Source: a virus. Taken from it: a DNA stretch of 64,000 nt. The stretch covers positions 1-64,000 of IMG/VR virus record IMGVR_UViG_3300024308_000302. One strand, given 5' to 3'. The notes under the pieces are model-generated. The model was not told the origin of the DNA, did not search any database, and was given only the letters and a program-made list of their open reading frames with translations. A program made the translations under genes and the position numbers. How positions within the stretch are numbered: the stretch's first letter is position 1; each line of letters begins with the position of its first letter. Below are positions 1-64,000 of this stretch, in pieces.

Positions 1-282
1 TTATGATTTTTTAAGCCGATTGATAAACTCATTTTGGTTATCCATGACATAGGCATAAACCATAGAATAAATAATGACAGGTGAATGAACAGATTCGAAT
101 TTGTCTTTGTTAAATTTAACACGGGAGTCAAACATACTGTGAATATCTGAAGCTCCAAGGACACTACTCTCAGGAATGGAAATCCCCCTTTCAACTACTT
201 CAACCATTTGAAGATCTACTTTACGACGAATAGGACGGGGAATCATCTGGATAAAAGCTATACAAAAATCAACAGTCAGCAT
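1..282 (-). CDS. hypothetical protein, 93 aa
   Basis: No family is recognised. The ORF is complete: ATG at 280-282 has GAGGC five bases upstream, and TAA is formed by the first three bases of the window. A hydrophobic N-terminus (LTVDFCIAFIQMI) is followed by basic PRPIRRK. Its own promoter lies at 332-360; its terminator is outside the window. Confidence 0.75.
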   Translation of the reverse strand: MLTVDFCIAFIQMIPRPIRRKVDLQMVEVVERGISIPESSVLGASDIHSMFDSRVKFNKDKFESVHSPVIIYSMVYAYVMDNQNEFINRLKKS

Positions 283-331
283 ATTGAGCCTCTATGATTT
301 GGTGTAAAAAGGTTTTTGAAACTTATGACGT

Positions 332-360
332 ATTATAATACTAAATTAATAAAAAATCAA
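332..360 (-). promoter_or_regulatory. sigma70-type promoter
   Basis: -35 TTGATT, 17-bp spacer, -10 TATAAT. It drives the 93-aa gene at the window start. Confidence 0.8.
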
Positions 361-365
361 GAAAC

Positions 366-384
366 AAAAAAGGGCCGAAGCCCT
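366..384 (-). terminator. intrinsic terminator
   Basis: GGGC-UUCG-GCCC-type hairpin followed by a U-tract, just after the gene at 399-704. Confidence 0.85.
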
Positions 385-398
385 TAATCTGAATGTAG

Positions 399-704
399 TT
401 AGAAACTCAGGATGTGCCCGAAAATTTCAATTTTGTAAATGTTAGGGTCATTCTTATCATAAATTGCATTGTCATTACGAACATACTTTTTCAAAGAAGC
501 ATCATATTCGTAATAGACAGAAGTTTTTTCCTCGGCGTCTATAATCAATTTAGGGCTACGTTTATATGTGATAAGATACAAGTATCTAAAACCTTTATAA
601 ACATTATAGAACGTACCCAAAACAGTCAGCAGTGTTATGAAGCCAAAGAAAACAGTAAGGAAAATGGTCGGATAAGCAAAAAGATCCATAATGTTATAAT
701 CCAT
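399..704 (-). CDS. small membrane protein, 101 aa
   Basis: Unknown protein with one strong membrane segment (about residues 10-35, IFLTVFFGFITLLTVLGTFY) and a charged C-terminal half. The ATG at 702-704 is chosen because GAGGC lies seven bases upstream; an in-frame TTG six codons earlier includes the SD itself. It is a single-gene unit between the promoter at 743-771 and the terminator at 366-384. Confidence 0.75.
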   Translation of the reverse strand: MDYNIMDLFAYPTIFLTVFFGFITLLTVLGTFYNVYKGFRYLYLITYKRSPKLIIDAEEKTSVYYEYDASLKKYVRNDNAIYDKNDPNIYKIEIFGHILSF

Positions 705-742
705 TTTAAATGCCTCTATCAAGTTAGCAATTCAATACGTGG

Positions 743-771
743 ATTATAATACTATCAAAGAATAAAATCAA
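743..771 (-). promoter_or_regulatory. sigma70-type promoter
   Basis: TTGATT-17-TATAAT, upstream of the 101-aa membrane protein. Confidence 0.85.
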
Positions 772-826
772 GTTTTTTTAGGTTACAAGAGAGCATGATG
801 AAAAAATATTAATTTATTATGGGCAT

Positions 827-846
827 AAAAAAGGGGCCGAAGCCCC
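827..846 (-). terminator. intrinsic terminator
   Basis: GGGGC-UUCG-GCCCC hairpin plus U-tract, following the gene at 867-1181. Confidence 0.88.
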
Positions 847-866
847 ATGGTAAAAGTAAGTTTATG

Positions 867-1181
867 TTACAGGGATGAAATGTCAGGGCAACGGTCTTTG
901 AAAAGCTGCCAGAGTTCATTGTCAACTTTGTATGCCAAAGTAAGCTGGGATGCCAAAGTTTTTTCGTCAACAATGGAATTGATAGCGTGAATGATGAAAA
1001 CCTTACGTTCCCCTTTGTAAACAATCATAGCTTCTTCGTCACTGGTGAAGTGAGCACCAGCAAGGAAGTCATCAAAAAGATTGGTTTGCATTTGCTCATA
1101 GAGAGCAAGTCCACGAACATGGTCAACAGCAAGGCAGTTTTCTACGGACACAAAAGTAGGGACAGAAATCTTAACAGTCAT
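867..1181 (-). CDS. KVDxxLW-family hypothetical protein, 104 aa
   Basis: Unknown function. The start at 1179-1181 has AAGGTGA five bases upstream; longer in-frame readings run into the promoter. The C-terminus reads YKVDNELWQLFKDRCP, a motif also found near the ends of the products at 1851-2135 (KVDKELWAEFVKKYP) and 7696-7986 (KVDCDLWDEFERIDP). These are probably paralogues. Confidence 0.75.
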   Translation of the reverse strand: MTVKISVPTFVSVENCLAVDHVRGLALYEQMQTNLFDDFLAGAHFTSDEEAMIVYKGERKVFIIHAINSIVDEKTLASQLTLAYKVDNELWQLFKDRCPDISSL

Positions 1182-1212
1182 TAGAATCACCTTGTTGTGT
1201 GAGAAGAACAGT

Positions 1213-1241
1213 AGTATATCAAAAAAAAGTGAAAGGGTAAA
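1213..1241 (-). promoter_or_regulatory. sigma70-type promoter
   Basis: TTTACC-17-TATACT, upstream of the gene at 867-1181. Confidence 0.75.
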
Positions 1242-1404
1242 GAGAATAATTTGATAAACCCACGACAGCCATCCAGATGGATTTTTAATACCTAAAATAA
1301 AATCAAAATACAAACATTATAATAAAAATAGATTATGGCTTGTAAATAACAAAAAAGAACTATATGTATTATAGTGCTGTCAAAAAATACGGGGTTTTAT
1401 AAAA
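1242..1404. other. gene-free interval
   Basis: No ORF with a ribosome binding site is seen. On the minus strand there are two -10-like TATAAT boxes (near 1320 and 1370) without good -35 boxes, and a short CCATC/GATGG hairpin near 1275. It may be a remnant of a lost gene. Confidence 0.4.
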
Positions 1405-1426
1405 CAAAAAAGCCTCCGAAGAGGCT
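1405..1426 (-). terminator. intrinsic terminator
   Basis: AGCCUC-UUCG-GAGGCU hairpin plus U-tract after the gene at 1447-1713. Confidence 0.88.
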
Positions 1427-1446
1427 TGTAGAAGATAGTAAAAGTG

Positions 1447-1713
1447 TTAAGCGGCCAGAGTTTGTTGACGCATCAGTTTGGTAGTCTGGATTTTACCAGA
1501 GCGAGTCAGAGATACGCGGGTATCAAAAAGGTCTTTGCTACGAGCAATCAGACCTTTGCCAATCATGTTATTGATGACAGCACTAACCTGATTCGACTTG
1601 ATGGTAGCTGGGCCAACAGAAAGAACGTTTTGTGGAATGCTTTGACCAACACCGTAGTTCTGGATGTTTTGCAGAACAGCTTGTTCAAGAGCGGTGATGA
1701 TGAGCTTAGCCAT
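1447..1713 (-). CDS. winged-helix-like small regulator, copy A (88 aa)
   Basis: Probable DNA-binding protein, inferred from a helix-rich N-terminus, the segment IKSNQVSAVINNMIGKGLI resembling a winged-helix recognition region, and a following VSLTRSGK wing-like strand. It is closely paralogous to the 91-aa product at 2598-2873 and more distantly to the one at 17966-18430. The start at 1711-1713 has AAGGAT upstream. The leader carries the conserved CATCAAAACGA box. The DNA target and role are unknown. Confidence 0.7.
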   Translation of the reverse strand: MAKLIITALEQAVLQNIQNYGVGQSIPQNVLSVGPATIKSNQVSAVINNMIGKGLIARSKDLFDTRVSLTRSGKIQTTKLMRQQTLAA

Positions 1714-1750
1714 TTCGATAATCCTTGTGTTGTCTCGTTTTGATGGGATA

Positions 1751-1779
1751 AGTATAGCAAAAATGAGTTTTTTGGTCAA
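1751..1779 (-). promoter_or_regulatory. strong sigma70 promoter with CATCAAAACGA box
   Basis: TTGACC-17-TATACT, followed by the conserved initially transcribed sequence CCCATCAAAACGAGA. Confidence 0.9.
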
Positions 1780-1796
1780 GACTTTATTTTAACTAT

Positions 1797-1820
1797 AAAA
1801 AAAGGGAGCCTAAGCCCCCT
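1797..1820 (-). terminator. intrinsic terminator
   Basis: GGGGGC/GCUCCC hairpin plus a seven-U tract after the gene at 1851-2135. Confidence 0.8.
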
Positions 1821-1850
1821 ATCTAATTGCAAGTGATGATTTAACCAGGT

Positions 1851-2135
1851 TTAAAGGTCATGTGGGTATTTTTTCACAAACTCAGCCCAAAGCTCTTTAT
1901 CGACCTTGTAGGTGCTGGAAAGGCCACCTTCCGGTTTAATGCCATCATAGTGGTTGACCAAGAGGTAACGAGTTTCATCTTTCAGATAATTGCCTTTGCG
2001 GTCACCAGAGAAGCGAGCATTTCGAGTAATCTCAAGAAAAGCGTTGCTTCGAATACGGTCTTCAATACGGAAGTATTCACGCCGAGTGATAACTTGAAGG
2101 TTATCTTGATTAAATTCAGTAATGAGTTCAGACAT
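1851..2135 (-). CDS. KVDxxLW-family hypothetical protein, 94 aa
   Basis: Unknown protein whose C-terminal STYKVDKELWAEFVKKYP matches the motif of the products at 867-1181 and 7696-7986. The ATG at 2133-2135 follows AAGGAT. No clear -35/-10 pair is seen directly upstream; a weak TAGAAT -10 lies near 2180. Confidence 0.75.
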   Translation of the reverse strand: MSELITEFNQDNLQVITRREYFRIEDRIRSNAFLEITRNARFSGDRKGNYLKDETRYLLVNHYDGIKPEGGLSSTYKVDKELWAEFVKKYPHDL

Positions 2136-2233
2136 AATAGAATCCTTGAAATAGTTGAATATCTGGAAGCAATTCTAACAAAAATCAATTCAAAAATAAA
2201 GTTATAAAAGAAGATTAATGGTAAAAATAGTTA

Positions 2234-2500
2234 TTAACCGCAGCCGCAAGGGCAAGTCCAGATAGTCAATCCATGAGGACAAAAACCATTACTTTCGTTT
2301 TCATCGTCCATGTCAGAAATTTCATCAGGAGAAAGATATCCATATTTTTCACGGGCATATTCAAAAGCTTCTGGAACAACTTTTGGATCAAAGTGTTCAT
2401 CCATAAGAGAAGAGAAGCCTTTGATCAACATGAATTCGTAAGTAGTGTATTGTTTACAGGCTTGGTTGAATAGGTCATCAACAACAAAATGGAATGACAT
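2234..2500 (-). CDS. hypothetical protein with Cys-rich tail, 88 aa
   Basis: Unknown, acidic. It ends in CPHGLTIWTCPCGCG, which clusters four Cys and one His and could bind a metal (inference). AAGGATC precedes the ATG at 2498-2500. A TATAAT -10 lies near 2535 with a poor -35. Confidence 0.75.
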   Translation of the reverse strand: MSFHFVVDDLFNQACKQYTTYEFMLIKGFSSLMDEHFDPKVVPEAFEYAREKYGYLSPDEISDMDDENESNGFCPHGLTIWTCPCGCG

Positions 2501-2560
2501 AAAAGAGATCCTTAAAGAAGAATAGAGAAATTATAGCAATAAAGTATATAAAAAACAACA

Positions 2561-2580
2561 AAAAAGGGGCCGAAGCCCCT
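2561..2580 (-). terminator. intrinsic terminator
   Basis: GGGGC-UUCG-GCCCC hairpin with U-tract after the gene at 2598-2873. Confidence 0.88.
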
Positions 2581-2597
2581 GAGACAAGATTTAAGTA

Positions 2598-2873
2598 TTA
2601 AGCAGCAATTTGCTCGATAGTCGAAGAACGCATCAGTTTGGTGGTCTGGATTTTACCAGAGCGGGTAAGAGAGACAGTGTTACCGAAAAGGTCTTTGGTA
2701 CGCTCAAGCAGACCTTTACCAATCATGTTGTTGACAACAGCACCAACTTGGTTGGATTTGATTTTGGAAGGGCCAGTGGAAAGGAAGTTCTGAGGAATGA
2801 CTTGACCTACACCGTAGTTCTGAATATTTTTCAAAACAGCTTGTTCGAGAGCGGTGATGATGAGTTTAGCCAT
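2598..2873 (-). CDS. winged-helix-like small regulator, copy B (91 aa)
   Basis: Close paralogue of the product at 1447-1713: both begin MAKLIITALEQAVL, share IKSNQV.AV.NNMIGKGL and end in TRSGKIQTTKLMR. Promoter and leader are also near-identical (TTGACC...TATACT, CATCAAAACGA), so the whole cassette was probably duplicated. A DNA-binding role is inferred. Confidence 0.72.
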   Translation of the reverse strand: MAKLIITALEQAVLKNIQNYGVGQVIPQNFLSTGPSKIKSNQVGAVVNNMIGKGLLERTKDLFGNTVSLTRSGKIQTTKLMRSSTIEQIAA

Positions 2874-2910
2874 TTCGAGAGTCCTTATGTTATCTCGTTT
2901 TGATGGGATA

Positions 2911-2939
2911 AGTATAACAAAAATGAGTTTTTTGGTCAA
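2911..2939 (-). promoter_or_regulatory. strong sigma70 promoter with CATCAAAACGA box
   Basis: TTGACC-17-TATACT; almost a copy of the promoter at 1751-1779. Confidence 0.9.
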
Positions 2940-2959
2940 CAACTTTATCAAGAAAAACA

Positions 2960-2981
2960 AAAAAGCCTCGGGAAAGAGGCT
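2960..2981 (-). terminator. intrinsic terminator
   Basis: GCCUC/GAGGC hairpin plus U-tract after the gene at 2999-3439. Confidence 0.82.
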
Positions 2982-2998
2982 TTAAAATGGATAGTTCT

Positions 2999-3439
2999 TT
3001 AATCTTTTAATGTGATAACAGGGCCTAAAGATACATCAACACGGCCAGCACCCTGAGTCACTTCCTGATAGCGAGAGTTGCCCAGTTCACGAAGTTCTTT
3101 CCAGTAGGGTTCCCAAGGTCCAGTAATCAGGATAGTTCTACATCCACCACTTTTGGTAATACGGTGATATTCGTTTTTAGGGATATAGATGATTCTGCTA
3201 CGATTGCGATCAAGAGCAACAACTTTGCCATCTTGGATAACTTCTTCGATATAATTACCAGAAATCAAAAAACTGAGGGCACCAAAGGAATGTGTATGGA
3301 ATCGATCTTGCTTTCCATCTGTTTTGTGAAAGTTGAATATTTTAATACTAAAGAGTTTTTTCCATTCAAGTACAGTTATTTCTGAAACATTTTGATCGCC
3401 TAACTGAATAGATTTCTTTTTCCAAAATATAATAGACAT
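2999..3439 (-). CDS. cupin-like protein, 146 aa
   Basis: Probable small cupin (double-stranded beta-helix). FHTHSFGALSFLISGNYIEE provides the first metal-ligand motif (HxH...G...E), and IIYIPKNEYHRI resembles the second motif with a late His. The last third (GPWEPYWKEL) is not recognised. Substrate unknown. GGAG lies seven bases before the ATG. No terminator separates it from the upstream gene at 3472-3888, so the two may be co-transcribed. Confidence 0.65.
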   Translation of the reverse strand: MSIIFWKKKSIQLGDQNVSEITVLEWKKLFSIKIFNFHKTDGKQDRFHTHSFGALSFLISGNYIEEVIQDGKVVALDRNRSRIIYIPKNEYHRITKSGGCRTILITGPWEPYWKELRELGNSRYQEVTQGAGRVDVSLGPVITLKD

Positions 3440-3471
3440 AAAGAAACTCCAAGTATAATGTAATGATTTAC

Positions 3472-3888
3472 TTACTTTAAAGAACCATAAAGAGAAGCAA
3501 TACGAGAATGATGTTGCTCAGAAACATTTAAAGTAAGTTGAATATAACCAGATAAGAAAGAAGTATCATCGTCATCATCTGGTTCAGAAACCTGTTTACT
3601 GCAAACAGAAACATTAGGGTCTAGAGTAAAACCATATGACTCGAACATTCGAATTACACCAGTTTCTGAAATACCCATAACATCTCTAAAAGCATTACCA
3701 CTTGGCCACCACCAAATAATATCAGTAACAATGGAGCCAGAAATAACATCTAATGCTTTTTGAGACGCCTTAGAATCAGTTGGATCTCTTGTTTGGTCAA
3801 TAACAGCAATAGAGCCATCATTTAATAAAAGACCAATTTTTGGAAGAAGATTTTTCTTAGTAGAGTATAAAAATGTCAAAGTAGTCAT
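3472..3888 (-). CDS. hypothetical protein, 138 aa
   Basis: Unknown. Notable are a Trp triplet (DIIWWWPSGNAF) and an acidic run (PDDDDDT). AAAGGAT precedes the ATG. It is probably the first gene of a two-gene unit with the cupin gene downstream (32-bp gap). Confidence 0.72.
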   Translation of the reverse strand: MTTLTFLYSTKKNLLPKIGLLLNDGSIAVIDQTRDPTDSKASQKALDVISGSIVTDIIWWWPSGNAFRDVMGISETGVIRMFESYGFTLDPNVSVCSKQVSEPDDDDDTSFLSGYIQLTLNVSEQHHSRIASLYGSLK

Positions 3889-3952
3889 AGATATTTATCC
3901 TTTAGAGTAATATATGAAAATTATTATAACAAAAAAAACAATATAAAAACAA

Positions 3953-3978
3953 TAAAAAAAAGACCTATGAATAGGTCT
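3953..3978 (-). terminator. intrinsic terminator
   Basis: AGACCUAUUCAUAGGUCU hairpin plus eight U, after the gene at 3994-4440. Confidence 0.88.
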
Positions 3979-3993
3979 TAAATACTCTAAATA

Positions 3994-4440
3994 TCAGCAA
4001 GAATCGCCCTGTGGGCCATCAGGGTGACTGGAGTAGACATAACCTTTAGCCAAACCTTGATTAGTAATTTCAGCAAAATAAGCATCAGCTTCATCAAAAT
4101 CCATATCGTCCATTTCATCTTGCGAAGGAACTGGTTTACCTAACAGAGACATAAAGAACTGATTAAAAATCTGTTTTTGAATAAAGGAAATGAGACATGC
4201 AGAGTAAATTACATCAGGAGCTTTTCCCAAGGAGTAAAGTTCAGGATTATTGAAATCAACCAACAAAATATTATTATTGTTTGGAACAAACAAACCAGAA
4301 AGAGCACCATCATTGACGGCATCAAGAAGTGCAGGATTTTCAGAAAGAACATCAATCATTTGAGATTGAGTAAGAAAGAAATTAGTATCACCACTGATCA
4401 ATTTGCAAACTTTGGTGATTTCATTCTGATTAATGTTCAT
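3994..4440 (-). CDS. hypothetical protein, 148 aa; paralogue of 19392-19706
   Basis: Unknown. It shares the pattern L..NPALLDAV..G, then IFNQFF..L.GKPVPS..E..DMD, with the shorter product at 19392-19706 (QPSLLKQV, LFNFICHHLIGRPYPS..EFEDMD). The start at 4438-4440 has AAAAGGAT upstream; the eight preceding in-frame codons are leader. Confidence 0.75.
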   Translation of the reverse strand: MNINQNEITKVCKLISGDTNFFLTQSQMIDVLSENPALLDAVNDGALSGLFVPNNNNILLVDFNNPELYSLGKAPDVIYSACLISFIQKQIFNQFFMSLLGKPVPSQDEMDDMDFDEADAYFAEITNQGLAKGYVYSSHPDGPQGDSC

Positions 4441-4496
4441 AAAATATCCTTTTGGTTGATGAGGCAATTATACACTAAACGATTAGAAAAGAAAAG

Positions 4497-4518
4497 AAAA
4501 AGGGGCCAACAAGGCCCC
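4497..4518 (-). terminator. intrinsic terminator
   Basis: GGGGCC-UUG-UUGGCCCC hairpin plus U-rich tail after the gene at 4531-4908. Confidence 0.85.
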
Positions 4519-4530
4519 TAATGGTAAAAA

Positions 4531-4908
4531 TTACTGCCAAAGCTGATGGAAAGCTACCAGCCATGTTTTTAAATTTTCAATTTCAACATCGACTTTATCA
4601 AGAGCATATTGTGGTGCATTTAGCTGACGAAGATGTTCTTTATCACTCAACAGGTTTGCTTTTGCTGCATGATAAGCATAAGACAAAGTGTTAAGTTGCT
4701 CAGAAGTAGGTTTGTGACCAGCATTAGGATGCTCAACAGAAAGACAATAATTAGAGAGCAAACCTTTAAAAGATTCTTCAAGCTGAATATTCTTCTGAAT
4801 CCACTGGGGGTCTTTTACTCCAATAAAATGAACAATACTGGAGTGGTTAGCATTTACTTGGTGATGAAGGGTAGATTGAAGTTCTAACAGTTTTTTATAA
4901 TGATTCAT
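4531..4908 (-). CDS. hypothetical helical protein, 125 aa
   Basis: Unknown, predicted mostly alpha-helical (HYKKLLELQSTLHHQ; AKANLLSDKEHLRQL). ATG at 4906-4908 is preferred over an in-frame GTG four codons upstream because AGGTGG lies nine bases before the ATG and overlaps the GTG. Confidence 0.72.
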   Translation of the reverse strand: MNHYKKLLELQSTLHHQVNANHSSIVHFIGVKDPQWIQKNIQLEESFKGLLSNYCLSVEHPNAGHKPTSEQLNTLSYAYHAAKANLLSDKEHLRQLNAPQYALDKVDVEIENLKTWLVAFHQLWQ

Positions 4909-5022
4909 GGCTATATCCACCTAATTAAGAAGAGATTTGAATACTGGCAAGTGTAGTCGCCAAGTTTTGATGGGATTATAATACCAAAAATTAGATTTAT
5001 AAGCAAGCAAAATCATTGAAAA

Positions 5023-5045
5023 TAAAAAAGCCTCCGAAGAGGCTT
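5023..5045 (-). terminator. intrinsic terminator
   Basis: AAGCCUC-UUCG-GAGGCUU hairpin plus U-tract after the gene at 5062-5544. Confidence 0.88.
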
Positions 5046-5061
5046 TAACAAATCAGTGATT

Positions 5062-5544
5062 TTAGTTAAAAATTTTGTTGATTACTTCGTCATAGCGATT
5101 TTTTACTGCAGTAGCCGCTGCTGCATAATAGTGTACATTTCCCCGGCTTTTTTCGAGTTCAACCATTAAATCAGACATGGAAATGTTTTGAGTTGGAACT
5201 TTGGATAAATATCGATTTTCAAGTGCTTGCATAGAGTTGTTGAGAGCTTTATCAAGACTGGCCAAAATAACATCACGGTCACGAACGGGGTGAAGAATGA
5301 AGTTAGGATTAAGACCAATGCAAACACCACTCTCCTGTTCGTAAATATCATCTTTCTCAACTTGACTGGCTGAGTGAACATCAGAAATATTGATATTAGG
5401 ACGAATACTGAAATGTTGAGAATCAGCTTGCAAGACAACACCAGTCACCGAATTCAAGAATATTGCATGATGATTGGGGTGATCCCAAAGTTCGATATTA
5501 CGAAGGTTTACGATTTTATCACCGATATTGAACTGATGAGACAT
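5062..5544 (-). CDS. hypothetical protein, 160 aa; paralogue of 15825-16328
   Basis: Unknown. The N-terminus (HQFNIGDKIVNLRNIELWD) matches the product at 15825-16328 (FKYNVGDKVIDLSNLSLWD), and both go on to a helical C-terminal half. The NVGDKV-type opening is reminiscent of small SH3-like folds (weak inference). GGAG precedes the ATG. Confidence 0.75.
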   Translation of the reverse strand: MSHQFNIGDKIVNLRNIELWDHPNHHAIFLNSVTGVVLQADSQHFSIRPNINISDVHSASQVEKDDIYEQESGVCIGLNPNFILHPVRDRDVILASLDKALNNSMQALENRYLSKVPTQNISMSDLMVELEKSRGNVHYYAAAATAVKNRYDEVINKIFN

Positions 5545-5570
5545 TATGAAGCTCCGTTAAAAGATGACTT

Positions 5571-5599
5571 ATTATAATACTAAATCAAAAAATATACAA
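5571..5599 (-). promoter_or_regulatory. sigma70-type promoter
   Basis: TTGTAT-17-TATAAT for the 160-aa gene. Confidence 0.85.
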
Positions 5600-5600
5600 C

Positions 5601-5622
5601 AAAAAAAGAGGCCGAAGCCTCT
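5601..5622 (-). terminator. intrinsic terminator
   Basis: GAGGC-UUCG-GCCUC hairpin plus seven U after the gene at 5639-5914. The U-tract runs directly into the next -35 region. Confidence 0.88.
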
Positions 5623-5638
5623 CTTTTATAAAAAATAT

Positions 5639-5914
5639 TTAAGCCAAAACAACTTTTTTGAATTCATGATTTACATGCATAAGCCCCTCAAGGCACTCTT
5701 GAGAAATTTTATGAGTGATACAAAGAGCTTCAATTTCAGAATCAATTTCATTTTGAACCTTAATGAAATCTTCTGCTGGAACATGTTCTGTGGATTCAAA
5801 AAGGGTATCGAATGCCTGAATAGATTCTACCAGTGGAGCACTTGAGATGTTATAAAAGAATTGAAGTGCTTTAGCTTCGTTAACAAGGCTTTCTTGGCGG
5901 TCTTGAATATTCAT
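5639..5914 (-). CDS. hypothetical helical protein, 91 aa
   Basis: Unknown, acidic and helical. AAAGGAG lies nine bases before the ATG. Single-gene unit. Confidence 0.72.
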   Translation of the reverse strand: MNIQDRQESLVNEAKALQFFYNISSAPLVESIQAFDTLFESTEHVPAEDFIKVQNEIDSEIEALCITHKISQECLEGLMHVNHEFKKVVLA

Positions 5915-5941
5915 CGAAACACTCCTTTATTAAGTGATGGC

Positions 5942-5970
5942 ATTATAACACTGAATAAAGAGAGATACAA
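5942..5970 (-). promoter_or_regulatory. sigma70-type promoter
   Basis: TTGTAT-17-TATAAT for the 91-aa gene. Confidence 0.85.
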
Positions 5971-5971
5971 G

Positions 5972-5990
5972 AAAAAGGGGCCGAAGCCCC
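5972..5990 (-). terminator. intrinsic terminator
   Basis: GGGGC-UUCG-GCCCC hairpin plus U-tract after the gene at 5998-6384. Confidence 0.88.
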
Positions 5991-5997
5991 AAAATAT

Positions 5998-6384
5998 TTA
6001 TTTTCGAAGATGTTCCCAATCACTTTTTTTCATTGATGCAGGATATTTCAGGAATGTGATGCCAAACAGTTTATGTGAGACACGTTTTTTAACTGTAGAA
6101 TCAAGAATAACGCCATCACGTTCACGAAATCTACCAACCCAAGTAGTTTTCCTACTGTAGATTTGACCAAAAGGTTTAATGAACAAGAACCAAGGAGTTT
6201 TAATAATCATAACAACAAAAGTCCAAGGAATCATATAGATAGATTTCCATGGAGAAAACATTTTAATAAGTCCCAAAATATTAAGAACAGTTCGCCAAAG
6301 AGTAAAAGTTACTTTCCAATAAGCAATAAAGCCAGCATTCGTATTTAAAAGTTTATGGTTAATATCATAAGTAACTTGTTTCAT
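5998..6384 (-). CDS. membrane protein, 128 aa
   Basis: Unknown, with two hydrophobic segments (about 18-45 and 50-72; PWTFVVMIIKTPWFLFI) and a basic C-terminus. GAGGAT precedes the ATG. No separate promoter is seen between it and the terminator at 6410-6430, so it may depend on read-through. Confidence 0.72.
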   Translation of the reverse strand: MKQVTYDINHKLLNTNAGFIAYWKVTFTLWRTVLNILGLIKMFSPWKSIYMIPWTFVVMIIKTPWFLFIKPFGQIYSRKTTWVGRFRERDGVILDSTVKKRVSHKLFGITFLKYPASMKKSDWEHLRK

Positions 6385-6409
6385 GAATAATCCTCAAAAG
6401 TAAAAAAGC

Positions 6410-6430
6410 AAAGAGGGACCGAAGTCCCTT
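6410..6430 (-). terminator. intrinsic terminator
   Basis: AGGGAC-UUCG-GUCCCU hairpin; the U-tract is interrupted (UCUUUGC), so it is probably leaky. It follows the gene at 6437-6820. Confidence 0.7.
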
Positions 6431-6436
6431 TACTAA

Positions 6437-6820
6437 TTAAGCTGAAATTACAAAACACCGATTAAGAATTGGTGTTGGAACTTTACTACCAGTAACACCA
6501 TGTAAGTCATCAACAGAAAAGAGCAACTTACATTTGTTATCAAACATGAGTCGCATCAAAATATTAATATCATTTGGTTCAAAATGCTGAATATTATTTG
6601 CCAAGACTACTGTATTCTCAGAAGTGGCAGTTTTATCAAGGAGAAGATTGAACATAGGAAGTCCAACTTGATTCTCTTTAAGTGGGTCTTGTTCAAAAGT
6701 ATGAACAGTCATACCTTTTCGGGTATAGTGTTCACGAATTTGATTTTGTTTGTCAACTGCAAGTGGGAAGCTGAAAAACAGAGGCATGGATACAGAATCA
6801 AGAATATTAAGGCTTTCCAT
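6437..6820 (-). CDS. hypothetical protein, 127 aa
   Basis: Unknown. The C-terminal KLLFSVDDLHG...TPILNRCFVIS resembles the sensor-1/arginine-finger stretch of AAA+ proteins, but no Walker A is present, so a relation is speculative. AAGGAG precedes the ATG at 6818-6820. Confidence 0.7.
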   Translation of the reverse strand: MESLNILDSVSMPLFFSFPLAVDKQNQIREHYTRKGMTVHTFEQDPLKENQVGLPMFNLLLDKTATSENTVVLANNIQHFEPNDINILMRLMFDNKCKLLFSVDDLHGVTGSKVPTPILNRCFVISA

Positions 6821-6848
6821 TGTTGAATCTCCTTGGGTTGATGGGGTA

Positions 6849-6877
6849 ATTATACACAAAAATGAGGTTCATCACAA
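6849..6877 (-). promoter_or_regulatory. sigma70-type promoter
   Basis: TTGTGA-17-TATAAT for the 127-aa gene. Confidence 0.82.
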
Positions 6878-6887
6878 GCATAAAATG

Positions 6888-6907
6888 AAAAAAGGGGCCG
6901 AAGCCCC
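6888..6907 (-). terminator. intrinsic terminator
   Basis: GGGGC-UUCG-GCCCC hairpin plus U-tract; ends the candidate small RNA at 6888-6990. Confidence 0.85.
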
Positions 6908-6990
6908 TGTATCAATGCAATTTATTTTTGTATTTGTAATGCCGCTTAAAAGCAAAAAAAATAAGATAACGAGGTATATAAAACGATAAA
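6888..6990 (-). ncRNA. candidate small RNA, ~100 nt
   Basis: A complete promoter (6997-7025) and terminator (6888-6907) enclose about 100 nt that contain no ATG or GTG on the transcribed strand and no SD-preceded TTG. Every other such cassette nearby encodes a protein, so this is either a genuine sRNA or the remnant of a deleted gene. Function unknown. Confidence 0.45.
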
Positions 6991-6996
6991 GTAGCA

Positions 6997-7025
6997 ATTA
7001 TAGTAAAAATAAGATTTGTAGGCAA
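6997..7025 (-). promoter_or_regulatory. sigma70-type promoter
   Basis: TTGCCT-17-TATAAT with no ORF downstream; drives the candidate sRNA. Confidence 0.75.
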
Positions 7026-7050
7026 CAAAAAAGCCCGCAAAAGCGAGCTT
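7026..7050 (-). terminator. intrinsic terminator
   Basis: AAGCUCGC-UUUU-GCGGGCUU hairpin plus U-tract after the gene at 7068-7622. Confidence 0.85.
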
Positions 7051-7067
7051 TATTGAAGATTTATGTA

Positions 7068-7622
7068 TTAGGCAGCATTGTCACTGTCTACCAGATAACG
7101 ATTTGGGATAACATCATCAATAGAAAGTTTCTTGTATTTATGTGTGAACTCACTTTTGGATACTTTGCCACAATCCCAATAAGGGTTACGAGTAATCCAA
7201 TCCATGAAGCTTTTCTTGACTGGTTTTTCAAATGTTTCAACGACCAACTTAAGATAAAAAGTATCTTTATCTTCACCAACAATAACAAGTGGAATATCAA
7301 AAAGTTTGACAGAATCAGCACAGACATCAATAGATACAATGTCACCAACTACGAAATTAGAAGCCTCAATGATTTCATAGAAGCCAGCATATGGATTGCT
7401 GGATGAATTAATCAATTGACGAAGATCGGACTGGTAAAAAGTAATATCAGGCACACCAAGATCTTGAATGCCAACGAAACCAACTTTGTTGTCGGTTTTA
7501 ATCTGGTAATCAGCTTCTGTAACGGAATAGCAAGCTGAATAACCATCTTTAGAGACAATACGAGACATATGGCCATAAGCATCAAGCACCATACGAACGT
7601 TAGCAAGGATCGGTTGAGACAT
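7068..7622 (-). CDS. hypothetical protein, 184 aa
   Basis: Unknown, apparently beta-rich. AGGAC precedes the ATG at 7620-7622. Single-gene unit. Confidence 0.75.
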   Translation of the reverse strand: MSQPILANVRMVLDAYGHMSRIVSKDGYSACYSVTEADYQIKTDNKVGFVGIQDLGVPDITFYQSDLRQLINSSSNPYAGFYEIIEASNFVVGDIVSIDVCADSVKLFDIPLVIVGEDKDTFYLKLVVETFEKPVKKSFMDWITRNPYWDCGKVSKSEFTHKYKKLSIDDVIPNRYLVDSDNAA

Positions 7623-7654
7623 TATAAAAGTCCTATTCAATAAATGATGGGTTT

Positions 7655-7683
7655 ATTATACATAAAGCCCAATATAAAGGCAA
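7655..7683 (-). promoter_or_regulatory. sigma70-type promoter
   Basis: TTGCCT-17-TATAAT for the 184-aa gene. Confidence 0.85.
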
Positions 7684-7695
7684 CAAAAATGAGAT

Positions 7696-7986
7696 TTATG
7701 GACGAAGTTTAGGTTTTGCACCTTCTGGATCAATACGTTCAAATTCATCCCACAAATCACAATCTACTTTTGGAGCAACGCAACGGCGGTCATTGTATGG
7801 AGGTTGAATCATCATAACTTTCCCATTGGTTTCAAGGCTCAAGAAAGGAGTATCAGTCTGAATTGAATCTTTATTAACAAAAGATGGTAATTTTTGACGG
7901 GCAAGAGCGAGCAAGACAGCATTGAACTGATAAGGATCTACTGTAACCAAGTTTTCAAGCTCATAAACGTCATCAAGATTTTTCAT
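7696..7986 (-). CDS. KVDxxLW-family hypothetical protein, 96 aa
   Basis: Unknown. The C-terminal VAPKVDCDLWDEFERIDP matches the products at 867-1181 and 1851-2135. GGGGTGA lies four bases before the ATG. No terminator is seen before the promoter of the next gene downstream. Confidence 0.75.
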   Translation of the reverse strand: MKNLDDVYELENLVTVDPYQFNAVLLALARQKLPSFVNKDSIQTDTPFLSLETNGKVMMIQPPYNDRRCVAPKVDCDLWDEFERIDPEGAKPKLRP

Positions 7987-8011
7987 ATATCACCCCTATC
8001 AAATAAATCTG

Positions 8012-8040
8012 ATTATAACAAAGTAGAGAACGATAAACAA
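8012..8040 (-). promoter_or_regulatory. sigma70-type promoter
   Basis: TTGTTT-17-TATAAT for the 96-aa gene. Confidence 0.82.
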
Positions 8041-8041
8041 T

Positions 8042-8061
8042 AAAAAAGGGGCCGAAGCCCC
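8042..8061 (-). terminator. intrinsic terminator
   Basis: GGGGC-UUCG-GCCCC hairpin plus U-tract after the protease gene; it abuts the next -35 box. Confidence 0.88.
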
Positions 8062-8065
8062 AATT

Positions 8066-8746
8066 TCATTGTTTTTGGAAAATTTCCCATTCTTTTTGAA
8101 TGACTGACAATGGAATGTAAGTGGTGTAGAACTTATTTACATCAAAGCCAATCAAGTTATCACCAGAAACAATGCCTGTAGCAATACCGACAATAGAACC
8201 ATCATCAGCGTATACAGGGCCACCAGACATACCACCTACAATATCAGTCTCAGCAAGGTAAACCATGTCATTCTTGACTGTTTTTGCAAACTTACCAGTA
8301 TCTTTACCAGCCAAAACCATAGGCTTGGAAGATTGGGAAATACCAACGAAAGTCACATTTTCAAGTGGTTTAGCATTCCGCCAAACATTCACAGCAACAT
8401 CAGAGTGACGTTTAACAAAACGAATATCTACGTTATTGCTGGAAGCATAAACTGAGTCTTTAACGAAGTCTACATGTTTAGCAGTCACAACATAATCAGA
8501 GTTCCATTGGGCACCAGAACCAAATTCGGAAACGGAATCTTTAAACTTCTTGCCATCTTCTTCAACAATGACAGTAGTTTTCTTTTCAAACACTACAAAA
8601 TGAAGTGGCTTACCAGCCGAACTAATCGCCGCATCTTTTGCAATATTGAAATTGTCACGGTTTGGCGTTGCAACATTGGCTGGCGGGGTGATTGCACAAC
8701 CAACGATGGAGAGAGACAGGGCAAGAACAGCAATCGATTTGAACAT
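8066..8746 (-). CDS. chymotrypsin-like serine protease with lipoprotein signal, 226 aa
   Basis: Predicted membrane-anchored serine protease. A type II signal peptide ends at LSIVGC (lipid Cys17). The S1-fold triad is visible: His91 in VTAKHV, Asp116 in RHSDVAV and Ser174 in GGMSGGPVY. The length suits a single trypsin-like domain with no PDZ. The mature protein should face the periplasm, so it could cleave host envelope proteins or superinfecting phage proteins (inference). AAGG precedes the ATG; own promoter and terminator. Confidence 0.85.
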   Translation of the reverse strand: MFKSIAVLALSLSIVGCAITPPANVATPNRDNFNIAKDAAISSAGKPLHFVVFEKKTTVIVEEDGKKFKDSVSEFGSGAQWNSDYVVTAKHVDFVKDSVYASSNNVDIRFVKRHSDVAVNVWRNAKPLENVTFVGISQSSKPMVLAGKDTGKFAKTVKNDMVYLAETDIVGGMSGGPVYADDGSIVGIATGIVSGDNLIGFDVNKFYTTYIPLSVIQKEWEIFQKQ

Positions 8747-8775
8747 TTTAGAACCTTGTGTGATTTGATGAGGTG

Positions 8776-8804
8776 ATTATAACAAACTATATAGCGATAA
8801 GCAA
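8776..8804 (-). promoter_or_regulatory. sigma70-type promoter
   Basis: TTGCTT-17-TATAAT for the protease gene. Confidence 0.85.
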
Positions 8805-8824
8805 GAAAAGCCTCCGGGGAGGCT
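8804..8824 (-). terminator. intrinsic terminator
   Basis: AGCCUCCCCGGAGGCU hairpin followed by UUUUCUU; its tail overlaps the -35 box at 8799-8804. Confidence 0.78.
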
Positions 8825-8852
8825 TATGTTTTTTTGTTTTAGTGATGAAGTG

Positions 8853-9284
8853 TTATACTGGAATTGCAATAGACAATAGGTTAATTGATTCACCATAATA
8901 TAAATTGATATAGTGTGATTTTTTACGAGCCGCAGATAACATCGTTGAAGCTTTTTCAGCAGTGTAACCCATGTCAACAAGAGCCTGAATCAACTCATCA
9001 TTTGGAATAGGATAAACAGTTGTCTCAGAGTCAGAACGAATATAATCACCATCATCATCATTGTAATGCTGGGTAGGGTATTGGTAAGATTCTACACAAT
9101 AAAGAATGATGTATTTTTCTGCAAGTAAATTTTCAATTTTCTTTTGCTTACCAGCAGAAAGATATTTGGTATCAATGTTAGAATCAGGCATCAATTGATG
9201 AAAGCATTTCACCATAACAGTGTCAGAATATGACAAGCCATGGAGTTTTTTGGTGTCATCAGTAGAAACAAATTTGATAGTCAT
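8853..9284 (-). CDS. hypothetical protein, 143 aa
   Basis: Unknown. The Shine-Dalgarno is weak (AGAGTA). An acidic central NDDDGDY stretch is followed by a helical C-terminus. A probable promoter (TTGCGT-17-TACTAT) lies at about 9310-9340. Confidence 0.68.
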   Translation of the reverse strand: MTIKFVSTDDTKKLHGLSYSDTVMVKCFHQLMPDSNIDTKYLSAGKQKKIENLLAEKYIILYCVESYQYPTQHYNDDDGDYIRSDSETTVYPIPNDELIQALVDMGYTAEKASTMLSAARKKSHYINLYYGESINLLSIAIPV

Positions 9285-9364
9285 ATTTTGTACTCTGTAT
9301 TTGTATGAGCTAATAGTATCAAAAACTGATTAATAACGCAATCAAAAAACAGTTTATAGAAAAA

Positions 9365-9736
9365 TTACTTGTATCGGCCAACAAAGGACTCAAATCCAGA
9401 AATATGATGTGTATTTTTAATATGACTGTAAGAAGAAGATAGGGAAGCTTCAAAAATATCAGAATAGGTTCTTTTGTTGGCATACATTTTAATCAACTTA
9501 GCAACAACTTCAGCATCAGCCTTATCTTCTTCATCAAGTGCGAAGAATACAGCAGCACCAAAATGGCCATTGAATTCCAACGAGTGGGCATACGTCAAAC
9601 CAGAAAGGATCGAATCAAGATCACAACTTCTGCCAGCAAGATTTTCACGATCATCACGATCCGTCAAATAAATGAACTGTTTGATAGTGAGTTCAACACA
9701 GTAGGTAATACGGGCAACTTGAGCAAGAGTGGTCAT
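9365..9736 (-). CDS. hypothetical protein, 123 aa
   Basis: Unknown. ATG at 9734-9736 with AGGGAAT upstream; ends in TAA at 9365. The promoter at 9763-9791 overlaps the end of the neighbouring operon. No terminator hairpin is obvious. Confidence 0.72.
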   Translation of the reverse strand: MTTLAQVARITYCVELTIKQFIYLTDRDDRENLAGRSCDLDSILSGLTYAHSLEFNGHFGAAVFFALDEEDKADAEVVAKLIKMYANKRTYSDIFEASLSSSYSHIKNTHHISGFESFVGRYK

Positions 9737-9762
9737 GAGAGATTCCCTATATAAGATGAGCC

Positions 9763-9791
9763 ATTATAGCAAAAAAAGAAAAAACAGGCAA
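9763..9791 (-). promoter_or_regulatory. sigma70-type promoter
   Basis: TTGCCT-17-TATAAT for the 123-aa gene. Confidence 0.85.
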
Positions 9792-9792
9792 G

Positions 9793-10404
9793 TTATTCAA
9801 ATATGGAATCAAGATTTTCTCGACCAACAAGAGCATTCTGGAATAACTTTGTTTTTATATTTGACTCATCATTGACCACAACATTAAGTGCCCGAGATAA
9901 ATCACGATTAAGTTTAAAAATTAAAATAACGTCATCAGCAACTTCTATACTAAAACGCTCATGGTCATAAAGAGACATCCGAGAAGTAATCATCATTTTT
10001 TGATGAATATCAGTAAAATGAGTGTTCGTATAATCAAAGTTTGGGAATATAGCTAATACATCTTCTTTAAGTTTAGCAGAACCTTGTGAATTGATAAGTT
10101 TAATTAAACTAAGTATTTGCATATTAACCAAATGAAGTTCTTTTTTATGTTTCATGCAAAAACTAACAATTCGCTCTTTTTTGGTTCCATATTCATAAAA
10201 AGAATCAAACTTTTTAAGATCCCACATTAAATCATATATCTGTGTTTTTACTGTTTGATGAATAAGACTGTCTGATAAAGCAATCGAAGCTTTATCAGAA
10301 ACAGATAATGTATTAGGATCAATATTTTCTAATTGTTCAGGTGATGGTAATTTCTTAGAACGAAATAACCGATAGAGGAATAAAGTAAGTAATCTTTTTA
10401 TCAT
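9793..10404 (-). CDS. hypothetical protein, 203 aa
   Basis: Unknown. The N-terminus IKRLLTLFLYRLFRSKK is amphipathic and basic and could touch the membrane. The SD is poor (GTGAGT), but the gene lies 15 bp downstream of the metallophosphoesterase gene and is probably co-transcribed with it. Confidence 0.72.
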   Translation of the reverse strand: MIKRLLTLFLYRLFRSKKLPSPEQLENIDPNTLSVSDKASIALSDSLIHQTVKTQIYDLMWDLKKFDSFYEYGTKKERIVSFCMKHKKELHLVNMQILSLIKLINSQGSAKLKEDVLAIFPNFDYTNTHFTDIHQKMMITSRMSLYDHERFSIEVADDVILIFKLNRDLSRALNVVVNDESNIKTKLFQNALVGRENLDSIFE

Positions 10405-10419
10405 ATTATAATACTCACT

Positions 10420-11178
10420 TTAAATTTCAATAATTTTAGATTCATCAAACAATTGATTAAGAGAATCAGGATAACCCATTGGATTGCAAACAACGCGGCA
10501 ATCACCAATCATGTAATCTACAGAATCATGCATATGACCATGAACAGCCAATTTAAGATCAGAATAACCAATGAAAGAATCAAGGTTATTAGTGAAATAA
10601 TGATTCAAATGCAAAGTGCGTTCATCTTGAAGATAGCGTGGATGAACACTTTGATGAGAAATACCATAATGAGTTATCAGAACTTTCTTACAGTCATTGG
10701 GAGCGTAAACAGCTTTTTCCAAGAACTTGAAAGATTCATTGTATTCCTCAAGTATTTCTGCTGGAGTAATACAATCATCACCAGCAGCATTGGTAATCTT
10801 TTGAAAATCCTTAATTTCATTGGGAGCATTGAACATGGTATGGAAATTACCATTATTAAAGTTCAGCCAGAGAGTTGAACCAATGAATTCAATGCCATCC
10901 AAGATAACACTTGAGTTATCAAGGAAATAGAAGTTTTCAATTTGAACAGACTTCCAAAAGTCACGGACTACTTGAAGCGAGTATCCATAGAATTCATGAT
11001 TACCCAAAATATAGATAACGATGTAAACTTTAGCACAAGCCTGAATGAATGGAAGGTGATTTTTAAAGCTGCCAATATCCCCAGCAAGAATAAGGTATTC
11101 AACACCATCGATTTTTTTAATTTCGATAGTATTGCCCCATTCCATATGAAGGTCGCTCAAAACAAGGATTTTGGCCAT
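10420..11178 (-). CDS. calcineurin-like metallophosphoesterase, 252 aa
   Basis: All family motifs are visible: SDLHME (Asp9, His11), LAGDIG (Asp34), GNHEFY (Asn60, His61), THYG and HGHMH. Such enzymes hydrolyse phosphomono- or diesters with two metal ions; the substrate cannot be told. AGGAG precedes the ATG. It is the first gene of a two-gene unit with 9793-10404. Confidence 0.9.
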   Translation of the reverse strand: MAKILVLSDLHMEWGNTIEIKKIDGVEYLILAGDIGSFKNHLPFIQACAKVYIVIYILGNHEFYGYSLQVVRDFWKSVQIENFYFLDNSSVILDGIEFIGSTLWLNFNNGNFHTMFNAPNEIKDFQKITNAAGDDCITPAEILEEYNESFKFLEKAVYAPNDCKKVLITHYGISHQSVHPRYLQDERTLHLNHYFTNNLDSFIGYSDLKLAVHGHMHDSVDYMIGDCRVVCNPMGYPDSLNQLFDESKIIEI

Positions 11179-11204
11179 ATAAAAAACTCCTAAATGATGA
11201 TAGG

Positions 11205-11233
11205 ATTATACATGAAAATAAGATTATAAGCAA
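11205..11233 (-). promoter_or_regulatory. sigma70-type promoter
   Basis: TTGCTT-17-TATAAT for the metallophosphoesterase operon. Confidence 0.85.
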
Positions 11234-11234
11234 G

Positions 11235-11255
11235 AAAAAAGCCTCCGAAGAGGCT
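11235..11255 (-). terminator. intrinsic terminator
   Basis: AGCCUC-UUCG-GAGGCU hairpin plus six U after the gene at 11255-11692. Confidence 0.88.
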
Positions 11256-11692
11256 TAGCTGTGACCATCAAGTATTTTATAAATTTGATCTATTGGAATA
11301 GAATAAGACTTATAACGGCGATAGTTTCCATAATAGTCATATTCTGTATATTCTTTAACATGCAAGTTTCTGAAAATAAGAGCAACAAGTTGGTTGATAT
11401 CAAATTTAGAAGTTTGTTCTAACATGGTATCAAGAACAATACGGATAGATTTAGTTACATGGCGAACTTTGACAGAGAAAGTTTCAGGGGCTGGTAATGG
11501 GGCATCAGAATAGCAAGAGCCGCATGCTTGCTCTTCAGTTTTGAAACAAACATAGAAATTTGCACTTTGACCAATACCAAAAGAATAGTTCCATTTCTGA
11601 AAATGATTTTTACTAGCAGTGCTGCTCAAAAATGAAATTTGTTTAGCGATGATTTTTTTAGTACGGTCCAAATCTTTAATAATTTTCATCAT
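11255..11692 (-). CDS. hypothetical protein, 145 aa
   Basis: Unknown. Contains ACGSCYSD, a possible metal site, and a Tyr-rich YTEYDYYGNYRRYKSY stretch. ATG at 11690-11692 follows AAGGG. The stop is directly adjacent to the terminator stem. Confidence 0.72.
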   Translation of the reverse strand: MMKIIKDLDRTKKIIAKQISFLSSTASKNHFQKWNYSFGIGQSANFYVCFKTEEQACGSCYSDAPLPAPETFSVKVRHVTKSIRIVLDTMLEQTSKFDINQLVALIFRNLHVKEYTEYDYYGNYRRYKSYSIPIDQIYKILDGHS

Positions 11693-11716
11693 TAACAACC
11701 CTTAGAAGTTGCTCAT

Positions 11717-11745
11717 ATTATAATACTATTCAAAATTAAAGTAAA
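11717..11745 (-). promoter_or_regulatory. sigma70-type promoter
   Basis: TTTACT-17-TATAAT for the 145-aa gene. Confidence 0.8.
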
Positions 11746-11746
11746 G

Positions 11747-11767
11747 AAAAAAGCCTCCGAAGAGGCT
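11747..11767 (-). terminator. intrinsic terminator
   Basis: AGCCUC-UUCG-GAGGCU hairpin plus U-tract after the gene at 11787-12263. Confidence 0.88.
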
Positions 11768-11786
11768 TTGTTAGCAAAAGTATTTA

Positions 11787-12263
11787 TTACTTCTCTTGTT
11801 CCTTTTGAGCGTTCTCAGTGATTTCAAACGCTTTGCGAACGATGTATTTCCGCATGAAAGGGTTGAAAGCACCATTGTAGATAAGGGCATCAAAGAACAC
11901 ACACAGAGCCAGACAGCCAAAGTAGAAAATGTTTTGATTAATGCTGAACAGGTAGAAGTGTAGGCCATAGATAATGACATCACGAACCAAGTCAGTCCAC
12001 ATATCAAGTTTCATGTTGGCGGCTCGGAAAATCATGGTGAAATTGTAGAGTGACTTTTGTTGAATGCAGTCTTTTACTTGACGAACAATCATCACTACCA
12101 TTGCAAGGCAACCGATACCCAGCAGAATACCACTGATGATGGCATGTTCTTTGAAGTAGATGGATAGAACTACAAACCCTAACAACAGAAAATCAAGAAC
12201 ATTGGGAATGAGTTTACTGATCTTGAACTCATTCATTACATCTTGAGGTGTCATCTCACTCAT
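11787..12263 (-). CDS. polytopic membrane protein, 158 aa
   Basis: Unknown inner-membrane protein with about four hydrophobic segments (residues ~22-42, 45-62, 95-112, 115-130) and charged ends. AGGAC precedes the ATG. Its transcript has an unusually long leader of ~100 nt (see 12264-12360). Confidence 0.8.
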   Translation of the reverse strand: MSEMTPQDVMNEFKISKLIPNVLDFLLLGFVVLSIYFKEHAIISGILLGIGCLAMVVMIVRQVKDCIQQKSLYNFTMIFRAANMKLDMWTDLVRDVIIYGLHFYLFSINQNIFYFGCLALCVFFDALIYNGAFNPFMRKYIVRKAFEITENAQKEQEK

Positions 12264-12360
12264 GAAAATAGTCCTATTAATGAAAAGAAATTTTTAAATG
12301 CTCGATTTTGCAAAACAATGAGAAAGGCTTATTTGCGTGCTCGCTCATTGCCGCTTCGAT
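12264..12360 (-). other. long structured 5' leader
   Basis: About 100 nt separate the promoter from the ATG, against ~25-40 nt for neighbours. A CAATGAG...CTCATTG hairpin lies inside (about 12320-12354). A 23-codon upstream reading frame (MSEHANK...) has no good SD. Possible attenuation or translational control. Confidence 0.4.
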
Positions 12361-12366
12361 GATGGA

Positions 12367-12395
12367 ATTATAATACAATAAGAAAATAAAAACAA
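12367..12395 (-). promoter_or_regulatory. sigma70-type promoter
   Basis: TTGTTT-17-TATAAT for the 158-aa membrane protein. Confidence 0.85.
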
Positions 12396-12408
12396 GTTTA
12401 TTTAAAGG

Positions 12409-12431
12409 AAAAAGGCCCTTCAATGGGCCTT
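12409..12431 (-). terminator. intrinsic terminator
   Basis: AAGGCCCAUUGAAGGGCCUU hairpin plus U-tract after the first thymidine kinase gene. Confidence 0.85.
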
Positions 12432-12434
12432 ATT

Positions 12435-13052
12435 TTAGTGAGAGCAAGATGGGTTATGGAGCAAGCCTTGTTTCCAGTGTTTACGGCATACCGAAACATA
12501 GCTGGTTTCAGCACCTACAACCACCTCGGCACCATCACGAAGGATTTCACCAGTTTCAGCATTGAAGCGGGCATTCATTGTAGCTTTAACACCACACCAG
12601 CAAATGTGTGGGAGGGCTTCAATTTTGTCTGCAATTTCAATGAGACGTTTCGAGCCGGGGAACAGTTCACCTTTAAAGTTAGTGCGAAGGCCGTAGCAAT
12701 CAACACCAATATTCAAGAAATCGACAACATCCGAGAGTTGTTCAATTTGCTCTGGAGTGTAGAACTGTACTTCGTCGCAGTAGATATGGGCGATAACTTC
12801 GCCAGCTTCTACTTTGGCCTTGATGATTTCAAAAATGTTAACACTATCGTTTACGGAGATACTTGGAGCTTTAACCCCAAGGCGAGATGCGATTACACCT
12901 TCACCAAAACGAGTGTCTACAGAGTGGGAGAACAGAACAGTGTGCTGACCACGTTTAACGTAGTTATCGTTAGCAATGAGCAGACTCAAGCTCTTACCCG
13001 AGTTCATCACTGCATGGTTAAAAGTGAGTTTGATTTCTACCGACATTGCCAT
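12435..13052 (-). CDS. tk: thymidine kinase, copy 1 (205 aa)
   Basis: Type II thymidine kinase phosphorylating thymidine to dTMP for phage DNA synthesis. The P-loop MNSGKS (about 16-21) has the T4-like MNxGKS form; DEVQF (93-97) is Walker B; CYGLRTNFKGELF is the lasso/substrate region; C151, C153, C189 and H192 form the likely zinc site. Length is typical. AAGGG precedes the ATG; a second ATG two codons later is also possible. A paralogue lies at 21778-22371. Confidence 0.93.
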   Translation of the reverse strand: MAMSVEIKLTFNHAVMNSGKSLSLLIANDNYVKRGQHTVLFSHSVDTRFGEGVIASRLGVKAPSISVNDSVNIFEIIKAKVEAGEVIAHIYCDEVQFYTPEQIEQLSDVVDFLNIGVDCYGLRTNFKGELFPGSKRLIEIADKIEALPHICWCGVKATMNARFNAETGEILRDGAEVVVGAETSYVSVCRKHWKQGLLHNPSCSH

Positions 13053-13078
13053 ATACCCTTGTTCGTTTCGATGGGATG

Positions 13079-13107
13079 ATTATACCAAAACCAACAAGGG
13101 GGATCAA
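13079..13107 (-). promoter_or_regulatory. sigma70 promoter with CATCGAAACGA box
   Basis: TTGATC-17-TATAAT for thymidine kinase copy 1. Confidence 0.87.
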
Positions 13108-13119
13108 GAAAAATAAGGA

Positions 13120-13638
13120 TTATTCGACCAATTCTTTTTGTTTAGCCGCAAGAACATCAGTGTAAAAGCCTGACTCAACAAGTCGTTGCCTGATAGCATC
13201 ATAGCCTGAAAACACACCAGACTTGTTTTTTTCAAAATCATGCTCACCACAGGAATTGTGATAAACGATAGAGCAAATTTCGAAAGGATCAAGTTTAGCC
13301 AGGGCGTTAAACCGTTGTTCTGAGTAGTAATAAACTGATCCCATCAGCATCACTTCCTTGCCAGTAAGATAGTTTTTAACAATCAAAACCGGATTTTTGG
13401 ATTCTGTAACATAATCAACACAGACAGCAAATCCAATAATTGGGTCTGCCCATTCGTTTGAAATACCAATGATTGGTTTACCAACCATCATTTCATACTC
13501 AATAGAAGTGATTTGATTACGTCTTTCAATTTGATTCGATCTGAATTGGTCTTCTGCTTTAGAAATATCTTTTGCACGAATAGCTGCCAGTTCAGCAGCA
13601 AAGATATTGGAGAAAAATTTGAAAATAAGCTTTTTCAT
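13120..13638 (-). CDS. hypothetical protein, 172 aa
   Basis: Unknown. Helical N-terminus (AAELAAIRAKDISKAEDQF) followed by a possibly beta-rich domain. AAGGCG precedes the ATG. No terminator is obvious at its 3' end before the next promoter. Confidence 0.73.
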   Translation of the reverse strand: MKKLIFKFFSNIFAAELAAIRAKDISKAEDQFRSNQIERRNQITSIEYEMMVGKPIIGISNEWADPIIGFAVCVDYVTESKNPVLIVKNYLTGKEVMLMGSVYYYSEQRFNALAKLDPFEICSIVYHNSCGEHDFEKNKSGVFSGYDAIRQRLVESGFYTDVLAAKQKELVE

Positions 13639-13665
13639 GAAGACGCCTTTTAACTTAGATACGCA

Positions 13666-13694
13666 ATTATACTATAGAGACTTAGAGAAAACAA
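13666..13694 (-). promoter_or_regulatory. sigma70-type promoter
   Basis: TTGTTT-17-TATAAT for the 172-aa gene. Confidence 0.85.
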
Positions 13695-13705
13695 GAATTT
13701 AAGAC

Positions 13706-13726
13706 AAAAAAAGGGGCCGAAGCCCA
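13706..13726 (-). terminator. intrinsic terminator
   Basis: GGGC-UUCG-GCCCC hairpin plus eight-base U-tract after the gene at 13744-14067. Confidence 0.86.
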
Positions 13727-13743
13727 TGTCTAAAAACTTGATA

Positions 13744-14067
13744 TTAGGTGAAAGTGAAGTAAGAATCACCAGATTCGTTGAAGTCTGGTTTATAATATGA
13801 AACTTTCCATCCAGCCTTGCGGTAGAAAGCTTCAACATCAAGCCAGTTATTAGCCATAATTACAGAGTTCGTAGTATCGCCCAATTTAATAATACGTGCT
13901 ACAACATCTTTTCGATATACATTATTCGAATGTTTTTGTTTAGACTCTTGAATACATTCATTGAATGCTTGAATCACAAAATCAGGAAAGACACGATCTG
14001 CAAGATTTTGTGCTACTTGTTCTTTAGTGATTGCTTGAACTGGTGCTGATTGGTTGTTTGAGTTCAT
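13744..14067 (-). CDS. conserved phage-type hypothetical protein, 107 aa
   Basis: The pattern FPDFVIQAFNECI...LDVEAFYRKAGWKVSYYKP.FNE resembles a small protein common in large phages; no function is known to me. GAGGC precedes the ATG. Confidence 0.78.
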   Translation of the reverse strand: MNSNNQSAPVQAITKEQVAQNLADRVFPDFVIQAFNECIQESKQKHSNNVYRKDVVARIIKLGDTTNSVIMANNWLDVEAFYRKAGWKVSYYKPDFNESGDSYFTFT

Positions 14068-14092
14068 TTAAAGCCTCGCTAGTTGGGATAAT

Positions 14093-14121
14093 ATTATAAC
14101 AAATACAAATTATAAAGTAAA
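14093..14121 (-). promoter_or_regulatory. sigma70-type promoter
   Basis: TTTACT-17-TATAAT for the 107-aa gene. Confidence 0.82.
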
Positions 14122-14132
14122 GTTAGAAAAAC

Positions 14133-14156
14133 AAAAAAAGAGGCCGAAGCCTCTTT
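14133..14156 (-). terminator. intrinsic terminator
   Basis: GAGGC-UUCG-GCCUC hairpin plus seven U after the gene at 14174-14485. Confidence 0.88.
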
Positions 14157-14173
14157 AGAAAGTTTTATTTAGG

Positions 14174-14485
14174 TCAATCAACCATAACCAAATCGAGTGG
14201 GTGAATTTCGAGTTCGTCAGCAATGCCATCTTGATAATACAAGCGAGCCTCAGATTCTCCTTCAATTTGAAGGCTAATCATTTTAGTACCAGTTGCCGGA
14301 GATACATAGTTCATATCAAGAACAGTGAAGGGCTTGCCACAACGTAACTGGAACTGTTTGCCCATGCTTGCTTCATGGAAAGAGAAGTCACGCATTGTTT
14401 TTTCTTTTTTCGAAACTACTGGTGTAACAGGAACAACATCGTTGCTGTTTTTGAAAAACGAAAGAAGTGCGAGTGCAAAATTCAT
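14174..14485 (-). CDS. hypothetical protein, 103 aa
   Basis: Unknown. A hydrophobic N-terminus (FALALLSFF) precedes a soluble beta-rich domain. AGGATG precedes the ATG. Confidence 0.73.
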   Translation of the reverse strand: MNFALALLSFFKNSNDVVPVTPVVSKKEKTMRDFSFHEASMGKQFQLRCGKPFTVLDMNYVSPATGTKMISLQIEGESEARLYYQDGIADELEIHPLDLVMVD

Positions 14486-14513
14486 GATTTGTCATCCTAA
14501 TTAAGATGATGCC

Positions 14514-14542
14514 ATTATAGCAAAAATAAGGATATTGGACAA
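14514..14542 (-). promoter_or_regulatory. sigma70-type promoter
   Basis: TTGTCC-17-TATAAT for the 103-aa gene. Confidence 0.85.
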
Positions 14543-14561
14543 TAAATTTTTACTATCAAAA

Positions 14562-14584
14562 GAACAAGCAGCCATCAGGCTGCT
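14562..14584 (-). terminator. weak intrinsic terminator
   Basis: AGCAGCC/GGCUGCU hairpin with a poor U-tract (UUGUUC) after the gene at 14617-14895. Confidence 0.6.
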
Positions 14585-14616
14585 TATTGATTGCTTATTA
14601 AAAAATACCTTACTAA

Positions 14617-14895
14617 TTATTTGATGACAATATGCTGTACTGGGCGAGAGTATTGGCGAATATGGCCGGAATCGCAAGCACGTTTACGAGACGCTTCAGC
14701 CATATCAGAAAAGTTACCACATTTAACTTCTTCACGAAGTATTTCTGATACTGCTACACCAATATCCTGTTGACTTTTAACACGAATTTCTTGATTGAGA
14801 ATACCTTTAGTGAAGCAACGCACACCCCACAAGTTAGCTTTCAGACGGGTTACTTTGATTTTGTGGAAAGTATCACCAACCATGACAAGTTTCAT
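14617..14895 (-). CDS. hypothetical protein, 92 aa
   Basis: Unknown, basic. GAGGAT precedes the ATG. Contains CGNFSDMAEASRKRACDSG. Confidence 0.72.
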   Translation of the reverse strand: MKLVMVGDTFHKIKVTRLKANLWGVRCFTKGILNQEIRVKSQQDIGVAVSEILREEVKCGNFSDMAEASRKRACDSGHIRQYSRPVQHIVIK

Positions 14896-14948
14896 AACGA
14901 ATCCTCTTTTTGTGTTGAGTGTCTGTCACTGTCTTGCTACATGAACAT

Positions 14949-14977
14949 ATTATAGTAAAAAAGAAGCATGAAATCAA
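14949..14977 (-). promoter_or_regulatory. sigma70-type promoter
   Basis: TTGATT-17-TATAAT for the 92-aa gene. Confidence 0.85.
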
Positions 14978-15004
14978 GTTTTTTTAAGCCTGCGGGATAC
15001 ATTT

Positions 15005-15424
15005 TTAGACTAAATAAGGGTTTTTATTTGCAAATTCCAAGTATTCTTTGCGATTCTTGAACTCTACTTGTTTATCTTCTGGAATTTGAATATAAGCTTT
15101 TCGAGATTTGCCTTCAATGCCATGAATAGAGTGCATATGAAACATTGCTGCTGAGTGCTGAGCATCTTTATGCAATGGTTTGTTTTTAGCACCATGCGAA
15201 AAAACTTCGCCACAAATAGAGCATGTGTAATAAGATTTGATAGTAGCAGTGAAAGGAGAAACCAACATTTTCTTTTCACGCATTTCGGCCAGCAAAGCGT
15301 AACCACTTTTGCCAGCACCACTTTGAGAGTAGTAAGGCTCCATCATGTCGAGAGCATTTTCGAGTTCAGCCAAGACTCGTTCAAAGTCATTGTTGTCCCA
15401 ATAATTCTCGGTTTTAGCATTCAT
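15005..15424 (-). CDS. putative zinc-finger protein, 139 aa
   Basis: YTCSICGEVFSHG, followed about 20 residues later by HMHSIHG, gives a CxxC...H-x(3,4)-H spacing like a C2H2 finger (residues ~67-101). Role unknown; nucleic-acid binding is inferred. AAGGGC precedes the ATG. The upstream promoter is unclear (a TACAAT and a TATAAT near 15455-15470). Confidence 0.7.
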   Translation of the reverse strand: MNAKTENYWDNNDFERVLAELENALDMMEPYYSQSGAGKSGYALLAEMREKKMLVSPFTATIKSYYTCSICGEVFSHGAKNKPLHKDAQHSAAMFHMHSIHGIEGKSRKAYIQIPEDKQVEFKNRKEYLEFANKNPYLV

Positions 15425-15517
15425 GATAAAGCCCTTCTGTTAAGATAGGGCTATTGTACCATTATAAGGATTACATAGCCACCAATTTAATCTTTAAATC
15501 TAAGAAAACAAAAGAAA

Positions 15518-15539
15518 TAAAAAAGGGGCCGAAGCCCCT
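15518..15539 (-). terminator. intrinsic terminator
   Basis: GGGGC-UUCG-GCCCC hairpin plus U-tract after the gene at 15560-15757. Confidence 0.88.
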
Positions 15540-15559
15540 ATGCGGATATAACATGAAGA

Positions 15560-15757
15560 TTATGCTGCTTTCAGAATTTCTTTTTTGCTTGCTTTATGTT
15601 GAGCAACCAGCACCTGAGCAGGGTATTCACGGATACCGTTATCAACCATAACTTCAATAAGAACAGAAGCTGGGGTGATGCCGCGATCAAGAGCCAGAAC
15701 GTCTTGAACCAGTTTGAATTGAGCGTCGGTCAGGTGCAGAGTGTGTTGAGTGTGCAT
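15560..15757 (-). CDS. hypothetical protein, 65 aa
   Basis: Unknown. Begins MHTQHTLHLTDAQFKLVQDVLAL, with helical character throughout; a ribbon-helix-helix-like fold is possible but unproven. AAGGAAT precedes the ATG at 15755-15757; longer in-frame readings run through the promoter. Confidence 0.7.
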   Translation of the reverse strand: MHTQHTLHLTDAQFKLVQDVLALDRGITPASVLIEVMVDNGIREYPAQVLVAQHKASKKEILKAA

Positions 15758-15790
15758 TCTGGAATTCCTTGCTGTCGTTTTGATGGGGTA

Positions 15791-15819
15791 ATTATAGCAA
15801 ATACTCCAACCATAATCAA
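15791..15819 (-). promoter_or_regulatory. strong sigma70 promoter with CATCAAAACGA box
   Basis: TTGATT-17-TATAAT, overlapping the 3' end of the next gene (15825-16328). Confidence 0.88.
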
Positions 15820-15824
15820 GTTTT

Positions 15825-16328
15825 TTAAAGGCCAAGTTTCTTCAAAATGGTTTCTTGTCGATTTTCCAAAAATTGACGTTGTGGAACTTTACCAGTAATT
15901 GCTGGTCGGCCACCAGCTTTAATGTTTTCAATTTTTGCTTGAAGCCTACGAATTTCATGCTCCAAGGAATCAATTTCTTTTGCATCATCAGCAGCCGCTT
16001 TTTCAAAAGCAGTGGCGATTTTCTTTTTGATAAAATCAACAACACGTTGATGATCGTGAACAAAATGATAAAGCGAATTGTCACGACTTGGAATATAATC
16101 GCGGCATTTACCATCTTTTTGATAGAACATGTATTGGTTATTGCATGGCATATAACTCATAGGTTGAGTTACATCAAAAGAAGTAACAGAGAAATACTCT
16201 TCACTAGCAAATGTGACAACCTTGATCAAGCTATTTTCAAACTGACCAAAGTGCATTGTATTGTCCCAAAGGGAGAGATTGGACAAATCGATGACTTTAT
16301 CACCAACATTGTATTTAAACTGAGTCAT
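15825..16328 (-). CDS. hypothetical protein with coiled coil, 167 aa; paralogue of 5062-5544
   Basis: The N-terminal FKYNVGDKVIDLSNLSLWD domain is shared with the product at 5062-5544. Residues ~110-145 (EIDSLEHEIRRLQAKIENI) look like a coiled coil. Unknown role. GGGAG precedes the ATG. Confidence 0.75.
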   Translation of the reverse strand: MTQFKYNVGDKVIDLSNLSLWDNTMHFGQFENSLIKVVTFASEEYFSVTSFDVTQPMSYMPCNNQYMFYQKDGKCRDYIPSRDNSLYHFVHDHQRVVDFIKKKIATAFEKAAADDAKEIDSLEHEIRRLQAKIENIKAGGRPAITGKVPQRQFLENRQETILKKLGL

Positions 16329-16355
16329 GTGGCATCTCCCTTAAAATATGGAACG

Positions 16356-16384
16356 AGTATACAAGAATCAAGTGATAAAATCAA
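16356..16384 (-). promoter_or_regulatory. sigma70-type promoter
   Basis: TTGATT-17-TATACT for the 167-aa gene. Confidence 0.83.
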
Positions 16385-16464
16385 GTTTTATGCCTTACTG
16401 ATTCATTTTTGATTAGATCTTTTAGAAATATCAAGAACCCAGTTTTTCACAAAATAGCAGAAAT

Positions 16465-16487
16465 AAAAAAAGGGGCCGAAGCCCCTT
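16465..16487 (-). terminator. intrinsic terminator
   Basis: GGGGC-UUCG-GCCCC hairpin plus seven U after the gene at 16501-16740. Confidence 0.88.
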
Positions 16488-16500
16488 TGATGCAAACAAT

Positions 16501-16740
16501 TTAGTTGATTTCAAGAACAGCTTTGATACCATCTTGAATTTCTTTTCGACCTTGTTCACGGCCATACTGAAACATGAGCCTCAGAGCGGTCTGCATGATA
16601 GATGCTTCATCACAAGCAATAGCCGAAAAATCAAAAGTTTGACCATCGAAGCTAACCCGAGAATCTGCATGTTCAATTTCAAATCCCAAACGTTCCAACA
16701 GTTCACATTTTTTGTTGATAGCTTCATAGTTTCTACGCAT
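16501..16740 (-). CDS. hypothetical protein, 79 aa
   Basis: Unknown. AAGGAAA precedes the ATG. A TATAAT -10 lies near 16770 with a weak -35. Confidence 0.72.
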   Translation of the reverse strand: MRRNYEAINKKCELLERLGFEIEHADSRVSFDGQTFDFSAIACDEASIMQTALRLMFQYGREQGRKEIQDGIKAVLEIN

Positions 16741-16802
16741 GAGAGGTTTCCTTATTTATAGATGGCCTATTATACAACATTTAGATGCCAAATGAAACAA
16801 AT

Positions 16803-17513
16803 TCAGTAACGAATTTGAACTTGTTCGGTTTCTTTATTGAATGAGTGCCTAACAACGTGTGGCATATCTTTAGTTTCTTCCTTGAAAATATGACGAAGTT
16901 CTCGCTGCAAGTTTTCAAGTTCTTTGACAAGTCCATGAACTTGATTGTTCAACTTAGAATCATCAACTCGTTTTTTAAGAAGAGTATAATATGCGTCCCG
17001 TTTCTGGCGAAGAGTATCTTTAGTAACATCAATTTGAGACTTCAATTTGTTTACTCGATCAAGATAAGGAGCCTTGAAAGAGCGGACAGCAGAATCATTC
17101 AGTTTCGAGCTTTGAATGATATTGAAGATGCGAACAATGTTTTCGGTGGTAGGGTTACTCAAAAACTCAGTGATAAGGTGCTTAGCAGTAGGAATATCAA
17201 ATTCCAAGGAATAATCGACTTTACCACGAAGCCCAACACCAGCACGTACAGTTGGTGTAGCACGGTCAGTATAGCTGAAAGCCAAAGAAATAGTGTTCAC
17301 GAAACGTTTATGACTGCCAAGCTCATGATAGATACCACCAAACCCCAAAATAGCAACATAATCAAAAGTCACTGGTTTGGAAGTGTAGACATTTCTGCCA
17401 ACGAAAGTGTTACCACCTTGTTTACGATTGAGTTCTACAAAAGTAAACCCTGGCAAGGTTTTGAACTGAGTCATCAAGGGTTTCAGGACTTGCATTGGGG
17501 TTGTGTTTTTCAT
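16803..17513 (-). CDS. hypothetical protein with C-terminal coiled coil, 236 aa
   Basis: Unknown. An N-terminal ~120-residue globular part (VGRNVYTSKPVTFDYVAILGFGG) is followed by long helices with coiled-coil character (residues ~150-215). The SD is weak (AGAGC). No terminator hairpin is obvious at its 3' end. Confidence 0.75.
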   Translation of the reverse strand: MKNTTPMQVLKPLMTQFKTLPGFTFVELNRKQGGNTFVGRNVYTSKPVTFDYVAILGFGGIYHELGSHKRFVNTISLAFSYTDRATPTVRAGVGLRGKVDYSLEFDIPTAKHLITEFLSNPTTENIVRIFNIIQSSKLNDSAVRSFKAPYLDRVNKLKSQIDVTKDTLRQKRDAYYTLLKKRVDDSKLNNQVHGLVKELENLQRELRHIFKEETKDMPHVVRHSFNKETEQVQIRY

Positions 17514-17542
17514 AGGAAATGCTCTGTAGGATTAATGAGTGC

Positions 17543-17571
17543 AGTATAACAAAAAAAGAAAAGGAAATAAA
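17543..17571 (-). promoter_or_regulatory. sigma70-type promoter
   Basis: TTTATT-17-TATACT for the 236-aa gene. Confidence 0.72.
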
Positions 17572-17585
17572 CTAATTTTTAAAAT

Positions 17586-17604
17586 AAAAAAGGGCCGAAG
17601 CCCT
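17586..17604 (-). terminator. intrinsic terminator
   Basis: GGGC-UUCG-GCCC hairpin plus U-tract after the lipoprotein gene at 17608-17868. Confidence 0.86.
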
Positions 17605-17607
17605 TGG

Positions 17608-17868
17608 TCAATTATCTTTAAAATAACATTGTGAAATAGGGACTCGCATAGTAATGCCAGTATCAACTTCTTTGATTCGAGCAGAAATGTCTGTATCAAC
17701 AACAGCAGCAACCAAAATCACATTAGCATTCTGGTAAGTTTTGATATTACCTGAATAACAAATAACAGATTTTGTCGGCTTACCTTGAGTCTTATTTTGT
17801 TGCTCTGCATGACAACCAGAAGAAATAAACAGAGCGAGCATAAATGGAATAATAAATAGTTTTTTCAT
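17608..17868 (-). CDS. small lipoprotein, 86 aa
   Basis: Type II signal peptide MKKLFIIPFMLALFISSGC with lipobox ISSGC (Cys19); mature part ~68 residues with two more Cys (ICYSG, QCYF) that could form a disulfide. Periplasmic lipoproteins of this size in phages sometimes block superinfection (inference). AGGAAA precedes the ATG. Confidence 0.8.
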   Translation of the reverse strand: MKKLFIIPFMLALFISSGCHAEQQNKTQGKPTKSVICYSGNIKTYQNANVILVAAVVDTDISARIKEVDTGITMRVPISQCYFKDN

Positions 17869-17897
17869 AAAGGTTTCCTAATCAAAATAAGTGATTC

Positions 17898-17926
17898 ATT
17901 CTATCAAAAAAATATAAATTACACAA
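17898..17926 (-). promoter_or_regulatory. sigma70-type promoter
   Basis: TTGTGT-17-TAGAAT for the lipoprotein gene. Confidence 0.75.
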
Positions 17927-17929
17927 ACA

Positions 17930-17950
17930 AAAAAAGGGCCGAAGCCCTTT
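17930..17950 (-). terminator. intrinsic terminator
   Basis: GGGC-UUCG-GCCC hairpin plus U-tract after the gene at 17966-18430. Confidence 0.86.
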
Positions 17951-17965
17951 TATTTGTTCTGGTAA

Positions 17966-18430
17966 TTAAGCCAGAACTTGAACTGGCAGGCCAGTCGATT
18001 CGATGTGCTCCACAGGAAGGTCAACTTCGGAGTCAGCTTTAACAGCTTCTTCCATAGCTACTACTGCTTTCCCAATGCGTTTGGCAGCTTTGCGGATAGC
18101 GACCAGTTGAGCAACCAGTGCTTGTTCTTCTTCCGAAACTGGAGCCTGACGGCTGAGTTCTACGTTGCTTGCCATGCGAAGGTTTTCAAGATATTGTTCT
18201 TCGGTTGGAAACAGTTCATTGTGAACAGCAATGCCAGCAGCAGTCAGCGAGACATTATCACCATCACGGGTGACCAGACCTTTACCTTTCAGATTCAGAA
18301 TAACAGCACTCACTTGAGTAGCTTTGATTTCTTGTGGACCTTCGTGAACGCTTTTAACCGAAACGTTTTCTACACCAGCGACTGCAACGTTGGCGATAAC
18401 AGCGATTTCGAGAGCGGTTACTTTAGTCAT
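17966..18430 (-). CDS. winged-helix-like regulator, extended form (154 aa)
   Basis: The N-terminal ~70 residues (TALEIAVIANVAV...IKATQVSAVILNLKGKGLVTRDGDNVSLTAAG) match the small regulators at 1447-1713 and 2598-2873. An extra helical C-terminal part (LVAIRKAAKRIGKAVVAMEE) suggests an added oligomerisation region. The start at 18428-18430 has GGAG upstream. DNA binding is inferred. Confidence 0.72.
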   Translation of the reverse strand: MTKVTALEIAVIANVAVAGVENVSVKSVHEGPQEIKATQVSAVILNLKGKGLVTRDGDNVSLTAAGIAVHNELFPTEEQYLENLRMASNVELSRQAPVSEEEQALVAQLVAIRKAAKRIGKAVVAMEEAVKADSEVDLPVEHIESTGLPVQVLA

Positions 18431-18479
18431 TTTGAATCTCCAATTTGTTTGATTTGGTGTATCTCGTCTTGATGTGGCT

Positions 18480-18508
18480 ATTCTAGCAAAAACAATATTA
18501 GTGGTCAA
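18480..18508 (-). promoter_or_regulatory. strong sigma70 promoter with CATCAAGACGA box
   Basis: TTGACC-17-TAGAAT followed by CACATCAAGACGAGA. Confidence 0.87.
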
Positions 18509-18546
18509 CCACTTTTTTCGCCAAAAACAAGTTTTTTTGAAAATAA

Positions 18547-18564
18547 GAAAGGGGCCGAAGCCCC
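18547..18564 (-). terminator. intrinsic terminator
   Basis: GGGGC-UUCG-GCCCC hairpin with a short U-tract after the gene at 18569-18982. Confidence 0.82.
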
Positions 18565-18568
18565 AAAA

Positions 18569-18982
18569 TTAAGATTTTTGCTGTTTACGCTCAGCCAGTT
18601 TTTTCTTGAAATCTTTAAAACGTTTTTTTACTCTTGCAGCATTAACATCGAATTTATTACCATGAAGTACATGAAAATAGTGCAATTCTCGCTGCAAAGG
18701 AGTTGCCAATTTTGTTTTTACAATCAAGGCCAAAGCCTCAGTTTCTTGCTTTGTAAGCTCACAAGCAACCAGACATTTGAAGTGGTAGTCAAAGCTATCA
18801 ACTGGACAAGAGTATGCTTGACCTTCGGCTTCAAACCAGCATTCTTTACCTCTTTTAAACCAACCATCACGGTTTAGAATTGGCTCAATTTTTTTATAAT
18901 GGTCGCCACTTGCAACAGTAGATGCAAACCATTGCTTAGAAGGGTACATCCAGAGATCAAGATTCAAACGTTTAATTGTCAT
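18569..18982 (-). CDS. hypothetical protein, 137 aa
   Basis: Unknown; a strongly basic C-terminus (RVKKRFKDFKKKLAERKQQKS) suggests nucleic-acid contact (inference). AGGTG lies five bases before the ATG at 18980-18982. Confidence 0.74.
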   Translation of the reverse strand: MTIKRLNLDLWMYPSKQWFASTVASGDHYKKIEPILNRDGWFKRGKECWFEAEGQAYSCPVDSFDYHFKCLVACELTKQETEALALIVKTKLATPLQRELHYFHVLHGNKFDVNAARVKKRFKDFKKKLAERKQQKS

Positions 18983-19014
18983 GATGCACCTATAATAAAA
19001 TGGATAATGAGCAT

Positions 19015-19043
19015 AGGATATCAAAAATGAGTTTTTAATACAA
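19015..19043 (-). promoter_or_regulatory. sigma70-type promoter
   Basis: TTGTAT-17-TATCCT for the 137-aa gene. Confidence 0.7.
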
Positions 19044-19057
19044 GCTTTTTTAAGATC

Positions 19058-19078
19058 AAAAAAGGGGCCGAGGCCCCT
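19058..19078 (-). terminator. intrinsic terminator
   Basis: GGGGCCUCGGCCCC hairpin plus U-tract after the gene at 19097-19312. Confidence 0.85.
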
Positions 19079-19096
19079 AATAAACAATGATTTTTT

Positions 19097-19312
19097 TTAA
19101 ACACGAAATGGTTGGTTACGATATTTCTTACCATAAGGTTTTTCATTAAAGTTATTTTTGCCCACAGATGCTTTGAGTTGAGACACTTCATTAAGCAGAG
19201 ATTCACTGAGACTGGAAATACTAGGAATCATGTGACCACCAGTAATAAGGATGACACGCGAAGTACCAACAGCAGAACGTCCATAATGAGTAATTTCAAT
19301 ATTTTTGCTCAT
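19097..19312 (-). CDS. hypothetical protein, 71 aa
   Basis: Unknown, basic C-terminus (YGKKYRNQPFRV). AAAGG precedes the ATG. Confidence 0.7.
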   Translation of the reverse strand: MSKNIEITHYGRSAVGTSRVILITGGHMIPSISSLSESLLNEVSQLKASVGKNNFNEKPYGKKYRNQPFRV

Positions 19313-19339
19313 AAAATAACCTTTATTAGAATTGTGTTA

Positions 19340-19368
19340 ATTATACAACAAAAGATTGTTTTAAACAA
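19340..19368 (-). promoter_or_regulatory. sigma70-type promoter
   Basis: TTGTTT-17-TATAAT for the 71-aa gene. Confidence 0.85.
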
Positions 19369-19370
19369 GA

Positions 19371-19390
19371 AAAAAGGGGCTGAAAGCCCC
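19371..19390 (-). terminator. intrinsic terminator
   Basis: GGGGCUUUCAGCCCC hairpin plus U-tract after the gene at 19392-19706. Confidence 0.85.
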
Positions 19391-19391
19391 A

Positions 19392-19706
19392 TTATTTAAT
19401 AGTGAAGCCAAGTTCTTGTGCAGATGTTACTAATGAATTTTTGAAATCGTGTAACATTTCCAAATCCATATCTTCGAATTCTGCACTTGATGGATATGGG
19501 CGACCAATCAGGTGATGACAGATGAAATTAAATAATGCAACCTTTTGAACATCACCAGAGTTGACTTGCTTCAACAAAGATGGCTGTTTAAAAAGTAAAG
19601 AAATCATTTGTCCTTGATTAATCAGAACATTGAATTCTTCATGAATAAAAAGGCAAGCATTATGAATATTTTCAAGGTTTACTTGCCAATTATATTCGTA
19701 AGACAT
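19392..19706 (-). CDS. hypothetical protein, 104 aa; paralogue of 3994-4440
   Basis: Unknown. Shares the LL.QPSLL..V..G and GRPYPSS.EFEDMD signatures with the product at 3994-4440. AAGGAG precedes the ATG. It is the second gene of a two-gene unit with 19734-19979 (27-bp gap, no terminator between). Confidence 0.75.
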   Translation of the reverse strand: MSYEYNWQVNLENIHNACLFIHEEFNVLINQGQMISLLFKQPSLLKQVNSGDVQKVALFNFICHHLIGRPYPSSAEFEDMDLEMLHDFKNSLVTSAQELGFTIK

Positions 19707-19733
19707 AGTGGCTCCTTAAATAATGGTTAGCGA

Positions 19734-19979
19734 TTAATGAGAATCTTCTGGGTCATCAAAGCCAAGTTCATACAAACGATCTCGTACACCTCTGTCATAT
19801 TCTCGATGATCAGCGGTTTCATTGAATCCACCATCAGAAAGCCCATACAAATGGTCTGCATCTTTTTTAGAAAGTTCACCATTTTTAATGTAACAGTCTA
19901 CGGTGTCACGTCCTTTCTGATAAGGTGGGACATATGGTTTTGGTGTGAAAATAGAAAGCAATGATTTCATGAAGTTCAT
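19734..19979 (-). CDS. hypothetical protein, 81 aa
   Basis: Unknown, acidic. The Shine-Dalgarno is poor; the second Met, four codons in, is an alternative start. First gene of the unit that includes 19392-19706. Confidence 0.65.
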   Translation of the reverse strand: MNFMKSLLSIFTPKPYVPPYQKGRDTVDCYIKNGELSKKDADHLYGLSDGGFNETADHREYDRGVRDRLYELGFDDPEDSH

Positions 19980-20008
19980 AATAAAAACTACGTTTAATTA
20001 AGTAAGTA

Positions 20009-20037
20009 AGTATATATTAAAGTTCTAATCAAAGCAA
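20009..20037 (-). promoter_or_regulatory. sigma70-type promoter
   Basis: TTGCTT-17-TATACT for the two-gene unit 19392-19979. Confidence 0.8.
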
Positions 20038-20038
20038 C

Positions 20039-20062
20039 AAAAAAGACATCCGAAGATGTCTT
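20039..20062 (-). terminator. intrinsic terminator
   Basis: AAGACAUC-UUCG-GAUGUCUU hairpin plus U-tract after the MQGS peptide gene. Confidence 0.88.
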
Positions 20063-20073
20063 TTTTTTGTGAT

Positions 20074-20208
20074 TTATTCCGAATCTTGGTGACGATTGCG
20101 GCGTTTATCTCGCCATTTACGGTCGTTTTTACGAGCTTTGATTTGCTCGGAATCTTTCACTTTACGACCACTGAAACGTTCTACCATATCACCATGAGAG
20201 CCTTGCAT
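20074..20208 (-). CDS. MQGS/RDKRRNRH basic peptide, copy 1 (44 aa)
   Basis: Tiny, strongly basic protein that begins MQGSHGDMVERFSG and ends KWRDKRRNRHQDSE. Two further copies (35485-35610, 36707-36835) keep both ends and differ in the middle. AGGAG precedes the ATG; longer readings run through the promoter. Likely RNA- or ribosome-binding, because the other two copies head tRNA operons (inference). Confidence 0.8.
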   Translation of the reverse strand: MQGSHGDMVERFSGRKVKDSEQIKARKNDRKWRDKRRNRHQDSE

Positions 20209-20262
20209 TTTGTATCTCCTAACCTTTTTGATTTGATTGTGTTGTTTCGTCTTGATGGAATA

Positions 20263-20291
20263 ATTATATAGAAAACACACCATCATGTAAA
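20263..20291 (-). promoter_or_regulatory. strong sigma70 promoter with CATCAAGACGA box
   Basis: TTTACA-17-TATAAT followed by TCCATCAAGACGAAA. Confidence 0.88.
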
Positions 20292-20322
20292 GCATTTTTT
20301 TGTAGTATTTTTGATATTTTTC

Positions 20323-20346
20323 AAAAAAAGAGAGGCCGAAGCCTCT
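20323..20346 (-). terminator. intrinsic terminator
   Basis: GAGGC-UUCG-GCCUC hairpin plus U-tract after the gene at 20366-20728. Confidence 0.87.
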
Positions 20347-20365
20347 TTTTGTAAGAACGAATTGA

Positions 20366-20728
20366 TTATGATTCAACAATCTCCATCATGACACGATTGC
20401 CATTTTCATCATAAAAATTAACATCAATACCAACAATTTTACTACCTCTGTCTTGGCTTGCAAACCAACGAGAAAGGCCATGACAATCATGATTAGCCCA
20501 TTTGTCAAAACCAGCCAACTCAGAAAGTGGCGTTTTAAAAGAATGACAATCAGCAGCAACGATAAAATTCAAGAAATCAATTACTTCATCTTTAACAATA
20601 GAAGATGGCATTCGAATCAATGTGTGATCTTCAAGACCGTCCTCAAAAGAGCAAAAAGTCAGGTGAATCACAAACTGATTTTTGTGTTCACAGTGAAGTT
20701 TTCGTGGGCGAATATCAGTGATTTTCAT
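20366..20728 (-). CDS. hypothetical protein, 120 aa
   Basis: Unknown. Several His/Cys residues (LHCEHKN, ADCHSF, NHDCHG) could bind metal. GAGGC precedes the ATG. A TATAAT near 20757 overlaps the preceding terminator. Confidence 0.73.
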   Translation of the reverse strand: MKITDIRPRKLHCEHKNQFVIHLTFCSFEDGLEDHTLIRMPSSIVKDEVIDFLNFIVAADCHSFKTPLSELAGFDKWANHDCHGLSRWFASQDRGSKIVGIDVNFYDENGNRVMMEIVES

Positions 20729-20765
20729 TTAAAAGCCTCATGATTTTGGTAGAGATATTATAAAT

Positions 20766-20792
20766 AAAAAAAGGGTTTTTAGCAAACCCTTT
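20766..20792 (-). terminator. intrinsic terminator
   Basis: AAGGGUUUGCUAAAAACCCUU hairpin plus U-tract after the gene at 20811-21188. Confidence 0.85.
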
Positions 20793-20810
20793 TGAATATT
20801 TTAATGAGAA

Positions 20811-21188
20811 TTAAACGTCTTCATCGTCGTCTTCATGAACTACAGGAATTTCTTTATAGGCATGAAGTTCTGAGTCATAAAACAAATCGTTCACAAAAGA
20901 CATAAAATATGAATCACAATGATCTAATGAGCTATAACCATAAGTAATGTTTACTTGAGAATGAAGCCCCATGGAGTAGCGACCACCTTTATAACCATCA
21001 AAAACTTTACCAACAGCATTCCGAGCATTATCAAGCATTGCCTGAACACTAATATTTGAATCAATGGCCACACCAAGCTCTGCTGGCTCTCCACGAAATG
21101 AAAAGAATTGACCAAGCCCAGAGGAAACAACTTTTTGAGGATCTGCTTTCTCAAGCAGAACGATAAGAGCACCAAGAGAAATCGTCAT
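20811..21188 (-). CDS. conserved phage-type hypothetical protein, 125 aa
   Basis: SFRGEPAELGVAID...VQAMLDNARNAVGKVFDGYKGGRYSM resembles a family common in phages (FRG...LA, GYKGG.F.M); no function known to me. The acidic tail is DDDEDV. AGGAC precedes the ATG. Confidence 0.77.
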   Translation of the reverse strand: MTISLGALIVLLEKADPQKVVSSGLGQFFSFRGEPAELGVAIDSNISVQAMLDNARNAVGKVFDGYKGGRYSMGLHSQVNITYGYSSLDHCDSYFMSFVNDLFYDSELHAYKEIPVVHEDDDEDV

Positions 21189-21218
21189 ATATAACAGTCC
21201 TATATAAATTATCTGAAA

Positions 21219-21247
21219 AGTATATTACATTTCACATATAATAGCAA
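21219..21247 (-). promoter_or_regulatory. sigma70-type promoter
   Basis: TTGCTA-17-TATACT for the 125-aa gene. Confidence 0.75.
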
Positions 21248-21253
21248 CTGTTA

Positions 21254-21481
21254 TTAAGCGAAATGGTCTTGAAGATCAGTTGTTTTAACCCAATATTGAT
21301 TACCACTTTTAGTAGTGACCAATTGCATACTAAAACGAACAGTTACACTTAACTCACAAGTTTTTGCTTCATGGGAAATGAATTCAACAGAATTCACAGC
21401 AATCTTGCCAATAGTTTTAAGTTGTTTAATGTCATTACTGCCAGATATATCGTAGGCAGGAATAGTTTTAATTCGTTCCAT
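21254..21481 (-). CDS. hypothetical protein, 75 aa
   Basis: Unknown. GAGG precedes the ATG. Third gene of a unit starting with thymidine kinase copy 2; no terminator separates the three. Confidence 0.72.
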   Translation of the reverse strand: MERIKTIPAYDISGSNDIKQLKTIGKIAVNSVEFISHEAKTCELSVTVRFSMQLVTTKSGNQYWVKTTDLQDHFA

Positions 21482-21506
21482 AACAAAACCTCAATGAAAA
21501 ATATTT

Positions 21507-21749
21507 TTAATAGTTTTGGTCACTGTGACCAATAGAATAAACAGTATAATCAGCATCACTTGCTTCTTCAACCAGAAGCACAGGGCCGGGCATGGAAATA
21601 TCAGCAAAATGACCTTGAGCATAGTGCCCTTCCTGAGTAATGCACAGCTTAGAACCTGCTGGAAGTGCTTGCAGTGCTTTAATCATGTCCTCAACATCGA
21701 TCATGTGATGAACAGTTTGTTGAATATCATCAACTTTAATATCTTGCAT
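21507..21749 (-). CDS. hypothetical protein, 80 aa
   Basis: Unknown, acidic. AGAGGAT precedes the ATG at 21747-21749. It sits between thymidine kinase copy 2 (28-bp gap) and the 75-aa gene (25-bp gap) in one unit. Confidence 0.72.
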   Translation of the reverse strand: MQDIKVDDIQQTVHHMIDVEDMIKALQALPAGSKLCITQEGHYAQGHFADISMPGPVLLVEEASDADYTVYSIGHSDQNY

Positions 21750-21777
21750 GATAAATCCTCTAATTTGTATTTTGGTA

Positions 21778-22371
21778 TTAAACTGGTTTTTGAATTTGGC
21801 CAAGTTTCCAATGCTTGCGGCAAACAGAAATGTATTTACCTTCTGCACCAACTTCAACATCACCACCATCACGGATAACTTCGCCAGTGGCAGAATTGTA
21901 TTTCAAGTTCATGGTTGCATCACAGCCACACCAGCAAACTTGTGGAAGTTGTTCGATTTTGTCAGCGAGTTCCATCAAACGTTTGGATGCCTCGAAAAGT
22001 TCACCTTTGAAGGTGCTGCGAAGGCCATAAGCAATTACAGGGATATTGAAAGAGTCTACGATTTCAGAGAGTTGTTCGATTTGCTCAACCGAATAAAACT
22101 GTACTTCATCGCAGAAAACACAAGCAATATCGTCGCCATTTGCTACTTTAGCGGCAATGATTTCAAGCAGGTTAACAGATTCATTAACCGAAATGCTTGG
22201 AGCTTGAAGGCCAAGACGGGAAGCAATCACGCCCTCACCAAAACGGGTATCAAGCGAGTGAGAGAACAGCACAGTGCCACGGCCTTTTTTTACATAGTTG
22301 TCATTTGCAACGAGAAGGCTAAGGCTCTTGCCTGCGTTCATTACTGCGTGACGGAAGTAAAGTTTGCTCAT
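21778..22371 (-). CDS. tk: thymidine kinase, copy 2 (197 aa)
   Basis: Same family as 12435-13052: P-loop MNAGKS, DEVQF, AYGLRSTFKGELF, and zinc ligands CWCG and CRKHW. All catalytic motifs are intact. The SD is weak. Unlike copy 1 it leads a three-gene unit. Possible explanations are dosage, oligomer mixing or divergent specificity (inference). Confidence 0.93.
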   Translation of the reverse strand: MSKLYFRHAVMNAGKSLSLLVANDNYVKKGRGTVLFSHSLDTRFGEGVIASRLGLQAPSISVNESVNLLEIIAAKVANGDDIACVFCDEVQFYSVEQIEQLSEIVDSFNIPVIAYGLRSTFKGELFEASKRLMELADKIEQLPQVCWCGCDATMNLKYNSATGEVIRDGGDVEVGAEGKYISVCRKHWKLGQIQKPV

Positions 22372-22402
22372 TGGTCTGTACCATTAACGTTTCGATGGAG
22401 TG

Positions 22403-22431
22403 ATTATACTGTATTTATGGTGTGATGTAAA
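22403..22431 (-). promoter_or_regulatory. strong sigma70 promoter with CATCGAAACG box
   Basis: TTTACA-17-TATAAT for the second thymidine kinase unit. Confidence 0.87.
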
Positions 22432-22432
22432 C

Positions 22433-22452
22433 AAAAAAGCCTCAAAAGAGGC
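22433..22452 (-). terminator. intrinsic terminator
   Basis: GCCUC-UUUU-GAGGC hairpin plus six U after the tiny lipoprotein gene. Confidence 0.85.
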
Positions 22453-22470
22453 TAAAAATAATATTTATTT

Positions 22471-22557
22471 TCAAGCTTTCCAATGGTTGGAATCTTCCCA
22501 ATTTTCATTGTTACAACCAAGAAAAGCCATTGAAAACATCAGAATACAATAAACCAT
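22471..22557 (-). CDS. tiny lipoprotein, 28 aa
   Basis: MVYCILMFSMAFLGC is a compact type II signal with lipobox AFLGC (Cys15), leaving a 14-residue lipopeptide, CNNENWEDSNHWKA. GAGG lies five bases before the ATG. It follows the gene at 22565-22819 by 7 bp and is followed by its own terminator, so the frame is probably real. Membrane lipopeptides of this kind can act as superinfection or stress factors (inference). Confidence 0.6.
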   Translation of the reverse strand: MVYCILMFSMAFLGCNNENWEDSNHWKA

Positions 22558-22564
22558 AGAAACC

Positions 22565-22819
22565 TCATTTTAGGATATTGTCGATATGTGCAATTTTTCG
22601 CTGATCAATTTTGAAAGCATGATCGCCCTCATCATTATCAAAATAACGGTTATTACTGAGATGGTTTCGGAAATCAAGAGCTACTTTTTTCAACTCTTTC
22701 ATCGCAGAAAGAAGATGTTGAACATCAGTTTCTGTATAAACCACAGTCGAACCAGCAGGCATAGTTTGCTGATTAGTGATTACAGTCAGCGAGTCTGGAG
22801 CAGCGATAAAACGTTTCAT
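22565..22819 (-). CDS. hypothetical protein, 84 aa
   Basis: Unknown. GGTG lies four bases before the ATG. Co-transcribed with the 28-aa lipoprotein gene downstream. Confidence 0.72.
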   Translation of the reverse strand: MKRFIAAPDSLTVITNQQTMPAGSTVVYTETDVQHLLSAMKELKKVALDFRNHLSNNRYFDNDEGDHAFKIDQRKIAHIDNILK

Positions 22820-22846
22820 AAAGCACCATGTCTTTTGGATTAGGTG

Positions 22847-22875
22847 AATTATAGCAAGGACGAAGGTTCAAGGCA
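22847..22875 (-). promoter_or_regulatory. sigma70-type promoter
   Basis: TTGCCT-17-TATAAT for the two-gene unit 22471-22819. Confidence 0.86.
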
Positions 22876-23008
22876 AGAAAAATCTTTTATATGAAAAAAC
22901 ATATTATATAATATTTTTTAATTATAAAAGAAAAATTAATATATCAAAGATGATTTGCAATTATATATAGATATATTAATGTAGAATTAAGAAACATTAT
23001 ATTAAAAT

Positions 23009-23392
23009 ATGAGAATAATAAAAAAAATAAGTACGATATGTATGGTAAGTCTATTTAGTACCTTCACAATGGCAAGTTATCAAGTAATAATTGGAAGTCC
23101 ATCAATACAAGGTGACAATATAAACTTTGTAAGCAATACAAAACCAGTTGAACCAGAAGTTCCACCAGCACCAGTTGAAGAATGTCCAACAGACTTCCAG
23201 ACAAGTAGATGGGTTGCAGGTACACCGGAATTAGCAATGTTTTATGTAATTTGGGATGGTGTTAAATTGATAGAAACAGGTGAATATTCTATTACAGAAA
23301 AAGTAATAGGTGATTATAAATATACCAAAAAGAATCAAGTTTCAAACTATGGTTATTACACATTTAGTTTAGTATGCAGAATTAAAATATAA
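23009..23392 (+). CDS. secreted YQVIIG-motif protein, 127 aa
   Basis: Sec signal peptide (MRIIKKISTICMVSLFSTFTMA), then SYQVIIGSPSIQ, a Pro/Glu/Val linker (PVEPEVPPAPVEE) and a ~70-residue domain with two Cys. The YQVIIGxPxI plus PE-linker layout recurs in the fibrinogen-like protein at 56005-56766. It is one of few plus-strand genes, has no clear SD, and uses AGA/ATA codons heavily. Possibly expressed late or in specific conditions. Confidence 0.72.
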   Translation: MRIIKKISTICMVSLFSTFTMASYQVIIGSPSIQGDNINFVSNTKPVEPEVPPAPVEECPTDFQTSRWVAGTPELAMFYVIWDGVKLIETGEYSITEKVIGDYKYTKKNQVSNYGYYTFSLVCRIKI

Positions 23393-23416
23393 AAAAAGCC
23401 TTCCAAAGGGCTTTTA
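23391..23416. terminator. bidirectional terminator between convergent genes
   Basis: AAGCC/GGGCUU hairpin flanked by A-tract and U-tract, serving 23009-23392 (plus) and 23414-23677 (minus). Confidence 0.75.
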
Positions 23417-23677
23417 AAATACTCTTTTGATAGAGTAAAAAGATATGTAGTAAATCAATGTAATGACAAGTAAAACAGGCCAGAGTGGAATACAAACTAT
23501 GATACAAGAGATATAATAGTTGATTCCGATTTTACGACACAAGCCGCGAAGGGCATAGTAGTAAAAAGGTGGTTTTTCGTCATCATCATCACCATCATAG
23601 GCGTAAGCTGCTGCCGCAATAAAACCAATCGACATATAAAGAACTACTGCAATGAACAATCCGAAAACGGTAAGCAT
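23414..23677 (-). CDS. small membrane protein, 87 aa
   Basis: Two hydrophobic segments (LFIAVVLYMSIGFIAAAAYAY; YYISCIIVCIPLWPVLLVIT) flank an acidic/proline loop (DGDDDDEKPP). The start at 23675-23677 has GAGAT upstream; longer readings run through a TATAAT box at 23708-23713. Confidence 0.74.
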   Translation of the reverse strand: MLTVFGLFIAVVLYMSIGFIAAAAYAYDGDDDDEKPPFYYYALRGLCRKIGINYYISCIIVCIPLWPVLLVITLIYYISFYSIKRVF

Positions 23678-23737
23678 TGGAGTGATCTCGTTTGTATTTG
23701 ATGATTCATTATAACACAAACCTAATATTAATAAAAC

Positions 23738-23763
23738 AAAAAAGGTGGCATAAGCCACCCTTT
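23738..23763 (-). terminator. intrinsic terminator
   Basis: GGGUGGC-UUAU-GCCACC hairpin plus U-tract after the gene at 23780-24649. Confidence 0.87.
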
Positions 23764-23779
23764 ATCTATAGCTATTGCT

Positions 23780-24649
23780 TCATTTTACATCAAAAACAAC
23801 TTCGCGGCCTTTAATGATTTCTTTATACTGTTTGTCACTATCAGGAATGAAGTAAGCAGTGCGTTTATCACCTTTAACAATGCTTTTCAGGGTTTCTACC
23901 ACAATCACCCCATTAACAACACCTTGGATGCTATACAGGCCGTCAGCGAAGGAATTAACGTCCTTGGTCAGAACAACAGTCGAATCAAGGCCATTCACTT
24001 TGGATTTGAAGACTTTTTTAGACTTATCTTCTTTGCCAACATGGAATGCAACAATTCGATTTGCAGTCATATCAACTGATTTAATCTGAATTGTACCCGA
24101 TACTTCAAAATAAGTACCATCCACAACAACAGCTTTAACTTCTTTGATGTTCTTTTTGTCTACATTTACAAACTGAGCTTCGGTCTTGCTCTTGTAGTAG
24201 CTGGTCACGCCATCAACTACAACTTTGAAGACAGGAACAATAGGACTACGATTCAGTCGAGTATCAACAACAGTAGCAGACGGATTCAAAACAGCCCGGA
24301 AAGTCTCATATTCCTGTTTAGGCTTTTCTGCCAGAAGATTATTAGGCAGAACATAAACGTTTACAGTAATCCAACCTTTTTCTTTCTGAGTGGTGTACAG
24401 AACTTCAAAATCATTAACGTTATATTCAGCAATGGTGGATTTCCACTCTACCTGCTTAATATCGAAGCCAACTTTTACGTTTGAAAATGACTTTTTGGAA
24501 AAGATTTGCTCCGCCGCAGTCAGGCGGTTCGATCTTTGGAAGCCCCGGAAAAATTGATTAATGTTGTAGAACGGAGCACCATTACGGCCACTGATAATAC
24601 GCAGAGTTGCAACAACGTGTGGGCGACGATTACCATTGAGAGTGAACAT
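23780..24649 (-). CDS. hypothetical beta-rich protein, 289 aa
   Basis: Unknown, one of the largest genes here. Long alternating hydrophobic strands suggest a beta-rich fold; no signal peptide. GAGGAT precedes the ATG. Confidence 0.78.
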   Translation of the reverse strand: MFTLNGNRRPHVVATLRIISGRNGAPFYNINQFFRGFQRSNRLTAAEQIFSKKSFSNVKVGFDIKQVEWKSTIAEYNVNDFEVLYTTQKEKGWITVNVYVLPNNLLAEKPKQEYETFRAVLNPSATVVDTRLNRSPIVPVFKVVVDGVTSYYKSKTEAQFVNVDKKNIKEVKAVVVDGTYFEVSGTIQIKSVDMTANRIVAFHVGKEDKSKKVFKSKVNGLDSTVVLTKDVNSFADGLYSIQGVVNGVIVVETLKSIVKGDKRTAYFIPDSDKQYKEIIKGREVVFDVK

Positions 24650-24679
24650 GTAAAATCCTCATTGATTTAAGATGAGGCC

Positions 24680-24708
24680 ATTATATCAACAAATGGCCTA
24701 CATGGCAA
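24680..24708 (-). promoter_or_regulatory. sigma70-type promoter
   Basis: TTGCCA-17-TATAAT for the 289-aa gene. Confidence 0.86.
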
Positions 24709-24718
24709 CAAATAAAAC

Positions 24719-25135
24719 TTAGTTTTCTTGATGAACGTAATTGCTCCAATCGGCTGGGGTTAGTGGGCGAAGGCCATGCTTTGCACGGGCTTTGTCACAA
24801 CGCTCATTTTTTTCACCAAACTGGTAGGAACCGGGGAAGTTATCTCGGCAAGTAGAAGAACGAGTGCTGTATGCCCCACAGAAAGCCGATTCACCAATTT
24901 TCCCTTGCAGGTTGATGCAATAAGGAGAAGTTGCACTATCAGTACCTTTCATTGCTACACGATGGGGGGTCACTTGGACAACGCTATCATCAGGTACAGT
25001 ACCACCAGCGGAAGCACATTCCATCCAGTGGAAAGTCGCTCGGAAATAGGCACAGCAAGCACCACAACCAACACAAGGGTTATGCTCTTGGCCAACTGGT
25101 ACAACAACTTTATCACTGGCAATAATTTCGGTCAT
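24719..25135 (-). CDS. YkgJ-family cysteine-cluster protein, 138 aa
   Basis: Close in layout to enterobacterial YkgJ. It has the N-terminal cluster NPCVGCGACCAYFR, then ECASAGGTVP, MKGT, a Cys after SPY, and the C-terminal YSTRSSTCRDNF...CDKARAKHGLRPL. The conserved Cys residues are thought to bind metal or an Fe-S centre; the cellular role is not known. It probably derives from a host gene. The SD is AGAGATC. Confidence 0.85.
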   Translation of the reverse strand: MTEIIASDKVVVPVGQEHNPCVGCGACCAYFRATFHWMECASAGGTVPDDSVVQVTPHRVAMKGTDSATSPYCINLQGKIGESAFCGAYSTRSSTCRDNFPGSYQFGEKNERCDKARAKHGLRPLTPADWSNYVHQEN

Positions 25136-25161
25136 GATCGATCTCTTATGTTTGAGTCGCT

Positions 25162-25190
25162 ATTTTAACAAATCTTAAAAATGATGTAAA
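25162..25190 (-). promoter_or_regulatory. sigma70-type promoter
   Basis: TTTACA-17-TAAAAT for the YkgJ-like gene. Confidence 0.8.
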
Positions 25191-25191
25191 C

Positions 25192-25220
25192 AAAAAAAGG
25201 CCCTTTCGGGCCTTTTTTTT
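25192..25220 (-). terminator. intrinsic terminator
   Basis: AAGGCCC-GAAA-GGGCCUU hairpin with A/U tracts on both sides, after the gene at 25219-25620. Confidence 0.87.
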
Positions 25221-25620
25221 AGATGATCCTGCTACTGTTAACGAAGAAGCCAGTAAAGTGAAGTTCTCGGATTTTATCCTGAAAATCCTGAACAAGAGCA
25301 GCATTGTCACTGCCCATTTGAGTGAACCAAACCAGAGATTTTTCGTGCTCAACAATCATTTCATTGAGAGCTTTATTAACCCAAGAAAGCTCAAATACAC
25401 TCAAAGAGATTTCCATGGTAGGGTCCATTTCAACCTGACTGAAGTAGGATACCAGATTGTCCATGCGGTCAACCACCATACCATGCTCTTGAATCAGATG
25501 CTCAACATTAGAAGTCTTTGCAACAGACTTCAAGCGGACAAGGTAAGTGTTCAGGTTGTGAACAGCAGAAACCAAAGCATTAACAACGTTGGTGGCATGC
25601 TGAGCTACGGTGTATTCCAT
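25219..25620 (-). CDS. hypothetical helical protein, 133 aa
   Basis: Unknown, predicted helical throughout. AAGGAAT precedes the ATG at 25618-25620; the leader carries the conserved CATCAAAACGA box. Confidence 0.74.
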   Translation of the reverse strand: MEYTVAQHATNVVNALVSAVHNLNTYLVRLKSVAKTSNVEHLIQEHGMVVDRMDNLVSYFSQVEMDPTMEISLSVFELSWVNKALNEMIVEHEKSLVWFTQMGSDNAALVQDFQDKIRELHFTGFFVNSSRII

Positions 25621-25657
25621 GATGAGATTCCTTGTATTGTCTCGTTTTGATGAGCAA

Positions 25658-25686
25658 AGTATAGCAAAATCAATATTTATGGTCAA
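25658..25686 (-). promoter_or_regulatory. strong sigma70 promoter with CATCAAAACGA box
   Basis: TTGACC-17-TATACT followed by CTCATCAAAACGAGA. Confidence 0.9.
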
Positions 25687-25776
25687 CTTATTTTTTTTCC
25701 ATATTTTGAAAAAATGAGTAGTAAAAATAAGCTTTTTAAGTTATAATGCTTTCACATCATAAAGAGGTGTTTTACA

Positions 25777-26214
25777 ATGAGCAAGCTGATTTCCATTACT
25801 CAAGAAATGCTGGCCACTTTTGAGAAAGGCAAGGTGATCGATCAATATGGCATGTACAACAATGTCATTTTTAACTGTGTCGATGGTGATAATGTAATCA
25901 TCAATGATCAAGATGGCAATAAAAAGACGGTTTCTGTACGTCTCTTTTGCAAATATGGAAAAATGGTTTCAAACGAACCAAAAAAAACGGCTGCAAGAAA
26001 GAAAAAGTCGGCCAAAGAAAAACTGGTAGCAGTAACTGCTGAAATGTTGAATGCCTTTGAAAAAGGTCAAATCATCAACAGGTATTCGTTCTTCACTGAT
26101 GTTGTATTTGACAGAATTGAAGATGGTAAAGTGGTATTGATTGATTCCAAAGGCACTGAGAAAAAAGATCCTGTATGGCTTTTCCTTAAATATGCACAAT
26201 TAAAAGCTGATTGA
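25777..26214 (+). CDS. two-repeat protein, 145 aa
   Basis: Two ~60-residue repeats (about 3-64 and 85-144) share the pattern L...T.EMLATFEKGK.I..Y......F....DG..V.I.D..G......V.LF.KY. They are joined by a basic linker, PKKTAARKKKSAKEK. The fold is unknown; the linker suggests nucleic-acid binding (inference). Plus strand, SD AGAGGTG, TATAAT near 25742. Confidence 0.78.
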   Translation: MSKLISITQEMLATFEKGKVIDQYGMYNNVIFNCVDGDNVIINDQDGNKKTVSVRLFCKYGKMVSNEPKKTAARKKKSAKEKLVAVTAEMLNAFEKGQIINRYSFFTDVVFDRIEDGKVVLIDSKGTEKKDPVWLFLKYAQLKAD

Positions 26215-26229
26215 ATTTAGTTTAATACA

Positions 26230-26259
26230 AAATAAAGCCCACTGATGTGGGCTTTTTTA
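26230..26259. terminator. bidirectional terminator
   Basis: AAAGCCCAC-UGAU-GUGGGCUUUUUU hairpin ending the plus-strand repeat gene; it also suits the minus-strand operon 26270-27346. Confidence 0.82.
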
Positions 26260-26269
26260 ATGTCTGGAA

Positions 26270-26536
26270 TTATTTAAATCCAATAGATTTTAGATAATCT
26301 GATTTATTTTCATTGGATAAGTAATTCAAGTTATCAACAGATAATGGAAGCATATAATAATCAACTTTGCGATTTCGTGCAATGATACTAAGCATGCCAG
26401 ATGATCTATTTGTGGGAATAACTCCACACTTACGTTTTTTTATTTTGCGATTAATAAAGAAACGCTCAATAAAGTTAGCCCTAACAATAGCTATAGAAAA
26501 GCCTTTATTTTTGTAAGGGATTCTAATTATTTGCAC
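26270..26536 (-). CDS. hypothetical protein, 88 aa (GTG start)
   Basis: Unknown, basic. GTG at 26534-26536 follows AAAGGTC. It resembles the 81-aa product at 28915-29160 in pattern (NFIERFFINRKIKKRKCGVIP against NIFESIFLYLKMYRRNSGLIP). Last gene of a three-gene unit. Confidence 0.68.
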   Translation of the reverse strand: MQIIRIPYKNKGFSIAIVRANFIERFFINRKIKKRKCGVIPTNRSSGMLSIIARNRKVDYYMLPLSVDNLNYLSNENKSDYLKSIGFK

Positions 26537-26547
26537 AAATATGACCT

Positions 26548-26928
26548 TTATTTGATAAGAACAAGTGGAAGTGTTACAAGTCCACGATGTTTGAAACTAA
26601 CAGATTGATTGCGTTGGTAAACATCTTTAAGCATCAGTCTTTTTTTCTTAGTGTCAGTTTGTTTTTCAATCAAAGTAAAATCCCAGCGAGCAACTGGAAC
26701 AATAACTTCATGAATTTCATATAACTTAGGAGCGTGTTTTAGAACTGGAATTGGTTTTGCGATAAACATTTTATCACCAACTTTCAAATCATCTGAATGA
26801 TAATCACGAACTTCAAAACGTTGGCCATTATCACCAGTGAAAATAGTGCCAAAGACACGAGTAGGAGTGTCAATAGTTGCAATGCAAACTTTGCGAACAT
26901 ATTTAGCCAAAGTGTCATTATAATTCAT
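26548..26928 (-). CDS. hypothetical protein, 126 aa
   Basis: Unknown, beta-rich. GAGG lies five bases before the ATG. Middle gene of the unit 26270-27346 (gaps 11 and 7 bp). Confidence 0.74.
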   Translation of the reverse strand: MNYNDTLAKYVRKVCIATIDTPTRVFGTIFTGDNGQRFEVRDYHSDDLKVGDKMFIAKPIPVLKHAPKLYEIHEVIVPVARWDFTLIEKQTDTKKKRLMLKDVYQRNQSVSFKHRGLVTLPLVLIK

Positions 26929-26935
26929 AAATACC

Positions 26936-27346
26936 TCACAAGTAATTAGTTAAAGATTCTTCTTTGACTTTAACAGCAACACGACTATTAAAGACAAGTT
27001 GTCTCTTACCCATGCGAATTTCGCATTTAGGAACTCTGTAAGTGACCATTTTAACACCTTTGTCAGCAAATTGTCGTCGCCAGTAAGGGTTAAACACCCA
27101 ATGCTGATACTGTTCAACATCTTTAAAACCACAAATGAATTCATCCCAGTAGCTAAGATCTACACCAGTGTCCTTTGTAGGGTCAGGATGAACTGACGTA
27201 TCATTAAATTGCTTGGTAACTGTAAACCAAAGTGAGTCTTCTCGCAAAGCATATTTTTTACTGTGATAGATGCCAAAACCATCACTGGTTTCAAGCCTTA
27301 AGACTTCCATCATTGGTAGTGAATTTTCTACTATGCTTGACTTCAT
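26936..27346 (-). CDS. conserved phage-type hypothetical protein, 136 aa
   Basis: The pattern GIYHSKK...VHPDP..D......WDEFICGFKDVEQYQHWVF resembles a family seen in many phages (HP.P..D...E.CGF.s.eQ...WF); role unknown. First gene of a three-gene unit. Confidence 0.78.
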   Translation of the reverse strand: MKSSIVENSLPMMEVLRLETSDGFGIYHSKKYALREDSLWFTVTKQFNDTSVHPDPTKDTGVDLSYWDEFICGFKDVEQYQHWVFNPYWRRQFADKGVKMVTYRVPKCEIRMGKRQLVFNSRVAVKVKEESLTNYL

Positions 27347-27374
27347 AATGGAGTTTCCAATTTAGGTTAGACGT

Positions 27375-27403
27375 ATTATAGCAAAAAATAGAATTATGAT
27401 CAA
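27375..27403 (-). promoter_or_regulatory. sigma70-type promoter
   Basis: TTGATC-17-TATAAT for the unit 26270-27346. Confidence 0.86.
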
Positions 27404-27425
27404 CAAAAAAGGAGCCGAAGCTCCG
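27404..27425 (-). terminator. intrinsic terminator
   Basis: GGAGC-UUCG-GCUCC hairpin plus U-tract after the Ig-like gene. Confidence 0.87.
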
Positions 27426-27428
27426 TTT

Positions 27429-28667
27429 TTATTTTAGTTGTAATGTAAAATTTTTAATAACAACATTATCACCATAATCTTTAGCAACAAGCTGTAAATT
27501 ATAGGTGCCAGCATAAGGATGGAAAGTGCTTGCAGATCTAGAAGAATTATTATTAATGACTATAGGATATGATTCAAGACCTCTAATTTCAAAACCTTTA
27601 ATTGGATCAGTACCAGTCCAAGCAAAATTCAAAGTGCCTTTATTAATACTTGCTGAATCTGAATAACCATTAACAGTGAATGTATTAACTTGTGTAGGTT
27701 CATAAACTACCACTCTAGTAGGCAAAGTAATTGGATTAGATGGAACATTACCGAACGAATATGCAACAGCTTGCCAATTAGTATAATCACCAACATTGTT
27801 AACAGGAAGATTATAATAGCCAGAATCAGCGTTTGGAACAGTTAATGTAATTACTGCTGGTCCATTAGGATCACTAAATGCTTTTGCAGTAATAACAAAT
27901 CTGTTAATATTTGTGCCTGACCAACTAAGGTTTAAAGTACCGCCCGCTGGTACTGCTGAACCACCAAATAGATCGCTTGTAGGAGGGTTATTAATAGCAA
28001 AGCCAGTATAAGTCATTTCACCTTTAACTGGAATATTTATGTCCGCTGTATCAAAAGCAGCACCATCAAGAGAATAAGCAGTAAGGCGATAAGAGATAAC
28101 ATCACCAACAACGAAACCGCCAGTGTTAGATAAATATGTACCACTTGGAGAAAGCTGACCTGATGGGCTGGATGCAGCACCAGAAGAGCCACCAGTATTA
28201 ACAGCAGATATCGTCACATAGGCAGCATTAGCAACATTCCAAGATAGGTTTACTTTACCACCCAAAAGGATACCACGCATATCAGATTCAAATGCTACAA
28301 TATCAACTGGTGGAACATCAACATTAATACTGAGAGTATCTGTTTGTTGCTTGCTTCTATTATTAGCAGTAACTAAGTAAGTTCTGGATTGAGTTGGACT
28401 TACATTAACTGAACCTGTATTAGATGTGAATGTACCAACATCTTGAATAGTGATAGATGTTATTTGTTCAAAGTTCCAAGAGATTACTGCAGATTCACCA
28501 TATTGAATAGAGTCTTTATTAATGGTTACAGTACCAACAACAGTTAAATCATCATCGTTCACATATGAAAAAACACTATCATCTAAAAAAAATTTAGCAC
28601 TGTAAGTTGCAGCCATTGGGCAACCAACGGAAAGAACTGCTATTGGAATTATAATTTTTTTTAACAT
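27429..28667 (-). CDS. secreted protein with four Ig-like repeats, 412 aa
   Basis: The N-terminus MLKKIIIPIAVLSVGCPMAA is a signal peptide; VGC might be a lipobox. Four ~85-95-residue segments each carry a G..(V/L)..(S/A)W core: VISWNFEQITSITI, NLSWNVANAAYVTI, NLSWSGTNINRFVI, NFAWTGTDPIKGFEI. These are typical of bacterial Ig-like surface modules, so a surface or adhesion role is likely (inference). SD GAGAT; no convincing sigma70 promoter upstream. Confidence 0.8.
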   Translation of the reverse strand: MLKKIIIPIAVLSVGCPMAATYSAKFFLDDSVFSYVNDDDLTVVGTVTINKDSIQYGESAVISWNFEQITSITIQDVGTFTSNTGSVNVSPTQSRTYLVTANNRSKQQTDTLSINVDVPPVDIVAFESDMRGILLGGKVNLSWNVANAAYVTISAVNTGGSSGAASSPSGQLSPSGTYLSNTGGFVVGDVISYRLTAYSLDGAAFDTADINIPVKGEMTYTGFAINNPPTSDLFGGSAVPAGGTLNLSWSGTNINRFVITAKAFSDPNGPAVITLTVPNADSGYYNLPVNNVGDYTNWQAVAYSFGNVPSNPITLPTRVVVYEPTQVNTFTVNGYSDSASINKGTLNFAWTGTDPIKGFEIRGLESYPIVINNNSSRSASTFHPYAGTYNLQLVAKDYGDNVVIKNFTLQLK

Positions 28668-28828
28668 AAATATCTCATAGTCTTTATAATATATATACCA
28701 TAATAACTATAAGATGGAATAGATAACTGGTTAATTTTTAATCTAAAATGATGAAGTGTCAATATTGAAAAATATATGAAAATTATGCTAATTAAAGTTA
28801 ACATAGAAAATAATGATAAAATTAATAA
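28668..28828. other. AT-rich intergenic leader
   Basis: No gene is supported. On the minus strand a TTGACA box (about 28755-28760) lacks a matching -10 at normal spacing. It is the only regulatory candidate upstream of the Ig-like gene. Confidence 0.35.
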
Positions 28829-28855
28829 TAAAAAACTCCAATTCAATGGAGTTTT
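28829..28855 (-). terminator. intrinsic terminator
   Basis: AAAACUCCAUUGAAUUGGAGUUUUUU hairpin and U-tract, about 60 bp after the gene at 28915-29160. Confidence 0.83.
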
Positions 28856-28914
28856 AAGTGGATATATAAATTAAAATGAGCCAAATAATCAATATATTCG
28901 GCTCAAATGATAAA

Positions 28915-29160
28915 TTATTTGTAATAAAGTGATTTAAGTTCGTCTGAAATCAATGTATGGTTCTTGATATGTCGTGGAATAAGCACATAATTAAAACCTT
29001 CAAGAAAACCAATTTTTTGAACTAAACGAGGCATAAGATCAAGTGGAATCAGGCCAGAATTGCGGCGATACATCTTCAGATAAAGAAAAATAGATTCAAA
29101 AATATTGCCATTAACATAAGCATATCGACCTTGTTTAATTCGAACTCGACTGATTTTCAT
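28915..29160 (-). CDS. hypothetical protein, 81 aa
   Basis: Unknown, basic; possibly a distant paralogue of 26270-26536. AAAAGGCC precedes the ATG. A TATAAT at 29196-29201 has a poor -35. Confidence 0.7.
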   Translation of the reverse strand: MKISRVRIKQGRYAYVNGNIFESIFLYLKMYRRNSGLIPLDLMPRLVQKIGFLEGFNYVLIPRHIKNHTLISDELKSLYYK

Positions 29161-29241
29161 CTTATGGCCTTTTTAGTATACGCTTAATGTTGAGAATTAT
29201 ACCATAACAAGATCTAAAACAAAACATATATTATCAAAAAC

Positions 29242-29264
29242 AAAAAGGCAGATTTTATCTGCCT
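29242..29264 (-). terminator. intrinsic terminator
   Basis: AAGGCAGAUAAAAUCUGCCUU hairpin plus U-tract after the gene at 29283-29471. Confidence 0.87.
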
Positions 29265-29282
29265 TATGTATTTACACAATCC

Positions 29283-29471
29283 TTATTTCTGAACGATATA
29301 ACCTTGTTTTATGCCAATTACATGTGCCCAAGGAAACTCATCCAGTGCAGCCCTTTCAGCAGTAACCATGCCAATGGCATTCACATAAATAGCAAATTTC
29401 ATTGGTGAGTTATCATCTTGCATGAGGACTCGATAACTTTGAACTGGCAGATTCTTTTTTTCAGGAGACAT
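29283..29471 (-). CDS. hypothetical protein, 62 aa
   Basis: Unknown. The segment YRVLMQDDNSPMKFAIYVNAIGMVTAERAAL looks like a compact alpha/beta unit. AGGAT precedes the ATG. Second gene of a unit with 29496-29675. Confidence 0.72.
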   Translation of the reverse strand: MSPEKKNLPVQSYRVLMQDDNSPMKFAIYVNAIGMVTAERAALDEFPWAHVIGIKQGYIVQK

Positions 29472-29495
29472 AATTAATCCTATGTAAGTTAGGTG

Positions 29496-29675
29496 TTAGT
29501 CAGCCAATTCGGTTTTGAGACTAACACGGATGGAAACAATGCCTTCTTGGCGAGCAGTTTTGCGATTGGTGCGGTCAACCTGTTTGCGGCAATTCAGCAT
29601 TTTGCCGGATTTGTAGGTGCAGCAACCATATTTGCATTGCAGTTTGTCAGTACGGGAGTGGCCATAAGCTTTCAT
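29496..29675 (-). CDS. basic Cys-containing protein, 59 aa
   Basis: Unknown small protein MKAYGHSRTDKLQCKYGCCTYKSG..., with four Cys (14, 18, 19, 29) and many Arg/Lys. Zinc binding and nucleic-acid contact are plausible (inference). AAAGGAT precedes the ATG; 24 bp separate it from the 62-aa gene downstream. Confidence 0.75.
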   Translation of the reverse strand: MKAYGHSRTDKLQCKYGCCTYKSGKMLNCRKQVDRTNRKTARQEGIVSIRVSLKTELAD

Positions 29676-29704
29676 AAAAACATCCTTTATGTTTGACTGT
29701 GAGC

Positions 29705-29733
29705 ATTATACAACACATTATCATGCTACACAA
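29705..29733 (-). promoter_or_regulatory. sigma70-type promoter
   Basis: TTGTGT-17-TATAAT for the unit 29283-29675. Confidence 0.83.
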
Positions 29734-29751
29734 TAGAAATTAAAAAAATAA

Positions 29752-30030
29752 TTAATGAAATTTCATTTTGTTGTAAGCTTTAAAATTCTTAATAGTAGAC
29801 AACAGTTTTTCTCGTCGCTCAGGCCCAGGTGCCATAGTTTCGACGACACGAAACGCTTGTTTCATGGACTCTTTAATTTCACGAGATTCAATAAAACCTT
29901 GAACGGTGTGGTTGAGTCTTACATACATTGAATATTTATGATAGAGAGCCGCAGCTTTTTTAAGCAGCTTTTCATCTGATGGTTTGAAAATAGATTGAAC
30001 AAATGTTTTAAAAGCAATGAAAATAGGCAT
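29752..30030 (-). CDS. hypothetical helical protein, 92 aa
   Basis: Unknown, basic and helical. AAGGGAT precedes the ATG. A promoter-like TTGTGT-16-TATAGT lies at about 30059-30087. No terminator hairpin is visible. Confidence 0.7.
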   Translation of the reverse strand: MPIFIAFKTFVQSIFKPSDEKLLKKAAALYHKYSMYVRLNHTVQGFIESREIKESMKQAFRVVETMAPGPERREKLLSTIKNFKAYNKMKFH

Positions 30031-30094
30031 TGTGTTTATCCCTTAATTTGATGACCACTATATCACAAAAAGCTCTTAACACAAAGAAGAATTT

Positions 30095-30415
30095 TCAAAA
30101 CTTCGATTTTTCGATGGCTTTTTTAGATTTATATGTAGAATTCATAACAAATGGAAGCGAAAGTGCCAGAAAAGACATAAACAGATAGCACATATTAGCT
30201 TCATGTTTATAAAGCTGAGAACAACCACCCAGAACAAAAAGCATCACAACACAAACAATCAAAGTAATCACATTGATATCGTGGGATTCTTGAAGAGAAC
30301 TATCAAGTTGATTTGCTTTAATAGGAATGATAACACGGCTGTCAGTAACAGTCACAACAGGTGTGGAGATATCTTTCTCCAAATCAATCTTTTTAGTGGT
30401 GGTTGAAATTTGCAT
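30095..30415 (-). CDS. membrane protein, 106 aa
   Basis: A cytoplasmic or periplasmic N-terminus of ~45 residues is followed by two membrane segments (INVITLIVCVVMLFVLGG; MCYLFMSFLALSLPFV) and a basic tail. AGGTG lies five bases before the ATG at 30413-30415. A TTGATT-16-TACAAT promoter lies just upstream. Confidence 0.75.
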   Translation of the reverse strand: MQISTTTKKIDLEKDISTPVVTVTDSRVIIPIKANQLDSSLQESHDINVITLIVCVVMLFVLGGCSQLYKHEANMCYLFMSFLALSLPFVMNSTYKSKKAIEKSKF

Positions 30416-30472
30416 AGAAACACCTATTGTTGATAATGTGAAATTGTAGCACAAAAGGCAGAATAATCAAAT

Positions 30473-30493
30473 AAAAAACCGCTTTCAAGCGGT
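30473..30493 (-). terminator. intrinsic terminator
   Basis: ACCGCUUGAAAGCGGU hairpin plus U-tract after the gene at 30516-30992. Confidence 0.86.
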
Positions 30494-30515
30494 ATTTTTT
30501 GAAGAGTGTAGAAGG

Positions 30516-30992
30516 TTATTGTTCTACTTTATATACATTGTAAGGCTCACGAATCATGAAGCCACCATGTTTTTTGAAAAATGGAAGGTGTTTAGCTGCA
30601 ACCTTATTACTGGCAATATTGCTTTCATGAGCCAAGTAAATCATATTTTTGTGAAGTTTCAAAAAATGTTCAATGACCAGTCCAGCATAACCCTGACCAC
30701 GTTCTTTTTTTGCAATATAAATCATACCAAGATTTTGATAATCAATATCTTTATCAAGACCCAATTGATTTTTGGTTCTGAAATCAACAGTTGAAGTTCT
30801 AACAATACCAACAATTCGATCATTGTCCTTGATAACTGAGACAGATTCTTTTTCAAGAATACCACGGACTTCCTGAAAAGTTAACCCGGCTGGATTAGAT
30901 ACAGAAGTGTATTTGTTACGCATGGAAAAATAAACCAGTTTTACGACTTCTGGATTTTCCGATGGCTTCTGACAATTTTCAATGGAAATCAT
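30516..30992 (-). CDS. GNAT acetyltransferase, copy 1 (158 aa)
   Basis: GNAT-fold N-acetyltransferase by its motif A, IYIAKKERGQGYAGLVIEHFL (R/Q-x-x-G-x-G/A acetyl-CoA loop), and a preceding beta-strand pair. The substrate is unknown. Two more GNATs occur at 31840-32235 and 47329-47691. AAGG precedes the ATG. Confidence 0.82.
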   Translation of the reverse strand: MISIENCQKPSENPEVVKLVYFSMRNKYTSVSNPAGLTFQEVRGILEKESVSVIKDNDRIVGIVRTSTVDFRTKNQLGLDKDIDYQNLGMIYIAKKERGQGYAGLVIEHFLKLHKNMIYLAHESNIASNKVAAKHLPFFKKHGGFMIREPYNVYKVEQ

Positions 30993-31025
30993 GATAAACC
31001 TTATAATCGCTTGGTTAATGCGGCC

Positions 31026-31054
31026 ATTATACCAAACATTTAAAGGATCTACAA
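31026..31054 (-). promoter_or_regulatory. sigma70-type promoter
   Basis: TTGTAG-17-TATAAT for the first GNAT gene. Confidence 0.82.
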
Positions 31055-31056
31055 TA

Positions 31057-31078
31057 AGAAAACCGCCCGAAGGCGGTT
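31057..31078 (-). terminator. intrinsic terminator
   Basis: AACCGCC-UUCG-GGCGGUU hairpin plus U-tract after the gene at 31082-31306. Confidence 0.86.
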
Positions 31079-31081
31079 CTG

Positions 31082-31306
31082 TTAAGCACCAAGGGTGTTA
31101 ACATTCATACAGATATTATGAGCATCATTGGGGCCATTACTTTGCAGAACAGATTCAGCACAAGCATGGCGAGTATCACGATCTTGCTCTTTGTAGATAC
31201 GGCGAAGCATATTTTTCAAAACAGCTTCTGGAGACTCACCAGCAGCAACACGTTTTTCAAATTCTTGAACATCATTGGTGATTTTAATATTCAGTTTAGT
31301 AGTCAT
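31082..31306 (-). CDS. hypothetical protein, 74 aa
   Basis: Unknown. AAGGTTG precedes the ATG and lies immediately after the stop of the upstream frameshifted gene. Last gene of the unit 31082-31673. Confidence 0.72.
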   Translation of the reverse strand: MTTKLNIKITNDVQEFEKRVAAGESPEAVLKNMLRRIYKEQDRDTRHACAESVLQSNGPNDAHNICMNVNTLGA

Positions 31307-31315
31307 GAGTCAACC

Positions 31316-31472
31316 TTATTTGTCAAAAGTGAAAATTTGTACTGGAGTGGTGTTTTTAAGTTCTTTGATAAAATCTGCCATACTTTCAACAAGTTTTTTT
31401 TGGAACAAGAGACATTACAGCACCACCACCAACATAAACCATTTCTTGCTCAGATTCAATTTTTTTATACAT
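31316..31472 (-). pseudogene. small gene interrupted at an A8 run
   Basis: ATG at 31470-31472 (SD GGAGT) opens MYKKIESEQEMVYVGGGAVM and continues to a run of eight A. In frame zero it stops soon after (TGA 31386-31388, 28 aa). Reading one base further on continues KKLVESMADFIKELKNTTPV...FDK to TAA 31316-31318, giving ~51 aa. This is a one-base disruption, a sequencing error, or polymerase slippage on A8. Confidence 0.6.
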
Positions 31473-31499
31473 GTATGAACTCCAATGAGATTAAATTAA

Positions 31500-31673
31500 T
31501 TAGTCAGCATCAAGGGCAGCTTGTCGGCTATCGTAATAACCATCAGCCTCCCACATATAACAGGCTTCAAGAAATGCATCTTGGTCACGGAAATTATAAC
31601 TACTGATTTCAACAAAAGAAAGGCTACCATCAGCCCGTTTACGATAATACTTCTTGATGACTTCTTCGTGCAT
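31500..31673 (-). CDS. hypothetical protein, 57 aa
   Basis: Unknown; MHEEVIKKYYRKRADGSLSF...MWEADGYYDSRQAALDAD. AGGAC precedes the ATG. First gene of a three-gene unit with 31316-31472 and 31082-31306. The leader is ~80 nt. Confidence 0.74.
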   Translation of the reverse strand: MHEEVIKKYYRKRADGSLSFVEISSYNFRDQDAFLEACYMWEADGYYDSRQAALDAD

Positions 31674-31759
31674 GATAATGTCCTAAGTTTAAGTTATTGA
31701 GGGATTTTGAACATTGGTCGAGGAAACTTCTCTTGCTCATCCATTCATTGTATGGGCAT

Positions 31760-31788
31760 ATTTTACCAAAAAACAAAATTTTAGACAA
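31760..31788 (-). promoter_or_regulatory. sigma70-type promoter
   Basis: TTGTCT-17-TAAAAT for the unit 31082-31673. Confidence 0.78.
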
Positions 31789-31839
31789 GCAAATAGACAA
31801 GCAAAATATCAAAAATAAAAGATATAAAAATAAGGTTTT

Positions 31840-32235
31840 TTATGATTTTTCAAAAACAACAAGTTCTCGTTTTTTTCCTTTCTCATTTCGGACATGTAAC
31901 ATATCGTTCTTAGTATAGAATTCAATTGCCTTAGAGTTGTCTACAGTCGTTTTAAGGCGTATAGGAAGTGGTACAGTATCGAACAATGCTTTGCCAATAC
32001 CTTTACCTTGATGTTCACGCATAACAGCTAATTCATGCACTGTATGCCATCCATCTTGACGTGGATGATAATGAATAAAGCCTAAAACACCATCAACACT
32101 ATCAAAGACCAAAAGAGACTTTTTAGATATAGCTTCAATAAGAGCCACTTTCATTACAAAACCAATAAAATCTCGGTTTTGATTTGCGATTTTTTTGATA
32201 ATGTCTAAATCATCAACAACAGCCAAACGAATCAT
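31840..32235 (-). CDS. GNAT acetyltransferase, copy 2 (131 aa)
   Basis: Full-length small GNAT: starts MIRLAVVDDLDIIKKI, motif A VHELAVMREHQGKGIGKALF and a late EFYTKNDM. The acyl acceptor is unknown. GGAG precedes the ATG. It lies 18 bp downstream of 32254-32664 and is probably co-transcribed. Confidence 0.85.
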   Translation of the reverse strand: MIRLAVVDDLDIIKKIANQNRDFIGFVMKVALIEAISKKSLLVFDSVDGVLGFIHYHPRQDGWHTVHELAVMREHQGKGIGKALFDTVPLPIRLKTTVDNSKAIEFYTKNDMLHVRNEKGKKRELVVFEKS

Positions 32236-32253
32236 GACAGATACTCCGAGTCG

Positions 32254-32664
32254 TTAACGAATTCCAAAATCGTAAGCCTTCAATCGATTTTTTTTGTCAT
32301 AACCAACTTGACCACCATCAATCGAACCAACCCAGTCAGGCAAGGATTCATAAGAAAACTCATCAGCAGGGATTTCAGTCAAACGTTCTTGAATAACACA
32401 GACGAATCCGTCAATTTGAATCCAACGACCTTTTGCAAGGTGAGGTGCTGAGCAGCTACCTTCCCAATCATTATCACAAATGCCATTGTCATTTAAAGGA
32501 AATTTAATAACGCAATGCTTACTCATGAATGCAGCACGATTACGACCACATATAGGCTCACCATATTTAGCTGTCAGTCGTTCTAAGGCAGCTTCTGCAC
32601 GAATGTTAATAGATTTATCATCCCAATCACAAAAACCGCCGAACAAAAGACTTGAAAGCTTCAT
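32254..32664 (-). CDS. phage protein with kinase-like signatures, 136 aa
   Basis: CVIKFPLNDNG...ERLTEIP...DWVGSIDGGQVGYDKKNRLKAYDFG resembles a short family in large phages. VIKFP and YDFG recall the ATP-binding Lys and DFG motifs of protein kinases, but the protein is about half a kinase domain, so activity is doubtful. First gene of the unit with GNAT copy 2. Confidence 0.68.
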   Translation of the reverse strand: MKLSSLLFGGFCDWDDKSINIRAEAALERLTAKYGEPICGRNRAAFMSKHCVIKFPLNDNGICDNDWEGSCSAPHLAKGRWIQIDGFVCVIQERLTEIPADEFSYESLPDWVGSIDGGQVGYDKKNRLKAYDFGIR

Positions 32665-32692
32665 AAGTAAGAACTCATTTGAATAGAGCTGA

Positions 32693-32721
32693 ATTATAGC
32701 ATTATTTAAAAATCAAGGCAA
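32693..32721 (-). promoter_or_regulatory. sigma70-type promoter
   Basis: TTGCCT-17-TATAAT for the unit 31840-32664. Confidence 0.86.
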
Positions 32722-32750
32722 CAAAAAACCCCGTACATACGGGGCTTTTT
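32722..32750 (-). terminator. intrinsic terminator
   Basis: GCCCCGUAUGUACGGGGU hairpin with U-tract, downstream of the minigene at 32781-32792. Confidence 0.88.
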
Positions 32751-32780
32751 TCTTTATTAAATTCTATGATTGGAGTTTAA

Positions 32781-32806
32781 TTAAGACTGCATCTTTAGTT
32801 CACCTC
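32781..32806 (-). other. minigene unit: SD-N7-AUG CAG UCU UAA
   Basis: GAGGTGA (32800-32806), seven bases, then ATG CAG TCT TAA (32781-32792): a predicted fMet-Gln-Ser peptide. It lies between the gene at 32849-33160 and the terminator at 32722-32750, so it is presumably read from the promoter at 33192-33221. The flanking GTGCCC before the SD matches the other units. Confidence 0.7.
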
Positions 32807-32848
32807 GGGCACTGAATTATATAATAAACCGTTAATATAAGTAGTCAG

Positions 32849-33160
32849 TTATTCAGAAACTGTAACGTATACCTTGAAGCCCCAGCAACTATCAGGGAGA
32901 AGGAAACCCGGAGAACAACCGCAAGAGCAACCTGCTTTTTGTGACCACGATACTTTTGTATCTGCTGGAAGTCCTGCCTTTTCAAGAATTTGAGGGATTA
33001 CCTCTTTTTTGTAAGCAGTGCTTGGACGATGACGACGATTTGCAAGATTCTGAAGAACAGTTTCACCTTCTGGGAAAATGAAGATCTTGCTGCGTTCAGA
33101 GCGAGCACGACGACCTCTGGTAGAACTGTTTGGGAGTATTTGAAATTTGGTAATTTGCAT
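32849..33160 (-). CDS. conserved phage-type protein with CSCGCSPGF motif, 103 aa
   Basis: Contains GCSCGCSPGF near the C-terminus, a Cys cluster found in small proteins of large phages; metal binding is likely (inference). The basic middle is RGRRARSERSK. GAGGTG precedes the ATG at 33158-33160. The promoter is overlapped by a perfect inverted repeat. Confidence 0.78.
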   Translation of the reverse strand: MQITKFQILPNSSTRGRRARSERSKIFIFPEGETVLQNLANRRHRPSTAYKKEVIPQILEKAGLPADTKVSWSQKAGCSCGCSPGFLLPDSCWGFKVYVTVSE

Positions 33161-33181
33161 TTTACACCTCACATTTCGTTT

Positions 33182-33217
33182 CAATGTCGCTATTTTACTA
33201 CAAATTAAACGACATTG
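33182..33217. promoter_or_regulatory. operator-like inverted repeat over a promoter
   Basis: CAATGTCG (33182-33189) and CGACATTG (33210-33217) form a perfect 8-bp inverted repeat with 20 bases between. It brackets the -10 box and touches the -35 box, the layout of a repressor operator. Confidence 0.55.
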
Positions 33218-33221
33218 TAAA
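33192..33221 (-). promoter_or_regulatory. sigma70-type promoter
   Basis: TTTACA-18-TAAAAT for the gene at 32849-33160 and the minigene downstream. Confidence 0.75.
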
Positions 33222-33228
33222 CATATTT

Positions 33229-33651
33229 TTAAATGTCTTCTTTGTACGCATCCAATGTTTCAAAAGTAAAGATGCATGACAGTTTTTGAGACAAGATAGA
33301 ATCTTTTTTCCAGAAGCCCTTATCATTAAATTTTGGTACATACCTTGCTCGAATGAAAGCATGGCGTTTTTCAAAATTGAAAGAGTAGGGTTTACCCAAC
33401 TCAGGTTCTACACAAAATTGTTCACCATCAAGCTCATAGATGAAAAAATAGTTTTTGCGAGCAGCAATGAACGTAATAGTCCAAACAGTTTCGTCAGTAG
33501 TAGGCATATCAATATGCGGATCTACTTCTGCCATATACGAATATTCAACATCTTTGAATTTGTGAAAACTGGTGTGTTCTGCTGCCGGATTTTTTTTGCA
33601 GACTCGTTTGATTTCTTCAAGAACTTCTTTATCAATTGTCTGGATAGTCAT
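33229..33651 (-). CDS. hypothetical protein, 140 aa; paralogue of 38094-38486
   Basis: Unknown. Shares YSYMAEVDPHIDMP...WTITFIA...NYFFIYELDG.QFCVEPELGK.YSFNF with the 130-aa product at 38094-38486. AGGAC precedes the ATG at 33649-33651. Confidence 0.76.
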   Translation of the reverse strand: MTIQTIDKEVLEEIKRVCKKNPAAEHTSFHKFKDVEYSYMAEVDPHIDMPTTDETVWTITFIAARKNYFFIYELDGEQFCVEPELGKPYSFNFEKRHAFIRARYVPKFNDKGFWKKDSILSQKLSCIFTFETLDAYKEDI

Positions 33652-33679
33652 CACTATAGTCCTTATTTGGGATAGGGAA

Positions 33680-33708
33680 ATTATATCAAAAATAGGATTT
33701 TTAGTCAA
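33680..33708 (-). promoter_or_regulatory. sigma70-type promoter
   Basis: TTGACT-17-TATAAT for the 140-aa gene. Confidence 0.87.
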
Positions 33709-33725
33709 GGAAAAATACGAAAATA

Positions 33726-33747
33726 GAAAACCCGCCGAAGCGGGTTT
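33726..33747 (-). terminator. intrinsic terminator
   Basis: AAACCCGC-UUCG-GCGGGUUU hairpin plus U-rich tail, ending the tRNA unit 33774-34251. Confidence 0.87.
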
Positions 33748-33773
33748 TATGTATATTAACAACAATTTAAATC

Positions 33774-33850
33774 TGGTGGGACTTGCAGGACTTGAACCTG
33801 CGACCTGCCGATTATGAGTCGGATGCTCTAACCAACTGAGCTAAAGTCCC
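33774..33850 (-). tRNA. tRNA-Met(CAU), copy 1
   Basis: 77 nt with encoded CCA. Acceptor GGGACTT/AAGTCCC, normal D, anticodon and T arms; anticodon CAT. It looks like an elongator tRNA-Met, but a tRNA-Ile2 with lysidine-modified CAU cannot be excluded. Confidence 0.93.
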
Positions 33851-34166
33851 TTAGTGTGGTGATTTAGGACGCACTAAACCACCCAGTATCATCTAAATAG
33901 TATAATCTACATTATAAATTAAGTACCTGACAATCTATTTCAAGCGATTTCCAATCTTTTTATTGAAATCCCTACTTTGGATTTACTTGTCTACCAAAGG
34001 TCTTAGGTTTTGCTTGAATCAACAGGATGTCAACCTGCTGAAAAACTGTTTATCCTTTTGTTCGTTTATGTTTAAGAAGGTTCTATTTTAAGCCTTTTCA
34101 TTCATTTACACAAGTCTTTTTTTAATCTTTTTTTAAATCATCTTTTTTTTATCTTTGTTTTAAAAC
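33851..34166 (-). other. non-coding spacer inside tRNA unit
   Basis: About 315 nt with no supported ORF. Notable are a 10-bp hairpin (33858-33883) just 5' of tRNA-Met and a CAGCAGG/CCTGTTG hairpin near 34025-34045. A TATAAT/TATACT pair near 33905 has no good -35. It may hold a processed RNA. Confidence 0.4.
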
Positions 34167-34251
34167 TGGTGCCCGGAGCCGGACTCGAACCGGCACGGCT
34201 TTCGCCGGAAGATTTTAAGTCTTCTGTGTCTACCAATTTCACCATCCGGGC
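34167..34251 (-). tRNA. tRNA-Leu(UAA), copy 1
   Basis: 85 nt with encoded CCA, long variable arm, acceptor GCCCGGA/TCCGGGC, anticodon TAA. Nearly identical copies lie at 35020-35103 and 36530-36614. Confidence 0.95.
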
Positions 34252-34281
34252 TTTTTAGTCTACTCTCGTCTTGATGTGGTA

Positions 34282-34310
34282 ATTATATAGAAATCCACAT
34301 GGTAGGTCAA
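34282..34310 (-). promoter_or_regulatory. strong sigma70 promoter with CATCAAGACGA box
   Basis: TTGACC-17-TATAAT followed by CACATCAAGACGAGA; drives the tRNA-Leu/tRNA-Met unit. Confidence 0.9.
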
Positions 34311-34357
34311 GCATATTTTTTAGAAAAAACCATTAATTTTCAATAATTTAAAAACAA

Positions 34358-34379
34358 CAAAACCGCCAGATGGCGGTTC
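34358..34379 (-). terminator. intrinsic terminator
   Basis: GAACCGCCAUCUGGCGGUUUUGUU hairpin after the 2H-like gene. Confidence 0.82.
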
Positions 34380-34394
34380 ATGGATTAGAAAATT

Positions 34395-34817
34395 TTATTT
34401 TTTGTTATGCAAATCGTAAAGGAAAACCCCAGTAAATTCAATATCCATGCCAATCAAGTCTTTGAATTTATCAGAATCACCAGCAACTGCAGATTTCAGA
34501 AGAGTGATATGAGGAACATGCGGCAAATCTTCAACAATTCCGAAAGATTTGACTGCTTTGTTATAAAAATGACTCCAATCAGTACCTTCAAGTTCAGCAA
34601 CAATCATAACCTGACCGTTTGGATTCCATTCAGAAATCTTAGAAATGCGGCCAGACAAATTGCCATTTTCATTTTTTGGATAATAAGGAAGCTGAATATG
34701 TTTGATAGATCTCGAATGATCAAAAAAAACAGTCAAATGAAGGTTTGATTTAATGTCAAAATTGGAAAGAACAGCACCAGATTCTTTGGTTACTGGAGCA
34801 GCAAAATACATAGCCAT
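34395..34817 (-). CDS. 2H phosphoesterase-like protein, 140 aa
   Basis: Two HxT motifs spaced as in the 2H superfamily: NLHLTVFF (His27-x-Thr29) and VPHITLLK (His103-x-Thr105). Family members open cyclic phosphates or cut 2'-5' and cyclic oligonucleotide bonds. In phages they include anti-CBASS Acb1 enzymes and RNA-repair ligase partners. Which applies here is unknown. It lies between two tRNA units, so RNA repair is also plausible. The SD is weak. Confidence 0.65.
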   Translation of the reverse strand: MAMYFAAPVTKESGAVLSNFDIKSNLHLTVFFDHSRSIKHIQLPYYPKNENGNLSGRISKISEWNPNGQVMIVAELEGTDWSHFYNKAVKSFGIVEDLPHVPHITLLKSAVAGDSDKFKDLIGMDIEFTGVFLYDLHNKK

Positions 34818-34851
34818 AAACTTTTAACTCAAACGATATTTGATAACGCTA

Positions 34852-34880
34852 ATTATACGTTAAATAAAGAAAAAGGACAA
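34852..34880 (-). promoter_or_regulatory. sigma70-type promoter
   Basis: TTGTCC-17-TATAAT for the 2H-like gene. Confidence 0.84.
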
Positions 34881-34898
34881 TTAAAAAATGCTAGAATA

Positions 34899-34922
34899 GA
34901 AAAAGGCACTCTGAGTGCCTTT
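34899..34922 (-). terminator. intrinsic terminator
   Basis: AAAGGCACUCAGAGUGCCUUU hairpin plus U-tract, ending the tRNA operon that begins at 35610. Confidence 0.87.
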
Positions 34923-34928
34923 GATGGA

Positions 34929-35005
34929 TGGTGGGACTTGTAGGGTTTGAACCTACGACCTAACGATTATGAGTCGTCCGCTCTAACCAACTGAGCTAAA
35001 GTCCC
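34929..35005 (-). tRNA. tRNA with CAU anticodon, copy 2 (Met or Ile2)
   Basis: 77 nt with encoded CCA, the same acceptor stem as copy 1, but a different anticodon stem (GGACGA...) and T stem. One of the two CAU tRNAs might be the isoleucine AUA reader after lysidine modification, which would suit the AT-rich genes with many ATA codons (inference). Confidence 0.92.
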
Positions 35006-35019
35006 ATTAAACAAGAATT

Positions 35020-35103
35020 TGGTGCCCGGTGCCAGACTCGAACTGGCACGGCTTTCGCCGGAAGATTTTAAGTCTTCTGTGTCTACCATTTCACCAACCG
35101 GGC
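35020..35103 (-). tRNA. tRNA-Leu(UAA), copy 2
   Basis: 84 nt with encoded CCA, one base shorter in the D-loop than the other two copies; anticodon TAA. Confidence 0.95.
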
Positions 35104-35108
35104 GTAAA

Positions 35109-35295
35109 TTGAACAGTCCAGAACAGGCTCACATCGAGCAATCTCCGCCCTCCACGGACGGTGTTTTAAGCTTCATCCTTCGACTTTCCCAGTTTATGGC
35201 CACTCAACTGGTTCCATCTAAGACTATGCAACTCTCTAGTCAGCCTGCAGAGCCTTCCTTCAAGTTCCTTTAAACTACCGTTCTGGACTATTCAA
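35109..35295 (-). ncRNA. 187-nt structured RNA with 16-bp closing stem
   Basis: The two ends (35280-35295 and 35109-35124) are complementary over 16 bp with one G.U pair. Inside are a CCAGTT/AACTGG hairpin and a CCGTCC/GGGCGG hairpin with a GGAG-containing loop. An SD-like CGGAG lies eight bases before ATG TGA (35129-35134). It sits between tRNA-Arg and tRNA-Leu in one transcript. No known RNA family is recognised. Confidence 0.6.
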
Positions 35296-35312
35296 TCAAC
35301 AACAAATAAAGC

Positions 35313-35389
35313 TGGCGTCTGTGGCAGGACTCGAACCTGCGACCATCCGCTTAGAAGGCGGATGCTCTATCCAACTGAGCTACACACGG
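35313..35389 (-). tRNA. tRNA-Arg(UCU), copy 1, acceptor end mispaired
   Basis: 77 nt with encoded CCA; D, anticodon (TCT) and T arms match copy 2 at 36621-36697. The first three acceptor pairs are mismatched (5' CCG against 3' GAC), while positions 4-7 pair. It may be non-functional, or it may need repair or editing. Confidence 0.75.
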
Positions 35390-35400
35390 ATAAAGAAAAG

Positions 35401-35477
35401 GGTGCTCTTGGTAAGGATTTGAACCTACGACTTGTGGGTTTCCGCCCACAAACTCTACCAGACTGAGTTACAAGAGC
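35401..35477 (-). tRNA. aberrant tRNA-like gene with 8-nt anticodon loop
   Basis: Acceptor GCTCTTG/CAAGAGC and the D stem are perfect, but the anticodon loop has eight bases (GCGGAAAC, no U33) and the T stem has one bulged T. CCA is not encoded (ACCC). The identity cannot be assigned. It could be a decaying tRNA or an unusual one. Confidence 0.55.
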
Positions 35478-35484
35478 GTGAAGC

Positions 35485-35610
35485 TTATTCTGCGTGACGG
35501 TTGCGGCGTTTATCACGCATTTGACGACTGATTTTGTTATCACTACGTTTGGCGTTATCTTTCGATTTGCCCGAGAATTTTTCCATAGTGTCGCGGTAAG
35601 AACCTTGCAT
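35485..35610 (-). CDS. MQGS/RDKRRNRH basic peptide, copy 2 (41 aa)
   Basis: MQGSYRDTMEKFSGKSK...RQMRDKRRNRHAE. Same ends as the peptides at 20074-20208 and 36707-36835. AAGGAAA precedes the ATG. It is the first gene of the operon that goes on to the aberrant tRNA, tRNA-Arg, the 187-nt RNA, tRNA-Leu and tRNA-CAU. Confidence 0.8.
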   Translation of the reverse strand: MQGSYRDTMEKFSGKSKDNAKRSDNKISRQMRDKRRNRHAE

Positions 35611-35646
35611 TTGGTGTTTCCTTGTATGCTTCGTTTTGATGGGATA

Positions 35647-35675
35647 AGTATATCAACCATTGAACCCGTTAGCAA
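35647..35675 (-). promoter_or_regulatory. strong sigma70 promoter with CATCAAAACGA box
   Basis: TTGCTA-17-TATACT followed by CCCATCAAAACGAAG; drives the tRNA operon 34929-35610. Confidence 0.88.
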
Positions 35676-35718
35676 CCATTTTTTTGAATATTTTTCGCTA
35701 TTTTTTCAAAAATTTAGG

Positions 35719-36054
35719 TCAATAGACAACATTTTTAATCACACCATCCAAACTGACAGATGATTCAGCATATCCACATGATTGAAGCAACCTGTTAACA
35801 TTAGCACGACTAAAGTTTTTTGGGAAACAATAATCTTTCCCTGTAATTAATGATCTTGCAACCCAAGGAAAATACTCACAAACAGAAGCATAAGTTTCAA
35901 CATTGTTAGCAAGTTCAGTGTATGAAGATGGTTTACGAGTTTGAAAAAGAATAACAGGTTCTGGTGGGCCTACAAGCAAGGGGAGATGATATAGAAAAAT
36001 AGGTGTTTCTACTTTTTTAGTAAAAATTTTTTTCATCAAATTAAAAATATTCAT
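35719..36054 (-). CDS. hypothetical protein, 111 aa
   Basis: Unknown. ATG at 36052-36054 with GAGGG upstream; the SD overlaps the stop of the coiled-coil gene at 36057-36239, implying translational coupling. An in-frame GTG two codons earlier is an alternative start. Confidence 0.73.
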   Translation of the reverse strand: MNIFNLMKKIFTKKVETPIFLYHLPLLVGPPEPVILFQTRKPSSYTELANNVETYASVCEYFPWVARSLITGKDYCFPKNFSRANVNRLLQSCGYAESSVSLDGVIKNVVY

Positions 36055-36056
36055 AT

Positions 36057-36239
36057 TCACCCTCTGAAATCAGTATGCTGATAGCAATAAAGTTGAAAAC
36101 CAGAAAGTTCACGGATAGTTTTGTTTTTTTCTTCAATAGTTTCACGAAGTCTTTTAATTTCGGCTTTCCAGCGAGCATTGTCATCTTCAAGAGATTTAAT
36201 GTATTCTGGGCTTTGATGATAAGGAATATCATTTTTCAT
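36057..36239 (-). CDS. coiled-coil protein, 60 aa
   Basis: Residues ~12-45 (YIKSLEDDNARWKAEIKRLRETIEEKNKTI) form a heptad-like coiled coil. GGATTC precedes the ATG. First gene of a two-gene unit with 35719-36054. Confidence 0.74.
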   Translation of the reverse strand: MKNDIPYHQSPEYIKSLEDDNARWKAEIKRLRETIEEKNKTIRELSGFQLYCYQHTDFRG

Positions 36240-36269
36240 ATTCGTGAATCCAATTAATGTTAGACACTG

Positions 36270-36298
36270 ATTATATCAAAAATAAAAATAAAAAACAA
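36270..36298 (-). promoter_or_regulatory. sigma70-type promoter
   Basis: TTGTTT-17-TATAAT for the unit 35719-36239. Confidence 0.84.
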
Positions 36299-36327
36299 CA
36301 AAAACCCCCTGCTGCGAGGGGGTTTTA
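36299..36327 (-). terminator. intrinsic terminator
   Basis: AAACCCCCUCGCAGCAGGGGGUUUU hairpin ending the operon that begins at 36835. Confidence 0.88.
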
Positions 36328-36357
36328 TTCTCATATAATTAAATTCTCTGATTTAGT

Positions 36358-36383
36358 TTAAAACTGCATCGGTAGTTCACCTC
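36358..36383 (-). other. minigene unit: SD-N7-AUG CAG UUU UAA
   Basis: GAGGTGA at 36377-36383, ATG CAG TTT TAA at 36358-36369, spacer seven bases. It is the last element before the terminator of the tRNA-Arg/tRNA-Leu operon. Confidence 0.72.
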
Positions 36384-36454
36384 TGGCACTTTAATTAAAT
36401 TTTAAAAGTTTATGGGCAATCATCAATTATACTAAATTCAATAATAGGATTAAA

Positions 36455-36486
36455 TTAAAGTTTATGCTGCATTATTGGCTCACCTC
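36455..36486 (-). other. minigene unit: SD-N7-AUG CAG CAU AAA CUU UAA
   Basis: GAGGTGA at 36480-36486, then ATG CAG CAT AAA CTT TAA at 36455-36472; spacer seven bases. It lies 44 bp downstream of tRNA-Leu copy 3. Confidence 0.72.
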
Positions 36487-36529
36487 TGGCACACTCATTA
36501 ATTATCAGTAGGTTTATCGTGGTTTAATT

Positions 36530-36614
36530 TGGTGCCCGGTGCCAGACTCGAACTGGCACGACTTTCGCCGGAAGATTTTAAGTCTTCTGTGTCTACCGAT
36601 TTCACCAACCGGGC
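36530..36614 (-). tRNA. tRNA-Leu(UAA), copy 3
   Basis: 85 nt with encoded CCA, anticodon TAA, long variable arm (one base change against copies 1 and 2). Confidence 0.95.
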
Positions 36615-36620
36615 ATAATT

Positions 36621-36697
36621 TGGCCCATGCGGCAGGATTCGAACCTGCGACCATCCGCTTAGAAGGCGGATGCTCTATCCAACTGAGCTACGCACGG
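36621..36697 (-). tRNA. tRNA-Arg(UCU), copy 2
   Basis: 77 nt with encoded CCA. Acceptor CCGTGCG/CGCATGG fully paired (one G.U), anticodon TCT. It reads AGA/AGG, which are frequent in the AT-rich genes of this window. Confidence 0.95.
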
Positions 36698-36706
36698 ATG
36701 TTTGAG

Positions 36707-36835
36707 TTAAGCGTCTTGATGACGATTGCGGCGTTTATCACGGAATTGACGGTCTTTTTTTGCAAAATTGCGGGTTTCTTTGTCACGACCTTTAGAAGTG
36801 AATTTTTCGGTCATATCGTTGTGAGAACCTTGCAT
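36707..36835 (-). CDS. MQGS/RDKRRNRH basic peptide, copy 3 (42 aa)
   Basis: MQGSHNDMTEKFTSKG...RQFRDKRRNRHQDA. It heads the operon with tRNA-Arg, tRNA-Leu and two minigenes. AAGGAAA precedes the ATG at 36833-36835. Confidence 0.82.
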   Translation of the reverse strand: MQGSHNDMTEKFTSKGRDKETRNFAKKDRQFRDKRRNRHQDA

Positions 36836-36871
36836 TTCGTATTTCCTTGTATGTTTCGTTTTGATGGGTTC

Positions 36872-36900
36872 ATTATAGAGAAATTGGTACTGCATGTAAA
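36872..36900 (-). promoter_or_regulatory. strong sigma70 promoter with CATCAAAACGA box
   Basis: TTTACA-17-TATAAT followed by CCCATCAAAACGAAA; drives peptide, tRNAs and minigenes. Confidence 0.9.
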
Positions 36901-36972
36901 GCATTATTTTCAAATTTTCTTAAAAAAACACATGATATTTTTCTTGTATTTCACTGATTTTTAAAGAAAAAG

Positions 36973-36992
36973 AAAAGGGCCTTTCGGCCCTT
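36973..36992 (-). terminator. intrinsic terminator
   Basis: AAGGGCCGAAAGGCCCUU hairpin with U-rich tail after the gene at 36995-37573. Confidence 0.84.
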
Positions 36993-36994
36993 AG

Positions 36995-37573
36995 TCAATC
37001 ATCGCTCACTTCATCATCATAGCATTCATAGTTTCGGATATAGTAGGTGAAAAGTTCTTCCAGAGAATCAAAATCTTTGTCTGGGTAGTTGCTACGCAGT
37101 GAGAACTTACCATCAGGAAGTGCATAAATGTAATGTTCCTGAGTAAAAATGTTAATAATTTTATTACCATCTTTGTCCATAGGTTTGAACAGTGGAATAA
37201 GATGCTTGAGGCCAGCAATGGATTTAGCATTGCGTTCAAGATCAAGTTTGTAGATAAAAACATCAACCGAACGTTGTTGGCTAAACGCACGATACCCCAT
37301 GCCATAAAGACCAAAAGATTCAATGAATTTTTGCGAAGCCGCATAACGAATCTTATCAGTCCCCGAACCAGATTCATGCATCAGAAAATCAAACCGTTCT
37401 TGTTCAGTCATATCCATCTTCAATGTTTCAATGGTGATGGATTCATTGAGAGAAGCAATCTCTTGACCAATAGAAGAAGCCTGATCTTGAAGTGGTTTGA
37501 TCTGCTCAAAAATATCATTACGCTGTGCTTTAAGTTCTTCACGGCGAGCAGTCAAAAGTGCAAGAGTAGTCAT
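36995..37573 (-). CDS. hypothetical protein with N-terminal coiled coil, 192 aa
   Basis: Residues ~5-50 (REELKAQRNDIFEQIKPLQDQ) look coiled-coil; a C-terminal globular part of ~120 residues is unknown. GAGGC precedes the ATG. Confidence 0.77.
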   Translation of the reverse strand: MTTLALLTARREELKAQRNDIFEQIKPLQDQASSIGQEIASLNESITIETLKMDMTEQERFDFLMHESGSGTDKIRYAASQKFIESFGLYGMGYRAFSQQRSVDVFIYKLDLERNAKSIAGLKHLIPLFKPMDKDGNKIINIFTQEHYIYALPDGKFSLRSNYPDKDFDSLEELFTYYIRNYECYDDEVSDD

Positions 37574-37600
37574 TAATATAGCCTCATTGAATTTGAATCA

Positions 37601-37629
37601 ATTATACATAAAAGACAGTGCCAAAGCAA
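37601..37629 (-). promoter_or_regulatory. sigma70-type promoter
   Basis: TTGCTT-17-TATAAT for the 192-aa gene. Confidence 0.86.
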
Positions 37630-37644
37630 CCTAAAAATAAGATT

Positions 37645-37839
37645 TTAAGGGATGCCATTCAAAAAATCTTTAATACGAGATTCTGCATCAGCACGATAAA
37701 TGTACCCAGATCGACAAGAACCACGAGGCCAATGAGTGATGAAGGTATTGCAAGGACGCCACCAGAACAGCCATTTATATTCGCAAATATAAACTTTTTT
37801 ACCATCATCACGAACCGCTTCACGAATACGAGTTTGCAT
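37645..37839 (-). CDS. hypothetical protein, 64 aa
   Basis: Unknown, Trp-rich centre (KWLFWWRPC). AAGGGAA precedes the ATG. Second gene after 37849-38031 (9-bp gap). Confidence 0.72.
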   Translation of the reverse strand: MQTRIREAVRDDGKKVYICEYKWLFWWRPCNTFITHWPRGSCRSGYIYRADAESRIKDFLNGIP

Positions 37840-37848
37840 ACAATTCCC

Positions 37849-38031
37849 TTATTCGTAAACTACCAGATCCCAAGTAACATATTCATGATCTGAACAAGAA
37901 CTGTTACGTTCAAGTACACCATTTTTAACATTTTTGGTACGTTCAACAAAATTACGAAGCTCATCAAGTGATAGAGAATCACGATCATGCATAATACCAA
38001 TTGAATCAACTACAGTACGTTTTTTATCCAT
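37849..38031 (-). CDS. hypothetical protein, 60 aa
   Basis: Unknown. GAGGTGA lies four bases before the ATG. First gene of a two-gene unit. Confidence 0.73.
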   Translation of the reverse strand: MDKKRTVVDSIGIMHDRDSLSLDELRNFVERTKNVKNGVLERNSSCSDHEYVTWDLVVYE

Positions 38032-38064
38032 AAATCACCTCAAAAATAGTTCAAATGGAAAGCC

Positions 38065-38093
38065 ATTATAAACAAAATACAACGAAAAGACAA
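38065..38093 (-). promoter_or_regulatory. sigma70-type promoter
   Basis: TTGTCT-17-TATAAT for the unit 37645-38031. Confidence 0.86.
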
Positions 38094-38486
38094 CTATTCT
38101 TCTAGCACAAAAATACAAGCAAGTTTATCATCAGGATGCAAAGTATCGCCCCAAGCATCTTCATTATCAAAATGTTTGACATTTTTCTTTTTCAAGAGGG
38201 CATGAAGTTCAGTAAAATTGAATGAATATTTTTTATCCAATTCAGGCTCAATACAAAATTGCTGACCATCAAAATTGTAGATGAAAAAATAATTTGGCTT
38301 AACTGCAACAAAACGAATAGTCCAAAAATTTTCTTCTTTCACTGGCTCATCACGATGAGGATCAACCTCTGTCATATAGCAATATTCAACACCGTCAATT
38401 GTGAACTTTTCTGTGTAAGCAGACGCTTTAACACGCTTGCAACGTTCTTTGATGGCTTTGACAATTTCTGGATGATTAGTAAGCAT
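38094..38486 (-). CDS. hypothetical protein, 130 aa; paralogue of 33229-33651
   Basis: Unknown. YCYMTEVDPHRDEP...WTIRFVA...NYFFIYNFDG.QFCIEPELDK.YSFNF aligns with the product at 33229-33651. The SD is weak. Confidence 0.76.
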   Translation of the reverse strand: MLTNHPEIVKAIKERCKRVKASAYTEKFTIDGVEYCYMTEVDPHRDEPVKEENFWTIRFVAVKPNYFFIYNFDGQQFCIEPELDKKYSFNFTELHALLKKKNVKHFDNEDAWGDTLHPDDKLACIFVLEE

Positions 38487-38515
38487 GGTGAATACCAGTA
38501 ATTTGCAAGAAGATG

Positions 38516-38544
38516 ATTATATCAAAAATAAGAAAATATGAAAA
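38516..38544 (-). promoter_or_regulatory. sigma70-type promoter (weak -35)
   Basis: TTTTCA-17-TATAAT for the 130-aa gene. Confidence 0.65.
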
Positions 38545-38568
38545 GCATCTTAATGAACAAGATGCTTA
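38541..38568 (-). terminator. intrinsic terminator
   Basis: AAGCAUCUUGUUCAUUAAGAUGCUUUU hairpin after the gene at 38575-38856; overlaps the next -35. Confidence 0.8.
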
Positions 38569-38574
38569 GAATAA

Positions 38575-38856
38575 TTAACTCTCGTTAATGAAAAAAGAAA
38601 CTCCAGTTTTGGGATAAAAAGTAGACTTCCAAAGATCACCATGTATATTGCCACCATCAAAAATGATGATTTCATAAATATGATGTTCATCAATAAGTTT
38701 TAGCAAAGAATCATAACTAACAGATTCCATATGTAGTTTAGAATCAACATTTTTAATAACGTAAGCATGGCCAACTGCATCATCAGATAGCATAGAATTG
38801 ATAGCAATGCCAAGATTACTCATGTAATCATCTGAATAAGTGATAGATTTTTGCAT
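38575..38856 (-). CDS. hypothetical protein, 93 aa
   Basis: Unknown. GGAG precedes the ATG at 38854-38856; longer readings run through the promoter. Confidence 0.73.
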   Translation of the reverse strand: MQKSITYSDDYMSNLGIAINSMLSDDAVGHAYVIKNVDSKLHMESVSYDSLLKLIDEHHIYEIIIFDGGNIHGDLWKSTFYPKTGVSFFINES

Positions 38857-38890
38857 ACAATCTCCAAGATTATGATAAGAATAGAAGTTT

Positions 38891-38919
38891 ATTATAGCAA
38901 ATATAAAAACAAAACTCAA
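38891..38919 (-). promoter_or_regulatory. sigma70-type promoter
   Basis: TTGAGT-17-TATAAT for the 93-aa gene. Confidence 0.82.
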
Positions 38920-38933
38920 CTTATTTAAAGCAA

Positions 38934-38957
38934 TAAAAAAACCACCCGAAGGTGGTT
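38934..38957 (-). terminator. intrinsic terminator
   Basis: AACCACC-UUCG-GGUGGUU hairpin plus U-tract after the gene at 38963-39559. Confidence 0.87.
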
Positions 38958-38962
38958 AATTA

Positions 38963-39559
38963 TTAAGCAGCAAGTAATTCTTTTCTTCGTATTCCACAAG
39001 CAATTGCATTATCGATTGCTTGAGACTTGTAAGTCTCTAAATCATATATTTTATACATTTCATGAAAGTTTAAATAACACATTTGATAACAAGGATAAAA
39101 TGTAACTCGAAGATCATTTCCACAAATAAAGTTAATATAAGTTAGTAAATCGTCAAGTACAGAAGTAAAGCAATATTCAAAGGAAATTTCAGTAGATTGA
39201 ATAGTATTTAAATAATCCTTATTATGAAGATGATAAGAATGACTTTTACAAAGAGAAAGAATGTGATTTTCAAGAGACATAGCACGAAGCTTTGAAATAT
39301 CAGGATCTTTTGTGATAATTTTGAATAGATGAACAAAATTAATATTACTATCTTTAAATTTTTGTTTTAGAGCAGAAACTCTGCTACCGAAAGTAGAAGA
39401 ATGACCTATTTTAATAACACCATTTTTGAGACGCAATACATAAACAAAGTGAATATAATCTTTAGTGTTTCCATCCATTTCTTTAGAATGCATACGTCTT
39501 GGATCAACACAAGAATAGTTAGAAATAAAGAGTTTAGATCTGCGATGAAAAGCATACAT
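38963..39559 (-). CDS. GIY-YIG/T5orf172-like protein, 198 aa
   Basis: HFVYVLRLKNGVIKIGHSSTFGSRVSALKQ (about 37-66) matches the Y-V-L...IKIG.S..F..R pattern of the T5orf172/MUG113 branch of the GIY-YIG nuclease superfamily; the rest is unknown. Possibly a mobile or DNA-processing nuclease (inference). The SD is GAGAT. Confidence 0.65.
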   Translation of the reverse strand: MYAFHRRSKLFISNYSCVDPRRMHSKEMDGNTKDYIHFVYVLRLKNGVIKIGHSSTFGSRVSALKQKFKDSNINFVHLFKIITKDPDISKLRAMSLENHILSLCKSHSYHLHNKDYLNTIQSTEISFEYCFTSVLDDLLTYINFICGNDLRVTFYPCYQMCYLNFHEMYKIYDLETYKSQAIDNAIACGIRRKELLAA

Positions 39560-39590
39560 AAATATAAAATCTCATTTTTCAAGTTTAATA

Positions 39591-39619
39591 ATTATATCAA
39601 AAATAAGCTCAATGGTAAA
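39591..39619 (-). promoter_or_regulatory. sigma70-type promoter
   Basis: TTTACC-17-TATAAT for the 198-aa gene. Confidence 0.82.
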
Positions 39620-39630
39620 GCAAAAACAAT

Positions 39631-39653
39631 AAAAAAACCACCCGAAGGTGGTT
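39631..39653 (-). terminator. intrinsic terminator
   Basis: AACCACC-UUCG-GGUGGUU hairpin plus U-tract just after the CCA end of the tRNA/tmRNA-like RNA. Confidence 0.88.
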
Positions 39654-39659
39654 TGTGTT

Positions 39660-39826
39660 TGGTAGCTGTTGATGGGGTCGAACCACCAAGTTAGGACTAT
39701 TTCACAAGCTTCAGAGTACGTGCAATCTCGTCCGACAAGTTATTTCATCTTCACTCCGCTTCCACATCCACGGCTCTTGGTGTCTGCACGTATGACACCT
39801 CCTTCCGATCCAGTTTAGCAACAGCC
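39660..39826 (-). ncRNA. tRNA/tmRNA-like RNA with internal ORF, 167 nt
   Basis: The ends form a 7-bp acceptor stem (GGCUGUU/AACAGCU, one G.U), discriminator A, encoded CCA and a T-arm (GGUGG-UUCGACC-CCAUC). The 5' part (ACUGGAUCGGAAGG) resembles the tmRNA D-loop. Inside, hairpin GGUGUC/GACACC (39779-39784, 39794-39799) has a loop pairing over 8 bp with 39717-39724, a pseudoknot. An SD AAGGAGGUG (39796-39804) precedes GUG CAG ACA..., a 12-codon ORF at 39751-39789. There is no anticodon arm. It is shorter than known tmRNAs. Confidence 0.6.
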
Positions 39827-39840
39827 ATAAATCTTAAATA

Positions 39841-39924
39841 TGGTGCGGAAAGCGGGACTCGAACCCGCACGCCTTGCGACACTGGCTTCTAAGACCAGCA
39901 CGTCTACCATTTCGTCACTTCCGC
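39841..39924 (-). tRNA. tRNA-Leu(UAG)
   Basis: 84 nt with encoded CCA, acceptor GCGGAAG/TTTCCGC (one G.U pair), anticodon TAG, long variable arm. Confidence 0.95.
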
Positions 39925-40086
39925 ATAAAATCAAAGTGGTCTACTCTATTTATTTTAGCACCGAGTAGTATTCCATACTTTCAAGCTATATTGGCAACCG
40001 AAGCTGTTATTCCAAAACAAACCACTTGAAAGAAGTGCTAAGTTATTGCTGCAAGATTTTGTATCTCCGTTTCGTCTTGTGGGCCT
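39925..40086 (-). other. leader between promoter and tRNA-Leu(UAG)
   Basis: 160 nt without a normal gene. GGAG (40064-40068) lies nine bases before TTG CAG CAA TAA (40043-40054), a possible divergent minigene with a TTG start. Confidence 0.35.
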
Positions 40087-40115
40087 ATTATAGTGTAATG
40101 CAAGGTAACCGTCAA
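40087..40115 (-). promoter_or_regulatory. strong sigma70 promoter, CACAAGACGA variant box
   Basis: TTGACG-17-TATAAT followed by CCCACAAGACGAAAC; drives tRNA-Leu(UAG) and the tmRNA-like RNA. Confidence 0.9.
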
Positions 40116-40142
40116 GCTTTTTTACTTCTTTTAGAACAAATT

Positions 40143-40227
40143 TGGTGCCCAAAGTCGGACTCGAACCGACACTCCTTTCGGAAGCGGATTTTGAATCCGC
40201 CGCGTCTACCAATTTCACCATATGGGC
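40143..40227 (-). tRNA. tRNA-Leu(CAA)
   Basis: 85 nt with encoded CCA, acceptor GCCCATA/TTTGGGC (lower pairs imperfect), anticodon CAA, long variable arm. Confidence 0.93.
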
Positions 40228-40295
40228 TTGTTTAGTGGCTGGCCCGCGTCACCGCCTCCACCCGTAGACTTTAGCGTCTACCCTTTATGCGTTGC
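40228..40295 (-). other. hairpin leader of tRNA-Leu(CAA)
   Basis: Contains GTAGAC-GCTAAA-GTCTAC, a 6-bp hairpin, then G-rich GGGTGGAGGCGGTGACGCGG before the tRNA. Possibly a processing signal. Confidence 0.4.
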
Positions 40296-40324
40296 AGTAT
40301 ATCAAAGTTAGAGGTTCTGTACAA
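40296..40324 (-). promoter_or_regulatory. sigma70-type promoter
   Basis: TTGTAC-17-TATACT for tRNA-Leu(CAA). Confidence 0.82.
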
Positions 40325-40363
40325 GCCTTTTTACCAACTTTTCAAAACTTTTTTGTCACTCAA

Positions 40364-40410
40364 CTACATAACTACTTGCTGCATTATTGAAGTCACATTC
40401 TACTGCCAAC
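40364..40410 (-). other. degenerate minigene unit
   Basis: ATG CAG CAA GTA GTT ATG TAG (40364-40384) with AATGTGA in place of the strong SD, and a preceding GAGTTGGCAGTAGA resembling the usual GAGTGTGCCAGA. It lies between the gene at 40441-40623 and the tRNA-Leu(CAA) promoter. Confidence 0.45.
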
Positions 40411-40440
40411 TCATGTGATAATCAACCTTTTTTTGAAATA

Positions 40441-40623
40441 TTATTCTGCATCACGATCTTGGCAAGCTGATTTATAACCACGATTCCAGCTATACTGAAG
40501 CATGATATTGACAGCTTCCAACTGTTCAGGTGTAAAGCCTACAGTAGATGGGGCATTCGTGTTATTGGGATCTGCTGCATCTTCCATAATTTCACGAACA
40601 TCATCATGAATGTAGCCAGCCAT
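40441..40623 (-). CDS. hypothetical acidic protein, 60 aa
   Basis: Unknown; EIMEDAADPNNTNAPSTVGFTPEQLEAV...QYSWNRGY. ATG at 40621-40623 has GAGG upstream; an earlier in-frame ATG overlaps that SD. Confidence 0.73.
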   Translation of the reverse strand: MAGYIHDDVREIMEDAADPNNTNAPSTVGFTPEQLEAVNIMLQYSWNRGYKSACQDRDAE

Positions 40624-40653
40624 GGTAAACCTCATCGTTTGTGTATAGCGTTT

Positions 40654-40682
40654 ATATTAACAAATATCTAATTTGAAAACAA
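40654..40682 (-). promoter_or_regulatory. sigma70-type promoter
   Basis: TTGTTT-17-TAATAT for the 60-aa gene. Confidence 0.72.
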
Positions 40683-40689
40683 GAAAAAA

Positions 40690-41292
40690 TTAGAGTTTTT
40701 GATTGGTGTCCACATAACCTAAGTAGGCACTAATTTTTTTCTCAACATATTCTTTACTTTGTGTAAAATCATTATGGTGCTCATCACGCTGCATATAGCC
40801 TTTAGGGAATGTCATAGTCACATTCATGCCAAGTGCTTCACCAGCAATACCACCAGCCCAATCAGCACCTGTTTGACCACCTGAGATGAGGTTGGTTATA
40901 GGCCAAAATTCATGGACTTTGGAAATAACAAGATAAACCCACTGGTTCAAAGATGCTTGAGATTCGTTCACAAGTTGCTCTGCATCCAAAGTATTAAATT
41001 TGTTGGGTTGATTATCCTTAGACCATTCACCTGACAAGGAATAGATTCCATTACCAGCCACATTCAAAGTGGAAACATTGTGTTTTTTGCAAGCAGCATA
41101 AAGCATACGAGCAGCCACAAGTGGGTCAGTGCTCAAATGGATAGAAACATAACGTTCACCAGCTTCACGTTTGGTCAAGCGTTCACCGGCTGAAGAAAAG
41201 TCTTCTGCGATAGCGACAGTAAGATCTGCTGTACGAGCATTGTGTACAGTTCGTGGCTTGTACTGTGCAGATTCATGTTCGATAATATGCAT
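40690..41292 (-). CDS. SLOG-domain (putative Mo-carrier-like) protein, 200 aa
   Basis: The C-terminal half has LISGGQTGADWAGGIAGEALG (about 135-155) and TFPKGYMQRDE, the nucleotide-binding signatures of SLOG/DprA-like Rossmann proteins often labelled 'putative molybdenum carrier'. The N-terminal ~125 residues are unrecognised. SLOG proteins bind nucleotide-derived ligands, so a sensing or nucleotide-processing role is inferred. The SD is GAGGGGG. Confidence 0.75.
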   Translation of the reverse strand: MHIIEHESAQYKPRTVHNARTADLTVAIAEDFSSAGERLTKREAGERYVSIHLSTDPLVAARMLYAACKKHNVSTLNVAGNGIYSLSGEWSKDNQPNKFNTLDAEQLVNESQASLNQWVYLVISKVHEFWPITNLISGGQTGADWAGGIAGEALGMNVTMTFPKGYMQRDEHHNDFTQSKEYVEKKISAYLGYVDTNQKL

Positions 41293-41333
41293 AAAACCCC
41301 CTCATTCTGTGAATATACATTATACCATAAGGA

Positions 41334-41738
41334 TCAACGTTTCACACGAATATTTTTAAAATTTTTAGGAACGACATTTGATATATCATTTCTAATAATT
41401 GTTTTTGGATCATTAATAAAAACAACTTGACCATCATCAGAAATAAATAAAGGATTAACATTTGAATATTCTATCAAAGCAAAACCATATTTTTGCAAAA
41501 CAGAAAAGTCACGAATAAAACGCATACATTTATCTTTAGATTCAAAAGCAAAAATTGCATAAGGATGATCATTTAATATTTTTTGAACTTCTGGAATGGC
41601 ATCAATATCTTTCATCACAGATTTTATGCCATTAATACCTTTATTGACAACTTCTATTATCTGACCACCATGTTCAAAAGGGCCAAGACTAGAGATAGAA
41701 TGTTCAATACGATACACAGAACAAATGGCATCGGTCAT
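41334..41738 (-). CDS. hypothetical protein, 134 aa
   Basis: Unknown. Weak SD (GAGC). No clear promoter or terminator is seen around it. Confidence 0.68.
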   Translation of the reverse strand: MTDAICSVYRIEHSISSLGPFEHGGQIIEVVNKGINGIKSVMKDIDAIPEVQKILNDHPYAIFAFESKDKCMRFIRDFSVLQKYGFALIEYSNVNPLFISDDGQVVFINDPKTIIRNDISNVVPKNFKNIRVKR

Positions 41739-41777
41739 ATTAAAGCTCGAAAAATGGTTATAAAATTATGTATAATG

Positions 41778-41960
41778 TTAATCAGATTTTTTCAATGGAA
41801 ATATCATATCCCAAACAAAATGTCCCTTTTGAGTCGTCCAACAGTAAGCTGTAGACTCTACAGACAAACAATCTTTCATTCGATAATAGGAAGCACACAA
41901 CGACAACAAAAACGCAACACCGATGACGAAAGCAAAAATTGGAATCATACTTTTGTTCAT
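41778..41960 (-). CDS. single-pass membrane protein, 60 aa
   Basis: N-terminal membrane segment (SMIPIFAFVIGVAFLLSLCASYY) and a short soluble tail with two Cys. AGGGC precedes the ATG. Some phage proteins of this form modify host envelope functions (inference). Confidence 0.72.
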   Translation of the reverse strand: MNKSMIPIFAFVIGVAFLLSLCASYYRMKDCLSVESTAYCWTTQKGHFVWDMIFPLKKSD

Positions 41961-41997
41961 GATTTGATGCCCTGAATGGTCATTTTAAGATGAGGAC

Positions 41998-42027
41998 ATT
42001 ATACCAATAAAACACATATGATGGCAA
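41998..42027 (-). promoter_or_regulatory. sigma70-type promoter
   Basis: TTGCCA-18-TATAAT for the 60-aa membrane protein. Confidence 0.78.
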
Positions 42028-42199
42028 GAAAATTTTCAAAAATATTAGAAATGAATCAAATCAAAATAAAGAAAACGTATAATACAAAGTAAGCAATATA
42101 AATATATAGAAAAGCATAATAAATTAAAGTAAAAATAAATAAGTCAGACTATTGACCGTATAGTTTCTTATGTTAAATTTTTTAAAACAACACACATAA
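42028..42199. other. AT-rich spacer before the outer-membrane protein gene
   Basis: No gene. On the plus strand TTGACC (about 42153-42158) is followed by TTAAAT after ~15 bases; this is not a normal sigma70 promoter. Confidence 0.35.
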
Positions 42200-42211
42200 A
42201 GAGGGATGACT

Positions 42212-42790
42212 ATGTTAAAAAAAATATTAGGGACAATGGCTGTATTGGCATTGTGTGCTAACGCTCAAGCTGGTGTTATTATAGGCGGTTCACTTGGGTC
42301 AAGTTCAAGTGATATAAAAAATGCTAAATATGATGATAAAGTAAAGAATGAAGATTACAGTGACTCTTTGAAGAGTGCTGAAACTTGGGGTATTAAACTT
42401 GGTTATGATTTTGAAGTAGCAAGAACATATATCAGTTATGATTATGCTTCAAAAAATGATCATGGCAAGAATAGCCAAGAAAACATAGTGTTATCTGCTG
42501 ATTATATGTATAGAGTTAGTAATGAAGTAAGGTTGTTTGCAGGGCTTTCTGGTGGTTATAACAGAATGAAAAATGAATCAACAAGTTATCGTGGATATAC
42601 TTACGATCCATATAGTTATGTATGGGGTGGTCAATTAGGTATGTTATATGAATTCTCTAACTGGCAATTAGAAACAGGCTACAGATATTTAAAACATGAC
42701 ACTGATGAACATGAAGAAGGTGCAAGTAAAGTATTCCCACAAATAAGAGCCACTGACCAAGTGTATATTGGTCTAAACTATCATTTTTAA
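42212..42790 (+). CDS. outer-membrane beta-barrel protein, 192 aa
   Basis: Sec signal peptide (MLKKILGTMAVLALCANAQA), then a Gly-rich first strand (GVIIGGSLGSSSS), about eight amphipathic strands and a C-terminal aromatic VYIGLNYHF typical of the BAM signal. Size fits an OmpX/Ail-like or OmpA-N-like 8-strand barrel. A phage-made barrel could alter the surface against rival phages or serum (inference). GAGGG precedes the ATG at 42212-42214; an earlier ATG overlaps it. Confidence 0.85.
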   Translation: MLKKILGTMAVLALCANAQAGVIIGGSLGSSSSDIKNAKYDDKVKNEDYSDSLKSAETWGIKLGYDFEVARTYISYDYASKNDHGKNSQENIVLSADYMYRVSNEVRLFAGLSGGYNRMKNESTSYRGYTYDPYSYVWGGQLGMLYEFSNWQLETGYRYLKHDTDEHEEGASKVFPQIRATDQVYIGLNYHF

Positions 42791-42796
42791 ACAAAC

Positions 42797-42823
42797 AAAA
42801 AAGCCGTCCTAAGACGGCTTTCT
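42797..42823. terminator. bidirectional terminator
   Basis: AAAGCCGUC-CUAA-GACGGCUUU hairpin with A and U tracts, between the barrel gene (plus) and 42837-43031 (minus). Confidence 0.85.
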
Positions 42824-42836
42824 TATTGCTTTGAAA

Positions 42837-43031
42837 TCAGCCCATTACAACAGAACGAAGGGCCTTTTCGGAGAAGCGGCGTGGTTCAGGAGCCTGACCA
42901 GACCGAACATCTGGAACACCTTGAACAAGATATTCACGACCATTTTCAGTTGGGTACGAAGCCACAACACGACCAGTATAGCCAGAAGCACGAGCCGAAA
43001 CCAGATCACGAGCACCGAATTTATGAGTCAT
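42837..43031 (-). CDS. hypothetical basic protein, 64 aa
   Basis: Unknown. FGARDLVSARASGYTGRVVASYPTENG could be a KOW/SH3-like strand set (weak inference). GAAGGAAA precedes the ATG. Confidence 0.72.
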   Translation of the reverse strand: MTHKFGARDLVSARASGYTGRVVASYPTENGREYLVQGVPDVRSGQAPEPRRFSEKALRSVVMG

Positions 43032-43067
43032 TGTGTATTTCCTTCTATTGTTTGGTTGATGGTGGCT

Positions 43068-43096
43068 ATTATAGCAAGGTTGGTATCAATAGACAA
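43068..43096 (-). promoter_or_regulatory. sigma70-type promoter
   Basis: TTGTCT-17-TATAAT for the 64-aa gene. Confidence 0.86.
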
Positions 43097-43153
43097 GCAT
43101 TTTTTCTATTTTTAAAAAGAGATTTTCTGAAAATCCCTATTTTTTAAGTGCGT

Positions 43154-43432
43154 TCAAAAAGGCCCGAAAGGGCTTTTTTGAGTACCTGCAAGACTTCTTG
43201 CTGGCGTTGGTGCTTCATACTCCAAAGCAGCCTGCAGACACTCGCGTGGAGTTCCACAATGAATGTTTCGAATGCAACGACCACCAGAACCAGTATTGTT
43301 TTTGTCTTCGTATTCATCAAGACCTGTATAGCCATTACGAGACTTAGCAGCAAGATAAACACCAGTACCAGCTAACCCAACATTGATATCTTTAAGGTCA
43401 GCAGTAAGACTTTTGATAGTATAACGAGTCAT
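43154..43432 (-). CDS. hypothetical protein, 92 aa, stop codon beyond terminator hairpin
   Basis: Unknown. GAGG precedes the ATG. The last seven codons (KSPFGPF, stop TGA 43154-43156) are formed by a terminator hairpin and its U-tract, so most transcripts should end at or before the stop codon. Confidence 0.65.
   Translation of the reverse strand: MTRYTIKSLTADLKDINVGLAGTGVYLAAKSRNGYTGLDEYEDKNNTGSGGRCIRNIHCGTPRECLQAALEYEAPTPARSLAGTQKSPFGPF
43156..43179 (-). terminator. terminator inside the 3' end of a reading frame
   Basis: AAAAAAGCCCUUUCGGGCCUUUUU hairpin and U-tract lie within the frame 43154-43432. Confidence 0.8.
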
Positions 43433-43460
43433 AGGAACCTCAACATGGATAATTGTGTTA

Positions 43461-43489
43461 ATTGTACTCTAAAATGTATAAATTGGCAA
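43461..43489 (-). promoter_or_regulatory. sigma70-type promoter
   Basis: TTGCCA-17-TACAAT for the 92-aa gene. Confidence 0.8.
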
Positions 43490-43499
43490 CGACATTAAA

Positions 43500-43523
43500 C
43501 AAAAAACCCGCCGAAGCGGGCTT
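43500..43523 (-). terminator. intrinsic terminator
   Basis: GCCCGC-UUCG-GCGGGU hairpin plus U-tract after the gene at 43538-44260. Confidence 0.87.
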
Positions 43524-43537
43524 TCAAATCAAATGAT

Positions 43538-44260
43538 TTAGAGATAACGCAACGTGTTTTGAGTTGGAGTTGCTTTATAACCAAAAGTTTCCAGAAGTTT
43601 AACATCAAAATCAATGATTTTTGCCTTTGAAGATTCACGGTCAGTAACAGGAATATCAGCAAGCGGTGCCATTTCTGCAAAAGGCAAAGCAGTTACGTTG
43701 AAAACGTTATGGCGAAGTTCAACCAAAGCAGTTTGATCGGCTGCCAATGTGGCAATTTTCACAATACGAGTGCCATCAATACTATCTTCATAAGTTCCAC
43801 GACGATGAATGTCACCATTTTCAATGGTTGGAACTTCCGTAATTGCATCAAACATTTGTTGGAAGCTGTTATCAGCCATTTCACTGGTATAGTCGGTCAG
43901 GTAGCCAAAAATAGAAACCCGAGCACCTTTGTTAGCTTCACGAACTTTATTTTTTGCAATTTTGCGAACGCTATAACTACGATTATTACGATATTCAGAC
44001 AGCAGGCGTTCAAAAGGGGTTTTCTTTTCGGTATCATCGAAAAGTCGCATAAAAGCAGGCATAGAAGTCATGCCTTTATTGTTAACCATCAAACAGATAG
44101 CATCACTTGCATGATGATAATGAGAAACAATGATACCATTGGTTTCTTCAAAACCTTTAGTAACTCGTTCAATATTTCGAAGGCCAAGAGCGTAAACTTT
44201 ATCAAAACTTGGCACTTCCGAAACATCGTGACGAATTGCAATGATGACTTGATTACCCAT
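43538..44260 (-). CDS. hypothetical protein, 240 aa
   Basis: Unknown soluble protein. GGAGC precedes the ATG at 44258-44260. No motif recognised. Confidence 0.77.
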   Translation of the reverse strand: MGNQVIIAIRHDVSEVPSFDKVYALGLRNIERVTKGFEETNGIIVSHYHHASDAICLMVNNKGMTSMPAFMRLFDDTEKKTPFERLLSEYRNNRSYSVRKIAKNKVREANKGARVSIFGYLTDYTSEMADNSFQQMFDAITEVPTIENGDIHRRGTYEDSIDGTRIVKIATLAADQTALVELRHNVFNVTALPFAEMAPLADIPVTDRESSKAKIIDFDVKLLETFGYKATPTQNTLRYL

Positions 44261-44291
44261 GATGTAGCTCCGATTTCGTTTAAGTGAGCCA

Positions 44292-44320
44292 ATTATACAT
44301 GAATCCACCATTGGGGTAAA
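44292..44320 (-). promoter_or_regulatory. sigma70-type promoter
   Basis: TTTACC-17-TATAAT for the 240-aa gene. Confidence 0.84.
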
Positions 44321-44329
44321 GAAAAAAAT

Positions 44330-44977
44330 TTAGATTTTATACATATCGATCAAATCACAAACGGAATCAGGATTAAATCCAATATCCAAGTCAAAATTAA
44401 CATCAATTTTTTTATCTTTTAATAATTTTTCAATTGATGAATCAAGATAAGCCAAAATAGGTTCAGTTAAATACCATTTTGATTTAATGTGTTTAAAATA
44501 AGTATAAATAGTATAATTTTTGCATTCAAAACTAACAGAGTTTAAATAAAATGAAACATCGACGCCATAAGAGTGAACATCAAAATTTATTGTCTCAAAT
44601 ATTTTATTATCTTTTTCATTATTTAAGTGATTAAATACTTTAAGTAATTTTAATTGATGAGCAATATGACTATTTATAATTGAGTCATTTTTTAAAAATT
44701 CAACAAGTTCTAAATCATCAAATTTAAACTTAACACCAACTAAAGTTTCAAGAGATGGATGTAAAGAAATATCAAATAAAACCTGATCAGTAGATGTTTC
44801 AATAATATTAAAAAGAAAAGGATATTCATTGGTAACAGGAACAACTGAATAAAGAGCAGGATCAAAATTGAACTCAAGAATAGAAAACGCTTTTTGTAGA
44901 AGATTTCTCCTGCCTTCTTCTAGCCTTTTTTCTACTTCTTCCAAAAGTGAATTTGATATATAACTACTATTTTCCAT
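44330..44977 (-). CDS. hypothetical protein, 215 aa
   Basis: Unknown, more AT-rich than its neighbours. AGGTGG precedes the ATG at 44975-44977. No sigma70 promoter is evident upstream, where the terminator at 44999-45023 lies. Confidence 0.73.
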   Translation of the reverse strand: MENSSYISNSLLEEVEKRLEEGRRNLLQKAFSILEFNFDPALYSVVPVTNEYPFLFNIIETSTDQVLFDISLHPSLETLVGVKFKFDDLELVEFLKNDSIINSHIAHQLKLLKVFNHLNNEKDNKIFETINFDVHSYGVDVSFYLNSVSFECKNYTIYTYFKHIKSKWYLTEPILAYLDSSIEKLLKDKKIDVNFDLDIGFNPDSVCDLIDMYKI

Positions 44978-44998
44978 ATGTCCACCTAAATATAAATA

Positions 44999-45023
44999 AG
45001 AAAAGGCCACCTAAGTGACCTTT
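44999..45023 (-). terminator. intrinsic terminator
   Basis: AAAGGUCACUUAGGUGGCCUUUU hairpin after the gene at 45041-45430. Confidence 0.82.
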
Positions 45024-45040
45024 AATATCATAACAACCAG

Positions 45041-45430
45041 TTAGCTCATTTGCTCACTGAAACGGTTCATCGCTTCAACAAAGTCTTTGCGAACCTTCAA
45101 TGCGTCTTCATCAGAGATAACTGAACATGCCTTGATATAGCGAACAGCAGATGCGTCAATATCTTCTGGAATCTCAACATTATGACCAGACAGATAAGAG
45201 CTATTCCACGAACTCAGGGTTAGCGATTCCTGTTCTGGATAGCCGAAAAGTTCCATACCTTGAGCATTACGAGAGGCTTCCAGAGCGAAGTAGTTCACTT
45301 GCCCATCATGCGAAAAACTGAATTTCACAGTGGATTTACGAATAGCACCACCATTGAGATCAACGGTATTGATTTTTTTGAAGGAAATCGCTTTGAGCAA
45401 GGCACGGTTAAATTTTTGAGAATAGTTCAT
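45041..45430 (-). CDS. hypothetical protein, 129 aa
   Basis: Unknown. AGAGGA lies about ten bases before the ATG. Confidence 0.74.
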   Translation of the reverse strand: MNYSQKFNRALLKAISFKKINTVDLNGGAIRKSTVKFSFSHDGQVNYFALEASRNAQGMELFGYPEQESLTLSSWNSSYLSGHNVEIPEDIDASAVRYIKACSVISDEDALKVRKDFVEAMNRFSEQMS

Positions 45431-45461
45431 GTTCTTGAGTCCTCTCTGTTGTTAGGCGTTC

Positions 45462-45490
45462 ATTGTACAACGAAAGTCGTAATGAGGCAA
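45462..45490 (-). promoter_or_regulatory. sigma70-type promoter
   Basis: TTGCCT-17-TACAAT for the 129-aa gene. Confidence 0.83.
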
Positions 45491-45520
45491 GAAAAAAATG
45501 TGTATATTATCTGAAAAATC

Positions 45521-45907
45521 TTAATTTTGGACACATGACATTTTTCCACCTTTTGATTTATAGCAAGAAACATTGAAAGATTTGTCATGATATTTGTAAA
45601 GATATTCTGATTCAAAAACTTCAATATCAATATAACTTACATTCAGTAAAGATGACTTGTTAATAACACAAGATAGACTACCACCACCTGTTTTATAACA
45701 AATATTTTTACCATCAATGAAACGAGTCAAAGAATGGCTATCATTTTTAAAAACTTGAATATTGGGAGAAAAAGTTTTATTGACTGTTTTAACTTCAACA
45801 TCAATTTTAATTGGAGTTGAAGGTGCATTGAAAAGATGATCTTTAAAACCATAGCTCAAACCAGCAATAAGCAAAACTAACAAAATAAGAATATTTCGCA
45901 TACGCAT
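45521..45907 (-). CDS. periplasmic protein with N-terminal membrane anchor, 128 aa
   Basis: N-terminal MRMRNILILLVLLIAGLSYGF is an uncleaved anchor or signal peptide. The rest holds four Cys (ICYKTG, LSCVIN, VSCYKS, MSCVQN) in two repeated C-x(8)-C pairs, likely disulfides. Two ATGs, two codons apart, are both possible starts. Confidence 0.72.
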   Translation of the reverse strand: MRMRNILILLVLLIAGLSYGFKDHLFNAPSTPIKIDVEVKTVNKTFSPNIQVFKNDSHSLTRFIDGKNICYKTGGGSLSCVINKSSLLNVSYIDIEVFESEYLYKYHDKSFNVSCYKSKGGKMSCVQN

Positions 45908-45925
45908 TATCTAATTCTCTCTAAA

Positions 45926-45951
45926 ATGAAAAAGGCTACCTAAGTAGCCTA
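45926..45951 (-). terminator. intrinsic terminator
   Basis: AUAGGCUACUUAGGUAGCCUUUUUC hairpin after the cell-wall hydrolase gene. Confidence 0.82.
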
Positions 45952-45954
45952 TAA

Positions 45955-46500
45955 TTATAACTGTTTTGAAGCGAGTTGTCTATATTTTGCTGATTTAGTC
46001 GAGTCATAAAAAACATGACCACCAATGTCAGCAACAGCCGCCATACGTTTTGCCCAAGCAGGCGTTTTGATAGTAGCTGCAACAAAATGATCTGCCCCAT
46101 TTGAATAATCTGGATATGTCCCGTCAAGTACACCACGAGCAATAATCTTCATTTTATTAGATTGTGCTGTGTTCATTTTTGGAGCCTTACCACTATTCAT
46201 CCATTTGCATACATAAGAAAATTGGCAATACCATTTATCTTTGTCTTCATCATAGCGTTTGTCTTCAACAACACCAGCTACTGTATCTTGGAAACCATCG
46301 CGTTCAGTACGGTTAACAATAACCTGACCTACAGCGATAATGCCTTTTTGAGATTCGCCACGAGCCTCGAAATAGAGAGCTTCTGCAAGTTTTACACAAT
46401 CTACATCAGCATTACAGCGATTAATGGTTTCCTTTGCTGCAAATACATTAGATGAAAATAACGCGGCGATAGAGATAAAGGCAATTTTAAAATAAGACAT
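45955..46500 (-). CDS. secreted SleB-like cell-wall hydrolase, 181 aa
   Basis: Sec signal peptide MSYFKIAFISIAALFSSNVFA, then the SleB/CwlJ (Hydrolase_2) signature LAEALYFEARGES (Glu45 the likely catalytic acid), GIIAVGQVIVNR and a CQFSYVC motif. Acts on peptidoglycan, probably as a lytic transglycosylase. Its own signal sequence would allow holin-independent export, as a lysin or a remodelling enzyme. AAAGGG precedes the ATG; a TTGACT -35 has no good -10. Confidence 0.87.
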   Translation of the reverse strand: MSYFKIAFISIAALFSSNVFAAKETINRCNADVDCVKLAEALYFEARGESQKGIIAVGQVIVNRTERDGFQDTVAGVVEDKRYDEDKDKWYCQFSYVCKWMNSGKAPKMNTAQSNKMKIIARGVLDGTYPDYSNGADHFVAATIKTPAWAKRMAAVADIGGHVFYDSTKSAKYRQLASKQL

Positions 46501-46608
46501 TAAAGATCCCTTTTAAAGTTACATAAATTTAAGTTTAACCTGATAAAAGGTAGTAAGTCAAGGTTAAGCTCGCGGAAAAACACATTATAATAGATAAGCG
46601 GATAAAGA
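46501..46608. other. spacer upstream of the hydrolase gene
   Basis: No gene. A TATAAT box on each strand near 46583-46590 has only weak -35 partners. Confidence 0.35.
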
Positions 46609-46632
46609 TAAAGCCCAATTAAGGGCTTTTTT
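46609..46632. terminator. bidirectional terminator
   Basis: AAAGCCC-AAUUA-GGGCUUUUUU hairpin; on the minus strand it would end the transcript of 46686-46943. Confidence 0.72.
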
Positions 46633-46685
46633 AGGTGTTATAATTATTAAAAAAATGCTTATCCAATCATTTCTGAATAAGTATA

Positions 46686-46943
46686 TTAACGGAACATCTT
46701 TTTCAGACTATTGTTAATATTGCGGTCAAGATTACGAAATGCTTTGCGAACTTCTTGTTTAGGCATACGTTCATAACGATTGATTTCAGAACGAACTTGT
46801 CGAGTCTGATATTTATAAGCTGGCGAAGAAAATTGCAAACCGCTGCTAGTCCAACGAAGTTTTACAGGATTTTGAGAAGATGACGAAGCAAATGCAGGGG
46901 TGGTCATCACGATTACGATGAGAGCAAAGATGATTTTTTTCAT
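46686..46943 (-). CDS. small basic periplasmic protein, 85 aa
   Basis: Sec signal peptide MKKIIFALIVIVMTTPAFA followed by ~66 residues rich in Arg, Lys and Tyr (YQTRQVRSEINRYERMPKQEVRKAF). Function unknown; a basic periplasmic protein could bind the cell wall or DNA in transit (inference). GGAG precedes the ATG. Confidence 0.77.
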   Translation of the reverse strand: MKKIIFALIVIVMTTPAFASSSSQNPVKLRWTSSGLQFSSPAYKYQTRQVRSEINRYERMPKQEVRKAFRNLDRNINNSLKKMFR

Positions 46944-46969
46944 AGTGGTTCTCCGTTTTCAATGACATG

Positions 46970-46998
46970 ATTATATCAAAAAACACAAAATAATACAA
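46970..46998 (-). promoter_or_regulatory. sigma70-type promoter
   Basis: TTGTAT-17-TATAAT for the 85-aa gene. Confidence 0.85.
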
Positions 46999-47018
46999 CC
47001 AACTTTTACATAAAACAG

Positions 47019-47264
47019 TTAAAGTGATTTAGGAGTATACTCACGGAATTCAAACTTTAGTACCTGATGATAAACATTATCAGCATCTGGGCACGTATAA
47101 ATAATTGATTTTCCATCACAATGAGTACGCCACCAGTGGCGACCATGAGGTCCAGCATTAACACCCACAAAACCAGAGGATTGAAGTTTGTAATTATAAA
47201 TGATGATATCACGAGTTACTTTTTTTTCATCACCTTCCACCAAAACAATTTCAATGCTCGTCAT
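47019..47264 (-). CDS. hypothetical protein, 81 aa
   Basis: Unknown. GAGG lies about six bases before the ATG. GPHGRHWWRTHCDG is rich in potential metal ligands. Confidence 0.7.
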   Translation of the reverse strand: MTSIEIVLVEGDEKKVTRDIIIYNYKLQSSGFVGVNAGPHGRHWWRTHCDGKSIIYTCPDADNVYHQVLKFEFREYTPKSL

Positions 47265-47328
47265 AATAAACCTCTGAATCTGTTAAAGATGCCTAATTAT
47301 AGACGATAATGAATTTAATGACAAGTAA

Positions 47329-47691
47329 TTATAGACAAAGAATCTTATTTTTAGCCCAAAAATCTTTTGAAAAGTCCAAACCCAGATAGGCATAGCTATA
47401 AGGACAAGAAAGAAGTTGAACGAGTTCGGAACCAATACCTTGTTTTCTATATTTGGGAGACACATAACATTGAATGACTTTCAAGTTTTTGAATGAAATG
47501 CCTACAGGTTGTCCACCATCAAAAGCAAGAGCAATTTCAACATTGATATCCGATGGATCAGTGTCTTTACTGACAACAGCTAAAAGTAAATTTCGCAATG
47601 TCCATCCAGCAACATAAAGGCGATTAGAAAGAGCCAACTGACAGAATTGAATACGTTCTTCAAATGTGTTTGCAATCTTATAAGTAATCAT
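47329..47691 (-). CDS. GNAT acetyltransferase, copy 3 (120 aa)
   Basis: IQCYVSPKYRKQGIGSELVQLL is a clear GNAT motif A; the N-terminal strand-helix part is present and the C-terminal end is short (~30 residues after motif A). AGGAC precedes the ATG. Acceptor substrate unknown. Confidence 0.82.
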   Translation of the reverse strand: MITYKIANTFEERIQFCQLALSNRLYVAGWTLRNLLLAVVSKDTDPSDINVEIALAFDGGQPVGISFKNLKVIQCYVSPKYRKQGIGSELVQLLSCPYSYAYLGLDFSKDFWAKNKILCL

Positions 47692-47714
47692 TTGGGAGTC
47701 CTAAATTTTTATAA

Positions 47715-47743
47715 ATTATATATAAAATAAATGAAATTGTAAA
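47715..47743 (-). promoter_or_regulatory. sigma70-type promoter
   Basis: TTTACA-17-TATAAT for GNAT copy 3. Confidence 0.82.
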
Positions 47744-47803
47744 CATAAAAATAGATGTTATATTGGTATATGAATGTAATAAAATAACATAAAAGAGGAT
47801 TGT

Positions 47804-48589
47804 ATGGAAATAACTGAAACACATACATTTGATCATGATTGGGGAGGGAAAGACCCTATTAAAATGTGGTCAAAAACTTGTTATATATTAATAGCAAGTT
47901 CAATATTGGCATTTATCAATATAGGATTTATAGCTGGACTTATAACAGGTGTTGTTGATTTAATAATGATATATCAACTAAAATACTTTTTAGATAAGAA
48001 TAATATAAGAGCAAGATTCAATACAGTAGAATCAAGAGGTAAACATATATTATTTTTAGGCATATATACTTTATTGCTAGGGTATATAATAAGTTCAATT
48101 GTAGTTGAAAGACCAGAAAATGAGATAATGAGTTTATTAATTAAAGTAGTAGGAGTAGCATCAATATTACATATTATTGCAAGAATATTAATAAATGAAG
48201 ACATAATGATACTTAAATATGATTATGATGGTCGTTATATGAAACATTTTAAAGATAAAGATACACCAATAAAATATATATTTGATCAATATGATGGAGT
48301 TGGTCCTATATATGGAGTAATAGCAAATAACTGTGGTGTAGAGATATTTAGTGAGTATAAGTATAAAAATAAATTATATGATAAACATACTGTTTTTGAA
48401 TATCTTAAAAAGTATGATAAACATATAGAAGATCTAACAGATGATGATTATGCAATAATAGCTAACATATACATATATGAAAATGAAGTATATGATTTAA
48501 ATGATGTTAAAGAGTATGCTAAAAAGATAAATCAAGATTATCTGTGGAATTTAAGAGAAGATGACTTTAAATTAATAAAAAAGATGTAA
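47804..48589 (+). CDS. polytopic membrane protein, 261 aa
   Basis: Four hydrophobic segments in the N-terminal half (about 24-45, 48-60, 80-103, 112-127) and a hydrophilic, Lys/Asp-rich C-terminal half ending ...DLTDDDYAII...YDLNDV. Plus strand and very AT-rich, with many ATA/AGA codons. The C-terminal pattern DLTDxDI recurs in 50313-50990. GAGGAT precedes the ATG; no sigma70 promoter recognised. Confidence 0.75.
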   Translation: MEITETHTFDHDWGGKDPIKMWSKTCYILIASSILAFINIGFIAGLITGVVDLIMIYQLKYFLDKNNIRARFNTVESRGKHILFLGIYTLLLGYIISSIVVERPENEIMSLLIKVVGVASILHIIARILINEDIMILKYDYDGRYMKHFKDKDTPIKYIFDQYDGVGPIYGVIANNCGVEIFSEYKYKNKLYDKHTVFEYLKKYDKHIEDLTDDDYAIIANIYIYENEVYDLNDVKEYAKKINQDYLWNLREDDFKLIKKM

Positions 48590-48612
48590 AAAAAGGGCCG
48601 AAGCCCTTTTTT
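48589..48612. terminator. bidirectional terminator
   Basis: AAAGGGC-CGAA-GCCCUUUUUU hairpin between convergent genes. Confidence 0.87.
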
Positions 48613-49101
48613 CTATGCTGCCTCGGAAACAGTACCGAGGATATAATGTGGTTCGTTTTCAATGTTGAAAATGAAACTGTCGTAGATTGGATGACCTTGA
48701 ATGGATTGAGTAGAAACATGGTTGCCATCAATCTTAACAACCATCAGTTCACGACACCAGACAATAACAGTGTTATGTGGAACTGGCTCATGAGAAATTG
48801 CAATCACTTCTTCTGCCGAAAAATCTTCGTTACGGGCTGTTGCAATGTGCGAAAGAGCAATTGCCAGATGAGTATCAACAAATTTTTTCCGAGTCTCCAA
48901 ATCAACATTTTCAAGGCGTGGAGAATTATTCAGGACATAAAGCAGATGACCACGATGTTTAATATCAGTAGTCAAAGAAGCAAGAGCCTCATCAAAACGT
49001 TCATTTTTATCAATGGATGCAGTGCTGATTTTGGCATTCGCATAGAAATCTTTGACAGCGTTAACAACGTCTTCATAAGATTTGATAGCAATAGTTTTCA
49101 T
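48613..49101 (-). CDS. hypothetical protein, 162 aa
   Basis: Unknown. AAAGGAG precedes the ATG. Confidence 0.76.
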   Translation of the reverse strand: MKTIAIKSYEDVVNAVKDFYANAKISTASIDKNERFDEALASLTTDIKHRGHLLYVLNNSPRLENVDLETRKKFVDTHLAIALSHIATARNEDFSAEEVIAISHEPVPHNTVIVWCRELMVVKIDGNHVSTQSIQGHPIYDSFIFNIENEPHYILGTVSEAA

Positions 49102-49129
49102 GGCAAAGCTCCTTTGATTTGATGATGTA

Positions 49130-49158
49130 ATTATAGCAATTTATGGAAGAAAAAACAA
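49130..49158 (-). promoter_or_regulatory. sigma70-type promoter
   Basis: TTGTTT-17-TATAAT for the 162-aa gene. Confidence 0.86.
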
Positions 49159-49162
49159 GGTT

Positions 49163-49384
49163 TTAAATGATAGGTTTGCGTTCAAGATAAGGCTTCAAGC
49201 GATCAATGTGACCATCATGCCACTGCATAGCACAAAGCGTAGGAAGATTTTTATTTTCTGGTGTGAATACCAAAAAACGACACCCCCTCAGCAGACCAAC
49301 ACCATAGGTTAATTCTTGACCAATTTTGTAAATGTTACCACGAACAGAGAATTCTTTACCAATATGCAGATCTTTATATTTCAT
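49163..49384 (-). CDS. hypothetical protein, 73 aa
   Basis: Unknown. ATG at 49382-49384 is taken (TGGGT upstream); an earlier in-frame ATG has no SD. Confidence 0.68.
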   Translation of the reverse strand: MKYKDLHIGKEFSVRGNIYKIGQELTYGVGLLRGCRFLVFTPENKNLPTLCAMQWHDGHIDRLKPYLERKPII

Positions 49385-49413
49385 GATCAACCCATTCAAA
49401 AAAATGAATTTGA

Positions 49414-49442
49414 ATTATACCATAAAAAGTTTCTGCTGAAAA
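49414..49442 (-). promoter_or_regulatory. sigma70-type promoter (weak -35)
   Basis: TTTTCA-17-TATAAT for the 73-aa gene. Confidence 0.62.
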
Positions 49443-49470
49443 GAAAAAGCAGCCTTAGTGGCTGCCTTTT
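49443..49470 (-). terminator. intrinsic terminator containing a stop codon in its loop
   Basis: GGCAGCC-ACUAA-GGCUGC hairpin plus U-rich tail; the UAA in the loop ends the 40-aa membrane peptide. Confidence 0.8.
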
Positions 49471-49577
49471 TTGTCATGTTTAGCAAAGAACATATAATAG
49501 CCAATGTAGACTGGTACAATAAGTGGCATGGTGCAAGCAACAACTGTAATGGTAGTCAGTTCGTTCTTAATGCTCAT
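49455..49577 (-). CDS. small membrane peptide, 40 aa
   Basis: MSIKNELTTITVVACTMPLIVPVYIGYYMFFAKHDKKGSH: one membrane span (about 9-32) with a basic tail. AGGTAAC precedes the ATG, and TATAAT lies 35 bp upstream. Function unknown; holin-like or host-membrane modulators can be this small (inference). Confidence 0.68.
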   Translation of the reverse strand: MSIKNELTTITVVACTMPLIVPVYIGYYMFFAKHDKKGSH

Positions 49578-49655
49578 TTTAAGTTACCTGTTTTGTTTGT
49601 TGATGTGTTCATTATACCACAAAAACTTGAAAACAAAGAGCCGTTGATCGGATAA

Positions 49656-49931
49656 TCAAATAATTTGCATAGAAGCATATTTGATTTCCATATTGTCAAC
49701 ACTAACAGAAATAGGCATATCATTAATACACGCCTGAAAATCAAAATTAACAAGTGAATCATCATTACAGAACAGTTCAACAACACAATGTTTAGTGTTT
49801 TTATCGAAAGAAATCACCTGAGCACTGTCAATCATGGCATGGAAGAATTCTGCATCAAGATGAAAGAAATCACTTTCATAGTCAGAAAGCTGGGAAGTGA
49901 CAGTAAACGAAGCGGTTACGAAAGAGGTCAT
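49656..49931 (-). CDS. hypothetical protein, 91 aa
   Basis: Unknown, acidic. GGAG precedes the ATG. A TAAAAT -10 near 49953 has a poor -35. Confidence 0.71.
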   Translation of the reverse strand: MTSFVTASFTVTSQLSDYESDFFHLDAEFFHAMIDSAQVISFDKNTKHCVVELFCNDDSLVNFDFQACINDMPISVSVDNMEIKYASMQII

Positions 49932-49974
49932 GGGTTATCTCCAAAAAAACTTATTTTAACACAAATTCAAAAAA

Positions 49975-50208
49975 TTAGGAAGAAACAATCACTGTATATT
50001 TGAGATAATCTGGGTAAATTCGCCATTTGTGACACCCACTATCAGTAAAAATTGTTTTACCAACTTTACATTTGCTCAGACAACGATTATCCAGAACATG
50101 GTTGGCACAAGCAACACAGGATTTTGAAAATACGGCTCTTGTAATAGCATTAATATTAACAGATTTTGGTACACTATTTTTAATTGTATCACTATTAGAA
50201 TTAAGCAT
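49975..50208 (-). CDS. Cys-rich small protein, 77 aa
   Basis: CVACANHVLDNRCLSKC...GCHKW provides five or more Cys/His ligands; resembles small zinc-binding proteins of phages. AGGAGC precedes the ATG. A TATAAT at 50235-50240 lacks a clear -35. Confidence 0.74.
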   Translation of the reverse strand: MLNSNSDTIKNSVPKSVNINAITRAVFSKSCVACANHVLDNRCLSKCKVGKTIFTDSGCHKWRIYPDYLKYTVIVSS

Positions 50209-50312
50209 ATTGAATAGCTCCTGATAATGGTCATATTATACCACATAATGGAAAAAGAAAAAAGTTGATTTTTCAGTGAATAATGATATTTTAAATGAAA
50301 AAGGATTGTCAC

Positions 50313-50990
50313 ATGCTTAATAACAAATATACATATTTACTACTAATAAAAATGATAGGCTTAATGTTCGGGTTTATATTGTTTACTTATATGCCAGCAT
50401 ACACAATGCTTTCAAAAGTGATTATGGCAGTTAGTATTACAGAATTGATTATAGACTCATACAGTATGTATAAATTAAATAAGAATAAAAGACAAATAAA
50501 AATAGATAAAGAAATATTAAAAGATATAGTTAAATTCATAGCAATAATAGCTGCCCTATATATCGGCCTACATTACATATATGATTACATATTGCATACT
50601 GAAAGTGTATTGTTAATAGGTTTTTGGGTGATAGTAATGATAATAGGTTATTTATTAAAAAAGTTAGAAAATTTTGCAATTATTAATTATATATCAAAAG
50701 GTAATGGGTTTGATGAAAAAATGCAAAAAAAGAAAAAGAAAATAATGGAAGATGAAGGATATATAGTATATCAAAGAAAAGTAGCAACATTAGATGTATT
50801 TGATGATTATAAAATAAAAGAATTAAGAATAAATAATGTTGAATATGACATATTGAAAGGTATATATAGAATAAAAGGAAAAGAATACAGTGAAAAAGTA
50901 GTTGAACTATATATAGATGAAAATAATATAAAAGTTCAAGACTTAACTGATAATGACATTGAAATGTTAGACATGCTGGACATTCGCTAA
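50313..50990 (+). CDS. polytopic membrane protein, 225 aa
   Basis: Four hydrophobic segments in residues ~8-28, 32-50, 75-95 and 100-116, then a Lys-rich C-terminal half ending VQDLTDNDIEML. Architecture, strand and codon use match 47804-48589, so the two may be related. ATG at 50313 has AAGGAT upstream; an earlier ATG overlaps it. The stop overlaps that of the convergent gene at 50987. Confidence 0.72.
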   Translation: MLNNKYTYLLLIKMIGLMFGFILFTYMPAYTMLSKVIMAVSITELIIDSYSMYKLNKNKRQIKIDKEILKDIVKFIAIIAALYIGLHYIYDYILHTESVLLIGFWVIVMIIGYLLKKLENFAIINYISKGNGFDEKMQKKKKKIMEDEGYIVYQRKVATLDVFDDYKIKELRINNVEYDILKGIYRIKGKEYSEKVVELYIDENNIKVQDLTDNDIEMLDMLDIR

Positions 50991-51520
50991 ATAGCAATCA
51001 TGGTCAACACTTCCAGTATGTGAGGCAAATCGTTTGCATTATTATATTTAAGACCATAATTATCAAGGATAATATCTACGTTCTCAATTAAGTTACCATT
51101 AACAAGTTTTTTAGAGATACTTTGATCAACTTTTCTTAATGGTGGAGCAGAAATGGAAGTTGTGACAACTGAAACTTTAAAGGGGTCAAGGGAAATAATG
51201 TTCATATATGCAGATGTAGATATTTCATTCAAAGTTGACATATCTAAAACATGTAAAATATCTTTATAGGCTTGAATCTTTTCTAAATCAAAAAAAGAAT
51301 TATCAGAAGTACAATGATTCTCTAAAATGAGCATATGTGATGTAGCAGTATTCTTTTCAAAATTAATAGATAGCCTAAAAATGTTTCTCATAGAACTTGT
51401 ATAAAAAGCAACTTCTTGTCGCTGAACAGACCCATCATCATTTTTTATATTATTAACATTAATTTGATGTGGTTTAAACTTTAGACCAAGTGCTTTTAAA
51501 ACAATATCATATTTTTCCAT
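50987..51520 (-). CDS. hypothetical protein, 177 aa
   Basis: Unknown. AAGG precedes the ATG. Second gene after 51532-52602 (11-bp gap); overlaps the convergent plus-strand gene by four bases, with no terminator visible. Confidence 0.75.
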   Translation of the reverse strand: MEKYDIVLKALGLKFKPHQINVNNIKNDDGSVQRQEVAFYTSSMRNIFRLSINFEKNTATSHMLILENHCTSDNSFFDLEKIQAYKDILHVLDMSTLNEISTSAYMNIISLDPFKVSVVTTSISAPPLRKVDQSISKKLVNGNLIENVDIILDNYGLKYNNANDLPHILEVLTMIAI

Positions 51521-51531
51521 GACAATAAACC

Positions 51532-52602
51532 TTATTTTTTAACTTTCAATTTAGAATGAATGCCCCAGTAATGACCTTTAGAATGGGCCTTTAAACTATG
51601 ATTAATATCAACAGTAGTACCGTCAATAGCAATAACAACATGTTCAATATCATCTGGATTTACTTTATTGGCTTCACAAAGAGTATTATAAAGATCATAA
51701 TCTAACAGTGTGTACCACCACAAATCCATACAAACTGAACCTACATTCTCATAGGACATTAACTTTTTAAAATGTGATGATTCTTCATCTTCTTCATCAT
51801 AATTCGAAATCAAAATTTCTTTATCTTTTTTAAATGCATCAAGCATTGTGTTACCAACAAAGAAAAATCCAATATTATGAGCAGCATAAAATTCAGTTTC
51901 TTTAATACAACCAGCAGTAGAGTTGATTGAATATTCATAACGATCTTCTCTTTGTTTATTAAAGAACTTTCGTGGATTATTCAAGAAGACTAATTTTTTA
52001 GAAGGTGCAGTAATAGTAACTTTTACATTAGTTGGTTTTTTATCTTTATAAGTGCAAGCTTCAGAGTCATCATCGATCATTTGAATTTTATTTTCCTTAA
52101 AGTTCAAATAGAAACTTACATATTTAGAACATTTAGGGCATTTCTGAGTTGACATAAGTTCAATTAAATTAGACCCAAATGCAAAAAGAAAAAGACTTCG
52201 CTTATCTAAAATTGTATTATTTTTAATAGAAAGATATACTTTATAAGAGTCTATTGCAACTTTTGTAGAAAGGTAACGAGAAAGACCAGCCCTGTTAAAA
52301 ATATAGTCATCTTTATATTCAACAGAATTAAGAGTTTTTCCATCATAGTTGTCATAATGCCCTTTTAAGTCGAAAACAGGTTCTGATGCATAAAAGAGAT
52401 TATCAATAATTAAATCAATAAAATCTTTATAATAAGTTTTATTTCCAAGATAAGCAGGATCTTTTTTAGCTTCCCCAACAGGAATATATGTCAGTTCAGG
52501 TACTGCTTTATCTGAATCATATTGTTTAGACTGATTAAAATCATCTAAATGAAAGTTAACAAAATTATGCAATGCTTCATAATAAAAATTCAACGATGAC
52601 AT
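51532..52602 (-). CDS. large hypothetical protein with zinc-ribbon-like motif, 356 aa
   Basis: Unknown. STQKCPKCSKYVSFY (about 152-166) followed by a later Cys (EACTYKD) could be half a zinc ribbon. No catalytic motif seen. AGGAG precedes the ATG. First gene of a two-gene unit. Confidence 0.78.
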   Translation of the reverse strand: MSSLNFYYEALHNFVNFHLDDFNQSKQYDSDKAVPELTYIPVGEAKKDPAYLGNKTYYKDFIDLIIDNLFYASEPVFDLKGHYDNYDGKTLNSVEYKDDYIFNRAGLSRYLSTKVAIDSYKVYLSIKNNTILDKRSLFLFAFGSNLIELMSTQKCPKCSKYVSFYLNFKENKIQMIDDDSEACTYKDKKPTNVKVTITAPSKKLVFLNNPRKFFNKQREDRYEYSINSTAGCIKETEFYAAHNIGFFFVGNTMLDAFKKDKEILISNYDEEDEESSHFKKLMSYENVGSVCMDLWWYTLLDYDLYNTLCEANKVNPDDIEHVVIAIDGTTVDINHSLKAHSKGHYWGIHSKLKVKK

Positions 52603-52628
52603 ATAATATAAACTCCTATAATCGCAAA

Positions 52629-52657
52629 AGTATATCAGATATATTTAAAAATAACAA
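52629..52657 (-). promoter_or_regulatory. sigma70-type promoter
   Basis: TTGTTA-17-TATACT for the unit 50987-52602. Confidence 0.8.
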
Positions 52658-52658
52658 C

Positions 52659-52681
52659 AAAAAAGAGGCCGAAGCCTCTTT
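52659..52681 (-). terminator. intrinsic terminator
   Basis: AGAGGC-UUCG-GCCUCU hairpin plus U-tract after the gene at 52698-53201. Confidence 0.88.
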
Positions 52682-52697
52682 TATTATAAATGAACAA

Positions 52698-53201
52698 TTA
52701 AACTAGAAGACTAATTGCATCTTGTGTGTCTTGAATAACTTTTTGATAAGAAGAAACATATTCCTCCAGTTTCTCCTTAGTGGCGAAGTATGGAGAGCCA
52801 TGATCTGTCAAAACCAATTTATTACCTTCTGGAGTATCTACCACCCATGCTTTATAGTCACTTTCCCAACCAAGATGAAGAATATTAAATAGCTTAATTT
52901 TTTTGTAAGAGACACCATCAACTGTAACAGGTTTAGCTAAATCTGCAGAGATCTCTTCTTTTTTCGACATAACATCATAAATAATTTGGCGTTTTTCATC
53001 AAAACCTTGACCAAAAATATCATTCATACATTCAATATGAGAAGTTTCAGAGGTCGAATAAGTAGCATCCAGAACAGTCCAGAAATCATCAACCCACTGA
53101 TTAATAGCATCACTTGTGGAAAATGTCGAAAAATCAACATCACCAACACGAATGCCACCAACAACTAAATCTTTAATTTTGTCATTAGTTACAATTTGCA
53201 T
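52698..53201 (-). CDS. hypothetical protein, 167 aa
   Basis: Unknown. GGAG precedes the ATG. No motif recognised. Confidence 0.76.
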   Translation of the reverse strand: MQIVTNDKIKDLVVGGIRVGDVDFSTFSTSDAINQWVDDFWTVLDATYSTSETSHIECMNDIFGQGFDEKRQIIYDVMSKKEEISADLAKPVTVDGVSYKKIKLFNILHLGWESDYKAWVVDTPEGNKLVLTDHGSPYFATKEKLEEYVSSYQKVIQDTQDAISLLV

Positions 53202-53228
53202 AATACTTTCTCCAAAAATATTTAATGA

Positions 53229-53257
53229 ATTATAGCAAAATAAAGGTTCTTAAGCAA
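53229..53257 (-). promoter_or_regulatory. sigma70-type promoter
   Basis: TTGCTT-17-TATAAT for the 167-aa gene. Confidence 0.86.
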
Positions 53258-53281
53258 CAAAGACTTCCGAAGAAGTCTTTA
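53257..53281 (-). terminator. intrinsic terminator
   Basis: AAGACUUC-UUCG-GAAGUCUU hairpin after the gene at 53295-53531; overlaps the next -35 box. Confidence 0.82.
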
Positions 53282-53294
53282 TTTACAATTAACG

Positions 53295-53531
53295 TCAGTC
53301 CTCACCATACATCAAATCAAGGCCATCATTTGCCCATTGCAGATCTCGAATCAATTCTGCTTCACTTTCTTCATAAGCAGAAACATCCATCCATTTTTCG
53401 CAACCATATTCATCAAGTGTTACAACGTTTTTGCTACCATCATGCTCAATGATAAGGTAAGAACCTTGAGGCAGTTCTTTCTTGGTCTTGTAGAATTCGA
53501 AAGCTGTCATTTCTGCAAGTGCATTACTCAT
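53295..53531 (-). CDS. hypothetical acidic protein, 78 aa
   Basis: Unknown. AAGGAAT precedes the ATG at 53529-53531. Confidence 0.73.
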   Translation of the reverse strand: MSNALAEMTAFEFYKTKKELPQGSYLIIEHDGSKNVVTLDEYGCEKWMDVSAYEESEAELIRDLQWANDGLDLMYGED

Positions 53532-53563
53532 TTCTATATTCCTTGATTTCATTTTATGCGATG

Positions 53564-53592
53564 ATTATACACAAATTTTAAGACATAATCAA
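53564..53592 (-). promoter_or_regulatory. sigma70-type promoter
   Basis: TTGATT-17-TATAAT for the 78-aa gene; overlaps the end of 53589-54227. Confidence 0.87.
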
Positions 53593-54227
53593 GATTTTTT
53601 AGATTCGATAATTTTTACCAGATTATCCAAGAATCCATGGACTGGTTCAGTTTGAACAAAACGTTCAAAATTGAACAGTTTTGTAATGTTTTTTTCGTCA
53701 ACAACTTTGTTGAACTCAGCTACAACTTCTTTGTAAACATTAGGGCGTGTACTTTCATTGTAATAAACAACATCTTTACCATCTTCACGGCAATAATGGT
53801 TAAGGCCAAGATTTTTGTATACTTCTGGAAGAATATCAATATAATCTGCACAAATTTTTGTATGTCGAATCACAACAGCCCTATTCATGTTTGCTTCTGG
53901 CATAGAATAAAGCTCGTCCGTCAAGGCAGCGTATTTTTCTGTACATTGCTTTTCGATGGCATGGTTTTCAATATTGATTTGAGCGTTAAGCACATCAATT
54001 TCATTCTGGAGACGATGCAGTTGAACTGCAATGTTTGCAGCCAATGCTTGTTGTTCAAGTGGAAGGCTTTGTTGCATTTTAGTCAATTCAGCCACAACAG
54101 AAGATGTATCAAAAACAGCATGACCATCATCACTCATAGACAATACAGGCAAAACATCTTTGATACTGCTACGCAGAGCTTTGGTTTCAGCAGTGTAAGT
54201 AGCAATTTTTGCAGACACAGAAGTCAT
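53589..54227 (-). CDS. hypothetical protein with coiled coil, 212 aa
   Basis: Residues ~45-100 are helical with coiled-coil character (LQNEIDVLNAQINIENHAIEKQ); the C-terminal ~110 residues are unknown. Layout resembles 36995-37573. AGAGGC precedes the ATG. Confidence 0.76.
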   Translation of the reverse strand: MTSVSAKIATYTAETKALRSSIKDVLPVLSMSDDGHAVFDTSSVVAELTKMQQSLPLEQQALAANIAVQLHRLQNEIDVLNAQINIENHAIEKQCTEKYAALTDELYSMPEANMNRAVVIRHTKICADYIDILPEVYKNLGLNHYCREDGKDVVYYNESTRPNVYKEVVAEFNKVVDEKNITKLFNFERFVQTEPVHGFLDNLVKIIESKKS

Positions 54228-54257
54228 GATAGATGCCTCTTAATTTAGGATGTGAGC

Positions 54258-54286
54258 ATTATACGTATTTTTAGTTTCAACATCAA
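54258..54286 (-). promoter_or_regulatory. sigma70-type promoter
   Basis: TTGATG-17-TATAAT for the 212-aa gene. Confidence 0.83.
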
Positions 54287-54355
54287 CACTTTTGAGTCAA
54301 TAATTGACGATTTTTTTGATCCCAGTTGCAATAATAACAGATATCTAAAACAAAA

Positions 54356-54380
54356 TCAAAAAAGGAGCCGAAGCTCCCTT
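54356..54380 (-). terminator. intrinsic terminator
   Basis: GGGAGC-UUCG-GCUCC hairpin plus U-tract after the gene at 54396-54740. Confidence 0.88.
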
Positions 54381-54395
54381 TTTATAAAATTTGAA

Positions 54396-54740
54396 TTATT
54401 CGATGCCAGTCCAAGGCAATGTTTTACCTTCAAGTTCAAACACACTACCACGCGATTTGTTACGTGCAGGTGCTTTCCAACCTGCAGCTTTCAGTAGTGT
54501 GCCATAAGGAAATTCTTTGTCATTATGGCAGTTAACAACAAAGCCATTTACACTACGGCTACCACGATTTTCTACCACAACTTTGATGTATTTTTTACCA
54601 AAATCAAATTCAATTTCATAATCACCATTGAAACCATTTTTGGTATAGTCAGCCTTCATGAGTTCAGCAACTTTATTCAAGCCAAGATGCATATCTTCTT
54701 CACTGTGTACAATGATGTTTTGGATAGCTGCAGTAGTCAT
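54396..54740 (-). CDS. hypothetical protein, 114 aa; tandem paralogue A
   Basis: Unknown. Adjacent duplicate of 54881-55225: both have DYEIEF.FG.KYIK(V/I)V, VNGF(V/I)VN.HNDK.FPYGTLLKAA.W.APARN and end in W.GI. Likely a compact single-domain protein. AGGATG precedes the ATG. Confidence 0.78.
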   Translation of the reverse strand: MTTAAIQNIIVHSEEDMHLGLNKVAELMKADYTKNGFNGDYEIEFDFGKKYIKVVVENRGSRSVNGFVVNCHNDKEFPYGTLLKAAGWKAPARNKSRGSVFELEGKTLPWTGIE

Positions 54741-54776
54741 TTGCGTATCATCCTATGTTTTCGTCTTGATGAGTAT

Positions 54777-54805
54777 ATTATATAGAAGAACCAATAGATC
54801 ATCAA
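54777..54805 (-). promoter_or_regulatory. strong sigma70 promoter with CATCAAGACGA box
   Basis: TTGATG-17-TATAAT followed by CTCATCAAGACGAAA. Confidence 0.88.
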
Positions 54806-54839
54806 CAACTATTTTTAAGTTTTTTCAAACAGAATAAAC

Positions 54840-54862
54840 AAAAAAGGAGCCGAAGCCCCTTT
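54840..54862 (-). terminator. intrinsic terminator
   Basis: AGGGGC-UUCG-GCUCCU hairpin plus U-tract after the gene at 54881-55225. Confidence 0.85.
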
Positions 54863-54880
54863 CATGTTGTTCCAAATCCC

Positions 54881-55225
54881 TTACAGGATGCCAGTCCAAG
54901 CTACTTTCTTGTCTGCGATTTCGAAGATGTTGCCACGGACATTGTTTCGTGCTGGTGCAGCCCAAGAAGCAGCTTTCAGCAGAGTCCCATAAGGGAATTT
55001 CTTATCGTTATGAACGTTGACGATGAACCCACCAACACTGCTACTACCACACCAACGTTTAACGATTTTGATATATTTGCTGCCAAATTCGAATTCAATG
55101 GCATAATCCGAAGTGCTGCCACCTTTGTAGAAGTCTTTCGTCATCATGTCGGCCAAAGCTTGAAGGCAAGGCTGCATGGTTTCTGCATTGCGTTCAACTT
55201 GGGTAGCAACGGTGGTGTTAGTCAT
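54881..55225 (-). CDS. hypothetical protein, 114 aa; tandem paralogue B
   Basis: Paralogue of 54396-54740 with the same length and conserved core. It keeps its own promoter and terminator, so the duplication copied the cassette. AGGATG precedes the ATG. Confidence 0.78.
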   Translation of the reverse strand: MTNTTVATQVERNAETMQPCLQALADMMTKDFYKGGSTSDYAIEFEFGSKYIKIVKRWCGSSSVGGFIVNVHNDKKFPYGTLLKAASWAAPARNNVRGNIFEIADKKVAWTGIL

Positions 55226-55260
55226 TTCGATTCATCCTGTGTCGTTGTCTTGATGTGGTT

Positions 55261-55289
55261 ATTATAGGGAATTTCGCCTAGCCATGCAA
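55261..55289 (-). promoter_or_regulatory. strong sigma70 promoter with CATCAAGAC box
   Basis: TTGCAT-17-TATAAT followed by CACATCAAGACAACG. Confidence 0.86.
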
Positions 55290-55324
55290 GCTTTATTTTT
55301 AAGTTTTTTCAAAGAAAAACAGTT

Positions 55325-55555
55325 TTAATTTTTGTCATTTTCCTGTTTAATTAGATGGATCTTGCTAGTGATGAGATCCATGTCTTTATTTACATCTTTT
55401 ATCATTTCAATAGATTTTGACATATCACTATTTGCTTCTCGAAGCAACCTAATCATACGGTCAAAAGAAGATTCTTCCACCAGAGTAGATTTTTTAGGAG
55501 CAATGCCAAAAACTTTTTTAAGGCCGACAACAAATAGTTTAAATGAAAAAGTCAT
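55325..55555 (-). CDS. hypothetical protein with C-terminal coiled coil, 76 aa
   Basis: Hydrophobic/basic N-terminus (FSFKLFVVGLKKVFGI) and a heptad-rich C-terminus (MSKSIEMIKDVNKDMDLITSKI). AGAGG precedes the ATG at 55553-55555. Confidence 0.73.
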   Translation of the reverse strand: MTFSFKLFVVGLKKVFGIAPKKSTLVEESSFDRMIRLLREANSDMSKSIEMIKDVNKDMDLITSKIHLIKQENDKN

Positions 55556-55580
55556 AATGACCTCTGCAAAAAGATGATTT

Positions 55581-55609
55581 ATTATAACATATGTAAAAAA
55601 AGAGAGCAA
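55581..55609 (-). promoter_or_regulatory. sigma70-type promoter
   Basis: TTGCTC-17-TATAAT for the 76-aa gene. Confidence 0.83.
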
Positions 55610-55631
55610 TAAAAAACCACCCGAAGGTGGT
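55609..55631 (-). terminator. intrinsic terminator
   Basis: ACCACC-UUCG-GGUGGU hairpin plus U-tract after the gene at 55633-55887. Confidence 0.87.
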
Positions 55632-55632
55632 C

Positions 55633-55887
55633 TTATTTGTTGCTAACAGAAAAAGTTGTGGACGCGACTTCTTGGTTATCAACATCTAGAGAAATTCGAT
55701 ATCCAACATAGTCATAGTCATAATAGTCTTCTGAACCTAAAGAAAATGAAACATCTTCTTTCAGAATACTCACAACAGAATTACGAACATCAACATCTTC
55801 TCGCATTAATTCAACAAGAATTTCTGCAAGTAAAGCTTTTGCATCAGAACTGCTTTGAATTGCTTGTAAAAGTTCAATAGGGGTCAT
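55633..55887 (-). CDS. hypothetical acidic protein, 84 aa
   Basis: Unknown. GAGGAT precedes the ATG at 55885-55887. A DYYDYDYVGY stretch is notable. Confidence 0.73.
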   Translation of the reverse strand: MTPIELLQAIQSSSDAKALLAEILVELMREDVDVRNSVVSILKEDVSFSLGSEDYYDYDYVGYRISLDVDNQEVASTTFSVSNK

Positions 55888-55951
55888 AATTTTATCCTCA
55901 TAGGGCTGTCTAAACGATAGCTTGTGGATATATGTCCTCTGAACAGGTTGT

Positions 55952-55980
55952 AGTATAACAAAACAGAAGAAACAATGCAA
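55952..55980 (-). promoter_or_regulatory. sigma70-type promoter
   Basis: TTGCAT-17-TATACT for the 84-aa gene. Confidence 0.8.
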
Positions 55981-55981
55981 T

Positions 55982-56008
55982 AAAAAAACCGCCGAAGCGA
56001 TTTTTTAT
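55982..56008 (-). terminator. intrinsic terminator
   Basis: AUCGC-UUCG-GCGGU hairpin plus seven U; its 5' arm overlaps the end of the fibrinogen-like gene. Confidence 0.82.
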
Positions 56009-56766
56009 TTTACCCAAATTTCGATATTGTGTTTATCACCAGCAATACCTGTACCAGAATAGCCAGGATTTGTATTACCTGCACCCCAACCATGAGTGAC
56101 AGAAGCTCCAATATATTGAGTTGCAATATATAAGCTGGATGGTAGAGTAAAATCAGAAAGTCCAGCAACATCTGAATGTGGTTGTCCTTGTCTATAACCT
56201 GCAGATAAAGTTTCATTTGAATAACTTGTCAAACAAATACCAGTCGCTTGTACATTACTGCTATATGAGCATTCTCCTGAAAAATAACGAGTCCCTGCAT
56301 AACGACCATAAGCTATTGTCTTATAGGTATTTTTAGGAATGGAGTTAATGACAGCATCTGGCAATTTGTAAGTTACAGAACTTGCTGGATTAGAGGCTAT
56401 ACCTGCTGGATTACTCCAATTTGCAGTAGACATTTGAATACCACGACCAACCAGAGTCCATCCACCATTAGACATATCACAGTAAACTGAGATATCAGAA
56501 CCATTATATTTTATAGTTTGAATACCATTAGTAAGTGATGGGTCTTTTGACAAAAGTCCTTTACAAGATGAAGACGTTAAATCTTCTTCTGGTTCCTCTG
56601 GGATTACAGGTTCCTCTGGTTCTTTAACTGGTGGAGTTTCACCATTATAAAAATGAATATCAGGGACACCAATAATGACTTGATAAGTTTTTGTATCTGC
56701 GGCTAAAGATATAAAAGGTGTCAATACAATTACTGGGATTATAAGTTTGAATTTATTAAGGCTCAT
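56005..56766 (-). CDS. secreted fibrinogen-like-domain protein, 253 aa
   Basis: Sec signal peptide (MSLNKFKLIIPVIVLTPFISLA), TYQVIIGVPDIHF, a Pro/Glu linker (PVKEPEEPVIPEEPEED), then a fibrinogen-like fold: SSSCKGLLSKDPSLTNGIQTI...ISVYCDMSNGGWTLVGRG. Such domains bind carbohydrates or surface ligands, so a surface-binding or decoy role is inferred. The N-terminal motif and linker recur in 23009-23392. No SD is visible. Confidence 0.8.
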   Translation of the reverse strand: MSLNKFKLIIPVIVLTPFISLAADTKTYQVIIGVPDIHFYNGETPPVKEPEEPVIPEEPEEDLTSSSCKGLLSKDPSLTNGIQTIKYNGSDISVYCDMSNGGWTLVGRGIQMSTANWSNPAGIASNPASSVTYKLPDAVINSIPKNTYKTIAYGRYAGTRYFSGECSYSSNVQATGICLTSYSNETLSAGYRQGQPHSDVAGLSDFTLPSSLYIATQYIGASVTHGWGAGNTNPGYSGTGIAGDKHNIEIWVK

Positions 56767-56793
56767 ATAAAATTTATTATTATTATTTCACAC

Positions 56794-56821
56794 ATTATAA
56801 TATAGGCCACAATTAAGTCAA
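56794..56821 (-). promoter_or_regulatory. sigma70-type promoter
   Basis: TTGACT-16-TATAAT for the fibrinogen-like gene. Confidence 0.78.
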
Positions 56822-56824
56822 TAA

Positions 56825-56850
56825 CAAAAAAGCCACTCGAAAGTGGCTTT
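56825..56850 (-). terminator. intrinsic terminator
   Basis: AAGCCACUUUCGAGUGGCUU hairpin plus six U after the gene at 56878-57066. Confidence 0.87.
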
Positions 56851-56877
56851 AATTGCATTATTGAAAATATTTAGATT

Positions 56878-57066
56878 TTAAACATCTTCATAAACAGGTT
56901 TAATTCCATGGCTTTTGAATTCTGCTTCAAGTTCTTCTTGAGTCATATTGGCAAAACCTTTAAATCCATGGTAAGCAACTGAATACTGCTCACTACTGTC
57001 ACTTGCAAGCAGACTCATTTCGCTGTCAAGGAGTGCTTTGATGGATGCTTGAGTAATCTTTTTCAT
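56878..57066 (-). CDS. hypothetical protein, 62 aa
   Basis: Unknown, acidic. GAGAT lies about nine bases before the ATG. The start MKKITQASIKALL resembles MKLSKASIAALKAL of 61506-61760. Confidence 0.72.
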   Translation of the reverse strand: MKKITQASIKALLDSEMSLLASDSSEQYSVAYHGFKGFANMTQEELEAEFKSHGIKPVYEDV

Positions 57067-57098
57067 GGAGTTTATCTCGCTCTATTTAAGATGTGCTA

Positions 57099-57127
57099 AT
57101 TATAACAAAAATCATCAACAAAAACAA
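57099..57127 (-). promoter_or_regulatory. sigma70-type promoter
   Basis: TTGTTT-17-TATAAT for the 62-aa gene. Confidence 0.85.
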
Positions 57128-57143
57128 TAATTATTGTTGTATA

Positions 57144-57431
57144 TCAGTCTTCAAGAACATGAAAAGTGTATTTTTTAGTCAAGGCATCGAATTTATCTTT
57201 GAGATATTGTTTCATTTCATCCAAAGTATCAGTTTCGTGAGTCAAAAAAATCCATGTCCAGTCAGATTCTGTCTTTACAGTGAAAGCTGATTTCCACTTG
57301 TGCTGGCGATAGTTTGGTGCGGAAATCAAGCCTACAACTTCTTTTTTATATTTAATATCAACATCTGGCCAAGGATTACCAACCGAAGCCAACCCAGTTT
57401 CTTTTTTATGATTTTTAAATGTAAAAGACAT
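57144..57431 (-). CDS. hypothetical protein, 95 aa
   Basis: Unknown; several Trp residues (NPWPD, KWKS, DWTWIF). AAGGTGA precedes the ATG. Confidence 0.74.
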   Translation of the reverse strand: MSFTFKNHKKETGLASVGNPWPDVDIKYKKEVVGLISAPNYRQHKWKSAFTVKTESDWTWIFLTHETDTLDEMKQYLKDKFDALTKKYTFHVLED

Positions 57432-57462
57432 ATTCCATCACCTTTAATTTGATAATGTTTTG

Positions 57463-57491
57463 ATTATAACAAAGAACAGAAATTAAAGCAA
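57463..57491 (-). promoter_or_regulatory. sigma70-type promoter
   Basis: TTGCTT-17-TATAAT for the 95-aa gene. Confidence 0.86.
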
Positions 57492-57492
57492 T

Positions 57493-57515
57493 AAAAAACC
57501 ACCCGAAGGTGGTTT
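57493..57515 (-). terminator. intrinsic terminator
   Basis: AACCACC-UUCG-GGUGGUU hairpin plus U-tract after the Nudix gene. Confidence 0.87.
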
Positions 57516-57528
57516 AAAAAACTGCTTT

Positions 57529-58119
57529 TTAAAGGGCTGGGACAAGCCCTTTTGCAATGGCCATAGAAACCCCAAGAATCGTGTTACAAGCTCGAATTTC
57601 ACCAGAAGCAATCATTTCCATGGTTTTCTTACGAGAAATTTTGACAACCTGAATATCTTCGTCATCAATACCATGTGATTCTTCATAGTTGAAACGAGAC
57701 GAATCAACTTTTGCAAAATAGTGAATGTGCATTTCAGTCAGACAACCGGGAGTGGTATAACCTTTGCAAATAAACTGAATACTTGCAGGGTCAATTTTCA
57801 CGTTGGTTTCTTCTTCACCTTCACGATGTGCAGTGAATGCAGGATCTTCGTTAGGGTCAATATGACCAGCAACAGGTTCGATCAGCCAAGGATTTGTTTC
57901 AGTTTTGTGCATTGCTGGGCCGGTGCGGAATTGACGAACAAAAATGAATTCATCAGTCTTTTCATCAAAAAGAGTAAGGCAAATAGCATCTTGCTTGCTA
58001 ACAATGTAGTGCTCAAGCTTTTTTTCACCACCATTAATAGTGTCATGAGTAGCATGCACCAAAGCAAGCGACATGAAAGAGCGTTTAAATTCATATTCAA
58101 TTTCATCAATTTTGTACAT
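57529..58119 (-). CDS. Nudix hydrolase, ADP-ribose pyrophosphatase-like (196 aa)
   Basis: The Nudix box is AGHIDPNEDPAFTAHREGEEET (about 84-105: G85, E91, R99-E100, E103-E104). Before it FIFVRQFRTGP and EPVAG are typical of ADP-sugar/ADP-ribose pyrophosphatases (NudF-like), and the length fits. It would split ADP-ribose or a related nucleotide sugar, perhaps recycling NAD breakdown products or removing signalling nucleotides (inference). AAAGGAA precedes the ATG at 58117-58119. Confidence 0.88.
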   Translation of the reverse strand: MYKIDEIEYEFKRSFMSLALVHATHDTINGGEKKLEHYIVSKQDAICLTLFDEKTDEFIFVRQFRTGPAMHKTETNPWLIEPVAGHIDPNEDPAFTAHREGEEETNVKIDPASIQFICKGYTTPGCLTEMHIHYFAKVDSSRFNYEESHGIDDEDIQVVKISRKKTMEMIASGEIRACNTILGVSMAIAKGLVPAL

Positions 58120-58154
58120 AACATTTCCTTTTGATTTAACGTTTACTTGCAATC

Positions 58155-58183
58155 ATGATAGCAAATAAGCCATCAAATCGCAA
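58155..58183 (-). promoter_or_regulatory. sigma70-type promoter
   Basis: TTGCGA-17-TATCAT for the Nudix gene. Confidence 0.75.
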
Positions 58184-58213
58184 GTTTTAATAGTGTATAA
58201 GCCCCAAAATCTA

Positions 58214-58672
58214 TCAGGTAGCAATCTTAGGCTCAGCATTTTTGTTTACAGCATGCCATTTTTGCTTTTTTTGTTGTCTTTTTGAAATATAGATTTCTGG
58301 ATTTTTAATCATTTCACCCAGTTTTTCAAGTGTGATAATCCTGTTTCCTTTGAGATTGTTGCAAACCTGACACATAGGTTGATAGTTTGCCAATTCATTA
58401 CGACCACCACGACTTTTAGGGTGAATATGGTCAACAGTCATAAGAATCATATCAGCAGTAAATACATCCCAATGGATTCCACCTTGTGAATCAATGGAGC
58501 GAACTACCTTTTCACCAATATTTGTACAGCCGGGAGTGACGCAAGCACAACCCTTGTGGAAAAACACTTGCAGGCGGCAATGATCTTTAAAACCTTCCAA
58601 ACGAGTAACAGGATATTCTTGATCGAAAAAAGCACCAAAACGTGGGATTTTTTGACCTTTAACAAGTTTCAT
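58214..58672 (-). CDS. HNH endonuclease, 152 aa
   Basis: HNH motif VDHIHPKSRGGRNELANYQP (Asp81-His82...His84, Asn93), followed by CQVCNNLKGNR (Cys101, Cys104); an upstream CxC...C (CACVTPGC) completes the likely zinc site. Could be a free-standing homing-type nuclease or a host-DNA nicking enzyme. AAGGAT precedes the ATG. No terminator is seen at its 3' end. Confidence 0.88.
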   Translation of the reverse strand: MKLVKGQKIPRFGAFFDQEYPVTRLEGFKDHCRLQVFFHKGCACVTPGCTNIGEKVVRSIDSQGGIHWDVFTADMILMTVDHIHPKSRGGRNELANYQPMCQVCNNLKGNRIITLEKLGEMIKNPEIYISKRQQKKQKWHAVNKNAEPKIAT

Positions 58673-58706
58673 TGTTCGAATCCTTCTTTTTTTGATTTCT
58701 GTTTTT

Positions 58707-58735
58707 AGTGTAACATAAGTATATTTTTAGATCAA
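58707..58735 (-). promoter_or_regulatory. sigma70-type promoter
   Basis: TTGATC-17-TACACT for the HNH gene. Confidence 0.75.
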
Positions 58736-58760
58736 CAAAAAAGCCACCCGAAGGTGGCTC
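58736..58760 (-). terminator. intrinsic terminator
   Basis: GAGCCACC-UUCG-GGUGGCUU hairpin plus six U, ending the minigene-array transcript. Confidence 0.88.
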
Positions 58761-58762
58761 TT

Positions 58763-58970
58763 TATCTGAATTCTTCACAAGGCGGCATGATAAATGTGCC
58801 ATTTAATGAAAACCTTGCTCCAATCGCACCACTCTTTATATATATGAGATCTGCAAGATGCGATTCACTTCACTCATATCCACAACAGCTAAGTTCAGTT
58901 AAGGGGGCCTGTCGTGGTCAGCCATCACCTTAAATACATCATCATAATTAATCAAATATAAAATAATTAG
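58763..58970 (-). ncRNA. structured non-coding 3' segment of the minigene transcript
   Basis: No supported gene. A 9-bp stem (58857-58865 with 58822-58830) encloses a CTC/GAG hairpin, and TAAATG/CATTTA (near 58802) forms another. A short frame ATG GCT GAC... (near 58928) overlaps its own GGTGATG, so translation is unlikely. Read from the promoter at 59454-59482. Confidence 0.45.
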
Positions 58971-58973
58971 AAG

Positions 58974-59000
58974 TTAGTTCTGCATCGGCGGTTCACCTCC
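58974..59000 (-). other. minigene unit 5: SD-N7-AUG CAG AAC UAA
   Basis: GGAGGTGA (58993-59000), a perfect eight-base match to the anti-SD, then seven bases and ATG CAG AAC TAA (58974-58985). Last unit of the array. Confidence 0.75.
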
Positions 59001-59079
59001 CGGCACCCAATTAATTAGTAGGGGTTAATCGGCAATCTTAATCAAATTAATAGTTTCAAAATTATATAAGTTAGTCAAC

Positions 59080-59102
59080 TTACTGCATCGGTAGCTCACC
59101 TC
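59080..59102 (-). other. minigene unit 4: SD-N7-AUG CAG UAA
   Basis: GAGGTGA (59096-59102), seven bases, ATG CAG TAA (59080-59088): a two-codon message. Confidence 0.75.
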
Positions 59103-59174
59103 TGGCACTCAATTAAGTAGTGTGGAAGTCAAATTTGTTTCTAAGATTAATCAATAATAGGTTATCAAATTAAC

Positions 59175-59201
59175 TTAGTACGGCATTGCTAGCTCACCTC
59201 C
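59175..59201 (-). other. minigene unit 3: SD-N7-AUG CCG UAC UAA
   Basis: GGAGGTGA (59194-59201), seven bases, ATG CCG TAC TAA (59175-59186). The only array unit with a second codon other than CAG, apart from the AUG-stop unit. Confidence 0.75.
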
Positions 59202-59286
59202 GGGCACTTCATTAAGAGTATCAATCGGTTTATAAAAAAGGTATTGCAATCAAATATTCTAAATTAATCAAGTCTATAATTTAAGT

Positions 59287-59312
59287 TCAATGCTGCATGG
59301 GTAGCTCACCTC
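59287..59312 (-). other. minigene unit 2: SD-N7-AUG CAG CAU UGA
   Basis: GAGGTGA (59306-59312), seven bases, ATG CAG CAT TGA (59287-59298). Confidence 0.75.
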
Positions 59313-59391
59313 GGGCACTTGCATTAATGTGTTCGGTTTAGGCTATTCTAACAAATTAATCAATAAAATAAAAGTTTTAATTTACTGAGTT

Positions 59392-59411
59392 TTACATTTT
59401 TAGCTCACCTC
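59392..59411 (-). other. minigene unit 1: SD-N7-AUG UAA
   Basis: GAGGTGA (59405-59411), seven bases, ATG TAA (59392-59397): start codon immediately followed by stop. First unit behind the promoter. Confidence 0.75.
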
Positions 59412-59453
59412 TGCACTTTCTTTATTCTTTCTGTTTCTCGTCTTGATGTGGCT

Positions 59454-59482
59454 ATAATATCAAAGAGTCACAAACCTGTAAA
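59454..59482 (-). promoter_or_regulatory. strong sigma70 promoter with CATCAAGACGA box
   Basis: TTTACA-17-TATTAT followed by CACATCAAGACGAGA; drives the minigene array. Confidence 0.85.
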
Positions 59483-59561
59483 GTGTTTTTTATAATTATT
59501 TTTCTATAAAAATCAAAGCCTTGAAGATAGCAATTAACGTGCCATAATGAAGTATAAACAT

Positions 59562-59587
59562 AAAAAAAGCCATCGAAATGGCTTTTG
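59562..59587 (-). terminator. intrinsic terminator
   Basis: AAAGCCAUUUCGAUGGCUUU hairpin plus seven U after the gene at 59601-60068. Confidence 0.87.
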
Positions 59588-59600
59588 TACAAATGCGATT

Positions 59601-60068
59601 TTAAGTATTGTATTTTTTTGATTGAGCTTGTGCTTTAGCTAAATCGTTAGGAGAAATTGAGCTAATAACTAACATGTCATTATCAATAAATCCATGAAGG
59701 GCGGTGTCACAACCATTAAAACGCCAAGTTTTAAAATATCCTTTTTCAATATTTATGACACTATTAATACATTCAATAACATTGCTACTGGAGAACAACA
59801 TATTAAAAGCTGGTAAATCTTTCTCATAAAGATTAGTAATGAGGATTTTAACATTACCAGTAGAATGAGAAGCTGGTTGGACGTGAATGGAATTGTTTTT
59901 AAACAAATAAGTTAAGTTAAAATCACTTGCCGCTTGAATTTCGTAGCAATGAGTCTCAGGCATTGATTGCAATTTTTTAATTTTAACAGGATCATTAAAC
60001 AATTTTGAAAGTTCAAAAAAATGTCCTTTTGTAACAACACCATGTAAAACCATGAAATTGGTAATCAT
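59601..60068 (-). CDS. hypothetical protein, 155 aa; paralogue of 60407-60829
   Basis: Unknown. Shares a two-part pattern with 60407-60829: ..ELSKLFNDPVKIKKLQ.. near the N-terminus, and VKILITNLYEKDLPAFNMLFSSSNV..INSVINIEKG against FKIVIEYILDHAQLAVVADFFTSSLNIQRIEKIIDLKG. AAGGAG precedes the ATG. Confidence 0.75.
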   Translation of the reverse strand: MITNFMVLHGVVTKGHFFELSKLFNDPVKIKKLQSMPETHCYEIQAASDFNLTYLFKNNSIHVQPASHSTGNVKILITNLYEKDLPAFNMLFSSSNVIECINSVINIEKGYFKTWRFNGCDTALHGFIDNDMLVISSISPNDLAKAQAQSKKYNT

Positions 60069-60095
60069 TTGACAAACTCCTTGAAAATATAAACA

Positions 60096-60124
60096 AGTAT
60101 AACAAATATTAAAAGTAAAATAAA
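60096..60124 (-). promoter_or_regulatory. sigma70-type promoter
   Basis: TTTATT-17-TATACT for the 155-aa gene. Confidence 0.7.
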
Positions 60125-60151
60125 GAAAAAGCTGACTTTTGTCAGCTTTTT
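60124..60151 (-). terminator. intrinsic terminator
   Basis: AAAAGCUGACAAAAGUCAGCUUUUU hairpin; contains the TGA stop of 60142-60393. Confidence 0.87.
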
Positions 60152-60393
60152 AATGGTCTGTGATATTCATCCCGGCCATATTTTCTAAGTTTCGAATAAT
60201 CATTGTCACACATGGCCCATGCAAAACCCAAAATGTATACGAAAACCAGAGTATCTTTCATATATTCAGAAGGTAAGCCAACCCACACAAGGAAAGGAAT
60301 CAGCAAGATAAAATAACTTGGAACCATAATAAACAGCAAACGAGTAACATCACGATACCAGAAGAAGCACCAATATTTTTTTAGCGTATACAT
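60142..60393 (-). CDS. membrane protein, 83 aa
   Basis: Two membrane segments (LLFIMVPSYFILLIPFLVWVG; DTLVFVYILGFAWAM) with a basic N-terminus and C-terminus. GAGG precedes the ATG. The stop codon lies in the terminator stem. Third gene of the unit starting at 60944. Confidence 0.75.
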   Translation of the reverse strand: MYTLKKYWCFFWYRDVTRLLFIMVPSYFILLIPFLVWVGLPSEYMKDTLVFVYILGFAWAMCDNDYSKLRKYGRDEYHRPLKS

Positions 60394-60406
60394 AAGACCT
60401 CCAAAA

Positions 60407-60829
60407 TTAAGGTTTTACACCACTGATATAAAGTGTGTTTTCAATTCGATAGGCATACACCGAAATGCCTCTGGTTGAAAAGTCGATGTAATCATTACCT
60501 TTCAAATCAATGATTTTTTCAATCCTCTGAATGTTTAGAGAAGAAGTAAAGAAATCAGCAACAACAGCTAATTGAGCATGATCGAGGATATATTCAATAA
60601 CAATTTTAAAATCACCACCAATGCCACGACAAGGTGTCAGATGAAGGATAGAAGCTCGCTGGGTAGCATTAAAGCTGAATCCAAAACCACCTTTAATTTT
60701 GGTGACAGCACTTTCTTGCAAGTGTCTAAGTTTTTCAATCCTTTTGTAATTTCGAAATAATAGGCCAACAGCGGCTAAATCACCACTGTATTCAAAATGA
60801 TGTAAGACTGCCAGATCACGAAATAGCAT
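60407..60829 (-). CDS. hypothetical protein, 140 aa; paralogue of 59601-60068
   Basis: See 59601-60068 for the shared pattern. No SD is visible, but the gene starts ten bases after the stop of the 34-aa membrane peptide and may be translationally coupled. Confidence 0.7.
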   Translation of the reverse strand: MLFRDLAVLHHFEYSGDLAAVGLLFRNYKRIEKLRHLQESAVTKIKGGFGFSFNATQRASILHLTPCRGIGGDFKIVIEYILDHAQLAVVADFFTSSLNIQRIEKIIDLKGNDYIDFSTRGISVYAYRIENTLYISGVKP

Positions 60830-60839
60830 AAAATAACTA

Positions 60840-60944
60840 TTATGCTACAAAGATGTAAAGGCAGAGAGCTGCAAAACCAGCACAAGAAATGTAGCAGCCA
60901 AGAACAGCAGGGTCACTAGCCAAAAGGTTTTGAATGAATTTCAT
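60840..60944 (-). CDS. small membrane peptide, 34 aa
   Basis: MKFIQNLLASDPAVLGCYISCAGFAALCLYIFVA: an almost wholly hydrophobic single-span peptide with three Cys. AGGAGG lies five bases before the ATG, one of the best SDs in the window. It leads a unit with 60407-60829 and 60142-60393. Function unknown. Confidence 0.72.
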   Translation of the reverse strand: MKFIQNLLASDPAVLGCYISCAGFAALCLYIFVA

Positions 60945-60990
60945 AAAGACCTCCTAATAAATGTTATAAATATTATAACACAAAAAACCA

Positions 60991-61017
60991 AAAAAGCCAA
61001 GTTTCAAGCTTGGCTTC
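60991..61017 (-). terminator. intrinsic terminator
   Basis: AAGCCAAGCUUGAAACUUGGCUU hairpin plus U-tract after the gene at 61033-61407. Confidence 0.86.
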
Positions 61018-61032
61018 TTCATTAAAATTGCA

Positions 61033-61407
61033 TCAAATTGTGATAGTGCCAATAATAGGATAGTTGCCAACTGGAGCACTTTCATATTCTTCACCATCCA
61101 TGGAAATCAAAAAAAGTCCTTTTTGATGGTCAAAAGTGTCAACAATAAATGGTTTTTTATCGTAAACAATAACATCACGGGGTAGAAATTTACCTGAAAA
61201 ACGAATCAAAGCAGGGTTGAAGTCACCACCTTCTGTTTCGATCAAACTAAGGCGAATTGTATTTACTTGTGCCTCAAAAAGAAGATTTTCATTAACCTTT
61301 GAAGTGGTTGCCTGTACTACAAGATCAATATCTTCAACTGGATTTTCACTCTTTACACCACAAACTACAAGATTTTTCTGAATTTCTTGAAGATTAAGAG
61401 TTTCCAT
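61033..61407 (-). CDS. hypothetical protein, 124 aa
   Basis: Unknown, beta-rich C-terminal half. AGGAT precedes the ATG at 61405-61407; an in-frame TTG two codons earlier is less likely. Confidence 0.74.
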   Translation of the reverse strand: METLNLQEIQKNLVVCGVKSENPVEDIDLVVQATTSKVNENLLFEAQVNTIRLSLIETEGGDFNPALIRFSGKFLPRDVIVYDKKPFIVDTFDHQKGLFLISMDGEEYESAPVGNYPIIGTITI

Positions 61408-61437
61408 AATCAAATCCTAATTGGTTGGTATAGGCAT

Positions 61438-61466
61438 ATTATAGCAAAAAGGGTACAGGCAGTAAA
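61438..61466 (-). promoter_or_regulatory. sigma70-type promoter
   Basis: TTTACT-17-TATAAT for the 124-aa gene. Confidence 0.84.
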
Positions 61467-61467
61467 C

Positions 61468-61490
61468 AAAAAAAAGCCCCGAAGGGCTTA
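61468..61490 (-). terminator. intrinsic terminator
   Basis: AAGCCC-UUCG-GGGCUU hairpin plus U-tract after the gene at 61506-61760. Confidence 0.86.
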
Positions 61491-61505
61491 TTTATCGATT
61501 AATAT

Positions 61506-61760
61506 TTAAAGATGATGCATTTGTTTCAAAGCAGCTACCTGAGCCAAACGTTCAGCACAGTATTCAAGCGTTGCAGATACCATAGCTCCATGAACAGGAG
61601 AAATGATTTCAGCATAAGCATTGAAATTAGTTGGATTACTTTTTGGTGCGGTATACTTTACGTTACTAATTACAGCATCTTTATAGTTTTCTACATAATC
61701 TTTTGCCTGTTCAAAAGTCAGAGCTTTGAGAGCAGCGATACTTGCTTTAGAAAGTTTCAT
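61506..61760 (-). CDS. hypothetical protein, 84 aa
   Basis: Unknown. AGGTG precedes the ATG. Confidence 0.73.
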   Translation of the reverse strand: MKLSKASIAALKALTFEQAKDYVENYKDAVISNVKYTAPKSNPTNFNAYAEIISPVHGAMVSATLEYCAERLAQVAALKQMHHL

Positions 61761-61790
61761 TTTGGCACCTGTATAATATTTGATAGAAAG

Positions 61791-61819
61791 ATTTTAACAA
61801 AAATTAGATTAATATACAA
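61791..61819 (-). promoter_or_regulatory. sigma70-type promoter
   Basis: TTGTAT-17-TAAAAT for the 84-aa gene. Confidence 0.78.
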
Positions 61820-61838
61820 CAACTCTTTTCAAATTATG

Positions 61839-61863
61839 AAAAAAGCCCATCACGGGGCTTTTT
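61839..61863 (-). terminator. intrinsic terminator
   Basis: AAAGCCCCGUGAUGGGCUUU hairpin plus six U; the TGA stop of 61850-62032 lies in its loop. Confidence 0.85.
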
Positions 61864-62032
61864 CATTTTGTTTAAAAAGAGATGCAATATCACCATCAGC
61901 ATGTTTTGCAGCAAGTGTAAAAAGTTCGTCTGCTGGCATATTGTTAAACGTTTCAACAGTGGTATCAAGAGCTTTTTCAAGGTCTTTGGAAAGCTGAACA
62001 CCAAAGACCCTATCAAGAGCACTCAGAGACAT
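61850..62032 (-). CDS. hypothetical protein, 60 aa
   Basis: Unknown, helical. Its ATG overlaps the stop of the upstream gene (TAATG), so translation is coupled. Confidence 0.74.
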   Translation of the reverse strand: MSLSALDRVFGVQLSKDLEKALDTTVETFNNMPADELFTLAAKHADGDIASLFKQNEKAP

Positions 62033-62634
62033 TAGCAAATACCCATCGCAACATCAAGGTCTTCTGCCAGTTTTTGCTGGTTTTCTGGCGAGAACGTTTC
62101 CATCAGGTTTTCGATTTCAGCATTGACGAATGCACGCATAGCTTTGATGTTGTCAGTGACAGACATTTTGCCATTCAAGGTTGCAACATACAATTGAGTA
62201 TGGGAAATGTAGTTACGAACAGTAACCAGTTTCAGACCACCACCCAGCATGAAGTTAACAGGCACATTATTGTCGTTGTCAAGATGGAAACCATCGAAGT
62301 CATCACCATTTTCAATGGTGCGATTATCAAGGTCTACAACAACAACTTTACGAGCACTGAGCGAAGTCATAGGGGTGGACTTGTTCAGGAAAATAGTGGT
62401 ATTTTTTGCACCTTTTGGCTTGGCATAACCAATTACAACAAAGCGATTTTCGATAACTCGCACAACTTGCGTTTCACCACTGTCCATAACCAGAGACAGA
62501 ACACCATCAACATCGGTTTTTTCCAGAACAAAGTTCTGAGTAAGCATTTTGGAAACAGCTTTCATTTCACTGTTTTTAGCAAAGATGCTGACCAGTTTTG
62601 CTTTCAGTGCCGAATGATTCAGTGCTTTAGTCAT
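62032..62634 (-). CDS. hypothetical protein, 200 aa
   Basis: Unknown. AAAGGAA precedes the ATG at 62632-62634. First gene of a coupled pair with 61850-62032. Confidence 0.77.
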   Translation of the reverse strand: MTKALNHSALKAKLVSIFAKNSEMKAVSKMLTQNFVLEKTDVDGVLSLVMDSGETQVVRVIENRFVVIGYAKPKGAKNTTIFLNKSTPMTSLSARKVVVVDLDNRTIENGDDFDGFHLDNDNNVPVNFMLGGGLKLVTVRNYISHTQLYVATLNGKMSVTDNIKAMRAFVNAEIENLMETFSPENQQKLAEDLDVAMGIC

Positions 62635-62669
62635 TGTGTAATTCCTTTCTTCGTTGATTTGATGTGTAT

Positions 62670-62698
62670 AGTATAGCAAAAACCTGTTGTTTGAACAA
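62670..62698 (-). promoter_or_regulatory. sigma70-type promoter
   Basis: TTGTTC-17-TATACT for the unit 61850-62634. Confidence 0.83.
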
Positions 62699-62704
62699 GT
62701 TTTT

Positions 62705-63373
62705 TTAAAGTTTTACGCAAACATTTCCGACTTCATCAAGGAATAAAATTTCACTAGATTCAACAACATCCCGTAGATGTTTCAAACGAGTTTCTTCAAC
62801 ATCTTTATTGATACGAGTCACGATAACCGTAACAGTGTCTGGCAATGCAGTGAAATTCAAGATAGATTCTTTACCGGGCTGTGCTGGCTTAATCGCATAC
62901 TTGTCTCGAACTTGAATTTTTTTACCTTCAAAAATCACAATGTCAGTAGGTTGATTTTTCAAAGAAACTTCAAAATAAGAATTATCAATAGAAACCAGAA
63001 TGTCAGTTGGACGCCGACCTTCCAACATAGGAATTTTAAGATTCAATACGGATTCAGTAAAAATACTATTAACAGAATTGAATTGCTCATTGGTTACAGA
63101 AACAGAGTGCATAACAGTTTCATTTTTAAGTTTATTTCGGAAGTTAACAATAAACTCTTGTTCAATATCAGCATCCAGATTTTTAACCAAGTCATTGGCG
63201 TTATTCAAAACATCCAGCACATGATCAAAATGAAATTCAAGACCACTGGATGGAAGCATACCTTCAACATTTGAAGCCGCCATAGAAACCACATCAGACA
63301 TTGAAGTCAATTGTTTAGAAAGACCTTGAACGGAAGCCAAAGAAGAAATGTTGCCAACGATAATAATAGACAT
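62705..63373 (-). CDS. hypothetical protein, 222 aa
   Basis: Unknown. AGGTGAA precedes the ATG at 63371-63373. No motif recognised; no terminator hairpin is clear at the 3' end. Confidence 0.76.
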   Translation of the reverse strand: MSIIIVGNISSLASVQGLSKQLTSMSDVVSMAASNVEGMLPSSGLEFHFDHVLDVLNNANDLVKNLDADIEQEFIVNFRNKLKNETVMHSVSVTNEQFNSVNSIFTESVLNLKIPMLEGRRPTDILVSIDNSYFEVSLKNQPTDIVIFEGKKIQVRDKYAIKPAQPGKESILNFTALPDTVTVIVTRINKDVEETRLKHLRDVVESSEILFLDEVGNVCVKL

Positions 63374-63402
63374 GTTATTCACCTGAATGTTTGTAGGTTC
63401 CT

Positions 63403-63431
63403 ATTATACCTAAAAAAGAAAAAAATGACAA
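63403..63431 (-). promoter_or_regulatory. sigma70-type promoter
   Basis: TTGTCA-17-TATAAT for the 222-aa gene. Confidence 0.86.
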
Positions 63432-63457
63432 CAAAAAAGCCGCTCGAAAGCGGCTTA
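63432..63457 (-). terminator. intrinsic terminator
   Basis: AAGCCGCUUUCGAGCGGCUU hairpin plus six U after the partial gene at 63473. Confidence 0.87.
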
Positions 63458-63472
63458 AAAATTAAATTTATA

Positions 63473-64000
63473 TTATTCGTTCATCATAGCTTGCAGAATG
63501 GCAATAGATTTTACTCTTGGTTGTAAAAGCTCTTTAACCGCCCACATTTTTTCAAACAAATTAAACCAAAAAACAGAATCCCAAGATTTCAAAGAGTGAA
63601 GTTCGGTACTATTAAGGCTATGTTCAGTGCAAAGAGCTTTAATAATAGCTTCAATCAATTCACCACAAGCTTTTTTCCAACTGTTATCAATGTTTTCTGG
63701 CATATTGAATAAAAGTGGGTGACTTGCAAGTACAGTAAGTTCTTGAGAAGTAATACTTCGTTGTGAATCAAAATTGCAAGAAGCAAAAACATCAATATTT
63801 GCTTCAATATACTTATATTGCATAAGTTTCATTTCTCGTTCCACAACACGAGATTTATAAAAATCAGGAATAAGTTTTTTAATATCTTTGTCAATAATTA
63901 AAGGTTCTTGAAGATCTTTTGGAATATTCATGACTGCTTTACGAGGATTGGTTTCTTTCAAACCATCAACATGCAATTTACCATCACTGCCCCAATAGGC
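63473..64000 (-). CDS. hypothetical protein, partial (N-terminus beyond window)
   Basis: The frame stays open to the window edge (YWGSDGKLHVDGLKETNPRK), so the start is outside; a TTG at 63974-63976 is not convincing. At least 175 residues, mostly helical. No family recognised. Confidence 0.73.
   Translation of the reverse strand, partial: AYWGSDGKLHVDGLKETNPRKAVMNIPKDLQEPLIIDKDIKKLIPDFYKSRVVEREMKLMQYKYIEANIDVFASCNFDSQRSITSQELTVLASHPLLFNMPENIDNSWKKACGELIEAIIKALCTEHSLNSTELHSLKSWDSVFWFNLFEKMWAVKELLQPRVKSIAILQAMMNE

Follow-up and report, generated by a model that had tools for sequence, protein, structure and literature searches.

What kind of RNA does a large phage encode at positions 39660–39826 of the window, and does it belong with the tRNAs, with tmRNA or with neither? 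The window is the first 64 kb of a phage record of 290,157 bases. An initial annotation had described here a tRNA- or tmRNA-like RNA with a pseudoknot and an internal reading frame, and its coordinates (39660–39826, 167 nt) proved exact. The RNA lies on the minus strand and runs from 39826 to 39660.

Genomic setting of the 167-nt RNA

The locus comprises the following elements.

40087..40115, minus strand: sigma-70-like promoter TTGACG-17-TATAAT upstream of tRNA-Leu(UAG), 11 of 12 consensus matches (prediction only)
39841..39924, minus strand: tRNA-Leu(UAG), first stable RNA of the inferred unit (ARAGORN; Rfam tRNA model, 57.3 bits)
39660..39826, minus strand: tRNA-like RNA of 167 nt without anticodon arm (descriptor scan: 7-bp acceptor, 5-bp T-arm, ACCA)
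39635..39654, minus strand: intrinsic terminator (8-bp stem and T run)

Between the CCA of tRNA-Leu(UAG) and the start of the RNA lie 14 nt, and its own CCA is followed by a 5-nt spacer and then by the terminator, near-identical copies of whose sequence occur elsewhere in the record. Four promoter-like sites were found in the region, where shuffled sequence has 1.8 on average. Like the RNA, every one of the 37 tRNA-model matches in the record lies on the minus strand. Promoter, tRNA-Leu, 167-nt RNA and terminator are likely to form one transcription unit, as judged from these sequence signals. The phage is very divergent, since a PHROG family could be assigned to only 5 of the 29 long ORFs tested. 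The best named DNA matches of the region 30000–50000 were stretches with tRNA genes in Pseudomonas phage PA5oct and its relatives, with a coverage of 1%.

Both ends of the RNA resemble a tRNA

The tRNA-like part is made up of four sequence elements.

39820..39826, minus strand: 5' strand of the acceptor stem, GGCTGTT, pairing with 39664–39670
39664..39670, minus strand: 3' strand of the acceptor stem, AACAGCT (pairing check)
39671..39687, minus strand: T-arm GGTGG-TTCGACC-CCATC, five pairs including one G-U
39660..39663, minus strand: discriminator A and encoded CCA (sequence, pattern scan)

All three features named by the initial annotation, a 7-bp acceptor, a CCA and a T-arm, were recovered; the acceptor consists of G1-U72 followed by six Watson-Crick pairs. 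A descriptor scan for T-loop, T-stem, seven acceptor pairs and NCCA picked out the 167-nt RNA besides called tRNAs and tRNA 3' ends in alternative long pairings. A simpler T-arm/CCA pattern (GTTCRANNC-N12-CCA), run over the whole record with the reversed pattern as control, gave 37 sites, all on the minus strand, and none for the control. Thirty-three of these coincide with tRNA-model matches. The remaining four 'orphans' begin at 39660 (the 167-nt RNA), 114416, 114546 and 129987.

Pattern sites were also compared with tRNA calls in PA5oct, Vibrio phage D69, T4 and KVP40. In the first three the pattern found annotated tRNAs only (10/10, 20/20 and 4/4, respectively). In KVP40, ARAGORN left 5 of the 30 ends uncalled (175581, 179301, 179957, 180967 and 181719), one of which, 180967, has a tRNA-model match despite the missing call. 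Uncalled ends also occur in two records that share the minigenes described below, namely two of five in G005 and three of 29 in G006; of these three, one is on the opposite strand, within apparent coding DNA.

ARAGORN, intron modes included, called neither a tRNA nor a tmRNA at the locus. The initial annotation had suggested searching with tmRNA and tRNA covariance models, and neither RF00023 nor RF00005 matched there, whether Rfam was used at the gathering threshold or at E ≤ 10. Its description of a tRNA-mimicking RNA is supported for both ends and for the place in a tRNA unit, and from these a tRNA-like RNA is very probably the best reading of the locus. Scanning for T-arm and CCA can thus find candidate phage RNAs missed by tRNA and Rfam annotation, four in this record.

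Some of the other orphan ends are of interest in their own right. That at 114546 (G000:114546-114651; L016 14547-14652, minus strand) belongs to a 106-nt RNA with a 7-bp acceptor, T-arm and CCA that is not called as a tRNA. At the place of the anticodon arm it has a hairpin with a 16-nt loop, 7 nt of which can pair with the 3' strand of its own T-stem and acceptor, either as a switch or by chance. G000:114416 and G000:129987 (L016 and L008, minus strand) are T-arm/CCA ends without a recognised tRNA. G006 and G005 share a homologous tRNA-like RNA (L038 1200-1518, L048 520-950) with a T-arm, a CCA and a UCU-like anticodon loop; by eye, it has no clear D-arm, and the ~250 nt upstream of it are also similar between the two and seem to be structured.

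A predicted pseudoknot replaces the interior arms

Between its tRNA-like ends the RNA contains the following elements.

39805..39813, minus strand: D-loop-like segment CTGGATCGG, RNA positions 14–22, no D stem seen
39796..39804, minus strand: Shine-Dalgarno-like AAGGAGGTG, RNA positions 23–31, a 9-nt match to the anti-Shine-Dalgarno sequence (strand scan)
39794..39799, minus strand: 5' strand of pseudoknot stem S1, GGTGTC (shuffle and pairing tests)
39785..39792, minus strand: 5' strand of pseudoknot stem S2, TACGTGCA, which includes the GTG and forms eight Watson-Crick pairs with 39717–39724
39779..39784, minus strand: 3' strand of S1, GACACC (shuffle and pairing tests)
39751..39789, minus strand: short ORF GTG CAG ACA ... 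GAG TGA, 12 codons and stop (translation predicted)
39717..39724, minus strand: 3' strand of S2, TGCACGTA (shuffle and pairing tests)

No D stem and no anticodon-like loop were seen in the interior, in agreement with the earlier statement that an anticodon arm is missing. The segment CTGGATCGG, which had been likened to the D-loop of tmRNA, is present, but we take its likeness to the tmRNA consensus to be only loose, and a D stem is lacking.

The 8-bp pseudoknot of the initial annotation held as a prediction. S1 forms a 6-bp hairpin, GGTGTC[ATACGTGCA]GACACC, the loop of which (in RNA letters AUACGUGCA) pairs over 8 bp with the downstream UGCACGUA to form S2, all pairs being Watson-Crick. In dinucleotide shuffles of the interior we looked for a perfect stem of 6 bp or longer with eight or more loop bases finding a complement; this occurred in 3 of 20,000 shuffles, and in 35 of 20,000 if seven bases or more were accepted. 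A single unpaired base precedes S2, which is followed without a gap by the 3' strand of S1; this is the near-minimal layout of a classical H-type pseudoknot. Both this anatomy and its low probability of arising by chance are computed results. An alternative drawing as a kissing loop, with a GAG/CUC hairpin round the 3' pairing strand, was set aside; the H-type pseudoknot needs fewer assumptions.

As a nested structure the RNA folds in an ordinary way: its minimum energy has a z-score of +0.71, and 153 of 200 shuffles are at least as stable. Forcing acceptor, T-arm and S1 together gives −40.1 kcal/mol as compared with a minimum of −41.3 kcal/mol, and AAGGA then sits in an internal loop. With the S2 bases freed the value is −35.6 kcal/mol, and the isolated S2 duplex contributes −10.6 kcal/mol as computed, which would make the predicted pseudoknotted form competitive in this energy model. 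In the nested ensemble, pairing probabilities are 0.86–0.99 for the acceptor and 0.94 for S1, but only 0.14 for the T-arm.

A Shine-Dalgarno-led frame and the AUG-CAG minigenes

The strong Shine-Dalgarno sequence that had been noted before GUG CAG ACA, in a frame of 12 codons ending in UGA, is present. It lies directly before the S1 hairpin and extends into it. Among the 343,008 bases of strand examined, AAGGAGGTG is both the longest and the only 9-nt match to the anti-Shine-Dalgarno sequence. The weight of this match is modest, because 128 of 20,000 shuffles of the G-rich interior also reach a match of at least 9 nt; a match of at least 7 nt followed by RTG occurs in 947 of 20,000. AAGGAGG occurs three times in the record, as often as the reversed control. 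The codons of the predicted frame are GTG CAG ACA CCA AGA GCC GTG GAT GTG GAA GCG GAG TGA. Translation may never occur, because the start codon would be buried in the knot.

The same start context is found in a set of minigenes of this phage. Ten units occur in the phage sequence examined, each of the form GAGGTG-(leader)-AUG-(0–4 codons)-stop, with CAG as second codon in eight of the ten.

59411–58999 (region 59418–58980), minus strand: array of five minigene units about 100 nt apart
36486, 36383 and 32806, minus strand: three minigenes
L018 11944 and 11758, minus strand: two minigenes, near 183.8–183.9 kb of the record

Their consensus is AGTGCC-GAGGTGAGCTACCn-AUG-CAG-(x)-stop, with one to five codons and a strong Shine-Dalgarno sequence. 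Since arrays with three visible units each are also present in two other large contigs, of 179 kb (L034) and 437 kb (L035), the units are common to different phages. A third match of the minigene scan, L033, was dropped, since no array is seen there and the DNA resembles ordinary coding sequence.

The pattern GGAGGTGN{4,12}RTGC has four sites in the record, all on the minus strand and with none for the control: the 167-nt RNA and three minigenes. Similarly, 9 of the 40 GAGGTG sites in the sequence examined lead to a start codon and CAG, and these are eight minigenes and the 167-nt RNA. One minigene has a GAGGTG that starts 44 nt downstream of the CCA of a tRNA-Leu, and the 167-nt RNA follows another tRNA-Leu. 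The suggested kinship with the minigenes, and with it a ribosome-directed role, is therefore plausible as far as Shine-Dalgarno sequence, start codon and CAG are concerned, but the rest of the consensus is missing. Where the minigenes have AUG and one to five codons, the RNA has GUG, 12 codons and a knot; they share an AGTGCC...GAGGTGAGCTACC-like leader and have no tRNA-like ends. Since the RNA is without the AGTGCC...GAGCTACC leader, any descent from the minigenes is conjectural. In bacteria, mini-ORFs with a strong Shine-Dalgarno sequence are described as regulatory or RNA-stabilising elements (PMC8708949).

Searches for relatives

No homologue of the 167-nt RNA was found by blastn against phages or by exact-pattern scans of IMG/VR and GTDB. 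As a consequence, the structure is predicted from a single sequence rather than from covariation or signs of selection, which is the main weakness of this analysis. Among 50,697 phage records, 350 matched the query, none over 80% of it. The best 40 of these all matched within query positions 156–211, that is, the 3' end of the RNA and the terminator, and the best of the listed matches, with 26% query coverage, is an ordinary tRNA with a terminator. Pattern scans of IMG/VR gave three stretches and then one stretch, none of them tRNA-like; one further pattern had no match, and another had five stretches, all of which matched via the T-arm of a called downstream tRNA. The GTDB genomes gave no match. 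Because only exact matches count in such scans, they could miss a relative that has diverged.

Protein queries did not lead to a relative either. Two neighbouring proteins gave none, although one of them returned relatives of less than 60% identity, mostly from Vibrio phages; nor did a search with a 666-aa protein of the same phage, encoded at a distance from the locus. The two minigene-sharing records have a tRNA-Leu(UAG), but it is followed by an apparent protein gene in G006 and by a terminator in G005, and a DNA search of both with the RNA gave only a 14-base match. Two contigs of 451 kb and 349 kb (L022 from 5291 onward, L026 from 2717 downward) carry TGGATCGGAAGAAGGAGGTG, similar to the 5' part of the RNA, upstream of a tRNA-Leu. 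They were dropped as relatives, as the hairpin context differs and enclosing tRNA-like ends are missing, and are a weak lead only.

Comparison with tmRNA and other tRNA-like RNAs

tmRNA, including the phage tmRNAs and the form of phage DS6A that consists of a tRNA-like domain only, likewise combines tRNA-like ends with a pseudoknot and an internal ORF and has no anticodon arm. The pair G3-U70 is the alanine identity pair of tmRNA; in the 167-nt RNA, pair 3-70 is C-G. The tmRNA tag has a hydrophobic, ALAA-like tail, and its frame is entered without a Shine-Dalgarno sequence. By eye, the predicted tags here would end in ...DVEAE (GTG frame) or ...VKMK (GCA frame), neither of which is tmRNA-like, and the GTG frame is led by a Shine-Dalgarno sequence and starts inside the knot. 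RF00023 did not match at the locus in the search of the phage's own genome or in a local scan, both to E ≤ 10. Elsewhere in the record it gave 11 sub-threshold matches, the best of them (19 bits) coinciding with a called tRNA and another (14.6 bits) with the orphan 114546. No SmpB was found in this record or in the two minigene-sharing records, which are possibly fragments; a control matched in 10 of 14 genomes. Likewise, no translation-rescue partner was seen among 29 ORFs compared with PHROGs, 10 ORFs compared with Pfam, or in searches of the record for SmpB and for a terminase family. Every testable feature except the generic tRNA-like ends thus disfavours a tmRNA, and the minimal phage tmRNA considered by the initial annotation finds no support.

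According to one survey, tmRNAs occur in 402 of 18,146 phage genomes (PMC9004378), and huge phages are described as able to carry both tmRNA and SmpB (PMC7162821). For the tRNA-like-domain-only sequence of mycobacteriophage DS6A, a similar molecule is reported to inhibit tmRNA (PMC4131195). In the open-access literature set consulted nothing was found on a jumbo-phage tRNA-like RNA together with tmRNA, which does not exclude publication elsewhere.

Nearest in kind is the small RNA RNAC (species 1 RNA) of T4. It, too, sits at the 3' end of the tRNA cluster of its phage and has a T-arm but lacks an anticodon arm; the 167-nt RNA belongs to this broad kind, being last in its tRNA unit. RNAC is 139 nt long with an imperfect acceptor and, like the 167-nt RNA, has no Rfam match at the gathering threshold. 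Unlike it, RNAC has no encoded CCA and no strong Shine-Dalgarno sequence (longest anti-Shine-Dalgarno match 4 nt), and in the pseudoknot test it gave only a 6-nt pairing, that of its T-loop. It also folds far more stably (z-score −4.57 as compared with +0.71) and is conserved, with 710 matching phage records, 698 of them over at least 80%. No similarity between the two RNAs appeared among the BLAST matches listed (for the 167-nt query, the best 40 of 350). New relative to RNAC are the CCA, the predicted pseudoknot and the Shine-Dalgarno-like sequence. RNAC has been validated by Northern blot (PMC9697503); its role is described as unknown (PMC3014915), and the function of both T4 tRNA-cluster small RNAs, RNAC and RNAD, is still called so in papers of 2010 and 2022 (PMC3014915, PMC9697503).

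In KVP40, the 'tRNA-Pseudo' genes 3–5 and an unannotated unit at 181719-181841 are also phage tRNA-like sequences uncalled by ARAGORN, with lengths of 113–124 nt. All but one of the four have a CCA end, and three have retained a clear D-arm; no D-arm is seen in the 167-nt RNA. All four resemble tRNAs whose anticodon region carries an insert, and in the same tests they showed no anti-Shine-Dalgarno match longer than 6 nt and no pseudoknot. The units are located at 179301-179416, 180967-181090, 181101-181213 and 181719-181841 (L032), and a hairpin with a UGAYAA loop is common to three of the four inserts by eye. With the pair 180967-181213 as query, 63 phage records matched, 17 of them over 80% or more. 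A Cronobacter phage matches the full length of the 180967 unit by itself, at 71%; because this unit is matched whole in other phages, it is unlikely to be a pseudogene.

YrlA, a bacterial Y RNA, is a further tRNA mimic, with D-, T- and acceptor-like arms. Its ends are described as forming the Rsr-binding stem (PMC8394870), an opposite topology to that of the 167-nt RNA, whose ends form a CCA acceptor. A small subset of jumbo phages is reported to encode TROVE proteins (PMC7824862).

Interpretation

The reading that we tentatively prefer is that of a phage small RNA in which a tRNA scaffold carries a ribosome-directed payload. The scaffold is well supported; ribosome targeting is deduced from the sequence elements. 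Transcription, processing, ribosome binding and purpose we infer as follows. The RNA would probably be co-transcribed with tRNA-Leu(UAG). Judging from the acceptor/T-arm module and the operon position, its 5' end would be cut by RNase P and its 3' end trimmed to the CCA as in the neighbouring tRNA, and the tRNA fold would provide defined ends and stability. In place of the D and anticodon arms, the predicted H-type pseudoknot would lie next to a near-perfect Shine-Dalgarno sequence, and the GUG-CAG frame would start within the knot. The exposed AAGGA could be bound by the 30S subunit while the knot would gate initiation at GUG, so that the RNA may occupy ribosomes or be read as a minigene. If true, the joining of an explicit ribosome-binding element to a tRNA scaffold would offer a concrete, testable guess at the role of one such RNA. 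A bolder version, which we consider doubtful, is a phage-invented tRNA–mRNA hybrid unrelated to tmRNA, in which the knot would present the Shine-Dalgarno sequence and a GUG-CAG minigene for ribosome capture, regulation or production of a peptide. If correct, such a molecule would also carry a possibly chargeable CCA end, would form one strategy of ribosome-directed RNAs together with the AUG-CAG minigene arrays of the phage, and would suggest that phage tRNA–mRNA hybrids were built independently of tmRNA.

Two simpler accounts do not involve ribosomes. The RNA could be a stable RNA of the T4 RNAC kind, its fold serving processing, stability or the decoying of tRNA-handling enzymes, with an incidental Shine-Dalgarno-like run. 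The parallel in T-arm, missing anticodon arm and position at the 3' end of a tRNA cluster (for an RNA whose role is called unknown, PMC3014915) fits this, as does the fact that the other three orphans have anti-Shine-Dalgarno matches of only 4–6 nt and that shuffling produces the 9-nt match in 128 of 20,000 cases; such an account, however, turns both this match and the minigene-like start and CAG into coincidences, and we regard it as a minority possibility, if a serious one. Slightly less probable, and on balance unlikely, is a decaying tRNA or a chance join, that is, the 3' half of a tRNA whose 5' half was overwritten, without function. The ordinary folding energy, the failure to find relatives in the searches above and the further odd tRNA ends in this record and two others are compatible with decay, and by our own estimate chance would supply a 7-bp partner for the acceptor, with no more than one G-U, within about 120 nt in roughly 3% of cases. 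Yet acceptor, T-arm and CCA are all intact, the pseudoknot arises in only 3 of 20,000 shuffles, and the RNA is fitted compactly between tRNA and terminator.

The remaining alternatives tie the RNA to known families. A true tmRNA variant, or a tRNA-like-domain decoy of host tmRNA and SmpB of the kind proposed for DS6A, is improbable: tRNA-like ends, internal ORF and pseudoknot are shared, phage precedents exist for each form (PMC9004378, PMC7162821, PMC4131195) and the tmRNA model has its 11 sub-threshold matches in the record, one at the orphan 114546, but none is at the locus, and C3-G70, the tag tail, the start inside the knot, the Shine-Dalgarno sequence and the failure to find SmpB in three phage records speak against it. 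The decoy in particular is possible but unsupported (PMC4131195). An ordinary tRNA interrupted by an insert, a good fit to which the initial annotation had named among the findings that would refute its reading, has models in the 113–124-nt KVP40 genes with their anticodon-region inserts, one of them found whole in other phages. The ARAGORN intron options find none at the locus, the D-arm of the KVP40 forms is not seen, and a 7-nt loop with U33 is, by eye, present in neither of the main hairpins, which leaves this account very improbable. Least probable is a YrlA-type mimic serving a phage Ro60/Rsr protein; YrlA does imitate D, T and acceptor arms (PMC8394870) and some jumbo phages encode TROVE proteins (PMC7824862), but no Y RNA family matched at E ≤ 10, the Rsr-binding stem differs in topology from a CCA acceptor (PMC8394870), and Pfam found no TROVE match in 10 long ORFs, which cover part of the genome only.

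Further elements near the tRNA genes

Other structured sequences were seen near tRNA genes. By eye, hairpins with a loop of the TAAAG or CAAAG type precede a GGTGACAGCGGTGTCGCGGG-like sequence at several such places (window ~40300-40235, minus strand; L018 ~11710-11620; L046, downstream of the end at 603; L017, near 3191) and form a candidate non-coding RNA family. An element of about 110 nt, ACGGTTGGGTGAACCGGCTC ... CGGGCCAAGCGTAGGTTAGGGGCGAAGGTC, is present twice (L008 ~3950-3850 and L016 ~14990-14880), each copy just upstream of a tRNA or tRNA-like gene, and Rfam gave nothing above chance for it. The tRNAs Leu(UAA), Met(CAU) and Arg(UCU) occur in many copies. tRNAs with a CUA (amber) anticodon or with the odd anticodon calls (ga), (tttg) and (agaa) were found at 179840 and 180849 of the phage record (G000), at G006 375997, at 35401-35477 of the window, at L017 3042 and at L041 4163. 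In the sequence examined, TAG is the terminator codon of 18 of 183 long stop-to-stop frames.
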